Below, in pieces: positions 1 through 64,000 of a stretch of DNA of 64,000 nt. Positions within the stretch are counted from its first letter, which is position 1; each line of letters begins with the position of its first letter. A program made the position numbers and the translations under genes. The notes beneath the pieces were generated by a model. It made no database searches, was not told the origin of the DNA, and saw nothing but the letters and a program-made list of their open reading frames with translations. Origin of the DNA: Liolophura sinensis (Eukaryota; Mollusca; Polyplacophora; Chitonida; Chitonidae); contig NC_088306.1 of the NCBI RefSeq assembly GCF_032854445.1, positions 21,113,764 to 21,177,763 on the forward strand, given 5' to 3'.

Positions 1-1
1 T

Positions 2-223
2 GTCCTCCTGGTGGTCGTGTTTTGTGTATGTTGGCTGCCATATTGCATCACATGGCCTGCAAATGGGCTGTGTCCCACGTGCATTTCAGAAGAAATCAGA
101 TATATTTTTGGATACTTTCCTTATGGACAATCGGCCATTAATCCGTTGATCGTTATTTGCACAAGTACACAAATTCGTACCAAGCTAGCTCGTGCATGCA
201 CTGTGCATTTATGGAAAAAGTAA
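2..223 (+). CDS. Class A GPCR, 3' end only (TM6 to C-terminus)
   Basis: The gene is cut by the window start, so only its last 73 codons are visible. They encode TM6 with a CWLP toggle motif, a third extracellular loop with a Cys-x-x-Cys pair, TM7 with Tyr-Gly-Gln-Ser-Ala-Ile-Asn-Pro, and a short basic tail ending in a stop codon. The sequence is clearly of the same family as the complete genes at 3742, 44453 and 50022. As in those, the Tyr of the TM7 NPxxY motif is replaced (NPLIV). Its duplicate at 54011-54473 is badly damaged, whereas this end has no lesion. Whether the upstream part is intact cannot be seen. Confidence 0.85.
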   Translation, partial: VLLVVVFCVCWLPYCITWPANGLCPTCISEEIRYIFGYFPYGQSAINPLIVICTSTQIRTKLARACTVHLWKK

Positions 224-3200
224 ATACTTTCCGGTAAGGGTTTTAGCTATTCGCTTGAGGTGATTCATCCATTGTACACGTGATAAGCAATTACTTAAGA
301 GAATGAGGAGCTTGAGCCCCAAGGTCCTGTGTTACCGCTTACCAGATGTGTACCCGAGATCAAACACCTCAAGCGATTGCCGATAACCTACTGTGTTAAT
401 GACGCCATATGCTTCATTTTGCGTATTGCCCTTTTTCGAGGATCATTCTTGTTGTATTGAAAGATAATGACATTGGGCAGAAGATACCAAACTTTTTGAA
501 ATGTCCACACAACGACCCAGGCTGAAACACAAAACAAGTTTTGTGTATCCATAGAGGAAGACTTTTGGATGTTTCTGGTAGCATCAGTGTTAGATCAATA
601 ATATTTTTTCATGACATGTTCTTAGCTCAGTGACATTTACTCAGATGGGGTACCCTAGATGGACAAAGACATGTTCTACATGAAAAATTTTACCTATCAG
701 AAATAGAAAGAGCCTTGTAGATTGTCGGTGCTATTTTCTTAGCACATAGTGATTCCTGGTGGATTAATATATACTGTCTATGTTTGCTTTTTATGAACAT
801 TATTTTGAGCTTTTCGTTGTAAGATATGCCAGAATGCAAATCTTTAGATATGTGACATTAGGAAACGCTTAAATACGTTCATTCTACGCACGATTCTCCC
901 CAGGGGATAAGGAAAGGACCTGGTGCGGTCAGGCGGAGAATCGGCCCCAGAGAGGTACGATAAGAAAGTGCTAATTTCAAAATGCCAGTACAACTCAGTA
1001 AATTTCGGAATCAGTAGTATAAGACTTGGTCGAAGCACACATGAAAATTATAATTTTGTAGAAGAGATGGTTGCTTAGGAATAACCCTTTAAAAATGCAC
1101 ACTCGATCAAAAGTGCAAATTTTTCGTTTAAACGAGGCACTGTGTTTTTTATTTACAGTATGAAGATTAACGTTAACTAGAAAAATATCTTTATTGAAAG
1201 TTTCTTCTGTGTTTTTTTTTCTACGTGCTGTCAGAGTTTCGTTGGTTAACATTTGTCTTCATATGTAAAACAAAAGCTTCATAATGTGATGAGTTTCGTC
1301 ATGTTTTAGCAAGTGTAAAATCTGTGTTTTGTGCCACGATCTGTCAGGCATTTTCCACAGTACACTGGACTAATAAAGTTACTGTGGAGAAAAGGTTGCA
1401 TATCCGGTAAAAGCACGAATCTTTGTACATCTTGTTGTTTTTTTTCTTTGAAAAGATGCTTTTGAATGAGAAAGGATGTACGCCGTCTTGCATTGAATAA
1501 GTGTTATCATGGATTAGAATGGAAAAGCAATGATGTTACGTGATATATGGCCACACATCATACGTGAATCCTGGCTGAGAGTACTTGTGATCTTCTAACT
1601 ATTATTAACCTTAACATGTTACGCGTAGAGGAAGTTTAAGGCTGAAAATTAATATTTGTTATATATCTATTTAATTGATTGGTGCTTAACTGCGTGCTCA
1701 AGAATTTTTCAGAAAGTTACATTTGTAGTTCAGCGATTTTCATAACTCTACAATGCCTAATGCAAAAAAAAGGTATTTCTCTGTGACTGGAGCCGGATAT
1801 AAGTTTTCTAGTTTACGACTTATACATCGATTCAGCGCATGTTTGGAGCTTTATAAGCCGCATGCTTGCCATATAACAGAAACGGACCAGTAAAATAGAA
1901 ATGATAAAGGTAGCCTTACGAGTGTGTGTCAGCAGCCGTCACTCACAGATGTAGTCAGTTTCGCTACTTAAGGTTCACAGATCAAACGGGCATGTTTGTT
2001 CTGTATAAATGGAGAAGGTATACTGTTTGTTCTTGTGTGGAAAACGTCAATAATTAAAGCTTTCTCTCTCTACTTGTTGCATTTGCTTTGGCCAGTTTTA
2101 TCAGAAAACATGTTAATCAATTCGTTATTATTTGAACTGATTTATAATTGGTGACTGACTACGTGTTTGCTTTGACATTACGGACACCTCTTGCTGAAAA
2201 TAGAGACACTTAACTGTTGCGTTTCTACTACACCTGTGCAGCAGGAGTTCAGGCAAGCCAGTGGTGAAAGACTTTGTAGAGAATCTGTAGTGAATCCGGT
2301 TACGGACAGCATTACTAGAGGTGAATGTGCAGTGATGTTAACTGAAATACATTTGACGTTACTGGTTTAACTTTACAAGGTACATTAATAGGTTAAAATA
2401 TTTTAAAAGACATCCATGGCTGCGGTACTGCACAGGTGGCGTTAAGCCATTATTATTCACTCGTGTTACTGGGACACTGTGACGACCATTGTGTGCGTTA
2501 CCTTGCTGAACCATTTAACCAAAGACACAAGGATAACCAGAGCTAAAGAAACCACCGGGATTAGAATCAGTGCTTATCTCGGTGCATCCGTCAGTCAGTT
2601 TCCTTCTTCAAGCACGGGGGAGATCAGTGAAATGTCTGACGAATTTAGTTAAATCTCACAAATTTCTTTTCGAAGAACCAAGGTCTCAACAGCCGTTCCA
2701 AGACCGGCATCTCAAGATGCAGGTCAGAACGCACAACCTGATTTACTCGGACGTTATGTAGAACTTACGAATATATGAAAATAGGTGTGATATACCATCG
2801 GGACGGTCACATACATTTCTGGGTAAATTACATAAAGGGATATCTCTAGCTCAGTCTTCCTCTCTACGCAGGGATATAAGTTATGGGTCATATTCAACAA
2901 AAACGCACATCACTGAAGATGCGTTTTAGGAAATCTGACAACTGCTGCTCACAAAAGTAATTCAACGAGTTTGTTGATATAAGGCGTAGGTGAGTTTTGA
3001 GGACCATTTAACACTGAGGACTAGACAGACCAATGCGGAAAACCATCTTGATACGAAACATTAATTACACCTTAACCAGGTCAGCAGCAAATATGAAACT
3101 CAATGCTGATTGGCTGATAAACCTCCAAAAATGTCACATTGGGTTACCCCTTAATCTTGTTTACCTTAAAAATAGTGGAAAACATTACTATTGCAAATAT

Positions 3201-3741
3201 CACATGCACTTAAATATTGGATGTTAACTAAACAGGAGGGTTGACATCTTTATGCCAAATGAACGTGTATTTGTTTCTCCATTGTTAATGTGTCTCCATG
3301 ACATATCCGAGAGGCTAAGCTGGTGCGTACCGACAACTCAAGGGAGTGTAAGCAAGTTAACGTTGACAAACAGCATGTCTAACTAGCTAAATATTTGCTT
3401 ACGACAGGAACTATAAGGTACACATTGACGAGAAAATCAAATTTATAAAAGGGACCGTGATTTGTCGGCTGCCTCTGCTAAAACGTCTTCCTAAAAGGTC
3501 TTGCAGCTCTCTCTTATAGTTTGTGACTTCGTTTGATTCCTATATTGAAACTATCAGGTGCCTGTTTTCTTCGATGTTACCCATGGTAACAGCAGGGCAT
3601 GACAGACGTAAACATAAGCAAAAGTCGGTTATGAACTAAACGACATTGGTTCTTCTCTGAAGATCACATGCGAAAATACCTAGTTATCAATGCAAGAAAT
3701 TTGAAAGGTGTCAACACAAGAACCACAATCAGAGATCTATC
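224..3741. other. Intergenic, no gene recognised
   Basis: I see no supported gene. The short open frames here have no recognisable family and sit in AT-rich DNA. A decayed fragment of the common SINE, minus orientation, lies near 1663-1712. The stretch is conserved with 54474-57932 only because of the segmental duplication. Confidence 0.6.
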
Positions 3742-4824
3742 ATGGAGATTCCAGCGTCAATCATTCCCTTCAACTTCACCAACTGTAGCACAAGCCTTGC
3801 TGAAGTTGGTCAGACAAACATCACCTTGCGTCCGATTTTCGCGAGCGAAGTTGCTCAGGCTGACCTCTCTGTTCCTGTGTGGCATCAGATTTACACTGCC
3901 TGTGTCTCAGTGGTGGCCACACCAGCTAATCTTATCGTCATTATCTGCTTGTGGCGAGATCCCGGTTCGGAGGTTTCTGGCTTCTCTACCTACGCTGTGT
4001 CAGTGGCGTTCACCGATTTACTGGTAGGTGTAGTTCCTATGCCTGTTAGATTTATTGAAGGGATGTTGACAACCTGGCCCTTTGGGCTCGCTGGCTGCAT
4101 TTTGTGGAGACAAATCGATTTTGGACTGACTTCTGTGTCCGTATTTCTCTTTCTGGCCATGGGTTACGATCGGTACCGTTGTGTGACAGCCCCTCTACAG
4201 TATCGTTCTCAGTTTAAGACAACCAAGGCGGCTTGGATATCGGTATTTGTGTGGATAGTAGGTTTTGTTTTATGGACACCGTATTTATTACTGAAAATAT
4301 TTATGCATCAGGTCAACTGCATTTTATTTACTTTTGGACCTAATTTTTTAGAGGTTATCCAATTTACTGTAGCCTATTACATTCCCATTTTGGCACTTAT
4401 TATAATGAACAGTATTTTGATATGGACACTGAACACACGAATTCCCCGATCACAATCGTCAGCAGCCAACAGCCGGCGGACGCCAGCTGACATTTCAACG
4501 GTGACTGACGTCATTGGGCATCACTCCAGGCCATGTGAACCTGTGACGAGTGTGTCCGTAATGGTGTCAAAGAAGAAACATTCTAAAATGACCTCCATTT
4601 ATAAGATCGTCATCCTGGTTGTCGTTTTCTCTGTGTGTTGGCTGCCATATTGCATCACGTGGCTATTGGATGGACTGTGTCCCATGTGCATATCGGGTGG
4701 GGTCAGACAATTTTGTGCACTCCTCACCTATGGACAGTCCGCCATTAATCCGTTGATCGTCATCTGCACAAGTCATCAAATCCGCTCGAAGATAGCCCGC
4801 ACATGTGTAAAGCGAACAACGTAA
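3742..4824 (+). CDS. Class A aminergic-type GPCR, intact, single exon
   Basis: This 360-residue seven-helix receptor probably sits in the plasma membrane and signals through G proteins. The N-terminus has three glycosylation sequons (Asn11, Asn14, Asn26). Generic-position landmarks are all present: Asn63 (1.50), Asp92 (2.50), Cys119 (3.25) with Cys193 in ECL2, Asp126 (3.32), DRY at 143-145, Trp171 (4.50), Pro215 (5.50), CWLP at 299-302, Cys313/Cys316 in ECL3, Tyr330 (7.43) and Asn336-Pro337. Asp3.32 with Tyr7.43 is the amine-binding signature of muscarinic, histamine and trace-amine type receptors. NPxxY reads NPLIV, so Tyr7.53 is lost. The third intracellular loop is short, about 60 residues, and the tail about 20. 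The first ATG starts the conserved N-terminus shared with its paralogues. The ligand is unknown; an expanded chemosensory subfamily is plausible but inferred. Confidence 0.93.
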   Translation: MEIPASIIPFNFTNCSTSLAEVGQTNITLRPIFASEVAQADLSVPVWHQIYTACVSVVATPANLIVIICLWRDPGSEVSGFSTYAVSVAFTDLLVGVVPMPVRFIEGMLTTWPFGLAGCILWRQIDFGLTSVSVFLFLAMGYDRYRCVTAPLQYRSQFKTTKAAWISVFVWIVGFVLWTPYLLLKIFMHQVNCILFTFGPNFLEVIQFTVAYYIPILALIIMNSILIWTLNTRIPRSQSSAANSRRTPADISTVTDVIGHHSRPCEPVTSVSVMVSKKKHSKMTSIYKIVILVVVFSVCWLPYCITWLLDGLCPMCISGGVRQFCALLTYGQSAINPLIVICTSHQIRSKIARTCVKRTT

Positions 4825-5324
4825 ATACCGATCAGAGCTGGATCGGTTCAACACTTTTATTGCCGTATATACATCTCATGATCAAGCATTGATTACCGAC
4901 GGAATGTAACGAGGTTATAATGTTTGTCCGTCTGTTGTCTTTATCTGTAAAGGCGGAGAAAAAGTTAAAATGAAGTAAGCTTCATACAGAAAGAACGTCA
5001 AAAGTTATTTGTAAATATGGTTATCAATAATTTTCCGATTTTTCCTCACGGAGAAAAGAACATTTTAAAATAATTTTGTATCTTGACATTTGGGACCACC
5101 TCTTGGTACATATAGTCTTTCCGTAATAAAGTCCTAAGTAAGGATGCGACTCATGTCCAGCTAATATATTTGGGCTTGCTTTTGGGTTTTCCTTCGGTAG
5201 AATGTTTTTAACCAATATTTTGATCATATTTATTATAACAACATTTTCCTTGTCATAATTCAGATTTCAAGCATGTGTCTATATATAAACAACAAATTTA
5301 CATTCAGACAAATTTATTATACAT

Positions 5325-5350
5325 GCATCACATCACATCACATCACATCA
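5325..5350. repeat. (CATCA)n microsatellite
   Basis: About five tandem copies of a 5-base unit. The equivalent site in the other segmental copy, near 59510, has contracted to about two units. Confidence 0.8.
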
Positions 5351-6877
5351 TGGAACATTTTTTATGGAAAAAAAACACACACATACCAAAAGGTGGTCCC
5401 AAACATCCACCATACAAAAATCATGTCCTTTTCTTCCGTTAAAAAATAATGAAAAAAATATTTCAGATCATATTTACGAAAAAGTTTTCATGCCTTTTCA
5501 TCTGAAATTTGCAATCTAATTGAACACGATGAATATAATGCCCACTGCCCCTGTACGCCAATGAAAAATTCTAAAGACATATGTAAAGGTGATTTTTAGA
5601 CATACTGTTCAGCATTCTTTCCGCTATCGCTTGCTTCTTCTTGGTGTTCAGTTTCACATAAATATGAAACATTTAGATGATACATTCGGATACAAACTGC
5701 ATCTACGCTTTGATCTGACTTGAATGTCAGACCATTTTTACTACATATTTACTCATTACTATATACGATGGTATCAAAATTTTATTCAGATAAAATAGTT
5801 CGACTTAGTGTAAATTGAAGAGAGCAGACACATCACAACGCTACAAGTCAGAGGATGGTATTGTAATAAAAGTTATTTAAATTAGTTCTGATGTAAACCA
5901 GTGTGATGTAAGCAGTGTCTTGATAGTCTTCTTCAGGGAATCGACATATTCTAGACCAATATAGAGTCGAGAGTTCGAATCCAGATTCTGTCTGCTTTCA
6001 CAACAGCTGGATTGACAATAATTACTGAGGTTAAATGCATGAATCCAGTCCTTATTTTATCAGCAGCGGCTCTGAAGTAGTTGACTCGCCATGAAGTACC
6101 TGGGGTAGGGCAATGTTTTTTTCCTTTATATTCATGTACTTAAATATCATCTGGAAGTGTATTAAAAGTAACATTTAATTGCTGAATTAACTTATGCTTG
6201 TTTCGCCAAAATGAATGCCTGTAAAGAAACAATAGTTCTAAGCTGTTGTCCACATACCATAGTTGAATAGCGGGTTGCTAGAGAGCCTAATGGTGTAACG
6301 TTATGCACTTAGTGTTTGGTTACGACCTTATCTACACAAGGTCAAGGTCATTAAACTATACAATGTCATCAGCATATGTTAATAGCTCTTTACTGAAATG
6401 AATTCTACGGCTCTGCTTTGATTGCCTTGTGTCAAGGGAAATGTTACCGCTCCGTTTTCACTCTCAATGCTGTAGTTTTATATCATATGACTGCGAAACC
6501 AGGATTCTGATTGTTGACTGAGCATCCCGAAGGCCTGGCCCCCTTGCATTTGCTGAAGGTGAATGTTTATTGAATGTGACAACACAGCATTTTGAGTAAT
6601 TCTAGACCAGTGATGTCTAATAAATTGCCACAACACTACTGCCTTTTTACCATATCCTTACAATTATTGATTCATGGAAAGGCTTATTAAACATATGTAG
6701 GCCTCTATCTTTACCCATGCAAAAGTACGTTCCCAATAAAGAACTACTAAGATTTCAACTAGGATGTATGAACATGGAGATAGAATAGAAGGAGGCACAA
6801 TTATGAGGCTTCAAAGTGTTCGGTGTAGATTACCGTGGGGGAAGCTCTCTGTCGTGACAGGAGATTAGAGCTCTCAG

Positions 6878-6982
6878 GCTTGGTCAGGGCTTGACGCAAG
6901 CGCTCTCGCGAGGCTGTCGAACAGCCAGGACGTGTGTTTGATAGACTTAAGTCAAGCTCGCGGACATTTGCCGACAGCTCCT
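6878..6982 (+). other. Candidate short exon or structured element
   Basis: A GC-richer block bounded on the left by an acceptor-like 'agctctcag' and on the right by a donor-like CT|GTAAGT. Between them is exactly 35 codons without a stop. It also contains a perfect 6-bp hairpin (6912-6917 with 6921-6926) nested in a longer inverted repeat (6889-6895 with 6951-6957), so it might be a structured RNA or part of an old repeat instead. It is identical, splice edges included, in the duplicate at about 61059-61163. No protein family is recognised. Confidence 0.3.
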
Positions 6983-7491
6983 GTAAGTTTGTGTACTTCA
7001 GTTTGTGGGGATTTTTTCGGCTGAACTGGCCGGCGTCTTGATCTTGGAATCACACGAACAAAGGCAGAATATACACGTAGATATGTAATATTAAAGTTTT
7101 TATTAAAGCCATGTGACTTGTTGATGGTTCTTTAATTAGCGTTTATGCCCACTATGCAATAAGAAACAAAATCTCCAGAAATTATAGGGTCTATATGGTT
7201 ACAAATGTTGATCTACAGTTACTGAATTTAATGGATTTATCAGCTTATTGTAAAAGATTCAGTAAATCTGATACTTTACATGTTTGTGGTCGATGCATTC
7301 CTACAGGTTTCTTTCGTTTGGAACAACGTGCAGTTTACATCAAAGCGTGACAAAACTGCATGAAGCCTTTTCATAACTCAATAGACAAGCATGCGTTGGG
7401 CGGGTCAGTCAATCGTAACCAGGCCTAGTAGTGCCCCATATTCTACCTCCATGATATGAATGTATGTTTTTGCTTTTACTTTATACTTAAC

Positions 7492-7750
7492 AGTTTTTCA
7501 GCCATATGATGACGATGTGTTCATATACTGTCTTATCTTGCTGGAGGGCGAGTCCATGCCCCCAAAGTCCTGCCACCACTAAAGCATTACGCCGAAGACA
7601 CCAGATTTGACACCGAACTCTGTTGCATTATACTGACACCGGGCAAACTAGTCTTGTTTCCTTGGTCTAATAGCTTGTACCATTTTTAAAGTCTTTGGTA
7701 TGACCCACCTCGGATTTGATCCTAATGTTCTAATCATTACGCCACGAAGC
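7492..7750 (-). mobile_element. tRNA-derived SINE, second family, degraded
   Basis: Related by eye to 47270-47580 and to 12520-12735. Shared blocks include 'gccgaagacacca', 'gacaccgggc' and 'gtctttggtatgaccc'. The tRNA-like head is at the right end on the minus strand, with a degraded B box near 7710. The copy at 61672-61932 arose by segmental duplication. Confidence 0.6.
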
Positions 7751-7827
7751 AGTTCTTTGCTGACATGAAGGCGGTTCTGAATGAGACAGGAAGTGTATCA
7801 ATGATTGATTGATTGATTATTGCTTAA

Positions 7828-7931
7828 TTTATTTATTTATTTGATTAATGATTTACCCCGTACTGAAGAATATTTCGCCTATACAACACCGGCCAGCATT
7901 ATGGTGGTAGAAAACCGATAAAACTACGACC
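7828..7931 (-). mobile_element. Common SINE (RUDI/V-SINE-like), truncated and old
   Basis: An (AAAT)n tail read in reverse, then the core 'cgtactgaagaatattt', then 'ggccagcattatggtgg', ending at a degraded arm. This is the 3' half of the element seen complete at 48154-48399. It lies about 600 bases downstream of the dapF-like gene stop. Confidence 0.75.
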
Positions 7932-8524
7932 AGATTATGGCTTAACGCTATTTCGGCAATATTGTTGCCATATGGTGGAGTGGACAGACTACAACTGGAA
8001 TAAACCGCCCCGTGTGACCAGATGTTAGACAAAACATCAGGCTGTATCCGCGACATTGGCAATGGATGCAAACAGGGGATAATGTAGAACCAAACAGCTT
8101 AGTAGTGGTGACGCTAACGTTCATCGGAATACAAGAAGGCTTTTACTATTTCGTTTTTAGAATTGACTTCATTCAATGGCATTTACAAGATGAGTTAGAT
8201 AGCATAGCAAATATATAAATCACAACTTCTGTTTTTTCAGTCAGAATCGTTGTGGTGTAGGTGCTAATACCGTTATGGAATTGTAATTCAATGGTGAAAT
8301 CAATAAATCGACCATTTATCCCTTGTCTGTACGTTTACCTTTGGGAAAAGTCGTCTGTCACACCATAACCATGTATAACCTTTTAATCGATCACTGGGTT
8401 AATGGCATAAACAAACCATTCTATGATATCAAGGCAAGCTGAGCAGATTGTTCTCCCCGGATATAAAATCTACCCGTCAATTATTTATGTGATCCTTTAG
8501 ACAATTTTTCATTTGTTCAGTCCA

Positions 8525-9385
8525 TTAGAGATCATGCAACACTCCTTCGAACACGTGACATGCAGGACCAATTAGATACACGTCTGAGAATTCCCTCTCA
8601 CCCACGCGCAAAGCCGTCACCGTTAGTGTCCCAAGACGAACTTTGACATTAACTTTCACTGACGTCGGTTCAGTGAACACTGACCGTCGACTTACCGTAA
8701 CAAGCGCAGCGCCAGTGGCGCCAGTTCCACACGCCAGCGTCTCGCCGTTGACGCCGCACTCGTAACTTCGCATGGAAATCTCACTCGTTTTTTCGGGGCA
8801 AGTTTGGACGTAAGCTTTGACAAATCCCTCTTTGTGTCCGGTGTCATATATTTTCCGAAGTTCATCGCCATCCTGCTGAACGTCAACGCTTTCTAGGTCG
8901 TCAAAGTATGCAACGAAGGTTAAGGTGCCGGTAAAAATCTGATAATTATTGTTTACCACTCTATCAATCCCCCGGTCTATGTCTTTCATCTTAAGATGCA
9001 CCAGGCCAGACTGACTGTCCACACGGCCAACGTGTTCTCCGTCGTATGCACAGAACGTAACATCCTCGTCTGCCGAAGCCAGGCCAAGCTCAATTGCAAA
9101 CTTCACAGCACAACGCCCACCGTTCCCGCATAACCCACCTACCCGTCCATCGCTACAGTGGTACACAAACTCAAAAACACAGTAACGGTGCTGGGCATTC
9201 TCACAAGAACGGATCTCGACCAACCCGGTCGCACCAATCCCAGTTCTAGGCTCGCACAATCTGACGACAAAAATTTCTTGAGAGACGTCTATCCGCCTGT
9301 CTCTGTTGTCCATAAATATGAAATTGTTTCCCAAAGCGTTGTACTTTGAAAATTCCATTGTCTGTACCCGCCAGCAACTGTTCAT
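8525..9385 (-). CDS. Diaminopimelate-epimerase-like protein (DapF fold), copy 1
   Basis: The 286-residue product matches the DapF family end to end: an N-terminal GNNF block (residues 19-22), GIGA near 49-52, first catalytic Cys86 in LCGNGGRC, second catalytic Cys219 in ACGTGA, and a C-terminal GPA..VFEG. DapF interconverts LL- and meso-diaminopimelate in bacterial and plant lysine/peptidoglycan synthesis; animals normally lack it. Catalytic and backbone-binding glycines remain. By alignment from memory with E. coli, far-end recognition residues are changed: Asn64 to Cys77, Asn157 to Thr154, Asn190 to Val189 and Arg209 to Cys210; Glu208 is kept (Glu209). There are no introns, and GC content is visibly higher than in the flanks. 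Met10 is an equally good start and matches the usual family start. Lateral transfer from a bacterium is inferred. No other lysine gene is nearby. This copy has Thr where copy 2 keeps Asp in GIGxDG (residue 53). Confidence 0.86.
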   Translation of the reverse strand: MNSCWRVQTMEFSKYNALGNNFIFMDNRDRRIDVSQEIFVVRLCEPRTGIGATGLVEIRSCENAQHRYCVFEFVYHCSDGRVGGLCGNGGRCAVKFAIELGLASADEDVTFCAYDGEHVGRVDSQSGLVHLKMKDIDRGIDRVVNNNYQIFTGTLTFVAYFDDLESVDVQQDGDELRKIYDTGHKEGFVKAYVQTCPEKTSEISMRSYECGVNGETLACGTGATGAALVTVSRRSVFTEPTSVKVNVKVRLGTLTVTALRVGEREFSDVYLIGPACHVFEGVLHDL

Positions 9386-11106
9386 TCAGTAAAATCTGTT
9401 TTCAGAAGTCCCGACGTGGAGTGCTAATTACAAATATATATATCTGTATGTGTCATGACCTACATTTCATTCGCAAGGCGTGTAAAGTAATCTTATAAAC
9501 ACGATACTAGAGACTTTATTGTGTACATTACATATCTCCACTACGTTATTGTCAGCACGCTACGCATGACCGCGCATAAAGGGCTATTTCAGTTCGTTAC
9601 GCTACCAGCGCACGGATTAACAAAGTGTTGCTCATCTCTCACGCCGTCCAATCAGAATCGATTCTGTATGCAATGAAGCCATGGTGATTCCTACTACTTC
9701 ATTTATTTTCCTGTAACCGGGTTGGGCTACATTAGACACAGTGGGTGCCCTACTTAAAAGACAAAGTCCATTTCTCCGTTTGAATGGCTATATTCAAGGG
9801 AAAATTATAGCGGAGGGAAAACAGTGGCTTCACGCTGTATTGTCACTGTAATATAAAGACATAAGTGTCAGCTGTGATTTTTGTGCAGAATATTTACAGT
9901 GTATACAAATCTCACAATATGATAAGTCTTACAGTGTATCGGAATATTACAGTGTAACGTAGCACCCACAGGGAGAACATCACAACATTGCTGTAACCTT
10001 GACAACATACAACATCTAAATCTGTCAAATACACTGCTTCTTTTACGACGTCCCCACATATCTTAAACGTGTCCACTCAGCAACAGCAATAACCCCACGT
10101 TCATGACTTCAATTTCCGTAGCAAAAGAGACCAGTATGGCGTATGAGCATGCGCACATGTGAACCGTATTATATGGACACCTCAACAGCTTTGAGACAGA
10201 CTCGTCACATATCATTATCCAACAACAACGCCATGCTGGCACACTAAGGAATTAGCCAAATTTACACAACTTGCCTTCGGTAAGTCGTCTCAGTGAAGAA
10301 GCACTAGATAAAAGAGCAACGTTCTGCAATAAGGAGTAACATTACACGTACATGCACCCTAAGGACTCCTTCGTCGTCATACGACTGAAAAATTGTTAAA
10401 TATAAGCGTCGAGTCCGACATTCATATACCATTCGTAGTCCGTAAAAGGCGTTCCAAGTCGATAATCGCAAGATCCATTTCCAAAACAACGTTTACCACT
10501 AACTCCCTAAGACAAAGGTATGTAAGAAATTATACAAATAGGAAATAAAGCCGGTAACACACAAGAGAGAAGCGGTCATCAGTTTTCAATCATTCCGGGC
10601 AGACAATGAATATTCCAGGCATGAATTCCATATCAAAGTTCAAATTCGTAGTCCTTGAATGAGTTCCATGTCAAATAACAATTAAACAAGTATCTCAGTC
10701 GCGCTTTAATTGCAACTGTTCATAAAGGCATCATTCTGATGTAATGAGCATGGCTACCTTTACGGCCCCTAGCCCCAGGTTGAGCGGTATTAGATACAGT
10801 TTGAAAATGACGAGCGTTACAGACCCTAACCGATCAGATTGTGATTCCAAAGTAACGGACGATTACGTCTTTCCCGTTAATATGTAAAGATCTCATGCTG
10901 CAAGAGGTGCCATATATGATGTTACACATGACATACAAGATAGGCGGTTACACTGGGCAACCAGCGCCATCTATGTTGTTAAATACCATGTTCGTGATAG
11001 ATATGTACATAGGAATAACAGCGCCGCCTATGTGGTTGATCACAATGCAAATCGCTAGAGATTCTGAACGCTCTGTCCATACCTGCCAAAGAGAGTGTTA
11101 TACTCA
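9386..11106. other. Intergenic, no gene recognised
   Basis: Upstream of the dapF-like gene. Short open frames on both strands have no recognisable domain. The duplicated segment is followed here to 9814, where the right copy leaves the window. Confidence 0.55.
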
Positions 11107-12519
11107 TTGTAAAATTTGAGAAACTTATAATGAAGGCGTTTGATGGAGTATCCTTGACAAACTAGTTTTTGAACTACCAACTTGTGACGCAGATTGAAGT
11201 CATCACAATTAACGCAAGATCTGACAAATGCTACAAGGCGAGATATGTATACGCCATATGCCACACGGCCTTTGGTATATTGCTATCTAAATAAGGATAA
11301 TTTACAATATCAAAATTGAAATTATCCCTGGTTATGGAGGTTATTGCTCACAGGCCACCTTAGATTTGCTTCACCATCACCGTCTTATGGTCAGCATCTA
11401 ACAGCAAATCGCTTCTTTAACTCCACGGTGTCTTGACGATTTGGTCTATGGTCAGTGTGCATGCTTTTTTTGCAGGGCAGAGGCGGAACTGACTAGTGGC
11501 GCCCTCACGGGCTGCTAACACTATTGTAAGGGGAGATAACGCATATACCATTTGCACAGTGGAAGGAGACGTCCCTCAGGCTACATTTCATTTTTAAAAT
11601 TTCTTATACCATAGAAATTGTACAATATTGTATAATACCGTGGGAATGAAACCGAGGGTGTTGTTTTATTCCTTCAAATAGAATACTAGTTCACTGCATA
11701 AAGAACAGAAATGTGAAAAATTCAGTCATAATGAACATGAATTACTTTCAGAACTAAAACAGCCATAATGACGCTATATTTTCTACTAGAAAATATAACG
11801 GAAAAAGTACCATATAGCATTAGCAAGGATACTGTCGCGGTTCAATATATATTGTTTTATATTTTTATTAAATGACGACATTGGATTTAAATAGGCGCTT
11901 ACGGCGTTTACTTTGCAAAGTTCGGAGACCTTGGCCCACTTGCACAGAAAGGTTTAAGCCATAATCGATTGTAGACCGTACAACTGAGTCAGAATTTATT
12001 CTATAAATAAGCTCGCCGCTTGCACAAAGAAATTGTAAAGCGGTTGGAATTTTTTGAAGTTACAATCGAGAAGGTAGGCCAAATGCAATTCGTACATAGA
12101 CATTGTACCAGTCAATATCTTTTCTTGTCTTCATTTTCAAAAGAGTTCTACATCATAATGATTCAGCAGCATGTGACAAAACGCTCGTAACATATTTTTA
12201 AGACAATTGTATCGCTCATCATTGCAAACCCAGTCAAAAAGTACTAACTAAGGCAAGTATTTGTTCTTAACTTTAACTGTGAGGCTATTGTAAACATTTA
12301 CAGCGGTTTTGACTCGATTGTAATTTCTGATTGTAATTAACAACAATCGTAGCTTACAATCCTTTCGTGCAAGAGGGTGTCGATTGTAAGCTATGGCTAC
12401 GATCAAGATCTTAGTGATTTGCAATCAACTTAAGCCTATGGCCCTTTTTGCAAACTGCCCCTTGGAATGAAGCTCAGCTCCGGCAGGTCCTGGTCATACC
12501 TGAAAGAATGGTAGGCCGT

Positions 12520-12735
12520 GTTATTGCTACCTCCCCTGTCGCTCGGCAATTGGAGGTTAGAGCAGAGTTGTCTCGTTGTCAGTGTAATTGGGTGTAACTG
12601 GGTGGGGTATCATGTCTGGTGCTTTCGACATGAAGGCACTTTGGGGGCATGGACTCGTACTGCCACAAGAAGACATAATTTATGTACACACATCGTCTTG
12701 TGACTGAAAACTTGTTACGTGTGACGTAAACAGCA
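12520..12735 (+). mobile_element. tRNA-derived SINE, second family
   Basis: The opposite orientation of the element at 47270-47580 and 7492-7750. It shares 'gcactttgggggcatggac', 'tgccacaagaagacat' and the terminal 'tgtgactgaaaa'. The head 'ggaggttagagcag' is tRNA-like. It is repeated at 19055-19270 by the tandem duplication. Confidence 0.6.
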
Positions 12736-13171
12736 TAAATATATGTGGTTACATGTGATCACTTTGCCCTCACTGCTCTGGTTTTACTCGGTGTGCTGTA
12801 TAAGTGTAAAAACAATCAAACGATAGGTGCATTTGTTTATGTATACGTATCATCTTCCTCACTAATTGTCAACTGTGGAAATGATTTTGAGAGAACAGCT
12901 ATTGAAGATTGTACCCGTAAATGTAACCCGTGAAAAGGATCATAGTGTAATTGTCGAAATAACTCACGTAACCCTGGGAGCAAAGGATGTAGCTATGATA
13001 TTAATATAAAATATAATTAAAGACACAGTAGTGCACAAAACTAGAGCGGTGGCAGTGCAATAGTCATGTCAGCGGTGAAATCTCTAAGAGCAGCAATCTA
13101 CACGCCACCTTACACCATGGCTTGAGCAAGATTAGAAAAAAAATGTGCAGTGATCTTAAAGGCATTTTATT

Positions 13172-13362
13172 AGATTTATTTATTTATTTGATTGGTGTTT
13201 TACGCCGCACTCAGGAATATTTCACTTATACGACAGCGGCCAGCATTATGGTGGGAGAGAACCGGGCACAACCCGGGGGAAACTCACGACCATCCGCAGG
13301 TTGCTGGCAGCTCTTCCCACTTACGGCCGGAGAGGAAGCCAGCATGAGCTGGACTTGAACTC
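13172..13362 (-). mobile_element. Common SINE (RUDI/V-SINE-like)
   Basis: On the plus strand it reads tail (TTTA)n, 'tacgccgcactcaggaat', 'ggccagcattatggtggg', and runs into the 'ctggacttgaactcc' of the tRNA-like head, so it is nearly full length but lacks the 5' end of the head. Confidence 0.85.
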
Positions 13363-13691
13363 CTCCCCCCGTCCCTCCCTTTTTATTAAACGTCACTGGT
13401 CTAGAATTACTCCAAATGCTGTGTTGTGATAACATTTAACATAGAAAAAATAACAGACTACGTTTATGATTAGTCTACCAGCAGAATCCTGGATTACACA
13501 GAGAGTGATTTTCTGCATATTGTTATTCATTTAATGATAAGGCTTTAATCTCTGCACTAAGCTCCCCCCCTCCCCCTCCCCCGATATCCGATATTCCCAC
13601 TCTTGGAAATGAGGCTACAGTGTTCTCAGTGGACTCGTCCATTTTGAAAGGTATTTGTGAGGTTTGTTTGGAAGATGTCTTATTATACTGC

Positions 13692-13938
13692 AGGGTCCTC
13701 TGTGGCTGAGGGGCTAGAATGTCAGTGCGGTCCAATGACCCAAGAGCCTCTCAAACCCAGCTCATGCTGGCTTCCTCTCCGGTCCTACGTGGGAAAGTTT
13801 GTCAGCAGCCTGCGAATAGTCGTGGGTTTCCCCGGGCTCTGCCCTGTTTCTTCTCACCATAATGCTGGCAGCCTTAATGTAAGTGAAATATTATTGTGTA
13901 CGGCGTAAAAAACCAATCAAATAAAGAAATAAATAAAT
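13692..13938 (+). mobile_element. Common SINE (RUDI/V-SINE-like), near full length
   Basis: It starts with a tRNA-like A-box region ('tgtggctgaggggcta'), continues through 'ctcatgctggcttcctctcc' and the core 'accataatgctgg', and ends in 'aaccaatcaaataaa' plus an AAAT tail. The insertion lies about 330 bases beyond the GT54 stop codon. Confidence 0.85.
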
Positions 13939-14269
13939 CATACCGGAAAATGTAAGTTTTATGACTAAAAGACCTTTATTTCGGTCGAAAATGCACTTTG
14001 TGGGGGGGGGGGGGGGGGGGGTAGGGATTTTAGGTCATTTATACTGCTTGGCTTTAATACCTTTAGGGTATTGTGCCTGTATTGTGGCAATTTATGATAT
14101 TAACTCTGGTGCTGCCATCTTTCAATTCAGAAATAATTAATCAATCAATCAATTAATCAACTACTTTTCGGTAAAAGAAGAGGGAGTGGTAAAGCAGAAT
14201 TATGTTTATGTACAGGTATGTCTTAGCCCAGTTTTAGGGTCATCAAACTGAGGTTCAAAGTTTGTACAA

Positions 14270-15105
14270 TCAGAGTTTGATGTCACAGAACGACTTTTGG
14301 ATTCGTCTAATTCTGGCCTCCCACTCTGTTCGTTCTGGACCCGATATCCCCCACTTTTGTCGCTTGTGCACTGGCAAAGACGGACGATTCCACAACTGGA
14401 AATTGATATCCACCATTTCTTGTCGTCTGCCTAACAGAGACGACTGTATACCTTCGTGTTGGAATATTGTCGGTCGAGACACATATCGTTTAAACTGTAG
14501 ATTAATTTCATTGAAATGAAGATAGAGGACGTCATTTGGTTGCTCGCTGTAGAAGAAGGTAAGAAATTTGGCTAGCTTCGCAACATCTGGAGAACGGTAA
14601 AACTTTCCAATGAATACGATCTCTGAGAATTCCAGGCACACCCATTCGGGAACCTTTCCCATGAATCTTCTGATAGCTGTGACGTAACCAGGCACTGTAA
14701 TAAGGTCATCCTCCAGTTGAAGGTAGTATTCGGATATGCGCTCGCTGTACGTCATCAAGAAGGCAAAGTCTAAGTTCTGCTTGGAGCGCCACCTGACGCG
14801 GGAAACGCTGTGGTTGTACGTCATTTCTAGATAATCGGGTGGGGTCGGGTACAAAGTTGGATAAAAACTGTCCGGTGCTTCGATAGTTTGAAGTAGACCT
14901 GACTGGAAATGCTTTCGGTATTTATGAAGCAGCTGAACGTTGATCGCTTCTCGCGACGTTATCTCTCGGTCCGCCAACAAGACGACAATGGTGACGCTCT
15001 GACGTTCGTTGACGTCGGTGTTATTTATCAGCGAGTCTAGGGTCAGTTGAATGTATTGGGTACCATTTGGTCTGGACGCAGTCGGAATGCCAATAGTCAT
15101 GAAAC
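14270..15105 (-). CDS. MGAT4-type N-acetylglucosaminyltransferase, terminal exon, intact
   Basis: This exon encodes about 278 residues of a GT54 catalytic domain, closest in look to MGAT4C. The enzyme family adds beta-1,4-GlcNAc to the alpha-1,3-mannose arm of N-glycans in the Golgi. Landmarks in order: TIGIPT at the start, VRWRSKQNLDFAFLM, YYLQLEDD (the acidic nucleotide-sugar/metal motif), WVCLEFSE..FIGK, FYSEQPND and FQHEGIQSSL. A good 3' splice site (pyrimidines then CAG) lies just before it at 15106-15107 on the minus strand; the frame open beyond that is intronic. The protein ends about 50 residues after the SSL motif, so it lacks the C-terminal lectin-like domain of vertebrate MGAT4A/B. 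The exon(s) for the signal anchor and stem were not found. Confidence 0.88.
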
Positions 15106-15429
15106 CTGAAAGAGCAGACGAAGTCTCACTGTATTTATGTGTTATATATTTGATGGATACATTTTTATTATACAATGGTAACAGAGAACGTCCGCACCTT
15201 TCCCTCAAAGCCAGTTTTGACCAAGGTCAAATGTTGAATTGTTATTCAACTCGCCTACCTTTTGATAATGTGATCTAAAATTCGGAATATGAAGTGAGTG
15301 TTATTTTATAAAGTTGAATTTCAAAAAGTCCATGTAGAATTTGCCCCAGGTAGCTAACAAACAGTTTAAAACAATCTCACAATCGGAACAAGACGAAAAT
15401 ATAAAACGGCTCTTAAGTGTCTTGTAAAC

Positions 15430-15575
15430 GACGATTAGCCCTTCATTATTGGGGTCGTGAGTTCGAGCCCAACTCTCGCAGGTCAGTAAATTCATCTGGC
15501 ACCTGGCGAGGTACAGCATTATGCATCTCATGCTGCTCGTTTGGGCGTTAAACATTAGTAAACTCAATGGCAAGT
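15430..15575 (+). mobile_element. Possible tRNA-derived SINE fragment
   Basis: A B-box-like 'gagttcgagccc' followed by 'gcgttaaacattagtaaac', a common mollusc SINE end. A matching copy lies at about 21983-22128 through the tandem duplication. Only weakly supported. Confidence 0.4.
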
Positions 15576-16673
15576 AGTTACACTTCTATTTATCAGCAAA
15601 AATAAATCCCCTCACGTCACAAGACGTCAACGACGACCACGGCAATATAATTATAGACATACAGCATAGAAAGTAAAACCAGAGCAGCGACGACAGAGTG
15701 ACAGTTGCCAAATGGTCACATGTAACCGATAAAATATGGTCTCCTGTCAATCTGCCTTAGTTAGGGTTTTATTCTAACTGTTCATGTAAATGCTTAAACA
15801 GTTCTAAATTACACGCCCCCTAGCACTATGGCTTAAACGGAAATAGGTCAAAAAAGTGCACTGATGTTCATTGCAACTGGACTAAACCATCACATTACAA
15901 CAGTGGGACATTGTGTTTTACTAAGGCTGTCACTTCGTGTGGTCCAATGAAAGCACAAAAGATGTAAATAACAAAGAGAAGAGTATGGTAGAGCAGCGGT
16001 GACAATGTAATAGTTGGCAAATGATCAAACATAACTCAGTCTGGTAAAATCCGGCGTCTTCATGCAAATGCTTCAGTGGTAGCAACGAAGACACTCCATG
16101 GCACCATGACATTCGCAGAATTATGTAAAAATTATAATGCAGCTATGTTGACAACAATGTATTTGACCTCATTGGTCTAGGTAGAATTACTCAAAATGTT
16201 GTGCTGTCGTCACGTTACCTATTAATATTACAACGACAGCATTAATAACAATGCAAAGAGACCAGGCCAGGGGGATACTTATCAGACCAGCAAAATATCA
16301 CAGTGTGAAAGATAGCATCGATTGAAAAACCTGACCTGCAACAGCAGTGTGATAGTTAGCAAATGGGTCACATCCAATCGGCCACATCTGGCCTCTTGTT
16401 AATTTACCTCAATTACGAACTGATAAGATATCGCGAACATCACTGCGCTGAATGAGTTTTAAGGGCTCTGACCACAAGGCAAGGGCTGACCGGTGTCAGC
16501 GAGCTTGCTGTCACTGGACAAGCCGTCATGTGTGACTGGCGTCATCGGCATAGCGTCCCACAGAGGCAGAACTATACCTTTATTAAGTCTTAAGTCTACC
16601 TCCTTCGCCGTCTAATCTGGCAAGAATAATGATAAAAGCGATGCTAAACCTCTAGTGTACATATCTGACATCG

Positions 16674-16768
16674 TCCCGGTTTCCTCCCATCATAATGCTG
16701 GCCGCCGTCTTATAAGTGAAATATTCTTGAGTACGGCGTAAAATAAACTATCAAATAAACAAATAAAT
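16674..16768 (+). mobile_element. Common SINE, 5'-truncated
   Basis: Only the 3' part remains: 'ggtttcctcccatcataatg', the core and an AAAT-like tail. Its partner in the second unit is 23222-23315. Confidence 0.8.
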
Positions 16769-16925
16769 ACCTGATGTCTTCAAAAAGACCTGAACATTAA
16801 ACAGCTACACCAATGTCAAAACCTCTGCTTTTTGACAGCAGAGGTTAAATGATAACGACCAGGACAAGTCTAAAAAGCTTTCTTAAATTTTACTAAAATG
16901 CAGAGTGTTAAAAGCACTATCGTCT

Positions 16926-17013
16926 CCCCCCAACACAATGTTGGCCGCCGTCTTATAAGTGAAATATTTTTGCGTACGGCACAAAATACTAATCAAATAA
17001 ATAAATAAATAAA
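16926..17013 (+). mobile_element. Common SINE, 5'-truncated
   Basis: A second short 3' fragment about 160 bases after the previous one, with the tail 'aatcaaataaataaataaat'. Its partner in the second unit is 23466-23556. Confidence 0.8.
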
Positions 17014-17421
17014 ACCACTCTAGCTAGATTGGGGAGATGATACGGAAACAGCCCATACACCTATCGCTGACGTATATAATGACTACACTTTCAAACATTA
17101 TTACAGTATAGTTGCCTTACTCAATGTTATACCTGTCTTCTTCTCAGGCAGGGAATATTATCACGTTACATCAGGCGAATTTTACGGACACTGCCAAAGA
17201 TTTTTTTACTGTAGACTCTTACTGAAGACTCTTCATTTGCATGAGCTAAATAGTGTTATTTCGCCGTAAATCTCTTTGAAATATGGTGTTAGCTGTGTAC
17301 CATAGACGTTATCATTATCGTTTATCATTTTAGAATTTCTGACTAGTTTCTATTAGAATTGGAATATCTCTAAAACTACATCAGAACCCCTAATCAGCGG
17401 TACTCAGTTACTTGCATTTGT

Positions 17422-17621
17422 NNNNNNNNNNNNNNNNNNNNNNNNNNNNNNNNNNNNNNNNNNNNNNNNNNNNNNNNNNNNNNNNNNNNNNNNNNNNNNN
17501 NNNNNNNNNNNNNNNNNNNNNNNNNNNNNNNNNNNNNNNNNNNNNNNNNNNNNNNNNNNNNNNNNNNNNNNNNNNNNNNNNNNNNNNNNNNNNNNNNNNN
17601 NNNNNNNNNNNNNNNNNNNNN
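17422..17621. other. Assembly gap, 200 N
   Basis: Exactly 200 N at the junction of two near-identical 6.3-kb units. The round number suggests a placeholder of unknown true size. Confidence 0.99.
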
Positions 17622-19054
17622 AATTGAGAAACTTAAAATGAAGGCGTTTGATGGTGTATCCTTGACAAACTAGTTTTTGAACTACCAACTTGTGACGCAG
17701 ATTGAAGTCATCACAATTAACGCAAGATCTGACAAATGCTACAAGGCGAGATATGTATACGCCATATGCCACACAGCCTTTGGTATATTGCTATCTAAAT
17801 AAGGATAATTTACAATATCAAAATTGAAATTATCCCTGGTTATGGAGGTCATTGCTCACAGGCCACCTTAGATTTGCTTCACCATCACCGTCGTATGGTC
17901 AGCATCAAACAGCAAATCGCTTCTTTAACGCCACGATGTCTTGACGAGTTGGTCTATGGTCAGTGTGCGTGCTTTTTTTGCAGGGCAGACTCGGAACTGA
18001 CTAGTGGCGCCCTCACGGGCTGCTAACACTATAGTAAGGGGAGATAACGCAGATACCATTTGCACAGTGGAAGGAGACGTCCCTCCGGCTACATTTCATT
18101 TTTAGAATTTCTTACACCATAGAAATTGTACAATTTGTAATTGTACAATATTGTATAATACCGTGGGAATGAAACCGAGGGTGTTGTTTTATTCCTTCAA
18201 ATAGAATACTAGTTCACTGCATAAAGAACAGAAATGTGAAAAATTCAGTCATAATGAACATGAATTACTTTCAGAACTAAAACAGCCATAATGACGATAT
18301 ATTTTCTACTAGAAAATATAACGGAAAAAGTACCATATAGCATTAGCAAGGATACTGTCCCGGTCCAATATATATTGTTTTATATTTTTATTAAATGACG
18401 ACATTGGATTTAAATAGGCGCTTACGGCGTTTACTTTGCAAAGTTCAGAGACCTGGGCCCACTTGCACAGAAAGGTTTAAGCCATAATCGATTGTAGACC
18501 GTACGACTGAGTCAGAATTTATTCTATAAAAAAGTTCGCCGCTTGCACAAAGAAATTGTAAAGCGGTTGGAATTTTTTGAAGTTACAATCGAGAAGGTAG
18601 ACCAAATGCAATTCGTACATAGACATTGTACCAGTCAATATCTTTTCTTATCTTCATTTTCAAAAGAGTTCTACATCATAATGATTCAGCAGCATGTGAC
18701 AAAACGCTCGTAACATATTTTTAAGACAATTGTATCGCTCATCATTGCAAACTCAGTCAAAAAGTACTAACTAATAGTCTACCGAAGGCAAGTATTTGTT
18801 CTTAACTTTAACTGTGAGACTATTGTACATATTTACAGCGGTTTTGACTCGATTGTAATTTCTGATTGTAAGTTACAACAATCGTAGCTTACAATCCTTT
18901 CGTGCAAGAGGGTGTCGATTGTAAGCTATGGCTACGATCAAGATCTTAGTGATTTGCAATCAACTTAAGCCTATGGCCCTTTTTGCAAACTGCCCCTTGG
19001 AATGAAGCTCAGCTCCGGCAGGTCCTGGTCATACCTTAAAGAATGGTAGGCCGT

Positions 19055-19270
19055 GTTATTGCTGCCTCCACTGTCGCTCAGCAATTGGAGGTTAGAGCAG
19101 AGTTGTCTCGTTGTCAGTGTAATTGGGTGTAACTGGGTGGGGTATCATATCTGGTGCCTTCGACATGAAGGCACTTTGGGGGCATGGACTCGTACTGCCA
19201 CAAGAAGACATAATTTATGTACACACATCGTCTTGTGACTGAAAACTTGTTAAGTGTGACGTAAAGAGCA
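19055..19270 (+). mobile_element. tRNA-derived SINE, second family (unit 2 copy)
   Basis: The tandem-duplication partner of 12520-12735, with the same internal blocks and orientation. Confidence 0.6.
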
Positions 19271-19708
19271 TAAATATATGTGGTTACATGTGATCACTTT
19301 GCCCTCACTGCTCTGGTTTTACTCGGTGTGCTATACAAGTGTAAAAACAATCAAACGATAGGTGCATTTGTTTATGTACACGTATCATCTTCCTCACTAA
19401 TTGTCAACTGTGGAAATGATTTTGAGAGAACAGCTATTGAAGATTGTACCCGTAAATGTAACCCGTGAAAAGGATCACAGTGTAATTGTCGAAATAACTC
19501 ACGTAACCCTGGGAGCAAAGGACGTAGCTATGATATTAATATAAAATATAATTAAAGACACAGTAGTGCACAAAACTAGAGCGGTGGCAGTGAAATAGTC
19601 ACGTCAGCGGTGAAATCTCTAAGAGCAGCAATCTACACACCACCTTACACCATGGCTTGAGCAAGATTAGAAAAAAAAATGTGCAGTGATTTTAAAGGCA
19701 TTTTATTA

Positions 19709-19897
19709 GATTTATTTATTTATTTGATTGGTGTTTTACGCCGCACTCAGGAATATTTCACTTATACGACAGCGGCCAGCATTATGGTGGGAGGAAACCG
19801 GGCACAACCCGGGGGAAACTCACGACCATCCGCAGGTTGCTGGCAACTCTTCCCACTTACGGCCGGAGAGGAAGCCAGCATGAGCTGGACTTGAACT
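19709..19897 (-). mobile_element. Common SINE (unit 2 copy)
   Basis: The duplicate of 13172-13362. Shared position and flanks show it was inserted before the tandem duplication. Confidence 0.85.
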
Positions 19898-20222
19898 CCT
19901 CCCCCCTCCCGTTTTATTAAACGTCACTGGTCTAGAATTACTCCGAATGCTGTGTTGTGATAACATTTAACATAGAAAAAATAACAGACTACGGTTATGG
20001 TTAGTCTACCAGCAGAATCCTGGATTACACAGAGAGTGATTTTCTGCATATTGTTATTCATTTAATGATAAGGCTTTAATCGTTGCACTAAACTCCCCCC
20101 CCCCCCCCCACCCGATATCCGATATTCACACTCTAGGGAATGAGGCTACAGTGTTCTCAGTGGACTCGTCCATTTTGAAAGGTATTTGTGAGGTTTGTTT
20201 GGAAGATGTCTTATTATACTGC

Positions 20223-20469
20223 AGGGTCCTCTGTGGCTGAGGGGCTAGCGTGTCAATGCGGCCCAATGACCCAAGAGCCTCTCAAACCCAGCTCATGCTG
20301 GCTTCCTCTCCGGTCTTACGTGGGAAAGTTTGTCAGCAGCCTGCGAATGGTCGTGGGTTTCCGCCGGGTTCTGCTTTGTGTCCTCCACCATAATGCTGGC
20401 AGCCTTCATGTAAGTGAAATATTCTTGAGTACGGCGTAGAACACCAATCAAATAAATAAATAAATAAAT
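20223..20469 (+). mobile_element. Common SINE (unit 2 copy)
   Basis: The duplicate of 13692-13938, with the same tRNA-like head, core and AAAT tail. Confidence 0.85.
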
Positions 20470-20791
20470 CATACCGGAAAATGTAAGATTTATGACTAAA
20501 AGAGATTTATTTGAGTCGAAAATGCACTTTGTGGAGGGGGGGGGATTTTAGGTTATTTATACTGCTTGGCTTTAATACCTTTAGGGTATTGTGCCTGTAT
20601 TGTGGCAATTTATGATATTAACTCTGGTGCTGCCATCTTTCAATTCAGAAATAATTAATCAATCAATCAATTAATTAATCAACTATTTTTCGGTAAAAGA
20701 AGAGGGAGTGGTAAAATAGAATTACGTTTATGTACGGGTATGTATTAGTCCAGTTTTATGGTCATCAAACTGAGGTTCAAAGTTCGCACAA

Positions 20792-21627
20792 TCAGAGTTT
20801 GATGTCACAGAACGACTTTTGGATTCGTCTAATTCTGGCGTCCCACTCTGTTCGTTCTGGGCCCGATATACCCCACCTTTGTCGCTTGTGCACTGGCAAA
20901 GACGGACGATTCCACAACTGGAAGTTGATATCCACCATTTCTTGTCGTCTGCCTAACAGAGACGACTGTATACCTTCGTGTTGGAATATTGTCGGTCGAG
21001 ACACATATCGTTTGAACTGTAGATTAATTTCATTGAAATGAAGATAGAGGACATCATTTGGTTGCTCGCTGTAGAATAAGGTAAGAAATTTGGCTAGCTT
21101 CGCAACGTCTACAGAACGGTAAAACTTTCCAATGAATCCGATCTCTGAGAATTCCAGGCACACCCATTCGGGAACCTTTCCCATGAATCTTCTGATGGCT
21201 GTGACGTAACCAGGCACTGTAATAACGTCATCCTCCAGTTGAAGGTAGTATTAGGATATACGCTCGCTGTAAGTCATCAAGAAGGCAAAGTCCAAGTTCT
21301 GCTTGGAGCGCTACCTGACGCGGGAAACGCTGTGGTTGTACGTCATTTCTAGATAATCGGGTGGGGTCGGATACAAAGTTGGATAAAAACTGTCCGGTGC
21401 TTCGATAGTTTGAAGTAGACCTGACTGGAAATGCTTTCGGTATTTAAGAAGCAGCTGAGCGTTGATCGCTTCTCGCGACGTTATCTCTCGTTCCGCCAAC
21501 AAGACGACAATGGTGACGCTCTGACGTTCGTTGACGTCGGTGTTATTTATCAGCGAGTCTAGGGTCAGTTGAATGTATTGGGTACCATTTGGTCTGGACG
21601 CAGTCGGAATGCCAATAGTCATGAAAC
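20792..21627 (-). pseudogene. MGAT4-type GT54 terminal exon with two nonsense codons
   Basis: Colinear with 14270-15105 and with the same 3' splice site (AG at 21628-21629), but the frame is interrupted twice. The Trp codon in the VRWRSKQN motif has become TAG (21311-21313), and the Glu codon before YYLQLEDD has become TAA (21251-21253). The stops are 60 bases apart in the same frame, with no frameshift. The rest, including LEDD, EQPND and FQHEG, still reads normally, so inactivation is recent. Any product would stop before the catalytic EDD motif. The alternatives are sequencing error or a polymorphic null allele. Confidence 0.88.
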
Positions 21628-23221
21628 CTGAAAGAGCAGACGAAGTCTCACTGTATTTATGTGTTATATATTTGATTGATGTTTGTCGCAGAATTAACAG
21701 ATTTTTATTATACGATGGTAACAGAGAACGTCCGCCACCTGCCTAGGCGCTCTTTCCTCAAAGCCAGTTTTGACTAAGGTCAAATGTTGAATTGTTATTC
21801 AACTCGACTACTTTTTGATAATATGATCTAAAATTCGGAATATGAAGTGAGTGTTATTTTTTAAAGTTGAATTTCAAAAAGTCCATGTAGAATTTGCCCC
21901 AGGTAGCTAACAAACAGTTTAAAACAATCTCACAATCGGAACAAGTCGAAAATATGAAACGGCTCTTAAGTGTCTTGTAAACGACGATTAGCCCTTCATT
22001 ATTGGGGTCGTGAGTTCGAGCCCAACTCTCGCAGGTCAGGAAATTCATCTGGCACCTGGCGAGGTACAGCATTATGCATCTCATGCTGCTCGTTTGGGCG
22101 TTAAACATTAGTAAACTCAATGACAAGTAGTTACACCTCTATTTATCAGCAAAAATAAATCCCGTCACGTCACAAGACGTCAACGGCGACCACGGCAATA
22201 TAATTATAGACATGCAGCATAGAAAGTAAAACCAGAGCAGCAACGACAGTGTGACAGTTGGCAAATGGTTACATGTAACCGATAAAATACGGTCTCCTGT
22301 CAATCTGCCTCAGTTAGGGTTTTATTCTAACTGTTCATGTGAATGCTTAAACAGTACTAAATTACACGCCCCCTAGCACTATGGCTTAAACGGAAATAGG
22401 TCAAAAAAGTGCACTGATGTTCATTGCCACTGGACTAAACCATCACATTAAAACAGTGGAACATTGTGTTTTACTAAGGCTGTCACTTTATCAATAAAAC
22501 CGCAAAAGATGTAAATTACAAAGAGAAGAGTATGGTAGAGCAGCGGTGACAATGTAATAGTTGGCAAATGATCAAACATAACTCAGTCTGGTAAAATCCG
22601 GCCTCTTCATGCAAATGCTTCACTGGTAGCAACGTAGACACTCCATGGCACCAAGACATTCGCAGAATTATGTCAAAAATTATAATGCAGCTATGTTGAC
22701 AACAATGTATTAGACCTCACTGGTCTAGGTAGAATTACTCAAAATGTTGTGCTGTCGTCACGTTACCTATTGATATTACAACGATAGCATTAATAACAAT
22801 GCAAAGAGACCTGGCCAGGGGGATACTTATCAGACCAGCAAAATATCACAGTGTGAAAGATAGCATCAATTGAAAAACCTGATCTGCAACAGCAGTGTGA
22901 TAGTTAGCAAATGGGTCACATCCAATCGGCCACATCTGGCCTCTATTTAATTTACCTCAATTACGAACTGATAAGATATCGCGAACATCACTGCGCCGAA
23001 TGAGTCTTAAGGGCTCTGACCACAAGGCAAGGGCTGACCGGTGTCAGCGAGCTTGCTGTCACTGGACAAGCCGTCATGTGTGACTGGCGTCATCGGCATA
23101 GCGTCCCACAGAGGCAGAACTATACCTTTATTAAGTCTTAAGTCTACCTCCTTCGCCGTCTAATCTGGCAAGAATAATGATAAAAGCGATGCTAAACCTC
23201 TAGTGTACAGATCTGACATCA

Positions 23222-23315
23222 TCCCGGTTTCCTCCCATCATAATGCTGGCCGCCGTCTTATAAGTGAAATATCCTTGAGTAAGCCGTAAAAAAACTATCA
23301 AATAAACAAATAAAT
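23222..23315 (+). mobile_element. Common SINE, truncated (unit 2 copy)
   Basis: The partner of 16674-16768. Confidence 0.8.
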
Positions 23316-23465
23316 ACCTGATGTCTTCAAAAAGACCTGAACATTAAACAGCTACACCAATGTCAAAACCTTTTTGACAGCAGAGGTTAAATGATAACGA
23401 CCAGGACAAGTCTAAAAAGCTTTCTTAAATTTTACTAAAATGCAGAGTATTAAAAGCACTATCGT

Positions 23466-23556
23466 CTCCCCCCAACAAAATGTTGGCCGCCGTCTTATAA
23501 TTGAAATATTTTTGCGTACGGCACAAAATACCAATCAAATAAATAAATAAATAAAA
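23466..23556 (+). mobile_element. Common SINE, truncated (unit 2 copy)
   Basis: The partner of 16926-17013. Confidence 0.8.
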
Positions 23557-23615
23557 CCACTCCAGCTAGATTGGGGAGATGATACGGAAACAGCCCATAC
23601 ACCTATCGCTGACGT

Positions 23616-23725
23616 ATATAATGACTACACTTTCAAACATTATTACAGTATAGTTGCCTTACTCAATGTTATATAATGACTACACTTTCAAACATTATTA
23701 CAGTATAGTTGCCTTACTCAATGTT
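23616..23725. repeat. 55-bp direct duplication
   Basis: Two back-to-back copies of a 55-base unit starting 'atataatgactacac'. The equivalent place in unit 1 (about 17075-17135) has one copy, so this arose after the large tandem duplication. Confidence 0.9.
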
Positions 23726-24009
23726 ATACCTGTCTTCTTCTCAGGCAGGCAATACTATCACGTTACATCAGGCGAATTTTACGGACACTTCCAAAGATTT
23801 TTTTACTGTAGAAGACTCTTCATTTGCATGAGCTAAATAGTGTTATTTCGCCGTAAATCTCTTTGAACTATGGTCTTAGCTGTGTACCATAGACGTTATC
23901 ATTATCGTTTATCATTTTAGAATTTCTGACTAGTTTCTATTAGAATTGGAATATCTCTAAAACTACATCAGAACCCCTAATCAGCGGTACTCAAATACTT
24001 GCATTTGTT

Positions 24010-24648
24010 TTACGATCTGCCTGGGAGATACTGATATTGCGTAATCATTTGGTATATAGCGAAAAGGCAAAAGATTAGTTCTCTCAAAACATATGTGTGA
24101 CGGCTTTTGCGCTTCAAAGTTTTCTAGAAAGAGAGGCTGGTGTATTAATAATGTTTTCTCTCTAATATACTGACGTCATTAAGAATCGATCAGGTCAGTA
24201 TAGTTTAGCACTCTAGTATAAACGCTTGGTCTAGCTGCATTTGTTGTAGTGCGAGACAATGTTGTGTTATACATAGTGTTTTCCGCAGTGGTCTCCATTG
24301 TCTCTTTAAAGGCGTTCCTTTTTCCAAGATAAGCCTCTCTGGCAGGAGCAATTTCCCTTCAAGGTCTCAACCCATTACAGCAATTTTATTCACTTTGAAC
24401 ACCACTGCTACTTGAGGAATGCATCATTCAGAATAGCTTTTGCTTGTCACAACTATCCCCTGTTTAGAAAACACCCTCTCACTACATTACATCAGAGTAG
24501 AACCTTTCCTTGCTGGGCTACTCGCTTCAAGAGGTTCCTTAACTTCTAAAAAAAACTATCCCGTAAGAAAAATCTATCCAAGTGGAGCACTTCCACTATC
24601 CAGATCCACCATTATTGTGTGAGTTGAAGAAACTTATGTTGTTTTTGG
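24010..24648. other. Intergenic, no gene recognised
   Basis: Unique AT-rich sequence between the second duplication unit and the third GT54 exon. I see nothing supported in it. Confidence 0.5.
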
Positions 24649-25513
24649 TTAACAAAATATTTCCCTCAAGACTTTTTTTCTTTCTTCCCAGAGTTCTTGT
24701 TCAGGACCTTCTTGATTGTTCAGTCGTCTGATTTCAGCTGGAATTAATCCCTTTCTTTCAGAGCTAGAATCGTTCATGGAAGCATTCGGGCTGAACATTA
24801 GGTCTATCAGGGGCTCTCGTTTGCGATGGAGGCTCGAAACGAATCCTCTGTGTTGAAATATGGTAGGTTTCCTAAGATACCTCCTAAACTGGAGCATCAT
24901 TTCGTTAAAGTGAAGGAGGAGGACGTCGTTGGGTTGTTCATTGTAGAAAAGTTTAAGGAGGCTGGCTAACTTCGTGAGATCGTACGAATGAAAGAGTTTT
25001 GCAATGAAGCCAAGTTCACTGAACTCCAAACAAGTCCACACGCCCGACCACCAGTCCTGTTCTGCTTTTCTGTTTATTCTGGCAATGTACTGTTTTATTA
25101 GCCTCACATATATGGGCACAGTAACTACGTCGTCTTCCAACTGAAGATAAAACTCAGAGATGCTTTGACTGTATTGCATGAGGAAGGCAAAATCGAAATT
25201 CTGTTTTGAACGCCAGATGATCTGATCCATTGGATGCTGGTAAGTCGTCCTAAGGTTAGACAAGGACGGATAAAACTCAAGCGGTGCTTCAATGATCTGG
25301 ATGAAGCCAGAGTCGATGTAGGTTGGGTAAATCAATGTGATTTTTGTCCTCAACTCGCTTCGAAACTTGGATCAAAATCTGACAAGAAAACAACTACCAC
25401 AACTTCACTTTTGTCCTCTTCTCTGCTATGTTTGATCAAAGAATCTAGCGTCTCCTGTAGGTACCAGCGATCAGACCGTCTATGCATTGTCGGGAGGCCT
25501 ATGGTCAGGAATC
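24649..25513 (-). pseudogene. MGAT4-type GT54 terminal exon with a 1-nt frameshift
   Basis: A third GT54 exon, more diverged from the first two than they are from each other. The 3' splice site lies at 25514-25515, followed by LTIGLPT. The frame runs to FLSDFDP and then needs one extra base near 25351-25352 to continue into the SGFIQIIEAP region. After that it is open through IIWRSKQNFDFAFLM, YLQLEDD, CLEFSELGFIAK, YNEQPND and FQHRG to a stop. It carries about 8 extra residues between the EDD helix and CLEFSE compared with copy 1. One missing base could be real decay or an assembly error, so the gene may be functional. No upstream exon was found. Confidence 0.8.
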
Positions 25514-26214
25514 CTGTAAAAACACCAAAACCACAAGCATTATACGTCCTGAAGGAGAATCCCGTGCCTCTGTAGATTGCTCGTTGATTTTCACGCCATT
25601 TCTACACTATAAGAAATCAAACTGAGGTGATCCAAGGTGATCTCGCTGTCACTCAACTTTCTTTTCTATTTATAAAGATAACCCGGTACTTATCCATGAT
25701 CTGGAGCGTGGAGAAAATGACTGACTTGAAAAGCAGATATTGCTCTTGATGTTGGGAAATCCAGAAGGATTTAACATGATACATGCACCGGCCTCTGTTT
25801 TCAAGCGTATGTACAATGGCTGATATATAGAGCAGAGATTGTTCTTGTATTCGCCAAGCCTCAAAGGAACAGATTTATTTACAACAATACTTTATGAAGT
25901 AAGCAATTAGGCTACTACGCTAAGGAACTACGTTTCCACCATTTTTTTATATTGGCACTGGCCAAGCTAATCCAAAAAGTTGGAATGTGTTGTGATTTAG
26001 ATGAATTTACAAATGAGGACTGTGTAATTTTAGCGCAGTTTTACTTGTTTCAGATTTATTATTCTTATGTTGGTTTTTTACCTTAACACTTTTATTTCAT
26101 TAAATGAAAACGTTTAGACAGCATAATCTCTTATCAAATAATGCATAACTGAGTGATTGCACATCGCAGAATATACAATAACAACGTGATGGTTTAGCTG
26201 CAAATATACATTTA
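25514..26214. other. Spacer between GT54 exons
   Basis: About 700 bases between the presumed 3' end of the fourth gene and the intron edge of the third. An open frame on the minus strand near 25670-25864 has no recognisable domain. A stem exon of the third gene could lie here, but I could not identify one. Confidence 0.4.
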
Positions 26215-27105
26215 TTATTTCCCTTTTAGTTGGCAAAATATCTCCTTAAAACGCCTTTTCCTTTCTTCGACCATTGGCTGCTCTGGACCTTGCAGATAAT
26301 TTATTCGTCTACGTTCAATGGGAAGAACTGTCTTCCTGGTCTGCTTCGAAATGAAATCACTCATAGAAATATTCGGGCTGAACACCAGGTCTTTCATGGG
26401 GTTCCGTCTTAAAACGAGGCTGGGTATGTTCCCTTGATGGTGAAATATGATAGGTGTTCTAATGTACCGCTTAAACTGCAACATCATCTCATTAAAGTGA
26501 AGGAGGATGACGTCATTTGGCTGTTCATTATAGAAGATTATGAGAAGTCTCGCTAACTTAAGGAGATCATACGAATGAAAGAGTTTAGCGAGAAAACCCT
26601 GATCACTGAATTCTACACAAGTCCACACACCTGGCCAGTATAGATCCTCGGCTTTTTCTTTGGTTATTTTTCGTATGAACAGTTTTATTGTAAACACATA
26701 ATTGGGCACAGTGACAACGTCGTCTTGCAGCTGAAGATAAAACTGAAATGTTTTGGCTATAGAGCATGAGAAAGGCGAAATCCACGTTCATTTTGGATCG
26801 CCATACAATCTGGTCCACTGGGTGCTGATAAGTCGTCTTTAGGTTAGCAAAAGATGGATAAAACTGACTCGGTGCTTCAATAATCTGGATAAAACCAGAG
26901 TCAATGAACATTTGGTAATTCGCTGCAAGTTTTCTCTTCAATAAGTTTCTAATAATTGGGTCAAAATCTGACAAGAAAACGACTAGCACGATTTCGCGTT
27001 GTCTGTCCCAAAGGCTGCTGTGTTTGATCAGCGAATCTATAGTGTCCTTTAGATACCAATGACCTGGCCCTCTGTAAATTGTCGGAAGGCCTATTGTCAG
27101 AAATC
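26215..27105 (-). pseudogene. MGAT4-type GT54 terminal exon with a 2-nt deletion
   Basis: A fourth GT54 exon, sister of the one at 24649. The acceptor AG is at 27106-27107 after a long pyrimidine tract. LTIGLPT, VVFLSDFDP, SGFIQIIEAP, IVWRSKMNVDFAFLM and LYSQNIS are readable; then a 2-base deletion at about 26742/26743 shifts the frame. The downstream frame resumes with FYLQLQDD, VPNYV, CVEFSDQGFLAK, YNEQPND and FHHQG. Besides the shift, the catalytic EDD triad has changed to QDD (codon at 26725-26727), so even a repaired reading might be inactive. It ends LKGK before a stop at 26215. Confidence 0.82.
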
Positions 27106-27685
27106 CTGAAAAAAAAAAACAACATCAAAATCACAGGCATTACCACCAACCAGACCATCTTCCGTCATCTCCAGAAATCTCGCGTATTACAACGATTTCT
27201 GTTAACGCCTACCGTTTCTGAAAAAATAGACAGTGAGGGTACATTTCATACCAAGCAATATGTGTCCTCTTTTTTCTTGCAATTTGTCCTAAGAAATAAA
27301 GGTGGTACAGATTTGCTTTCCGAACCCATTTATGACCCATACAAAGTATGGTGGAATAAATTCCATTTGGATTAAAGATGCAGCGTGCATTTATTTTATG
27401 AATGTGGAACATGGGAGCACAGAGGAGGGGAGACCTGGCTACGTTCTAAGGTGGATGAATCCCAGTAGCTGGCACATAAAGTGTGGGTTTAATGACAACA
27501 TGGGAGAAGCAACAACTAGATTTACCGACATTGTTCGTTTTCACCACTGGTACAATAAGTTCTCAACGGCATTCGTGGAGTAGTATGACCAGTTTTACCA
27601 GTTCGCCGAGGGCCTCTTAATCTTCCATAAGTATGTGTTGCAAGTCTATATGACACACGTGGAAACATCCTTCAGTAAGTTGCAA
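27106..27685. other. Spacer, no gene recognised
   Basis: Between the fourth GT54 exon and the 39-bp array. Overlapping open frames on both strands (for example 27302-27583 on plus) show no family I recognise. Confidence 0.45.
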
Positions 27686-27689
27686 AAGA

Positions 27690-30600
27690 CTGACAGAATA
27701 CAGAATGTCTCGCTCAGCCACATAAACACTGGCAGAACACAGAATGTCTCAACTGGTCACATAAATACTGAAAGAATACAGAATATCTCACCCGTCACAT
27801 AAATACTAACACAACACATTATGTCTCCCACAGTCAAATAAGTACATACTAAATACATATAGTATACTGATCTAACTGAAAATGTCTCACCCATCCACAT
27901 AAAAACTGACCAAAATCAAAATGCCTCACCCAGCCACATAAATACTGGCTGGACACAGAATGTATCACCCAGCCACATAAATACTGGCTGGACACAAAAT
28001 GTCTTATCCAGCCACATAAAAACTAGCTGGACACGAATTGTCTCACCCAGCCACTTAAATACTGGCTGGACACAAAATGTCTCATCCAGCCACATAAATA
28101 CCGGCTGGGGATATGTCTCACCCAGGCACATAAAAACTGACCTAAAGCAAAATGTCTCACCCAGCCACATAAATACAGACTGGAGACAAAATGTCTCACC
28201 CAGCCGCATAAAAACTGACTGGACACAATGCGTATCACCCTCACCCAGCCACTTAAATACTGGCTGGACACAAAATGTCTCACCCAGCCACATAAGTACT
28301 GGCTGGGGATATGTCTCACCCAGGCACATAAAAACTGACCTAAATCAAAATGTCTCACCCAGTCACATAAATACAGACTGGAGACAAAATGTCTCACCCA
28401 GCCGCATAAAACCTGACTGGACACAATGCGTATCACCCTCACCCAGCCACATAAAAACTAGCTGGGGACTAAATGTCTCAACCTGCCACATAAATACTGA
28501 CCTAACTGAAAATGTCTCACCCAGCCACATAAAGACTGACTGGCCATAAAATGTCTCACCTAGTCAATTAAATACTGGCTGGAGACACAATATCTCACCC
28601 AGCCACATAAATACTAACTGGACACAAACTGTCTCACTCAGCCACATAAATACTGGCAGAACACAGAATGTCTTAACCGGTCACATAAAAACTGACAGAA
28701 TACAGAATATCTCACTCACCCACATAAACACTGGCAGAACACTGAATGTCTCAACCAGTCACATAAATACTGACTGGACACAAAATGTGTCACCTAGCCA
28801 CAAAATACTGGCTGGAGACAAAATATATTACCCAGCCACATAAATACTGACAGAACACAGGCTGTCTCACTCAGCCACATAAATACTGACAGAACACAGA
28901 ATGTCTTAACCGGTCACATAAATACTGACTGGACACAAAATGTGTCACCCAGCCACAAAATACTGGCTGGAGACAAAATATATTACCCAGCCACATAAAT
29001 ACTGACAGAACACAGGCTGTCTCACTCAGCCACATAAATACTGACAGAACACAGAATGTCTTAACCGGTCACATAAATACTCACACAACACATTATGTCT
29101 GCCCCTTTGAAATATGTACATGTATGCTGACCTAACTGAAAATGTCTCACCCAGCCACATAAATACTGACTGGCCATAAAATGTCTCACCTAGTCAATTA
29201 AATACTGGCTGGAGACACAATGTCTCACCCAGCCACATAAATACTAACTGGACACAAAATGTCTCACTCAGCCACATAAATACTGGCAGAACACAGAATG
29301 TCTTAACCGGTCACATAAATACTGGCAGAACACAGAATGTCTCACCCAGCCACTTAAATACTGGCACAACACAGAATGTCTCATCCGGTCACATAAATAC
29401 TGACAGAATACAGAATGCCTCACTCAGCCATATAAACACTGGCAGAACACAGAATGTCTCAACCGGTCACATAAATACTGACAGAATACAGAATACAGAA
29501 TATCTCACTCAGCCACATAAACACTGGCAGAACACATAATGTCTCAACCGGTCACGTAAATACTGACAGAATACAGAGTGCCTCACTCAGCCACATAAAC
29601 ACTGGCACAACACAGAATGTCTCAACCGGTCATATAAATACTGACGGAATATAGAATATCTCACTCACCCACATAAACACTGGCAGAACACAGACTGTCT
29701 CAACCGGTCACATAAATACTGACGGAATACAGAATGTCTCACTCAGCCACATAAACACTGGCAGAACACAGAATGTCTCACCCAGCCACTTAAATACTGG
29801 CACAACACAGAATGTCTCATCCGGTCACATAAATACTGACAGAATACAGAATGCCTCACTCAGCCACATAAATACTGGCAGAACACAGAATGTCTCATCC
29901 GGTAACATAAATACTGACAGAATACAGAATGTCTCACTCAGCCACATAAACACTGGCAGAACACAGACTGTCTCAACCGGTCATATAAATACAGACAGAA
30001 TACAGAATGTCTCACTCAGCCACATAAACACTTGCAGAACACAGAATGTCTCAACCGGTCACATAAATACTGACAGAATACAGAATGCCTCACTCAGCCA
30101 CATAAACACTGGCACAGCACAGAATGTCTCAACCAGTCACATAAATACTGACAGAATACAGAATGCCTCACTCAGCCACATAAAGACTGGCAGAACACAG
30201 AATGTCTCAACCGGTCACATAAATACTGACAGATTACAGAATGCCTCACTCAGCCACATAAACACTGGCACAACACAGACTGTCTCAACCGGTCATATAA
30301 ATACTGACAGAATACAGAATGTTTAACTCAGCCACATAAACACTGGCAGAACACAGAATGTCTCAACCAGTCACATAAATACTGACAGAATACAGAATGT
30401 CTCACTCAGCCACATAAACACTGGCAGAACACAGAATGTCTCAACCGGTCACATAAATACTGACAGAATACAGAATGCCTCACTCAGCCACATAAACACT
30501 GGCAGAACACAGAATGTCTCAACCGGTCACATAAACACTGGCAGAACACAGAATGTCTCACTCAGTCACATAAACACTGGCAGAACACAGACTGTCTCAA

Positions 30601-31835
30601 CCGGTCACACAAATACTGACAGAATACAGAATAACTCACTCACCCACATAATCACTGGCACAACACAGAATGTCTCAACCAGTCACATAAATACTGACGG
30701 AATATAGAATATCTCACTCACCCACATAAACACTGGCAGAACACAGAATGTCTCAACCGGTCACATAAATACTGACGGAATATAGAATATCTCACTCACC
30801 CACATAAACACTGGCAGAACACAGAATGTCTCAACCGGTCACATAAATACTGACAGAATACAGAATATCTCACTCAGCCACATAAACACTGGCACAACAC
30901 AGAATGTCTCAACCAGTCACATAAACACTTGAAGAACACAGACTGTCTCAACCGGTCACACAAATACTGACGGAATACAGAATATCTCATTCACCCACAT
31001 AAATACTGACAGAACACAGAATGTCTCAACCGGTCACATAAATACTGACAGAATACAGAATGTCACACTCAGCCACATAAACACTGGCAGAACACAGAAT
31101 GTCTCAACCAGTCACATAAATACTGACATCACACAGAATGTCTTAACCGGTCAGATAAATACTGACAGAATATAAAATGTCTCACTCAGCCACATAAACA
31201 CTGACAGAATACAGAATGTCTCACTCAGCCACATAAACACTGGCAGAACACAGAATGTCTCAACCGGTCACATAAATACTGACAGAATACAGAATGCCTC
31301 ACTCAGCCACATTAACACTGGCAGAACACAGAATGTCTCAACCGGTCACATAAATTCTGACACAACACATTATGTCTCCCACTGTAATATGAGTACATGT
31401 GTAATGGCCTGCCACATAAAAACTCGCTGGAGACAAAATGTTTCTCCCAGTCACATAAATACTGACAGAACACAGAATGTCTCAACCGGTCACATAAATT
31501 CTGACAGAATACAGAATGTCTCAACCGGTCACATAAATACTGACAGAATACAGAATGTCTCACTCAGCCACATAAATACTGGCAGAACACATAATGTCTC
31601 AACCGGGCACATAAATACTGACATCACACGGAATGTCTCAACCGGTCACGTAAACACTGGCATAACACAGAATGTCTCAACCGGTCACATAAATTCTGAC
31701 ACAACACATTATGTCTCCCACTGTAATATGAGTACATGTGTAATGGCCTACCACATAAATACTGGCTGGAGACAAAATGTTTCCCCCAGTCAAATAAATA
31801 CTGACAGAACACAGATTGTCTCACGTACATAAATA
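27690..31835. repeat. 39-bp minisatellite array, about 105 copies
   Basis: The unit is 39 bases, for example 'acataaatactgacagaata' followed by 'cagaatgtctcactcagcc'. Two subtypes, ending 'ctcactcagcc' and 'ctcaaccggtc', often alternate to give a 78-base higher-order unit in the right half. The left part (27900-28560) uses a third subtype with 'ggctggacacaaaatgtctc'. Variant units with 'acacaacacattatgtct' followed by a spacer that includes 'gtacatgt' occur near 27815, 29090, 31360 and 31700. Since 39 is a multiple of three, frames of up to about 147 codons run through parts of it; these are by-products rather than genes. Confidence 0.97.
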
Positions 31836-32130
31836 CTGGTCAGTAACAAACAATGCGGTACACTCAATCATAACACACTGCTATCGGAGACACGGTGTAA
31901 TCTTGGTGGTGAAATCCACGAAAACAAAAATTTTTTCAAATGAGTCAGGATCTAAAACCAATGTCATAATTAACCAATCGCTACTCCCCGACTTAAAATG
32001 TGGTAGGAAATAACTTATGCGAGGAAAAGTCTTGCTAAACAAAGGTCATTAGGGATCTTTTGTTGCGGTTTTTCTTGATGTTGTTATGAAATACTATTAT
32101 CGCAGAGCCTGGTTGGTTTTACTTGTAAAG
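31836..32130. other. Spacer between two minisatellites
   Basis: About 295 bases of unique AT-rich DNA between the 39-bp and 50-bp arrays. Its last bases are degenerate 50-bp units. Confidence 0.6.
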
Positions 32131-33180
32131 AGCTTCGCTGGTTCTACTTATAAAACCCTTCTCTTGTCCTGCTTGTAAAGGGCTCTGCTGGTTTTACTTA
32201 CAAAACGGTTCTCTTGTCTTACTTGTACAGGACTCGGCTAGTTCTACTTATAAAACACTTCTCCTGTCTTACTTGTAAAGGACTCCGCTAGTTCTACTTA
32301 TAAAACACTTCTCCTGTCTTACTTGTACAGGACTCCGCTAGTTCTACTTATAAAATACTTCTCTTGTCTTACTTGTACAGGACTCTGCTAGTTCTACTTA
32401 TAAAACACTTCTCCTGTCTTACTTGTACAGGATTCCGCTAGTTCTACTTATAAAACACTTCTCCTGTCTTACTTGTACAGGATTAAGCTAGTTCTACTTA
32501 TAAAACACTTCTCCTGTCTTACTTGTAAAGGACTCCGCTAGTTCTACTTATAAAATACTTCTCTTGACTTACTTGTACAGGACTCCACTAGTTCTACTTA
32601 TAAAACACTTCTCTTGTCCTACTTGTAAAGGACTCCAATAGTTCTACTTATAAAACACTTCTCTTGTCTTACTTGTACAGGATTAAGCTAGTTCTACTTA
32701 TAAACTACTTCTCCTGTCTTACTTGTAAAGGACTCCGCTAGTTCTACTTATAAAATACTTCTCTTGTCTTACTTGTACAGGACTCCGCTAGTTCTACTTA
32801 TAAAACACTTCTCCTGTCTTAGTTGTACAGGACTCCGCTAGTTCTACTTATAAAACACTTCTCCTGTCTTACTTGTAAAGGATTCCGCTAGTTCTACTTA
32901 TAAAACACTTCTGTTGTCTTACTTGTTCAGGACTCCGCTAGTTCTACTTATAAAACACTTCTACTGTCTTACTTGTAAAGTACTCTGCTAGTTCTACTTA
33001 AAAAACACTTCTCCTGTCTTACTTGTACAGGATTCCGCTAGTTCCACTTATAAAACATTTCTCTTGTCTTACTTGTAAAGGATTCCGCTAGTTCTACTTA
33101 TAAAATACTTCTCCTGTCTTACTTGTAAAGGACTCTGCTAGTTCCACTTATAAAACACTTCTCCTGTCTTACTTGTACAG

Positions 33181-33451
33181 GATGTCAATCCTATCTCTTG
33201 CTCTCACTTGTAATAGAGGGCTATGCATGTGTGGTTAGTCCAAAGGGGCATAACCCTGAGTGTGGGAAGTGGGCCAGTAGAGGGCTCAGGGGAAGAGAGG
33301 AGCATGGGAGAGGGAGAGGATGACCAGCAGGTTTTATGTGTGTATGGTGGTGGCCACATGTGTTTTGTAGTGTCTTCTAAAGGAAGTCTTTTGTGGTGAA
33401 TACAAGGATTACATGTGCCCGTACTGGATGTGTTGTTGACTCTTTTCACAG
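33181..33451. repeat. 271-bp insert 1 in the 50-bp array
   Basis: Unique, G-rich sequence on the plus strand, placed exactly between two array units. It starts 'gatgtcaatcctatctcttg' and ends 'gactcttttcacag'. It is nearly identical to the insert at 34102-34372, 921 bases away. The origin of the insert is not recognised. Confidence 0.93.
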
Positions 33452-34101
33452 GACTCCGCTAGTTCTACTTATAAAACACTTCTCTTGTCTTACTTGTAAA
33501 GGACTCCGCTAGTTCTACTTATAAAACACTTCTCCTGTCTTACTTGTACAGGATTCCGCTAGTTCTACTTATAAAACACTTCTGTTGTCTGACTTGTACA
33601 GGATTCCGCTAGTTCTACTTATAAAACACTTCTCCTGTCTTACTTGTAAAGGACTCCGCTAGTTCTAATTATAAAAGACTTCTCTTGTCTTACTTGTACA
33701 GGACTCCGCTAGTTCTACTTATAAAACACTTCTCTTGTCCTACTTGTAAAGGACTCCACTAGTTCTACTTATAAAACACTTTTCCTGTCTTACTTGTAAA
33801 GGATTCCGCTAGTTCTACTTATAAAACACTTCTCCTGTCTTACTTGTACAGGACTCCACTAGTTCTACTTATAAAACACTTCTCCTGTCTTACTTGTAAA
33901 GGATTCCGCTAGTTCTACTTATAAAACATTTCTCTTGTCTTACTTGTAAAGGATTCCGCTAGTTCTACTTATAAAACACTTCTCCTGTCTTACTTGTACA
34001 GGACTCTGCTAGTTCTACTTATAAAATACTTCTCCTGTCTTACTTGTAAAGGACTCCGGTAGTTCCACTTATAAAACACTTCTCCTGTCTTACTTGTACA
34101 G

Positions 34102-34372
34102 GATGTCAATCCTATCTCTTGCTCTCACTTGTAATAGAGGGCTATGCATGTGTGGTTAGTCCAAAGGGGCATAACCCTGAGTGTGGGAAGTGGGCCAGTA
34201 GAAGGCTCAGGGGAAGAGAGGAGCATGGGAGAGGGAGAGGATGACCAGCAGTTTTTATGTGTGTATGGTGGTGGCCACATGTGTTTTGTAGTGTCTTCTA
34301 AAGGAAGTCTTTTGTGGTGAATACAAGGATTACATGTACCCGTACTGGATGTGTTGTTGACTCTTTTCACAG
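34102..34372. repeat. 271-bp insert 2 in the 50-bp array
   Basis: Same length and borders as insert 1, with only a few substitutions. It probably spread by duplication of a 921-base block (271 plus 13 units). Confidence 0.93.
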
Positions 34373-34972
34373 GACTCCGCTAGTTCTACTTATAAAACAC
34401 TTCTCTTGTCTTACTTGTACAGGACTCCGCTAGTTCTACTTATAAAACACTTCTCCTGTCTTACTTGTAAAGGATTCCGCTAGTTCTACTTATAAAACAC
34501 TTCTCCTGTCTTACTTGTAAAGGACTCCGCTAGTTCTACTTATAAAACACTTCTCCTGTCTTACTTGTACAGGACTCCGCTAGTTCTACTTATAAAACAC
34601 TTCTCCTGTCTTACTTGTAAAGGACTCCACTAGTTCTACTTATAAAACACTTCTCCTGTCTTACTTGTACAGGACTCCGCTAGTTCTACTTAAAAAACAC
34701 TTCTCCTGTCTTAATTGTACAGGACTCCGCTAGTTCTACTTATAAAACACTTCTCCTGTCTTACTTGTAAAGGACTCTGCTAGTTCTACTTATAAATCAC
34801 TTCTCCTGTCTTACTTGTAAAGGAGTCCACTAGTTTTACTTATAAAACACTTCTCCTGTTTTACTTGTAAAGGACTCCGCTAGTTCTACTTATAAAACAC
34901 TTCTCTTGTCTTACTTGTAAAGGATTCCGCTAGTTCTACTTATAAAACACTTCTCCTGTCTTATCTGGAAAT

Positions 34973-36780
34973 GCCTCCGCTTGTTACCATGAATTCACAA
35001 CAATAACCATGACATTTATAAAGTTGCGTATATATGTACGAGACAGCTAGATTCGAATACACAACACCCAACCTGATGAATTTCATTGGGATGATGTTCA
35101 CAAAATGGTGTTTGCCATTCATGAAAAGGAGTGATCTACACCACTTTAATGGCGTCCTCTGTTGCGTCCTAATGATTTTAAGCCTTCCTCTCGTCGCCGT
35201 CGATCACTTTGACCATTGAGCTCACAGACGTGAATCCAGCCCTCACAGGACGTTTGTTAAGGGGCGAGTGCACAAAGCCACGTTTAGGCTTAAGTTATAC
35301 TTAATAAAATGTGAGTTAAACATTTATTTTTGAATTTTACATGCTTTAAATAAAAAACATTTGGGATCTTGGGCCATAAATTGCGCATTTTGTCTGTTTC
35401 GAGGATTCAAAACTTGACTTAATTCAATTTGTGGAAATAGACCCTGGTACCGGAAATAGGTGTTTCATTGCGAGAACTTCCACTTCCTCCATTTATGAAA
35501 CTTATCACCTTCAAAAATGTTGAGTGTCACGTTAAGTAACAATCAAATAAATAAATACTCTTATTAAACCATGTCAGATTTGTCAAGGCCCTAATATCGT
35601 GATTAAGATGAATTGCTTGTAATTTGCAGAAGTTGAAGACATGTTCTACGGCAAACACAAATAAAATACAACACGAAGAATAATTACCTTTTTTCTCCCG
35701 CCTCTTGCCGGCAACAAGTGCGCTTTGGTACATTTCCTCCGTAAACTCTCCGACACCCTGTCAGAAAAAAATAGTTGTAGTTTCTTCCACCTTTTTGTTC
35801 CCTGAAAACTGCTTTTTTATTATTCGGGATCGTATCTAAAAAAATAATTCATTTATATATCATCGACAGGGGGCTGACAGTCGTGTTGATATAAAGGAAA
35901 ATAGGGCACATTTTCTAGGCATGTATCTCAGCAAAATTTTGTATGTCAGAGAAATATTATACACTGCCTTCACTTTTTTTCTTGTAGAGCGTACCACGCT
36001 GTCGCCGCATCTCTGGTTTTACTCTGTATGCAAATCCGGAGTGTTGAGAATAAGTATAACATGGTTTGCTTGTTTTGCCTGTTGTTTAAACACCATGCTC
36101 GGATTTTTTCTACTCATATGACGGCGGTAAGCATCATGAGAGGAAGAAACCGATGTGCTTGAATTATAAACCAACAAGTTTAGGCAAATTACTAACGAAG
36201 TTTTCATGTGTGACGTACAAATATAGACCCTATATTCAAATTTGGTGAAAAACAAATGGTCTTTAACAAATGTTAGGCTCTTACAACTGTCACTCGGTAG
36301 TTGTCAATAGCTTACTGTCACCAAGGTCAAACGAAGACTAACAGCGGAGTAATATACCCAATCCCTGAACTATTTTTATCAAGTTTGAGGCTGTTTTTCT
36401 TCTATGACTTTGACAGCCATTGTCCTTAAACTCCAGACGGGTAGAAGACGTGTAGTCTGTTTCTAGAACAATACTTTCAGTATGCTTGCTCTAATGGAAT
36501 ATAAGCTCGATTATCACATCAGTCCAATCTACAAATTATACACAATCGATCTACACCGGAATCAGCAATAAACAATCTATAGGTATATGATAGAGTGAAT
36601 GACTCGTGAACTTACCGCAGAGTGTAAGTGTTTTGGAACTTGTCTTAAAGTCGCTTCATCTCAAAATGGTAAAAACAGAAAAAAACGAAAAAGAATCAAA
36701 ACATACTGTGGACGTTATCACCCACTTCCAATCAAAAATTGTCTTCAAAGATTTTGTTTCCTTTTGCCTATAAAGCCACT
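34973..36780. other. Intergenic, no gene recognised
   Basis: AT-rich, with only short frames lacking family resemblance. A decayed SINE-like bit may lie near 36110-36155 ('catatgacggcggtaagcat'). Confidence 0.5.
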
Positions 36781-36784
36781 TATG

Positions 36785-37570
36785 GGGGACAGCAGTCACC
36801 AGGCAAAACACCTTCACGGGGTCACAGTATACTAAACAACCAGTACATATCACCATTAGTCTGGGGGCATATTTACAGTGCTGTCTAACTGAACACCATG
36901 CAGCAACGACCAGGCACAACACTCACACGCTGTCACAGTATACTATAGACAGTACTGATCAGCACGAGTGCGGGGGCATATTCATTGTGCTACCTCACTG
37001 AAACACCATGCAAACACCCTTACCCCAGTATACTAGCAGGAATAACCTGCTAATGCTCATTCTCATCATGCAGCAGTCACGAGGGCACAACACTCTCACT
37101 CAGTCACAGTATACAAAACAGCCAGTATTTATCACCATTAGTCTGGCAGCATTTTCACTGTGCTGCTTCACTGAAACACCCTGCAGCAGTCAACAGGCAC
37201 AACACTCGCACGCCGTAACAGTATACTTACAACCAGTACATACCACCACTAGTCTGGAGACATATTCACAGTGCAGCTTCACTGAAACACCATGCAGCAG
37301 TCAACAGGCACAACACTCGCACGCCGTAACAGTATACTAACAACCAGTACATACCACCACTAGTCTACACTATTCACAGTGCTGCTTCACTGAAACACCA
37401 TGCAGCAGTCAACAGGCACAACATTCGCACGCCGTAACAGTATACTAACACCAGTACCTACCACACACTAGTCTGGGGACATATTCACAGCGCTGCCTCA
37501 CTGTAAACACCATGCAAACACCCTCATGCAGTCACGGTATACTAACAGGAATAACCAATACTCATCCTCA
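36785..37570. repeat. Minisatellite of about 109 bp, around 7 degenerate copies
   Basis: Recurring blocks 'catgcagcagtcaacaggca', 'gccgtaacagtatac', 'accagtacataccaccacta' and 'gtgctgcttcactgaaacac' come back at about 108-110 bases (for example 37181, 37291, 37400). Left copies are more diverged and include longer spacers. Confidence 0.9.
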
Positions 37571-39738
37571 TTATGCATAAGCTTAGGTTCAACACCAATC
37601 TCTCTTTGCCTCGGGTGACGTCATAATTATTCAAAAGCTAGTTGCATGCTAGGCAATGGACGTGGAGAGTAATTTATTTTACAAAGGCTGCACCAACAAG
37701 CGGTTAGAACAAATTTGCACGCAGTAACACAACCTATACTACATCCCTGGGAACAGACTACATCGCGTTAATTTCCCAACTCCATCTGTAATCTATTCTG
37801 CAGTTAGATCCTATACTGCAAGAAAGAAAAAAAAATCCTTTTTAGGCCATATTAAACCAAAACGGGTAGACAATTTCAAATATAGCAGTGTCAGTAATAG
37901 GGTCTGTAGATAAATCGATAACAGTTCAGGAAACGGTGTCGCCCTCCGTCAAAACATGTTAACTCCGCCCAATATCCAGAATGCCACTGGTTTTGAATAG
38001 TCCTGACCTCAACCGAGGCAATGTGTTTTTGCCGCCGAAACCGAGCTCATGGACTTAGGTATTAGAAAAAGTGTTCTAACTAGATTTTACTTACAAGAAA
38101 ATGAACTTCCAACTATCCATGTCTTGTGGTTACGTGTTACTGACTAAAGGCAGTATTGGTAGCAAATATGACTGATTTTAAAGATAGCCGAATATGGAGA
38201 ACTTGGTATAAGAAACAGACTGTAGCCAGGGATAGACAGTAATTTGGCCCCAGGTTTCCGACTTGAGAGGTGACCGCTCTAACTACTTGTCTACCAGTCA
38301 AAATTACGTTTGTAAAAACAAAAATACCGTAAGTAGCTTCCAGGATTTCTGATAGGTGCACTGAACGTTGGCAAACGTAGCGTCGAATTGACGTCAGCGA
38401 GCACGCAACGCTGGTCCATTTCTTAGTTACGTCAGAGATGCTCACACAAGGCTTCGTGCTGGCGGATGTGGGCTCACCTGTTAACCCAGAGAACTCAGTT
38501 ATCTCCCTTTTCAAGAAATTTATATATTTATATTTTCATTTTTTATTCATTTATTTTTTTTTTTTATTTGATTGGTGTGTTACGCCGTACTCAAGAATAT
38601 TTCACTTATACGACGGCAGCCAGCATAATGATGGGAGAAAAGGGGGAAATCCTCGACAATCCGCACATTGGCAGATCTACTCACGTTCAGTTAAGAAATC
38701 AAAACATCTAGTTGAGACTTTGAAATGTTATATATTGATTATTCTGCAAATAAATATGAAAGACCGTTCAAATTAAGAAATATACTTATACATCTGGTGA
38801 AAGTGTGGCTTTGTAGAGTGACTTAATATTTTTACAATGGTAAGAACATGACAGGCTTCATTTCCCCTGCCTTCATTGTTCATGGGGTCTCGGTGACAAT
38901 TACGCCCAATTGCGCAGTCTGACCACTGCGTTTAAGACCACTTTTCTTTCTTTCATCTGAAGGCGCCATATGTTGTGAAGTTCATCAGTAACTTGCCAAA
39001 GGTAGATGCTTTTCCCCGGACTCTCGGGTTGTCACCAATAATGCATAAAACGGACTGTCATGACATAAATTAACAACTCTCTGGCTAGGCGTTAAACAAA
39101 TATAAACTAAACCAAATCTTCTCTTAAAGCAAAAACGAGGTACAGGACATTTTTATTTTCAATGTAAAAATCGTATCTTATAAAATTGGTAAGAAACAGG
39201 ATGATGCATATGAATTTTGTGACAAAAAAAAAAGAATTCAATGAACATTTATTCTACAATGTGAAAACGTAAAAATATTGTGGTCGTCTTTTGAAAAGTG
39301 GCTAAGGCAGGAATGCACGTTTACTTGCAGCATAAACAACGTTACAGTAATTCTAGCCCTAGCCACGAAAAAACAATAATAAACACTCTACTTATATTAA
39401 CAAAGCAGTGGAATTTTTGGGTCAAAAACAAAAGTTAAGAAACCATTACATTTAGAAAATATACTGACAAAAATCGTCCAATAATTAGAATGAAAGAATA
39501 TATTGCCACAATAACGAGGATGAAAATCACTTCAGAGAGAAATGGAGTAGTAGCTATACGTTATTCAAAGAACAACAAATGAATAACAAACGTGAGTGGA
39601 AATGAGAGGGAAAGACGGGCTGTTGCAAATAGAGATTAGTCCTCTGACTGTGAAAAGAAATAGAAAATCAAATTACTTGTCATAGTACGTGTGCGAATCT
39701 GTACGTTACTTGTAAGAAAGTTCGTCAGTATAACTTAC
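37571..39738. other. Intergenic with SINE relics
   Basis: No gene recognised. On the minus strand, 38225-38300 holds a weak tRNA-like block ('tagttagagcggtcacctct') that could be an old SINE head. Near 38980-39005, 'cttgccaaaggtagatg' resembles the splice edge of the lectin exon at 39739, perhaps a lost duplicate. Confidence 0.45.
38541..38674 (-). mobile_element. Common SINE, 5'-truncated
   Basis: On the plus strand a T-rich reverse tail, then 'acgccgtactcaagaatatt', 'cagccagcataatgatggg', with the head missing. Confidence 0.8.
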
Positions 39739-40103
39739 CAAAGGTCGATGGTTTACTCTGGGCATATTTGCTTTGCTACATACGTTTTTATAGGTATTAA
39801 TTCTTGATTGATTATCTCACCATGAGCCCAGTTCGTGAAGTTTAGCGCAGTCCCGTCATGCCATTGATATGTACCGATCACTGTGCTGTACACCAAACCA
39901 ATGAAAGCCGGTCCATAGGCGGCGCCCTGCTCGTTCAACAGCGAATGAATGAACGCGTTATTTTCCCGTGAGGCGAGGACTGCCGGCCAACCACTGGACT
40001 CGAGACAGCGAGGTATGGTGTCCTTGTACTCAAGAGAATTCACCTGGTAAAAATGCCCTGTAGCAACTGTTTTCAAATCTCATCCATCCCTTGGGGCAAA
40101 CGT
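39739..40103 (-). pseudogene. C-type lectin domain exon with a 1-nt insertion
   Basis: After a 3' splice site (CAG at 40104-40106 on minus) the frame reads VCPKGWMRFENSCYR, the classic opening of a C-type lectin-like domain. A run of five T (40049-40053), where four are expected, then shifts the frame. The second frame continues with a conserved Cys, GWPAVLASREN..FI, AFIGL, YQWHDGT and FTNWAHGE. Such domains bind sugars or other ligands, usually in secreted or membrane proteins; the Ca-binding motifs are not visible here. Possible 3' ends are a GTGAGA donor (exon end 39821) or a GTAAGT donor (exon end 39739). Homopolymer error is a real alternative to a pseudogene. Other exons were not identified. 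Confidence 0.72.
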
Positions 40104-40404
40104 CTGAAAGTTACCAATAAAACGACAGAGGTTTTAATATTTTTTTAAAAATATAGTTTAATGTGTACTTGTTGTTTGAGACGCAGTTACTTGTGGCAAT
40201 TGCATATCCAGTGTCATTCTCTGGCTCGGCCTGCCCGGAACACGAGTCAAACTGCTCCAGGTCAGTGCAGCTGCCTTATTATTCCAACTACTGGTAAATT
40301 TTCACACAAGCGAGCTACTATGGACTTGCCATAGTAAATAATACTGGACATTTGGCATGACTGTGCACTGCCGACTCACTGGACACACTGGCTAAATTTA
40401 TACT

Positions 40405-41320
40405 GACATATTTTACCTGACAAACCTCCGCTCAGCATTGGTTACCTGATAAACCACCGCCCATCACCATGTAACTGTCAAACCAACGCCCATCATCAGG
40501 CACTTGGCAAATCACTGCCCATCACCAGGTACTTGACAAACCTCCGCTCATCACTAGGTATCTGACAAACCACCGTCCATCACCAGGTACCTGACAAACC
40601 ACCACTCATCACCAGGTATCTGACAAACCTCCGCTCATCACTAGGTGTCTGACAAACCACCGTTCATCACCAGGTTCTTGACAAACCACAGCTCATCACC
40701 AGGTACCTGACAAACCTCCGCTCATCACCAGGTATCTGACAAACAACCGCTCATGACCAGGTACCTGACAAACCACCAGTCATCATCAGGTGTCCCTTCT
40801 GCTCATTAACCTGGACAAATCTGACAAATCAATGCCCATCACCAGGTATTTGACAAACCACCACCCATCGCCAGGTATTTGTCAAATCACTGTCTATAAC
40901 TAGGTACCTCACAAACCACCGCCCATCACCAGGTACTTGGCAAATCACCGTCAATCACCAGGTACCTGACACCGTCCCATCACCCCGCAATTCACAAATC
41001 CACCGTCCATCCGTAGGTACCTGACAAACTACCGCTCATCATCACGTCCTGGCAGACCTCCGCTCATCGCCAGGTGACTGACAAAACTACGCTCGTCACT
41101 AGGTACCTAACAAACCACCGTCCATTACCAGATACTGACAAACCCACCACTGATTCATCAGTAGTTGACAAACCGTTTCATACCCCATGTGCCTGACAAC
41201 CACGTCAATCACCAGGTACCTGACAAAACCACCGTTCATCACCAGGTAACTGACACACGGCTTTATATCCCTATGTACCTGACAACTACCGCCCCATCAC
41301 CAGGTAACTGACAAACCTTC
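40405..41320. repeat. 29-bp minisatellite array, about 30 copies
   Basis: The unit is roughly 'ggtacctgacaaaccaccgc' plus 'tcatcacca', with steps of 29 bases (40562 to 40591). Units become irregular to the right, with indels around 40960-41300. It starts about 300 bases upstream of the lectin exon. Confidence 0.93.
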
Positions 41321-43600
41321 CCAAGGGAAAAAACTCAACTGATGCTTTTAAAACACCGTAGCACAAATTAATCAAACTTAGATTTAAACTTACAGTTTCA
41401 ATACAAACGTGACGTTTGTAGTTCAACTTAAATAACGCTATTTGTCGAATAAAAAGTAGGGATAGAATGAAATAACTGTAGTTTTAAGAATGAACCCTAA
41501 GTGAAGCTACTTAAGTTTCAAACACATAGGCTTTTATCACCACCTAGCAATTGGGAGTAGTCAAGCTGATTGTCAATATACGGCACGCATTTTACTTTAC
41601 TTTTAGTTTAGCTACTTTTTTAAAAGTGATGAGGAAATCAAACCTGGGCCTTTTTCACCATCTGTTACACATGTACTATAATCCAACGTACGAAAATGTT
41701 CTTACCTGTCTTCATCTCTCGCTTGCTCTGAATGACCGGGCCGTCATTCTTCAACCAAATCAAAATATATATCAGAAACACGGGATAAATAGCAGGGAGT
41801 ACTTTCTCATTGCCGTCTCTTCCCTTCGCCTTTACGTCCTATTAACTGCGGTTACCGTAGGCATACTTCCGAAAAGAATCTATCTGATGTTAACGTTACG
41901 CCACATAAGCAGTCTCCCAGGTATACAGTGACGAGTAAACCTGATATAGGCTTGATAGGGACACGTAATGCGCCGAGCGCAAATCCCAGCTGCTTTGTAG
42001 GTTGCTTATGGCTAGAGCCTTATAATTACATGCACGCTTTGTGTGAAGCAACAGGTTCCCGATAGCACGCCCTAGCAACGCCAAACTTATCTGCACCATA
42101 GCGAAGTACATAGCATACAAATGGCTATATTTACTATGCCAACAGAAAAATGACACCCATTCAAAGTGATATAAAGAGGAAAGTTTTAGTTAGGATCATA
42201 CAGAGAAAAAAGGTTAAGATACATTTCAATTTGTATGGGGTCATGTGTTCGAATCGACATTTACCCCATTTTCAGAATAAATAGCAAAATAATTCACCGC
42301 AGAAGCCAGGATTCGACTGGTGGACTAAGCAATCCCGTGCCCTCGTCCCTTTGCATTGTTTACATGTATTATTAGATGTGACGACAACACAGCAAAATAT
42401 AAGGTCTTATTTTTTTTACCTTGAAACCCTGTTGCACGGTTTATAGAGTTACTCGGACATCTGATTAAGCTACGTGAAATTCTGCAGGTATCCCAAATGG
42501 TGTTAACAGATACGTGAAATTCTGCAGGACGATGTATCAACATCATACACGTATCCCAATAGACGATTACATTGCTCCCTATGAATGAAAGGGTTTAAGG
42601 CTCCAAGATTGCTGTCGTAGAATACGGGATATATAAAAGCCCGTGATTCACTAAAAGTGGGAGGAAATTTTGGAGATGTATAGCCCGCGGCTGGCTGGTG
42701 CCCGTACCTTCCATATTAACACCATTCAACGTCTGAAATGCAGTCAGTTAAACTTTAATATTTAATGAAAACGACATTGTCATCGTGAGATCCTCTAGAG
42801 GATTCTCAGTCGACCGAGAAAAAAAGAAGCTTGAAACAGAGTTATACCGGCGTCCATTTGTATACAGCAAGTTAACTCAGAACAGAAATCGAGATAACAA
42901 CGCCGGGATGGGCCTGTTTGAATCTGTAAGTGTGACATTACATTTCGAGGTGGCATCGTAACATCACCAGCACAAGATCATTTTAGACGTATAGAATAGA
43001 GAGGAAAAACAGGGCAGTGACGACAGGGTGATAGCTGGCAAATGGCATGTAGCATTTCACATAAATGGTGAAATACTGCCTTTTGTCAATTTGCCCAAAA
43101 TATGAGAAAAAAAAATACATTTTTAAGTCGTATTTTGTATATCTTAATTTATTCATTTGATAGCTGCTTTACGCCGTACTCAAGAATATTTCACTTATAC
43201 GACGGGTGTCAGAATTATGGTAGGAGGAAACCATGGAGAGCCCGGGGGAAGCCCAACACCATCGGCAGTTTATATATCTTAACAGACCCGTCTGTTAATA
43301 ACCCATCCGTCAATGGTCGGAAACTTCAAAAATGGTAACATCGATGAACAACATCTGGGAACGCAAAACTAGTGCCCCTCATTCGCCGTCAACCACAGGG
43401 TTGTTTTGACAGGTATCACCGTTTACGCGTGAAGAGTGCACTCTACTCAATTTTACGACCGACCGCTTTAGGAACATAGTAACTTAAAATCATTTACAGG
43501 TCCCAAGAAGAAAGATGAGAAGTTTATGTGGTATTTTTTTGTTAGGACACAGTCTAAGGTGCATACTAAGAAATAAGAAAACTATCATTTCGTGTAACCA
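41321..43600. other. Intergenic, no gene recognised
   Basis: Long but featureless frames (for example 126 codons at 41551-41931) show no domain. One common SINE at 43148-43269 is listed separately. Confidence 0.5.
43148..43269 (-). mobile_element. Common SINE, truncated
   Basis: On the plus strand 'tacgccgtactcaagaatat', then 'ggaggaaaccatggagagcc' and 'cccgggggaagcccaacacc'; the head is lost. Confidence 0.8.
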
Positions 43601-43776
43601 CAACAATCACAGGTCCGTATTCAGCCGTCGTGAAAGTCCCCAAGACCACCACGCCACAATCTGTTTGTCTGTTTCAATTCTTTGAGCCGCAAACAAACCC
43701 ACAGCCATATGGAATCGTGCCAGTGACCCCTTTAGTGCAGGGTAGGTAGGGATTCCAATAGTTGAGATATCCTGAC
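43600..43776 (-). pseudogene. Possible GT54 (MGAT4-like) relic
   Basis: After a TTGTCAG acceptor-like site the minus strand reads DISTIGIPT, matching the TIGIPT start of the GT54 exons. Further on, in different frames, are ETDKQ, CGVVVL and GDFHDG, which would fit the next strand of that fold. The similarity is short and needs frame jumps, so chance is possible. Confidence 0.3.
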
Positions 43777-44452
43777 AATGTTTCGGTCGATTTTCTCCTG
43801 ATGATAACATCCTGGGCTAGAAGTCTTTTGGTTTGAAGTGTAAAATTTAACTGTTAAAGGTAAATTCACTTTTCAGACCGACTAAATAAAAACACCTTTA
43901 TCTTTGATACTGTTGTGTGACAAATGTTAAAGAACTTGCTGATCAGTGCTTATTTTATAATCATTGCTTATATCACATAAGTGTCAAAGACCCTGTAGTT
44001 GTAAAAACTTCACACTTAATTGTGAAAAACAAAATTAGCTCCAATATCATTTTTATTTTTTTAACAATTCAGTTGTATACCCTCAGAGCAAATGCTCGCT
44101 GCGAATACAGTCCACCGCAATCACAGATTCAAGATTTAAGCTTGTTGGCAATATACATCATATCCATGTCTAGTACTCCAGCCGGAAAGTATTGCAGCAA
44201 AAGGACACCGAACAATATTGAGCAAACTTCAACGAGAAGGTCTTTAAAAACTATATCTGAAACTATGGTAAATGGTACACGGTCATACGGTTTTAGTATT
44301 TTTCACGTTACAGAAAATCTTATCAAGCACTTGAATTCTATGATGGGCTATTTTCAAATGTATTAATAATGTCAAATGACAGTTATGTGAAAATCTATAC
44401 TTTTATTTTCACATTGGGGAGAATTTTTGGACTTTTTAGATGATGAACGCAT

Positions 44453-45529
44453 TTACGTTGACCGTGAAAGACATACACAAGCTCTGGTTATCCTTGAGCG
44501 GATCCGGCGACTTGTAGAAATGACGATCAGCGGATTAATGGCGGACTGTCCATAAGTGAAGATTCCACAAAACTCTCTCACCTCATCCGTTATGCACGTG
44601 CGACACAGTCCGTTTAATGGCCAAGCGATAAAATATGGCATCCAAAACACACAGAAAACCACGACCACGATAACAATCTTATAACTGGAGGCATTTCTCG
44701 AATGCCTCTTCTTCGACACCTGTTTTCTGCTGGCCATTATTTCTGACCCACACATCACATGATGACATGGCCTGGAATGATGCCCGATTGTGTCACTCAC
44801 TGTTGAAATGTTACCTGGTATCTGTCGACCGTTAGCTGCTGATTTACGTGATAGGGAAATCCGTGTGTTCAGTGTCCATAGCAAAACGCTGTTCATTATA
44901 ATCAGTGCAGTCAGAGGAATGCAAAGTGCTATTGTCATTTGTATTGCCTCAAAAACATTAGCTCTAAAGATAAAGACAGGACAACTTGTGTCAAACGACT
45001 TCCTCTCGTTCAGCAGTACTTTTAACAATGTGTAAGGTGTCCATAAGAGAAAACCTCCTATCCACACACATACGCACATCCGGGTTATCTGTTTTGTTCG
45101 AAACTGAGAACGGTATTGAAGTGGAGCTGTCACACATCGGTACCGATCATAGCCCATGGCCAGAAAGAGCAACATGGACACAGAAGTCACCCCATAGTCG
45201 ACAAGTTTCCACAAAATGCAAACAGTCAGTCCGAACACCTGTTCTGCCCATAACGATGTCATCAGTCTAAAAGGCATAAGAACGACACCTACCAGTAAAT
45301 CAGTGAACGCCATGGAGACAGCGTAGGTAGAGAAGCCAGAAACTTCTGAACTGGGGTCTCTCCACAGGCAGACAATGACGATAGGATTAGCTGCAATCGC
45401 CACGACAGAGACACAGACAGTGTAAATGTGATGCCACACGGGAGCAGAGAAATCAGTCTGAGCGACTCCAGGGAGGCTTGTGCTGCAGTTGGTGAAGTTG
45501 AAGGGAGTCACTGACATAGCAGTCTCCAT
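44453..45529 (-). CDS. Class A aminergic-type GPCR, intact, single exon
   Basis: A 358-residue receptor of the same family as 3742-4824. The N-terminus PFNFTNCSTSL carries two sequons. Landmarks: Asn48 (1.50), Asp77 (2.50), Cys104 (3.25), Asp111-Tyr112 (3.32/3.33, as in muscarinic and histamine receptors), DRY 128-130, Trp156, Pro205 (5.50), FWMP 295-298 in place of CWxP, Cys309/Cys312 in ECL3, Tyr326 (7.43) and Asn332-Pro333. NPxxY is NPLIV here too. It lacks the roughly 14-residue N-terminal insert seen in the 3742 gene. The neighbours on the same strand are a relic (46.3 kb) and a second intact gene (50.0 kb), a tandem series. It is the only gene here with an aromatic Tyr at 3.33, so its ligand preference may differ. 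Confidence 0.93.
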   Translation of the reverse strand: METAMSVTPFNFTNCSTSLPGVAQTDFSAPVWHHIYTVCVSVVAIAANPIVIVCLWRDPSSEVSGFSTYAVSMAFTDLLVGVVLMPFRLMTSLWAEQVFGLTVCILWKLVDYGVTSVSMLLFLAMGYDRYRCVTAPLQYRSQFRTKQITRMCVCVWIGGFLLWTPYTLLKVLLNERKSFDTSCPVFIFRANVFEAIQMTIALCIPLTALIIMNSVLLWTLNTRISLSRKSAANGRQIPGNISTVSDTIGHHSRPCHHVMCGSEIMASRKQVSKKRHSRNASSYKIVIVVVVFCVFWMPYFIAWPLNGLCRTCITDEVREFCGIFTYGQSAINPLIVISTSRRIRSRITRACVCLSRST

Positions 45530-46284
45530 GTTGCGTCTGTGCTAGGGACACAAAAGTGAATATTCCTTTCAGATTTCAAATATTGTTCCGTTGTTACCAA
45601 CTAATGTTGTTTTCTGTGTTGTTTGATATGGACTTGAGTTCGGGCTCAAGTCATCCCATCCAGCTCTACTTCTTGTGTCTATCTATATTGATCTTGTCTT
45701 GCTAACAACACTAGTCACATCAATGAAACAGCCCTTATACAGATAAATAAGAATTCAATCTCAAGCTTTTCGTTGATGCCGATCTTAATTGTCCCGCAAG
45801 TAAATAAGAATTAAATCCTAAGCCGGACTTTTTAGAGCGGCCAAAGCATCTACATCTCCAACATGTGCCATGGATACGAGGAAAATACCAACTGTACTAT
45901 TGCGGTGATTTTAATGATCACGTTTTAAGAAACACAGCAGGCTGGGTAAACTTATCAGCATTTAAGTTACTAAATTAAGTTAATTTATGGGCTCACACAC
46001 GGCATAAAGTTTGCTGTCTCATTCACCATACAGGTGCTTTTAGTGACCAGATACAAAACATGTTACTTATCGCCATTAACTTGTTTAATCTGCCGTTACA
46101 GAAGAGTGATAGGCACACACGATCTAAACGTGTCTGTTGTCTCTGTCCAACCATTCTGATTCAGAGCTGCAGTAGATCCAAAGTAACCTCAGCGTTCACA
46201 ATTGTCTAAATGGCATAAGGACATTTAATAAAGACGTACAGCATACAGAGAAAAATCAGAGTAGAAATCAATCCAGTGTGGCGT
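45530..46284. other. Upstream region of the GPCR, no gene
   Basis: AT-rich sequence between the start codon of the intact GPCR and the relic. I see no clear promoter element. Confidence 0.5.
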
Positions 46285-46446
46285 TTCTAGAGAAGCTGGA
46301 GTCTCTACACGGCCAGCCAAAGACAACAAAACTGACCGTGTAAAGCTGACGCCACAAGGGACTGCAGTTCAATCCGGGCCACTTCAGAAAGGCTTGCGCT
46401 AAAGTTGGTGAAATTGAATGGAGCGATTAACACTGAAATCTCTATC
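46285..46446 (-). pseudogene. GPCR relic, N-terminus and start of TM1
   Basis: It reads as the N-terminal block of the family (PFNFTNFSASLSEVA), with the start codon changed to ATA, the second Cys of FNFTNCS changed to Phe, and then a frameshift. In the next frame LWRQLYTVSFVV matches the entry to TM1, and CRDSS matches the first intracellular loop after most of TM1 has been deleted. No later helices are found, so this is a dead fragment. Confidence 0.8.
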
Positions 46447-47269
46447 ACGGATCTCTGCGGGTAGTTTAGGTTTAAAGGTTGTTTCATCTTTTTAGATTGT
46501 TCACGGGCTTTAACAAACCACATGATCTTTTAGAAACCAAATCTTCCGACTCAATGCAAGTCATTTTTATCCCTTTCTGTTTCCTTTGTGTCTCAACCTC
46601 GACTTTTTCTTCAAACGGTACCTATGTCCATTTGTAACATAGATGGGACAGACACAGGTCAATTATTAAACTATTCACTATTCGACACGAAGCAAAGTTT
46701 TCTGGAATGACTGTTTAGCTGTGTTTTTTTGTTTCTGCCTGCTGCTAGCATCGGTAACATCTATGCAGTCATCGGAGTTAAAGTGGTAAGTGAAACAGAA
46801 CTCCTAAATAACCGGTGCCAGAAATTTGTCTAAATCTGTAAAACTGCCTTAAATGTGAGGCAGTGAAAGCTCATACATCCACAATACACAGCCTTAAAGA
46901 ACACAGCATGTTAACTTATTCACTGATCGGTACAATTTTTCCACCTGTAATTTTAATGTCACAGTTAACACACATTACGTAATGCTGGTCGAAGCGTGAT
47001 ATACAGTGCAATACCTTCCGCCGTTAGCTTGTCACACCTCCGGCTGTACAAGTGTTCCGTACACACAAGCTTATAATGGATCAACAAACATCAGCTAAAT
47101 TAGCAAATAAAATGTTTTGTCATGTGATAATCAATAAATCCAATGTTTAATTGCTCAGAATTTACAGAATTTTACCTGCCAGGCTCTTGACCTGACTTAT
47201 TACAGACCATACGGGGTCAGCGGAAACAACTATATAAAGTATGAATAAATGCTTAAGATTTAACGTCAT

Positions 47270-47580
47270 ACTTGACAATTTTTCAGTTATATGACGACGA
47301 GGATTATGTGTGTGCACATATACGGTGTCTTCCTGTGGCAGGGCGAGTGCATGTCGCCGAAGTGCTGGCTCCACTGAAGTATCATGCCGAAGACACCACA
47401 TTATAATGACACCGGGTCAACCAGTCCTGTTCCCTTGCTCTAACATCCCAGTGCTAAGTGCCAATCAAAGTAGCAGCGAGTACCATTTTTGATGTATCAC
47501 CCGACCCGGGTTTGATCCCGGGTCTCCCGACTTTGAGGCGGGCCCTCTAGCCCTTGGGCAACCGAAGGCGTCTACTCTTT
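47270..47580 (-). mobile_element. tRNA-derived SINE, second family, best copy
   Basis: On the minus strand a tRNA-like head has an A-box region 'gttgcccaagggctagaggg' and a B box 'gggatcaaacccgggt', followed by a body with 'gccgaagacacca' equivalents, ending near 'atatgacgacgagg'. The intact B box suggests Pol III promotion, and this is the least decayed copy in the window. Confidence 0.72.
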
Positions 47581-48153
47581 AAAAAATACATCAGCGAAAA
47601 ACAAGTCAACACTGAACTGTGTCCAGGTATATTTTAAAGCAATAAATTTCTCCATTGGAATATATATTTTCCAAAGAGTTTACACGTTACTTAGAGCTCA
47701 TAATAGATCGTGCGCCCAAGGAAGTTTATCACAGATGATTTTACACAAAGTTACTTTTTTCAAAATGTTCAGTAGACAAATACAAAAGTTTTCTAAAGAA
47801 AATGACTTGACGCCACATTTCTTAAATGTGGTCCGAAAAGACCACTGTATTTTTTTCTATTTTAAATGCTTTTGATGTCACAGCGTGAACACTTACAGTT
47901 GTTATCCAACAGTGCTGGAGTCCTTTGTCGCTTCTGGTAGCCTGTAGTCTATAAAGTTCATGGTCATTGGGGGCGGGGGGGGGGGCACAAAAGATGGTAG
48001 CAATTAACCAGATTTCACCCGGAGAATGTTAGAATGTTGATTGGGAAGAGAGAGCTGTCACAGGGGACAGAAAACATATATATTCAAACCTTACACTGAA
48101 GCGATGAGCTTCAAGCGTTTACAGGAGGGGTTGGTGCTTGTAGTGTAATGAAG

Positions 48154-48399
48154 GGGTGTCCGTGGCTCAGTTGATTAGCGCGCTAGCGCAGCGTAATGAC
48201 CCAGAAGCCTCTCACCAATGCGGTCGCTGTGAGTTCAAGTCCAGCTCATGCTGGCTTCCTCTCCGGTCTCTCAGCAACCTGCGCATGGTCGAGGGTTTCC
48301 CCCAGGCTCTGCCCGGTTTCCTCCCACCATAATGCTGGTCGCCGTCGTATAAGTGAATATTCTCGAGTGCCGCGTAAAACACCAATCAAATGAATAAAT
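48154..48399 (+). mobile_element. Common SINE, full length
   Basis: The best copy of the common element. The tRNA-like head 'gtggctcagttgattagcgc' (A box) runs to 'gtgagttcaagtccagc' (B box), then 'ctcatgctggcttcctctcc', the core 'ccaccataatgctgg' and 'acaccaatcaaatgaataaa'. It fits the RUDI/V-SINE group described from molluscs, an assignment made from memory. Confidence 0.9.
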
Positions 48400-50021
48400 G
48401 TAGTGTAATCAATGTACTTCAGGGACTTTGGTGCTTTGCGCAGCTCATTTGATACTTACAATATTCGTACATTCATCCTTGACATGAACACATTGTAAAT
48501 GCATTATAAGGGATATAGATCTAAAAGGTACTAAACATAGTCAACCGTTATTTAGATAATTTTTCAAGCACCGTAAGTCCTGCATTTATTAAGAGACCTC
48601 AACAGTCTTCGGCACACATATAGTACAGACAACCCTTTGCAATCAGCCATTTTCAGCTTGACAGCTATATCGGTTTTCAATCAACTGACTTATAAATATG
48701 GGTGAAGTTGCACTTTTTCGGACTTTAATCCCAATTGCCGACATAACTATGCATCACACACAAAAAAAAAACGACCAGATTCGTGATCTAAACATCAAAC
48801 TACGTCAGGCAGTCTACCTAAAATATTTAAATTGAAAATATTTTGGTCACGTGACAAATTCGGCAATTAGTGCACTTCAGCAGTTTTCAAGATATATAAC
48901 TGACTTTAACAGGCTTCATTTGCATTAGCTTGGTCTTTCTTCATTCTAACTTTTAGCTCAATCGCATAAACCCTTCAAGAAAAAGAGATGTAAACGCCTT
49001 CTCTGTCCATGGCAGTATGGTGGCAAAAGTAGGTCAGGCTGAAAATTCAAAATTGTGGGAAAAAAATTCCGGGATGCATTTCAAAAGCGAACTGATTTCA
49101 ATCTCATACTGTTAAATATTGTATGAAATAAATGTAAGGACAACGAATGTAATAAACTGGACGCAGACTGCTATGACTGGTATTTTAGCGTCTATTAGTT
49201 TCATGAGGGTTGGGGAAAAAAGAGAAAAATGATTGTCAGGAAATAACTGTATTTGAGCCTTAGACTGCTGGGGACAATGTTCAATGAAACTATGGTGAAA
49301 GCCAGCGGAAGGAAAATAAACAGTGCTCTCAGTGACTGACACTGGCATCTCTATGAGCTACCTGGCTACCTGTTAGTTGTCCAATTGCCAAAATGCGTTT
49401 CTCACTTCGGCAAACTTGCCCACATACATATTTCAGAAAACCACAAGTAAACATCAGCTTTTCTCTTCTGATAGAGGATAAAACAGTTTTAACTCAGACA
49501 AAAATTTAACAAATATTCCAAGTCAGCATGTTTAAATGCATACAGCTGGGTGCTTTGTATGAAAATACAGCTATGCGTTTAGTCTCAACGATGTACAATG
49601 GTAAATTTGCGGAACAAACGGGATAATCATGGTAATTGCAAGACCGGTTACATCCACGTGCATTGGGCTTGGACAATAAAGCTAAGTGAGTCTCTAGCGT
49701 ACATAAGGGTGTAGCTATGGAAACACCGGAAAACAGATGTAAACCTTCAGGTTTCAGGAAACATTGAAGAGGAATCAAGAATATTTTACTTTCCAGCCTA
49801 TGAAGCTTAGTGTCCCAAAATGTAGGTTTTCAAACCACAGAAATGTGAAAGGTTAAATTCAAAGGTGGGTTTTTTTTGGTGGGATTAACTCGTGCAAGGT
49901 AAACTCTTACCCTCAGCTCGTGTTATTGCACATTCAAATACAAATATAGGTGCAAACTTTTCTTTCAATTTAGGGGGTGAAAACCTTTAAACTGTTAGAG
50001 TTTTGTCCATATTTACATCGT

Positions 50022-51083
50022 TCAAGGACGTGAAACACATGCGCGGGCTATCTTTGAGCGGATTAGATGACTTGTATAAATGACGATTAGCGGATTAATG
50101 GCCGAGTGTCCATAAGTGAAGATTCCAGAGAATTTCCTGACCCCTTCCGGTAAGCACGTGCGACACAATCCTTGTACAGGCCACGTGATGTAAAATGGCA
50201 GCCAAAACATGCAGAACACGACAACCAGGGCCACCATCTTATAACTGGGGGCCATTTTAGAACGCTTCTTCTTTGACATATGCTCTCTGCTTACTGTCAT
50301 CACTGACACACTCGTCACAGGTTTACATGGCCTGGAGTGATGTCCGATCATGCCACTCACCGTCGAAATGTTACCTGACCTCTGTCGGCTGCTAACTGTT
50401 GACTTCTGTACGCTTGATCCAGTAATCCGTGTGTTTAGCGTCCATAGCAAAACACTATTCATCATAATAAGTGCCAAAAGGGGAATGTAATAGGCTACAA
50501 CTATTTGGACTATCTCGAAAATATTAGCTCCGAAGATAAAGATGGAGCAAGTGCTGATAAAAGATTTCATATCATACAGCAGTATCTTGAGCAATATGTA
50601 CGGCGTCCATAGAAGAAGCCCTACTATCCACACACACACGGATATCCGGGTTATCCGCGTTGTCCAGAACTGAGAACGGTACTGCAGTGGAGCTGTCACA
50701 CAACGATATCGATCATAACCCATGGCCAGAAGGAGTAGCGTAGACACAGATGTCAGACCAAAGTCCAAGAGTTTATACAAAATGCAACCAGCGATTCCGA
50801 TCTGCCACGAAAGATAAGTTAACATGAGATGTATGGGCATAAGAACGACACCTACCAGTAAATCGGTGAACGCCACGGATTTAGGAAAGCCAGAAATCTC
50901 CGCACTGGGGTCCTTCCACAGGCAGACAATAACGATAAGATTAGCTGGGGTCGCCACAACGGAGACACCGGCCATGTAAATCTCATTCCATAAGGAACCA
51001 GAGAGTTCACTCTGAGCGACTTCAGGGAGACTTGTGCTACAGTTGGTGAAGTTAAAGGGAATCTCCGACACTGGAATGTCCAT
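50022..51083 (-). CDS. Class A aminergic-type GPCR, intact, single exon
   Basis: A 353-residue receptor of the same family. The N-terminus PFNFTNCSTSL is shared; landmarks are Asn48 (1.50), Asp73 (2.50), Cys100, Asp107 (3.32), DRY 124-126, Trp152, Pro201, FWLP 293-296, Cys307/Cys310, Tyr324 (7.43) and Asn330-Pro331 (NPLIV). Compared with its paralogues it lacks three residues at the first loop/TM2 boundary (GFPKSVAF instead of GFSTYAVSVAF), so TM2 starts about one turn later. The tail is very short. It is oriented like 44453, and the two probably arose by tandem duplication. The third loop is rich in Ser and Lys. Confidence 0.93.
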   Translation of the reverse strand: MDIPVSEIPFNFTNCSTSLPEVAQSELSGSLWNEIYMAGVSVVATPANLIVIVCLWKDPSAEISGFPKSVAFTDLLVGVVLMPIHLMLTYLSWQIGIAGCILYKLLDFGLTSVSTLLLLAMGYDRYRCVTAPLQYRSQFWTTRITRISVCVWIVGLLLWTPYILLKILLYDMKSFISTCSIFIFGANIFEIVQIVVAYYIPLLALIMMNSVLLWTLNTRITGSSVQKSTVSSRQRSGNISTVSGMIGHHSRPCKPVTSVSVMTVSREHMSKKKRSKMAPSYKMVALVVVFCMFWLPFYITWPVQGLCRTCLPEGVRKFSGIFTYGHSAINPLIVIYTSHLIRSKIARACVSRP

Positions 51084-53035
51084 GATGAATAGCCTAGCTG
51101 TGTTCCTTGTTTCTGTCTGCTAATAGAGCTGGTGACATCGATGCAGTCGTCAAGGGTAAATGGGTGCGTGAAAGAGGACTCCTAAATAACTGTTGCTAGA
51201 AATTCAAAAGCGTCTAAATGTGTACAACTGCCTTAAATGTGAGGCAGTGACATGTCAGCGAAAAGGTACACAGTTTTAAAGCATTTAATTGGTCGATGGA
51301 TCGGTACGATTTCTCACCTGTATTTTTAAAATTATGGTTAATATACTAGAGCTGCTCGTAACGGCATGTACAGTACAATACCTCCCACCATTAGCTTGTC
51401 AAAACTTCGGCTTCACAAGAGTGGTCCGCACACACAAGCTTCACGTTTTCATACAACCATTCCCACTAGATCAACATCAGCTAAAGTATCAAGCAAATGT
51501 TACCTCATCCTATAATCGATCAATCATATGTAAATGCATTCAGTTCACAGTTTACACAGTTTTAACTTAACTGGTTGAAGGCCCTACGGTTTTGACAAAA
51601 AGAATTCTTTAAAGTGTACATAAGTGAAATGTTTTCCTCAAATGAAAAGCCAACAGTTTACATTATTTGTATTACCAAAAAGTTCTGGAATGGCAGTTAT
51701 CTTCCAGGGTGGTTATATCCGTCATACCTTCGGAAGTGTTTTCACATTATTTGAAAAGATTAGATGTGGCTTGAAAAGTCCACCGTGTTTTATCCTACTT
51801 TAAATGCTTTTCATGGCTCAGCAAAAGTCTTGTATGCGATTTGGAAGCTGCAGTTTGCCACACGAGTAAGTTTGTTTCCACGTGACCAGATCACAAATCA
51901 CATTGAGCCTGCCACATATAGGTTAATTTACAATATAGTCATATCTTTTAACCAAACGGGTTTTATATAAGTCGCTATACATTCATTATAGTAATGCTAC
52001 ATCACAGTCTCCAAATAACCGCGTTGTGATAGCTGACACATTTTGTCTCTCTCTCAAGCCACTGGTTTAGAGCGCTGTGATAAACATGTCCTGCGTTTAG
52101 TTTTGAAAATCTATCGGTCAATGTCCAAAAAAGGAATAAAAAAGACTGTAAATGAAAGTATTAGTAAATCCTTAGTAATATTATTACCTTCACGAACGTG
52201 TTTGTCCTTCAAGGTTGCGATTCGTTTAGGGGTTGATACTTACGACAGTTGTTAACTCCTGATCAATTTGTTACTGTTTAGATTCCACAGAGCTAGAACA
52301 TCACCTCTGAATTTACCGAGGTCAAACGCCGGAGAAAGTTCTGCAAATCCATTGGCTGTGTCAGTAATGGCCTTTGCCGCACAGGTAGATGCTGACTTTT
52401 GCTTTTTTTCTTATTCATTTTATTTATTTATTTATTTGATTGGTGTTTTACGTCGTACTCAAGAATATTTTACTAATACGACAGCGACCAGCATTATGGT
52501 GGGAGGAAACCGGGCAGAGCCCGAAGGAAACCCACGACCATCCGCAGGTTGCTGTCAGACCTTTCCACATACGGCCAGAGAGGAAGTGAACTTGAACTCA
52601 CAGCGACCGCATTGGTGTTCTGATTCATGATGTATGTAATACACAAGACTATTCGCATAATGCGACATCAGGGAGATGTTGTGCATGGATTGGGAAACGA
52701 TTATATTGTCCAAGGATCAAAGTAGGCATATGGCTATCTAGATGTTGTCTGCATAGACATTTGCATGATAAATGTGATGACAAATTAGCATTGTAAGTTA
52801 TTCTAGACGAGTGGCGCCTAATAAGTTCAACGTGATTTTGTTTCACCTAATCCTGGTTAAGCCATGCTGCTAAGAATGAACAGTTAGGATTAAACCTTAA
52901 CTGACGTTAATTGAAATAAGTTGTATTTCACTGAGTGATCATTTGTCAATCTTCACATTATTATCACTGCTCTAGTTTTAATTTCTATGATGTAAATCTT
53001 GTTATATATCACTAAGAACATTTTACTATTCCCGT
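51084..53035. other. Intergenic with one SINE
   Basis: No gene recognised. The common SINE at 52415-52618 (-) is listed separately. The start of the GPCR relic at 53036 is abrupt, with no family similarity before it. Confidence 0.5.
52415..52618 (-). mobile_element. Common SINE, near full length
   Basis: On the plus strand a (TTTA)n tail, 'tacgtcgtactcaagaatat', 'gaccagcattatggtggg', then 'cttgaactcacagcgaccgc', which belongs to the tRNA-like head. It lacks the outer end of the head. Confidence 0.85.
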
Positions 53036-53266
53036 TATAAGATCGTCATCCTGACTGTGGTTTTCTGCGTGTTTTGGCTGCCACATTTCATCGCGTGGCC
53101 TTTAAACGGAATGTGTCGCACATGCGTATCAGATGAAATCAGGGACGATTTTGGATTCCTTACTTATGCACAATCCGCCATTAACCCGCTGATCATCATT
53201 TCCACAAGTACACAAATTCGTTCCAAGCTATCACGTGCATGTGTTGTGCTCTCGCGGATAAAGTAA
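53036..53266 (+). pseudogene. GPCR relic, TM6 to C-terminus
   Basis: It reads YKIVILTVVF, FWLPHFIAWP, a Cys-x-x-Cys loop, then TYAQSAINPLII and a basic tail to a stop, with no lesion inside. The five upstream helices are absent, so the gene has been cut off at the 5' side. A 3' exon of a gene with introns is unlikely, because all relatives here are single-exon. Confidence 0.82.
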
Positions 53267-53829
53267 ATGCAGATTGTTATAGAGTTGGCGTGATGGTTTT
53301 TATGATGAAATTTAACATCCCAAATGATCGGAAAAACGGCTAACAGAGAAGAATTATATGAGTACGGTGGTCATCTTGTGCTAGTTCGCAATGGTGCAGA
53401 TATTAAAATGATGCGGTTGCCAGCAACGCTTGGCGTTACAAGAACAAAATGTCGCAGTTTGTTTTGAACAAACTATTCAGGAATAAAATATTCACCTTAA
53501 ATTTATTTTAGATTGGCATTGTCAAAACATGATATGTTTGTAGGGGTAAGTTTACATACAGAATTACACTGTTCTATTCTGTGATCTGGAACTCGGTCTT
53601 GCCATTCGCTACAAAAACATGCAGTTTTTCCGATGGCATATCATGGATGTAAATGACCCGAACGTCACAAATGCACGGAAACCTAGAAGGAACATTCAAT
53701 GGTAAAAGAAATCGCCAAAAAAGGCAGATAACGGGTGGCATTCACCGCCTTACTGTGAGATGCCTTGTACATCTCATGACCCTATGACATAATCTACTAA
53801 GGTTGACTAGAAATAACACTTGAATATCA
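53267..53829. other. Spacer, no gene recognised
   Basis: About 560 bases. It ends with 'ttgaatatca' (53820-53829), the left target-site duplication of the SINE that follows. Confidence 0.5.
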
Positions 53830-54010
53830 CGCATACTAGTGTCCTGTCTGACCGTGTGTGGGAAAATCTGCCACCAGCCTGTGGGTGGTCGTGGGTTTCC
53901 CCCGGGCTCTGCCCGTTTTCCTCCCATTATAATGCTGACCGTCGTCATATAACTGAAATATTCTTGACTAAGGCGTAAACACCAGTCAAATAAATAAATA
54001 AATAAATAAA
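53830..54010 (+). mobile_element. Common SINE, 5'-truncated, with target-site duplication
   Basis: A 181-base copy from the middle of the element through the core 'ttataatgctgac' to an (AAAT)n tail. It is flanked by a perfect 10-base direct repeat 'ttgaatatca' (53820-53829 and 54011-54020), the mark of an L1-type target-primed insertion. It abuts the truncated GPCR. Confidence 0.9.
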
Positions 54011-54473
54011 TTGAATATCATGAATATTCCCATTTTAGCACTTATTATAATGAACAGTATTTTGCTATGGACACTGAACACACGTATTCCCCGATCACAA
54101 ACGTCAGCAGCCTACAGTCGGCGGACGCCAGCTGACATTTCAACGGTGGCTGACATCAATGGGCATCACTCCAGGCCATGTGAACCTGTGACGAGTGTGT
54201 CAGTAATTGGTGTGAACAGAGAACATGTGGCGAAGAAGAGGTGTTCAGGAATGGCCTCAAATTATAAGATTGTCCTCCTGGTGGTCGTGTTTTGAGTGTA
54301 CTGCCATATTACTCACGTGGCCTGCAAATGGACAGTGTCACACGTGCTTCTCAGAAGAAATCAAAGATATATTTGGATACTTTCCCAAAAGACAATCCAT
54401 AATTAATTCGTTAAGTCCACAAATTCGTTCCAAGCTAGCTCGCGCATGCACTGTGCATTTATGGGCAAAGTAA
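54011..54473 (+). pseudogene. GPCR pseudogene, TM5 to C-terminus, several lesions
   Basis: It starts inside TM5 (IPILALIIMNS), continues through the third loop (RTPADIST, GHHSRPCEP) and into TM6, then meets TGA at about 54293-54295. At that point deletions remove the CW of the CWLP motif. Later frames recover TWPANG and EEIKDIFGYFP, but the NPLIVICTST region of TM7 is largely deleted. It is the counterpart of the C-terminus at 2-223, which has none of these lesions. Everything before TM5 is missing at the SINE insertion point. Confidence 0.88.
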
Positions 54474-57400
54474 ATACTTTCCCGGCAAGGGTTATCGCCA
54501 TTCCCTTGAGGTGTTCCATCACAGTTGTACACCTGATTAGCAATTAATTATGAGAGCAAGGAGCTTGAGCCTCAAGGTCCTGTGTTACCACTTACCAGAT
54601 GTGTACCCGAGATCAAACACCTGAAGCGATTGCCGATAACCTACTGTGTTAATGACGCCATGTGCTTCATTTTGCGTATTGCCCATTTTGCAGGATCATT
54701 CTTGTTGTATTGTAAGATAATAGCATTGGGCAGAAGATACCAAACCTTTTTAAATATCCACACAACGACCCAGGCTGAGACACAAAACAAGTTTTGTGTA
54801 TCCCTGGAGGAACACTTTTGGATGTTTCTGGTAGCATCAGTGTTAGATCAATAATATTTTTCCATGACATGTTCTTAGCTCAGTGACATTTACTCAGATG
54901 GGGTACCCTAGATGGACAAAGACATGTTCTACATGAAAAATTTTACATATCAGAAATAGAAAGAGCTTTGTAGCTTGTCGGTGCTATTTTCTTAGCACAT
55001 GGTGATTCCTGGTGGATTAATATATACTGTCTATGTTTGCTTTTTATGAACATTATTTTGAGCTTTTCGCTGTAAGATATGCCAGAATGCAAATGTTTAG
55101 ATATGTGACATTACGAAACGCTTAAATCCGTTCATTCTACGCACGATTCTCCCCAGGGGGATAAGAAAAGGACATGGTGCGGTCAGGTGGAGAATCGGCC
55201 CCAGAGAGGTACGATAAGAAAGTGCTAATTTCAAAATGCCAGTACAATTCAGTAAATTTCGGAATCAGTAGTATAAGACTTGGTCGAAGCACACATGAAA
55301 ATTATAATTTTGTAAAAGAGATGGTTGCTTAGGAATAACCCTGCAAATTTTTCGTTTAAACGAGGCACTGTGTTTTTTATTTACAGTATGAAGATTAACG
55401 TTAACTAGAAAAATATCTTTACTGAAAGTTTCTTCTGTGTTTTTTTTCTACGTGCTGTCAAAGTTTCGTTGGTTAACATTTGTCTTCATATGTAAAACAA
55501 AAGCTTCATAATGTGATGAGTTTCGTCATGTTTTAGCAAGTGTAAAATCTGTGTTTTGTGCCGCGATCTGTCAGGCATTTTCCACAGTACACTGGACTAA
55601 TAAAGTTACTGTGGAGAAAAGGTTGCATATCGGGTAAAAGTACGAATCTTTGTGCATCTTGTTGTTTTTTTTCTTTGAAAACATGCTTTTGAATGAGTAA
55701 GGATGTGGGCCGTCTTGCACTGAATAAGTGTTATCATGGATTAGAATGGATAAGCAATGATGTTACGTGATATATGGCAACCATAGGGACATCATATGTG
55801 AATCCTGGCTGAGAGTACTGTTACGCGTAGAGGAAGTTTAAGGCTGAAAATTAATATTTGTTATATATCTATTTAATTGATTGGTGCTTAACTGCGTGCT
55901 CAAGAATTTTTCAGAAAGTTACATTTGTAGTTCAGCGATTTTCATAACTCTACAATGCCTAATGCAAAAAAAGGTATTTCTCTGTGACTGGAGCCGGATA
56001 TAAGTTTTCTAGTTTACGACTTATACATTGATTCAGCGCATGTTTGGAGCTTTATAAGCCGCATGCTTGCCATATAACAGAAACGGACCAGTAAAATAGA
56101 AATGAAAAAAGTAGCCTTACGAATGTGTGTCAGCAGCAGTCACTCACAGATGTAGTCAGTTTCCCTACTTAAGGTTCACAGATCAAACGGGCATGTTTGT
56201 TCTGTATAAATGGAGAAGGTATACTGTTTGTTCTTGTGTGGAAAACGTCAATAATTAAAGCTTTCTCTCTCTACTTGTTGCATTTGCTTTGGCCGGTTTT
56301 ATCAGAAAACATGTTAATCAATTCGTTATTATTTGAACTGATTTATAATTGGTGACTGACTACATGTTTGCTTTGACATTACCGACACCTCTTGCTAAAA
56401 AGAGAGACACTTAACTGTTGCGTTTCTACTACGCCTGTGCAGCAGGAGTTCAGGCAAGCCAGTGGTGAAAGACATTGTAGAGAATCTGTAGTGAATCCGG
56501 TTACGGACAGCATTACTAGAGGTGAATGTGCAGTGATGTTAATTGAAATATATTTGACGTTACTGGTCTAACTTTACAAGGTACATTAATAGGTTAAAAT
56601 ATTTTAAAAGACATCCATGGCTGCGGTACTGCACAGGTGGCGTTAAGCCATTATTATTCACTCGTGATACTGGGACACTGTGACGACCATTGTGTGCGTT
56701 ACCTTGCTGAATCATTTAACCAAAGACACAAGGATAACCAGAGCTAAAGAAACCACCGGGATTAGAATCAGTGCTTATCTCGGTGCTTCCGTCAGTCAAT
56801 TTCCTTCTTCAATGGAGGAGATCAGTGAAATGACTAACGAATTTAGTTAAATCTCACAAATTTCTTTTCGAAGAACCAAGGTCTCAACAGCCATTCCAAG
56901 ACCGGCATCTCAAGGTGCAGGTCAGAACGCACAACCTGATTTACTCGGAAGTTATGTAGAACTTACGAATATATGAAAATAGGTGTGATATGTCATCGGG
57001 ACGGTCACATACATTTCTGGGTAAATTACATAAAGGGACATCTCTAGCTCAGTCTTCCTCTCTACGCAGGGATATAATTTATGGGTCATATTCAACAAAA
57101 ACGCACATCACTGAAGATGCGTTTTAGGAAAACTGCTGCCCACAAAAGTAATTCAACGAGTTTGTTGATATAAGGCGGAGGTGAGTTTTGAGGACCATTT
57201 AACACTGAGGACTAGACAGACTAATGCGGAAAACCATCTTGATACGAAACATTAATTACACCTTAACCAGGTCAGCAGCAAATATGAAACTCAATGCTGA
57301 TTGGCTGATAAACCTCCAAAAATGTCACATTGGGTAACCCCTTAATCTTGTTTACCTCAAAAATAATGGAAAACATTACTATTGCAAATATTACATGCAC

Positions 57401-57932
57401 TTAAATATTGGATGTTAACTAAACAGGAGGGTTGACATCTTTATGCCAAATGAACGTATGTTTGTTTCTCCATTGTTAATGTGTCTGCATGACATATCAG
57501 AGAGGCCAAGCTGGTGCGTACCGACAACTCAAGTGAGTGTAAGCAAGTTAACGTTGACAAACAGCATGTTTAACTGGCTAAATATTTGCATACGACCAGA
57601 ACTGTAAGGTACACATTGACGAGAAAATCAAATTTATAAAAGGGACCGTGATTTGCCGGCTGCATCTGCTAAAACGTCTTGCTAAAAGGTCTTGCAGCTC
57701 TCTCTTATAGTTTGTGACTTCGTTTGATTCCTATATTGAAACTATCAGGTGCCCGTTTTCTTCGATGTTACCCATGGTAAGAGCAGGATATAACAGACGT
57801 AAACATAAGCAAAAGTCTTTTATGAACTAAACGACATTGGTTCTTCTCTGAAGATCACATGCGATAATACCTAGTTATCAATGCAAGAAATTTGAAAGGT
57901 GTCAACACAAGAACCACAATCAGAGATCTATC
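54474..57932. other. Intergenic, no gene recognised
   Basis: The partner of 224-3741. Small indels relative to the left copy are seen, for example the missing block near 55820. No gene is recognised. Confidence 0.6.
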
Positions 57933-59015
57933 ATGGAGATTCCAGCGTCAATCACTCCCTTCAACTTCACCAACTGTAGCACAAGCCTTGCTGAAGTCGG
58001 TCAGATAAATATCACCTTGCGTCCGATTTTCGCGAGCGAAGTTGCTCAGGCTGACCGCTCTGTTCCTGTGTGGCATCAAATTTACACTGTCTGTGTCTCA
58101 GTGGTGACCACACCAGCTAATCTTATCGTCATTGCCTGCTTGTGGCGAGATCCCGGTTCGGAGGTTTCTGGCTTCTCTACCTACGCTGTCTCAGTGGCGT
58201 TCACCGATTTACTGGTGGGTGTAGTTCTTATGCCTCTTAGATTTATTGAAGGGATGTTGACAACCTGGCCCTTTGGACTCACTGGCTGCATTTTGTGGAG
58301 ACAAATCGATTTTGGACTGACTTCTGTGTCCGTGTTTCTCTTTCTAGCCATGGGTTACGATCGGTACCGTTGTGTGACAGCCCCTCTACAGTATCATTCT
58401 CAGTTTAAGACAACCAAGGCGGCTTGGATATCGGTATTTGTGTGGATAGTAGGCTTTGTTTTATGGACACCGTATTTATTACTGAAAATATTTATGCATC
58501 AGGTCAACTGCATTTTATTTACTTTTGGACCTAATTTTTTAGAGGTTATCCAATTTACTGTAGCCTACTACATTCCCATTTTGGCACTTATTATAATGAA
58601 CAGTATTTTGATATGGACACTGAACACACGAATTCCCCGATCACAATCGTCAGCAGTCAACAGCCGGCGGACGCCAGCTGACATTTCAACGGTGACTGAC
58701 GTCATTGGGCATCACTCCAGGCCATGTGAACCTGTGATGAATGTTTCCGTAATGGTGTCAAAGAAGAAACATTCTAAAATGACCTCCATTTAAAAGCTCG
58801 TCATCCTGGTTGTCGTTTTCTCTGTGTGTTGGCTGCCATATTGCATCACGTGGCTATTGGATGGACTGTGTCGCATGTGTATATCGGGTGGGGTCACACA
58901 ATTTTGTGCACTCCTCACCTATGGACAGTCCGCCATTAATCCGTTGATCGTCATCTGCACAAGTAACCAAATCCGCTCGAAGATAGCCCGCACATGTGTA
59001 AAGCGAACAACGTAA
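57933..59015 (+). pseudogene. Class A aminergic-type GPCR with one nonsense codon
   Basis: The same length and frame as 3742-4824 (361 codons), but the Tyr codon just before TM6 is TAA (58791-58793), where the left copy has TAT. All landmarks are otherwise present: the D3.32 region, DRY, CWLP, Tyr7.43 and NPLIV. Read to the stop it would give 286 residues ending before TM6, which could not form a normal receptor. There are about 16 amino-acid changes against the left copy, and no frameshifts. This is a recent pseudogene, a null allele or a base error; the reading frame after the stop is still clean. Confidence 0.87.
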
Positions 59016-61671
59016 ATACCGATCAGAGCTGGATCGGTTCAACACTTTTATTGCCATATATACATCTCATGATCAAGCATTGATTACCGACGGAAAGTAA
59101 CGAGGTTATAATATTTGTCCGCCTGTTGTCTTTAACTGTAAAGGCGGAGAAAAAGTTAAAATGAAGTAAGCTTCATACAGAAAGAACGTCAAAAGTTATT
59201 TGTAAATATGGTTATCAACAATTTTCCGATTTTTCCTCACGGAGAAAAGAACATTTTAAAATAATTTTGTATCTTGACATTTGGGACCACCTCTTGGTAC
59301 ATATAGTCTTTCCGTCATAAGTAAGGATGCGACTCATGTCCAGTTAATATATTTGGGCTTGCTTTTGGGTTTTCCTTCGGTAGAATGTTTTTAACCAATA
59401 TTTTGATCATATTTATTATAACAACATTTTCCTTGTCATAATTCAGATTTCAAGCATGGGTCTATATATAAACAACAAATTTACATTCAGACAAATTTAT
59501 TATACATGCATCACATCATAATATGGAACATTTTCATGGAAAAAAAACACACACTTACCAAAAAAGTGGTCCCAAACATCCACCATACAAAAATCATGTC
59601 CTTTTCGTCCGTTAAAAAATATTGAAAAAAATATTTCAGATCATATTTACGAAAAACTTTTCATGCCTTTTCATCTGAAATTTGCAATCTAACTGAACAC
59701 GATGAATATAATGCACCCAGCCCCTGTACGCCAATGAAAAATTCTAAAGACATATGTAAAGGTGATTTTTAGATATACTGTTCAGCATTCTTTCCGCTAT
59801 CGCTTGCTTCTTCTTGGTGTTCAGTTTCACATAAATATGAAACATTTAGATGATACATTCGGATACAAACTGCATCTACACTTTGATTTGACTTGAATGT
59901 CAGACCGTTTTTACCACATATTTACGCATTACTATATACGATGGTATCAAAATTTTATTCAGATAAAATAGTTCGACTTAGTGTAAATTGAAGAGAGCAG
60001 ACACATTACAACGCTTCAAGTCAGAGGATGGTACTGTAATAAAAGTTATTTAAATTAGTTCTGATGTAAACCAGTGTGATGTAAGCAGTGTCTTGATAGT
60101 TTTCTTTAGGGAATCGACATATTCTAGACCAATATAGAGTCGAGAGTTCGAATCCAGATTCTGTCTGCTTTCACAACAGCTGGAATGACAATAATTACTG
60201 AGGTTAAATGCATGAATCCAGTCCTTATTTTATCAGCAGCGGCTCTGAAGTAGTTGACTCGCCATGAAGTACCTGGTGTAGGGCAATGTTTTTTTCGTGT
60301 ATATTCATGTACTTAAATATCATCTGGAAGTGTATTAAAAGTAACATTTAATTGCTGAATTAACTTATGCTTGTTTCGCCAAAATGAATGCCTGTAAAGA
60401 AACAACAGTTCTAAGCTGTTGTCCACATACCATAGTTGAACAGCGGGTTGCTAGAGAGCCTAATTGTGTAACGTTATGCACTGAGTGTTTGGTTACGACC
60501 TTATCTACACAAGGTCAAGGTCATTAAGCTATACAATGTCATCAGCATATGTTAATAGCACTTTACTGAAATGAATTCTACGGCTCTGCTTTGACTGCCT
60601 TGTGTCAAGGGAAATGTTACCGGTACGTTTTCACTCTCTATGCTGTAGTTTTATATCATATGACTGCGAAACCAGGATTCTGATTGTTGACTGAGCATCC
60701 CGAAGGCCTGGCCCCCTTGCATTTGCTGAAGGTGAATGTTTATTGAATGTGACAACACAGCATTTTGAGTAATTCTAGACCAGTGATGTCTAATAAATTG
60801 CCACAACACTACTGCCTTTTTACCATATCCTTACAATTATTGATTCATGGAAAGGCTTATTAAACATATGTAGGCCTCTATCTTTACTCATGCAAAAGTA
60901 CGTTCCCAATAAAGAACTACTAAGATTTCAACTAGGATGTATGAACATGGAGGTAGAATAGAAGGAGGCACAATTATGAGGCTTCAAAGTGTTCGGTGTA
61001 GGTTACCGACACCGTGGGGGAAGCTCTCTGTCGTGACAGGACATTAGAGCTCTCAGGCTTGGTCAGGGCTTGACGCAAGCGCTCTCGCGAGGCTGTCGAA
61101 CAGCCAGGACGTGTGTTTGATAGACTTAAGTCAAGCTCGCGGACATTTGCCGACAGCTCCTGTAAGTTTGTGTACTTCAGTTTGTGGGGCTTTTTTTCGG
61201 CTGAACTGGCCGGCGTCTTGATCTTGGAATCACACGAACAAAGGCAGAATATACACGTAGATGTGTAATATTAAAGTTTTTATTAAAGCCATGTGACTTG
61301 TTGATGGTTCTTTAATTAGCGTTTATGCCCACTATGCAATAAGAAACAAAATCTTCAGAAATTATAGGGTCTATATGGTTACAAATGTTGATCTACAGTT
61401 ACTGAATTTAATGGATTTATCAGCTTATTGTAAAAGATTCAGTAAATCTGATAATTTACATGTTTGTGGTCGATGCATTCCTACAGGTTTCTTTAATTCG
61501 GTTTGGAACAACGTGCAGTTTACTTCAAAACGTGACAAAACTGCATGAAGCCTTTTCATAACTCAATAGACAAGCATGCGTTGGGCGGGTCAGTCAATCG
61601 TAACCAGGCGGAGTAGTGCTCCATATTCTACCTCCATGATATGAATGTATGTTTTTGTTTTTAGTTTATAC

Positions 61672-61932
61672 TTAACAGTTTTTCAGCCATATGATGACGA
61701 TGTGTTCATATACTGTCTTATCTTGCTGGAGGGCGAGTCCATGCCGCCAAAGTCCTGCCACCACTAAAGCATTACGCCGAAGACACCAGATTTGACACCG
61801 AACTCTGTTGCATTATACTGACACCGGGCAAACTAGTCTTGTTTCCTTGCTCTAATAGCTTGTACCATTTTTAAAGTCTTTGGTATGACCCACCTCGGAT
61901 TTGATCCTAATGTTCTAATCATTACGCCACGA
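61672..61932 (-). mobile_element. tRNA-derived SINE, second family (right copy)
   Basis: The segmental-duplication partner of 7492-7750. Confidence 0.6.
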
Positions 61933-62009
61933 CGCAGTTCATTGCTGACATGAAGGCGGTTCTGAATGAGACAGGAAGTGAATCAATGATTGATTGATTG
62001 ATTATTGCT

Positions 62010-62115
62010 TAATTTATTTATTTATTTGATTAATGATTTACCCCGTACTGAAGAATATTTCGCCTATACAACACCGGCCAGCATTATGGTGGTAGGAAAC
62101 CGATAAAACTACGAC
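62010..62115 (-). mobile_element. Common SINE, truncated (right copy)
   Basis: The segmental-duplication partner of 7828-7931; the (TTTA)n tail and core are readable. Confidence 0.75.
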
Positions 62116-62710
62116 CAGATTATGGCTTAACGCTATTTCGGCAATATTGTTGCCATATGGAGGAGTGGACAGACTACAACTGGAATAAACCGCCCCGTGT
62201 GACCAGATGTTAGACAAAACATCAGGCTGTATCCGTGACATCGGCAATGGATGCAAACAGGGGATAATGTAGAACCAAACAGCTTAGTAGTGGTGACGCT
62301 AACGTTCATCGCAATAGAAGAAGGCTTTTACTATTTCGTTTTTGGAACTGACTTCATTCAATGGCATTTAGAAGATGAGTTAGATAACATAGCAAATATA
62401 TAGATCACAACTTCTGTTTTTTTCAGTGAGAATCGTTGTGGTGTAGGTGCTAATACCGTTATGGAATTGTAATTCAATGGTGAAATCAATAAATCGACCA
62501 TTTATCCCTTGTCTGTATGTTTACCTTTGGGAAAAGTCGTCTGTCACACCATAACCATGTATAGCCTTTAAATCGATCACTGGGTTAATGGTATAAACAA
62601 ACCATTCTATGATATCAAGGCAAGCTGAGCAGATTGTTCTCCCCGGATATAAAATCTACCTGTCAATTATTTATGTGATCCTTTAGACAATTTTTCATTT
62701 GTTCAGTCCA

Positions 62711-63571
62711 TTAGAGATCATGCAACACTCCTTCGAACACGTGACATGCAGGACCAATTAGATACACGTCTGAGAATTCCCTCTCACCCACGCGCAAAGC
62801 CGTCACCGTTAGTGTCCCAAGACGAACTTTGACATTAACTTTCACTGACGTCGGTTCAGTGAACACTGACCGTCGACTTACCGTAACAAGCGCAGCGCCA
62901 GTGGCGCCAGTTCCACACGCCAGCGTCTCGCCGTTGACGCCGCACTCGTAACTTCGCATGGAAATCTCACTCGTTTTTTCTGGGAAGGTTTGGACGTAAG
63001 CTTTGAAAAATCCCTCTTTGTGTCCAGTGTCATATATTTTCCGAAGTTCATCGCCATCCTGCTGAACGTCAACGCTTTCTAGGTCGTCAAAGTATGCAAC
63101 GAAGGTTAAGGTGCCGGTAAAAATCTGATAATTATTGTTTACCACTCTATCAATCCCCCTGTCTATGTCTTTCATCTTAAGACGCACCAGGCCAGACTGA
63201 CTGTCCACACGGCCAACGTGTTCTCCGTCGTATGCACAGAACGTAACATCCTCGTCTGCCGAAGCCAGGCCAAGCTGAATTGCAAACTTCACAGCACAAC
63301 GCCCACCGTTCCCGCATAACCCACCTACCCGTCCATCGCTACAGTGGTACACAAGCTCAAAAACACAGTAACGGTGCTGGGCATTCTCACAAGAACGGAT
63401 CTCGACCAACCCGTCCGCACCAATCCCAGTTCTAAGCTCGCACAATCTGACGACAAAAATTTCTTGAGAGACGTCTATCCGCCTGTCTCTGTTGTCCATA
63501 AATATGAAATTGTTTCCCAAAGCGTTGTACTTTGAAAATTCCATTGTCTGTACCCGCCAGCAACTGTTCAT
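62711..63571 (-). CDS. Diaminopimelate-epimerase-like protein (DapF fold), copy 2
   Basis: A 286-residue partner of 8525-9385. I count about 12 nucleotide and 7 amino-acid differences. Both catalytic cysteines (86, 219), GNNF, CGNGGRC and ACGTGA are identical. Unlike copy 1 it keeps Asp53 in GIGADG, the family consensus, so copy 2 looks closer to the ancestor there. The changes at the presumed far-end recognition sites (Cys77, Thr154, Val189, Cys210) are shared, so they predate the duplication. Other differences are Leu46 for Pro, Leu73 for Phe, Gln99 for Glu, Arg130 for His, Phe189 for Val and Phe196 for Cys. The frame is open throughout, with no intron. Expression and activity are unknown. 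Confidence 0.87.
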   Translation of the reverse strand: MNSCWRVQTMEFSKYNALGNNFIFMDNRDRRIDVSQEIFVVRLCELRTGIGADGLVEIRSCENAQHRYCVFELVYHCSDGRVGGLCGNGGRCAVKFAIQLGLASADEDVTFCAYDGEHVGRVDSQSGLVRLKMKDIDRGIDRVVNNNYQIFTGTLTFVAYFDDLESVDVQQDGDELRKIYDTGHKEGFFKAYVQTFPEKTSEISMRSYECGVNGETLACGTGATGAALVTVSRRSVFTEPTSVKVNVKVRLGTLTVTALRVGEREFSDVYLIGPACHVFEGVLHDL

Positions 63572-64000
63572 TCAGTAAAATCTGTTTTCAGAAGTCCCGA
63601 CGTGGAGTGCTAATTACAAATATATATATCTGTATGTGTCATGACCTACATTTCATTCGCAAGGCGTGTAAAGTAATCTTATAAACACGATACTAGAGAC
63701 TTTATTGTGTACATTACATATCTCCACTACGTTATTGTCAGCACGCTACGCATGACCGCGCATAAAGGGCTATTTCAGTTCGTTACGCTACCAGCGCACG
63801 GATTAACAAAGTGTTGCTCATCTCTCACGCCGTCCAATCAGAATCGATTCTGTATGCAATGAAGCCATGGTGATTCCTACTACTTCATTTATTTTCCTGT
63901 AACCGGGTTGGGCTACATTAGACACAGTGGGTGCCCTACTTAAAAGACAAAGTCCATTTCTCCGTTTGAATGGCTATATTCAAGGGAAAATTATAGCGGA
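63572..64000. other. Upstream of dapF-like copy 2, no gene
   Basis: The partner of 9386-9814; nothing supported in it. It would hold the promoter if the gene is transcribed; a single exon with its own promoter is assumed, not seen. Confidence 0.5.

Follow-up and report, generated by a model that had tools for sequence, protein, structure and literature searches.

The nuclear genome of the chiton Liolophura sinensis carries a family of genes with the fold of diaminopimelate (DAP) epimerase, DapF, of which one copy retains the complete canonical active site, while an amplified branch has lost the contacts that clamp DAP. The starting point was a stretch of 64,000 nucleotides on contig C12 (31,077,156 bases), hereafter the window; the genome searched comprises 609,464,459 bases in 632 contigs. 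Eight consecutive mollusc-haemocyanin domains on contig C8 speak for a mollusc and against amphioxus, which had also been considered; a GFP-family search, run with no positive control, gave no match. A sequence-only reading of the window had described a single gene acquired laterally from a bacterium. That the gene is genomic and of bacterial type stands, and it proves to be part of a family of 11 loci instead of one gene. The finding is also richer than that reading in its contents, since it includes the canonical copy (L010), a lysA-like gene and the amplified branch to which the window gene belongs.

We consider it moderately probable that a Bacteroidota-type dapF, gained laterally once, gave rise both to a DapF and LysA salvage pair and to an amplified racemase branch with a switched substrate. 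The single gain would have founded the chiton nuclear family. L010, together with a lysA-like enzyme encoded on C6, would convert dietary or microbial LL- or meso-diaminopimelate to lysine. The second branch, made up of the C12 copies (including both window copies) and the copy at C13:23.16 Mb, would have retained, at the reacting alpha-carbon, the two-thiol apparatus that needs no cofactor and lost the distal DAP clamp. It would thus have become an amino-acid racemase or epimerase acting on another, probably monocarboxylic substrate and serving as a source of a D-amino acid, and would then have been amplified into six close copies, one every 54-61 kb.

The complete intronless frame noticed earlier in the window is real. 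It runs from ATG to TAA over 286 codons with a stop codon immediately 5' of the ATG; in 60 mononucleotide-shuffled versions of the window the longest ATG frame was 168 aa. Both catalytic-Cys motifs of diaminopimelate epimerase, which had likewise been read in this frame (W1), are found in it and in a second copy (W2) within the same window (Table 1). The two frames are about 98% identical, their 12 base differences being 4 synonymous and 8 nonsynonymous. W1 scores 65.1 bits against the Pfam domain PF01678 (DAP_epimerase, cut-off 34.7) and 112.5 bits against the NCBIfam model TIGR00652, slightly below the cut-off of 114.65, which W2 exceeds with 120.0 bits. The predicted structure of W2 (pLDDT 90.4, pTM 0.89) has the DapF fold: the top 21 rows of its comparison with the PDB are all DapF or O-ureidoserine racemase, with TM scores of 0.66-0.77 relative to query length, and the Foldseek probability for DapF chains is 1.00. 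The window gene has the domain and fold of DapF, but its function as a DapF is doubtful, the DAP-specific contacts being lost. The GC content, which had been put forward as a sign of transfer, is indeed higher in W1 (49.2%) than in its 2-kb flanks (39.9% and 40.4%). This is a weak argument, since GC is 42-46% in six further ORFs of the window and part of the excess is thus that of ordinary coding DNA here; we dropped the contrast as evidence for transfer.

Table 1. Features in the window and related loci elsewhere in the genome. Positions are those of the window unless a contig is named.
Feature	Position	Strand	Remarks
W1, DapF-fold copy 1	8525-9385	(-)	286 aa; Thr replaces Asp43 of GADG motif
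W2, DapF-fold copy 2	62711-63571	(-)	286 aa; GADG motif unbroken
Segmental duplication, left member	1-9814		95.85% to 54271-64000
Segmental duplication, right member	54271-64000		Clipped by window end
Rhodopsin-family GPCR gene in duplicated stretch	3742-4824	(+)	Pfam 7tm_1 127.9 bits; 360 aa
Duplicate GPCR	57933-58793	(+)	7tm_1 95.1 bits; shorter open frame, 286 aa vs 360
SINE-like dispersed repeat core, ~90 bases	7827-7917		~0.6 kb from W1
Repeat core of identical family beside W2	62012-62102		61965-62215 vs 7780-8030, 98.8%
L010, DapF paralog with complete canonical DAP-epimerase active site	C13:720252-721064	(-)	
Inverted broken DapF relic	C12:20922703-20922979	(+)	
Inverted broken DapF relic	C12:20983776-20984418	(+)	
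Inverted broken DapF relic	C12:21044699-21045341	(+)	
Inverted broken DapF relic	C12:21104215-21104840	(+)	
Inverted broken DapF relic	C12:21222920-21223562	(+)	
lysA-like gene, intron-bearing (L109)	C6:34558746-34564588	(-)	Five TIGR01048-matching stretches

Across the genome, 28 DapF matches resolve into the 11 loci, the remainder being fragments of those or relics. Eight loci lie on C12 (20.911-21.239 Mb) and three on C13; nine of the 11 are open across the entire domain, with no intron inside those nine coding frames. Six close copies on C12, spaced 54-61 kb apart, share 95.6-98.5% identity with L001 across their locus pieces. Five of these recent copies are full length, and the sixth (L008) has lost the Cys73 segment by an in-frame deletion that leaves one open frame of 253 codons. 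One of the C13 copies (C13:23159418) has an in-frame TGA. The five relics of Table 1 have similar gaps and are situated between array copies, none being listed between W1 and W2.

The genomic setting of the window gene agrees with what had been claimed for it: it lies beside animal GPCR genes, it was copied with its neighbours in a segmental duplication, and it does not come from a contaminant contig. Bacterial contamination or a misassembly, including haplotypes set side by side, would account for the bacterial kinship of the genes, and the surroundings of W1 and W2, 98.5% alike over 3.9 kb, come near a published heterozygosity of 1.22-1.26% (PMC11068029). Such an artefact is nonetheless extremely improbable, as the two duplicated stretches of the window are just 95.85% alike over 9.8 kb, the 11 loci sit on two long scaffolds of about 30 Mb, and their GC3 is 0.46-0.57. 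Chiton repeats occur near every locus fetched; the repeat core of about 90 bases recurs throughout the window and near the DapF paralogs on C12 and C13.

L010 is the least derived of the chiton copies and served as the reference in the search for relatives. The best 80 of at least 579 confirmed stretches in a scan of genome_contigs are all Bacteroidota by title and 40-46% identical to L010, the scan having used L010-derived peptide patterns that favour the L010 type. Among plasmid records, where 50 of 85 matches are listed, the top row comes from the Bacteroidota (35.7% over 97%); a Streptomyces plasmid reaches 41.1% over just 33% of the query, and a Bacteroides plasmid merely 29.6%. Phage records gave 22 matches, the best (42.9%) being an unverified 'Bacteriophage sp.' record, and the 240 stretches matched when viral contigs were scanned with the family alignment include no relative.

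Trees were built from chiton and bacterial rows. Trees and residue counts include seven of the 11 chiton loci, leaving out L003 and L005 (near-identical to others), L008 (shortened) and C13:23159418 (stop). Eighty-two rows were treated as Bacteroidota: the 80 genome loci, the plasmid L098 of Bernardetia and, placed with them by us, the unverified 'Bacteriophage sp.' record (L107); nine other bacterial rows were drawn from nine of the 85 matched plasmid records. The structure alignment contained 41 sequences, of which nine are from the chiton and 32 were taken from the 80 genome loci. In the 98-row tree the seven chiton rows form one group (SH-aLRT 94), and chiton and Bacteroidota together are separated from the nine other bacterial rows (SH-aLRT 99). 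In a 55-row tree with 45 of the 82 rows treated as Bacteroidota, where L010 is the sole chiton and the sole eukaryote row, the grouping with Bacteroidota has support of 98/95; the L010 branch is long and takes no firmly supported position among the Bacteroidota. The phylogeny against bacterial rows that had been suggested as a check thus puts the chiton copies with Bacteroidota, and the lateral origin proposed earlier is the best reading within this sampling. Between C12 and C13 copies, synonymous change is at or close to saturation (dS above 2.5 or undefined), so the gene has long been resident in the chiton lineage. With sampling from bacteria and the chiton, one old lateral gain of a Bacteroidota-type dapF is well supported; kinship with Bacteroidota is what the sampled sequences display, and the transfer and its direction are what we infer from it.

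It is also conceivable, and in our view unlikely, that no bacterium-to-chiton transfer took place, the gene being an ancient DapF of eukaryotes or animals that survives in few lineages, or having arrived through another eukaryote such as an alga or a choanoflagellate. The long L010 branch would be compatible with this, as would the fact that, within the PDB, the chiton lysA-like gene comes closest to chloroplastic enzymes. A dapF of the choanoflagellate Salpingoeca rosetta, a unicellular close relative of animals that we compared by description only, is reported to derive from a prokaryote by transfer, and it occurs with other DAP genes (PMC7971027). However, the nearest sampled relatives of L010 are Bacteroidota (98/95), and the chloroplastic DapF 3ejx (78.9 bits) is no nearer to it than bacterial chains of the PDB, the top rows being 5ha4 (86.6 bits), 7vdy (83.6 bits) and 9mro (81.8 bits).

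The active sites of the chiton copies were compared in an alignment numbered after H. influenzae DapF (seven chiton rows, 82 counted as Bacteroidota and nine other bacterial rows). Asn11, Cys73-Gly-Asn, Glu208 and Cys217-Gly-Thr are retained in all seven chiton rows. L010 retains N11, N64, C73, H159, N190, E208, R209 and C217, and shares Ser157 with 81 of the 82 rows in the Bacteroidota set. Three residues present in all 91 bacterial rows are replaced in all six other chiton rows: Arg209 by Cys or Ser, Asn64 by Cys, Arg or Leu, and His159, which we take to assist Cys73, by Thr, Ala, Asn or Cys. Asn190 (90/91 bacterial rows) is lost in five of the six, L007 alone retaining it. At the distal site W1 and W2 have Cys for Asn64, Val or Phe for Asn190, Cys for Arg209 and Thr for Asn157, so that they lack the DAP distal-binding set. 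Asp43, found in 82/82 rows counted as Bacteroidota and 8/9 other bacterial rows, is present in W2 and replaced by Thr in W1, which may therefore be impaired. As described for the crystal structure of Anabaena DapF, the distal amino acid is bound by the residues corresponding to Arg209, Asn64, Asn157 and Asn190, and the counterparts of Asn11 and Cys73 point to the amino acid that reacts (PMC12039745).

Because Asn64, Asn190, Arg209 and His159 are missing, W1 and W2 are probably not DAP epimerases. That all copies are diverged true DAP epimerases, used for making lysine or for handling fragments of bacterial cell walls, would agree with the fold, the two Cys, the W2 score above the TIGR00652 cut-off and the presence of a lysA-like gene, but we regard it as very unlikely given that Arg209 and Asn64, each present in 91/91 bacterial rows, are missing in 6/6 rows of the branch. 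Our reading is that the window branch has kept the two-thiol racemase core and rebuilt the side-chain pocket, as suggested by the retained core, the lost distal contacts, the DapF-fold model and the parallels with O-ureidoserine racemase and HisR. O-ureidoserine racemase (7vdy) has Thr and Tyr at the equivalents of Asn64 and Arg209, its pocket being likewise altered compared with DapF. HisR, from a bacterium that has no DAP pathway, had been annotated as DapF and turned out, according to its description, to be a histidine racemase (PMC11602996). O-ureidoserine racemase and the histidine racemases HisR and CntK all combine the DapF fold with an altered side-chain pocket, as proposed here for the window branch; unlike the chiton proteins they are bacterial, and their identity to the window protein is low (22-24% and 15-17%).

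Selection has acted on the window branch in the past. The 11 pairs that L006 and L007 form with each other and with the five full-length recent copies have dN/dS of 0.29-0.36 at dS of 0.42-0.63 (the pairs share branches and hence are not independent), from which it follows that these proteins were under past constraint and that the branch underwent purifying selection. This evidence concerns the past: among the five recent full copies dN/dS ranges from 0.21 to 1.16, on few synonymous changes (3-9). For L010 constraint is not measurable, its synonymous sites being saturated.

Loss of His159 means that catalysis could be gone in the window branch, and the C12 branch of this resident lateral family might be catalytically dead or decaying, multiplying as a passenger of the duplicated GPCR-containing stretch. 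The D43T replacement in W1, the missing Cys73 segment of L008, the inverted relics in the array and the dN/dS reaching 1.16 among recent copies all point in that direction. We nevertheless judge a dead branch rather unlikely, as dN/dS is about 0.3 between older branches, N11, C73, E208 and C217 are retained in 6/6 branch rows, and five of the six recent copies are full length, the sixth also keeping an open frame of 253 codons.

Beside the DapF family, the genome contains an intron-bearing lysA-like gene, so that the statement of the sequence-only reading that animals have no diaminopimelate pathway does not wholly hold. Single stretches of this gene reach at best 96.9 bits, none alone exceeding the TIGR01048 cut-off, whereas the five exon translations joined score 298.3 bits against a cut-off of 297.9. 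The borders are splice-like, two stretches being followed by gtaagt and others preceded by cag, and an extra open stretch with the motif DIGGGLGINY occupies the mid-gene gap. In the PDB the best chain for the joined translation is the chloroplastic DAP decarboxylase 6n2a (311 bits), presumably the Arabidopsis enzyme, and the top non-chloroplastic chain is 2p3e (212 bits). Another TIGR01048 match, on C7, was set aside for its GPTCDGLD motif, which we take to be ornithine-decarboxylase-like.

The chiton therefore seems to possess DapF and LysA, with which the DAP route ends. Animals are generally regarded as unable to make lysine. The search for upstream enzymes covered four profiles, whose non-matches are no proof of absence: DapB_C (PF05173; control positive in 11/14 genomes), DapL (TIGR03542; control positive in 14/14, above the cut-off in 2), aspartate-semialdehyde dehydrogenase Asd (PF02774; control positive in 14/14) and Mur ligase (PF08245; control positive in 12/14) gave no match in the chiton genome. 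DapF and LysA without the upstream enzymes searched would fit the salvage of ready-made DAP better than its synthesis, provided that both genes are, as we infer, expressed and active.

Several known systems resemble parts of this arrangement. Bacteroidota-type DapF (TIGR00652, PF01678) is like the chiton copies in fold, length, both Cys and proximal-site residues, and its whole active site is matched by L010; compared with bacterial DapF, W1 and W2 are without Asn64, His159, Asn190 and Arg209, are mollusc-encoded and belong to a multicopy set. The whitefly and the mealybug P. citri are described as holding captured dapF and lysA, the whitefly dapF clustering within Enterobacteriales and the two genes complementing the pathway of the bacteriocyte symbiont (PMC4607527). 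As in the chiton, these are animal-resident genes for the two last steps of lysine synthesis; the chiton dapF differs from that of the whitefly in being of Bacteroidota type, multicopy and diverged. In corals, DAP decarboxylase is listed as an acquisition of Anthozoa from chlorophyll c-containing algae (PMC4878875); this candidate is like the chiton lysA-like gene, in another phylum, and dapF is not named along with it there. For molluscs, no report of the DapF family was found in the open-access literature searched.

A mollusc with a lysA-like gene and a dapF copy with an intact active site makes the salvage of lysine from cell-wall material directly testable. The expanded branch offers natural stages, from intact through altered pocket to relics, in the change of substrate of a captured enzyme, and it could supply a D-amino acid in a mollusc. 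We put forward tentatively, as a possibility with the odds against it, that one captured dapF led to two inventions: with a spliced lysA, the salvage of diaminopimelate from grazed bacteria and algae to give lysine, an essential amino acid, and, in the amplified second branch, an animal racemase of the two-thiol DapF kind with a new substrate, producing a D-amino acid without cofactor.

The remainder of the window has features of its own. Scans with ARAGORN and Rfam gave no match in it. A tandem duplication of 6.4 kb (11116-17421 and 17624-24008, 94.5% identity) contains an MGAT4-like glycosyltransferase frame (14270-15208), and two further MGAT4-like frames adjoin it (24649-25353 and 26215-26709, the latter below the Pfam cut-off). 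Two satellites follow, one with a unit of 39 bases (27881-31717; 98 copies, a 156-base higher order and a strong strand skew) and one with a unit of 50 bases in three blocks (32119-34985). Intronless rhodopsin-family GPCR genes are also found at 44453-45529 and 50022-51083, their DNA being 73-76% alike mutually and to the duplicated GPCR.
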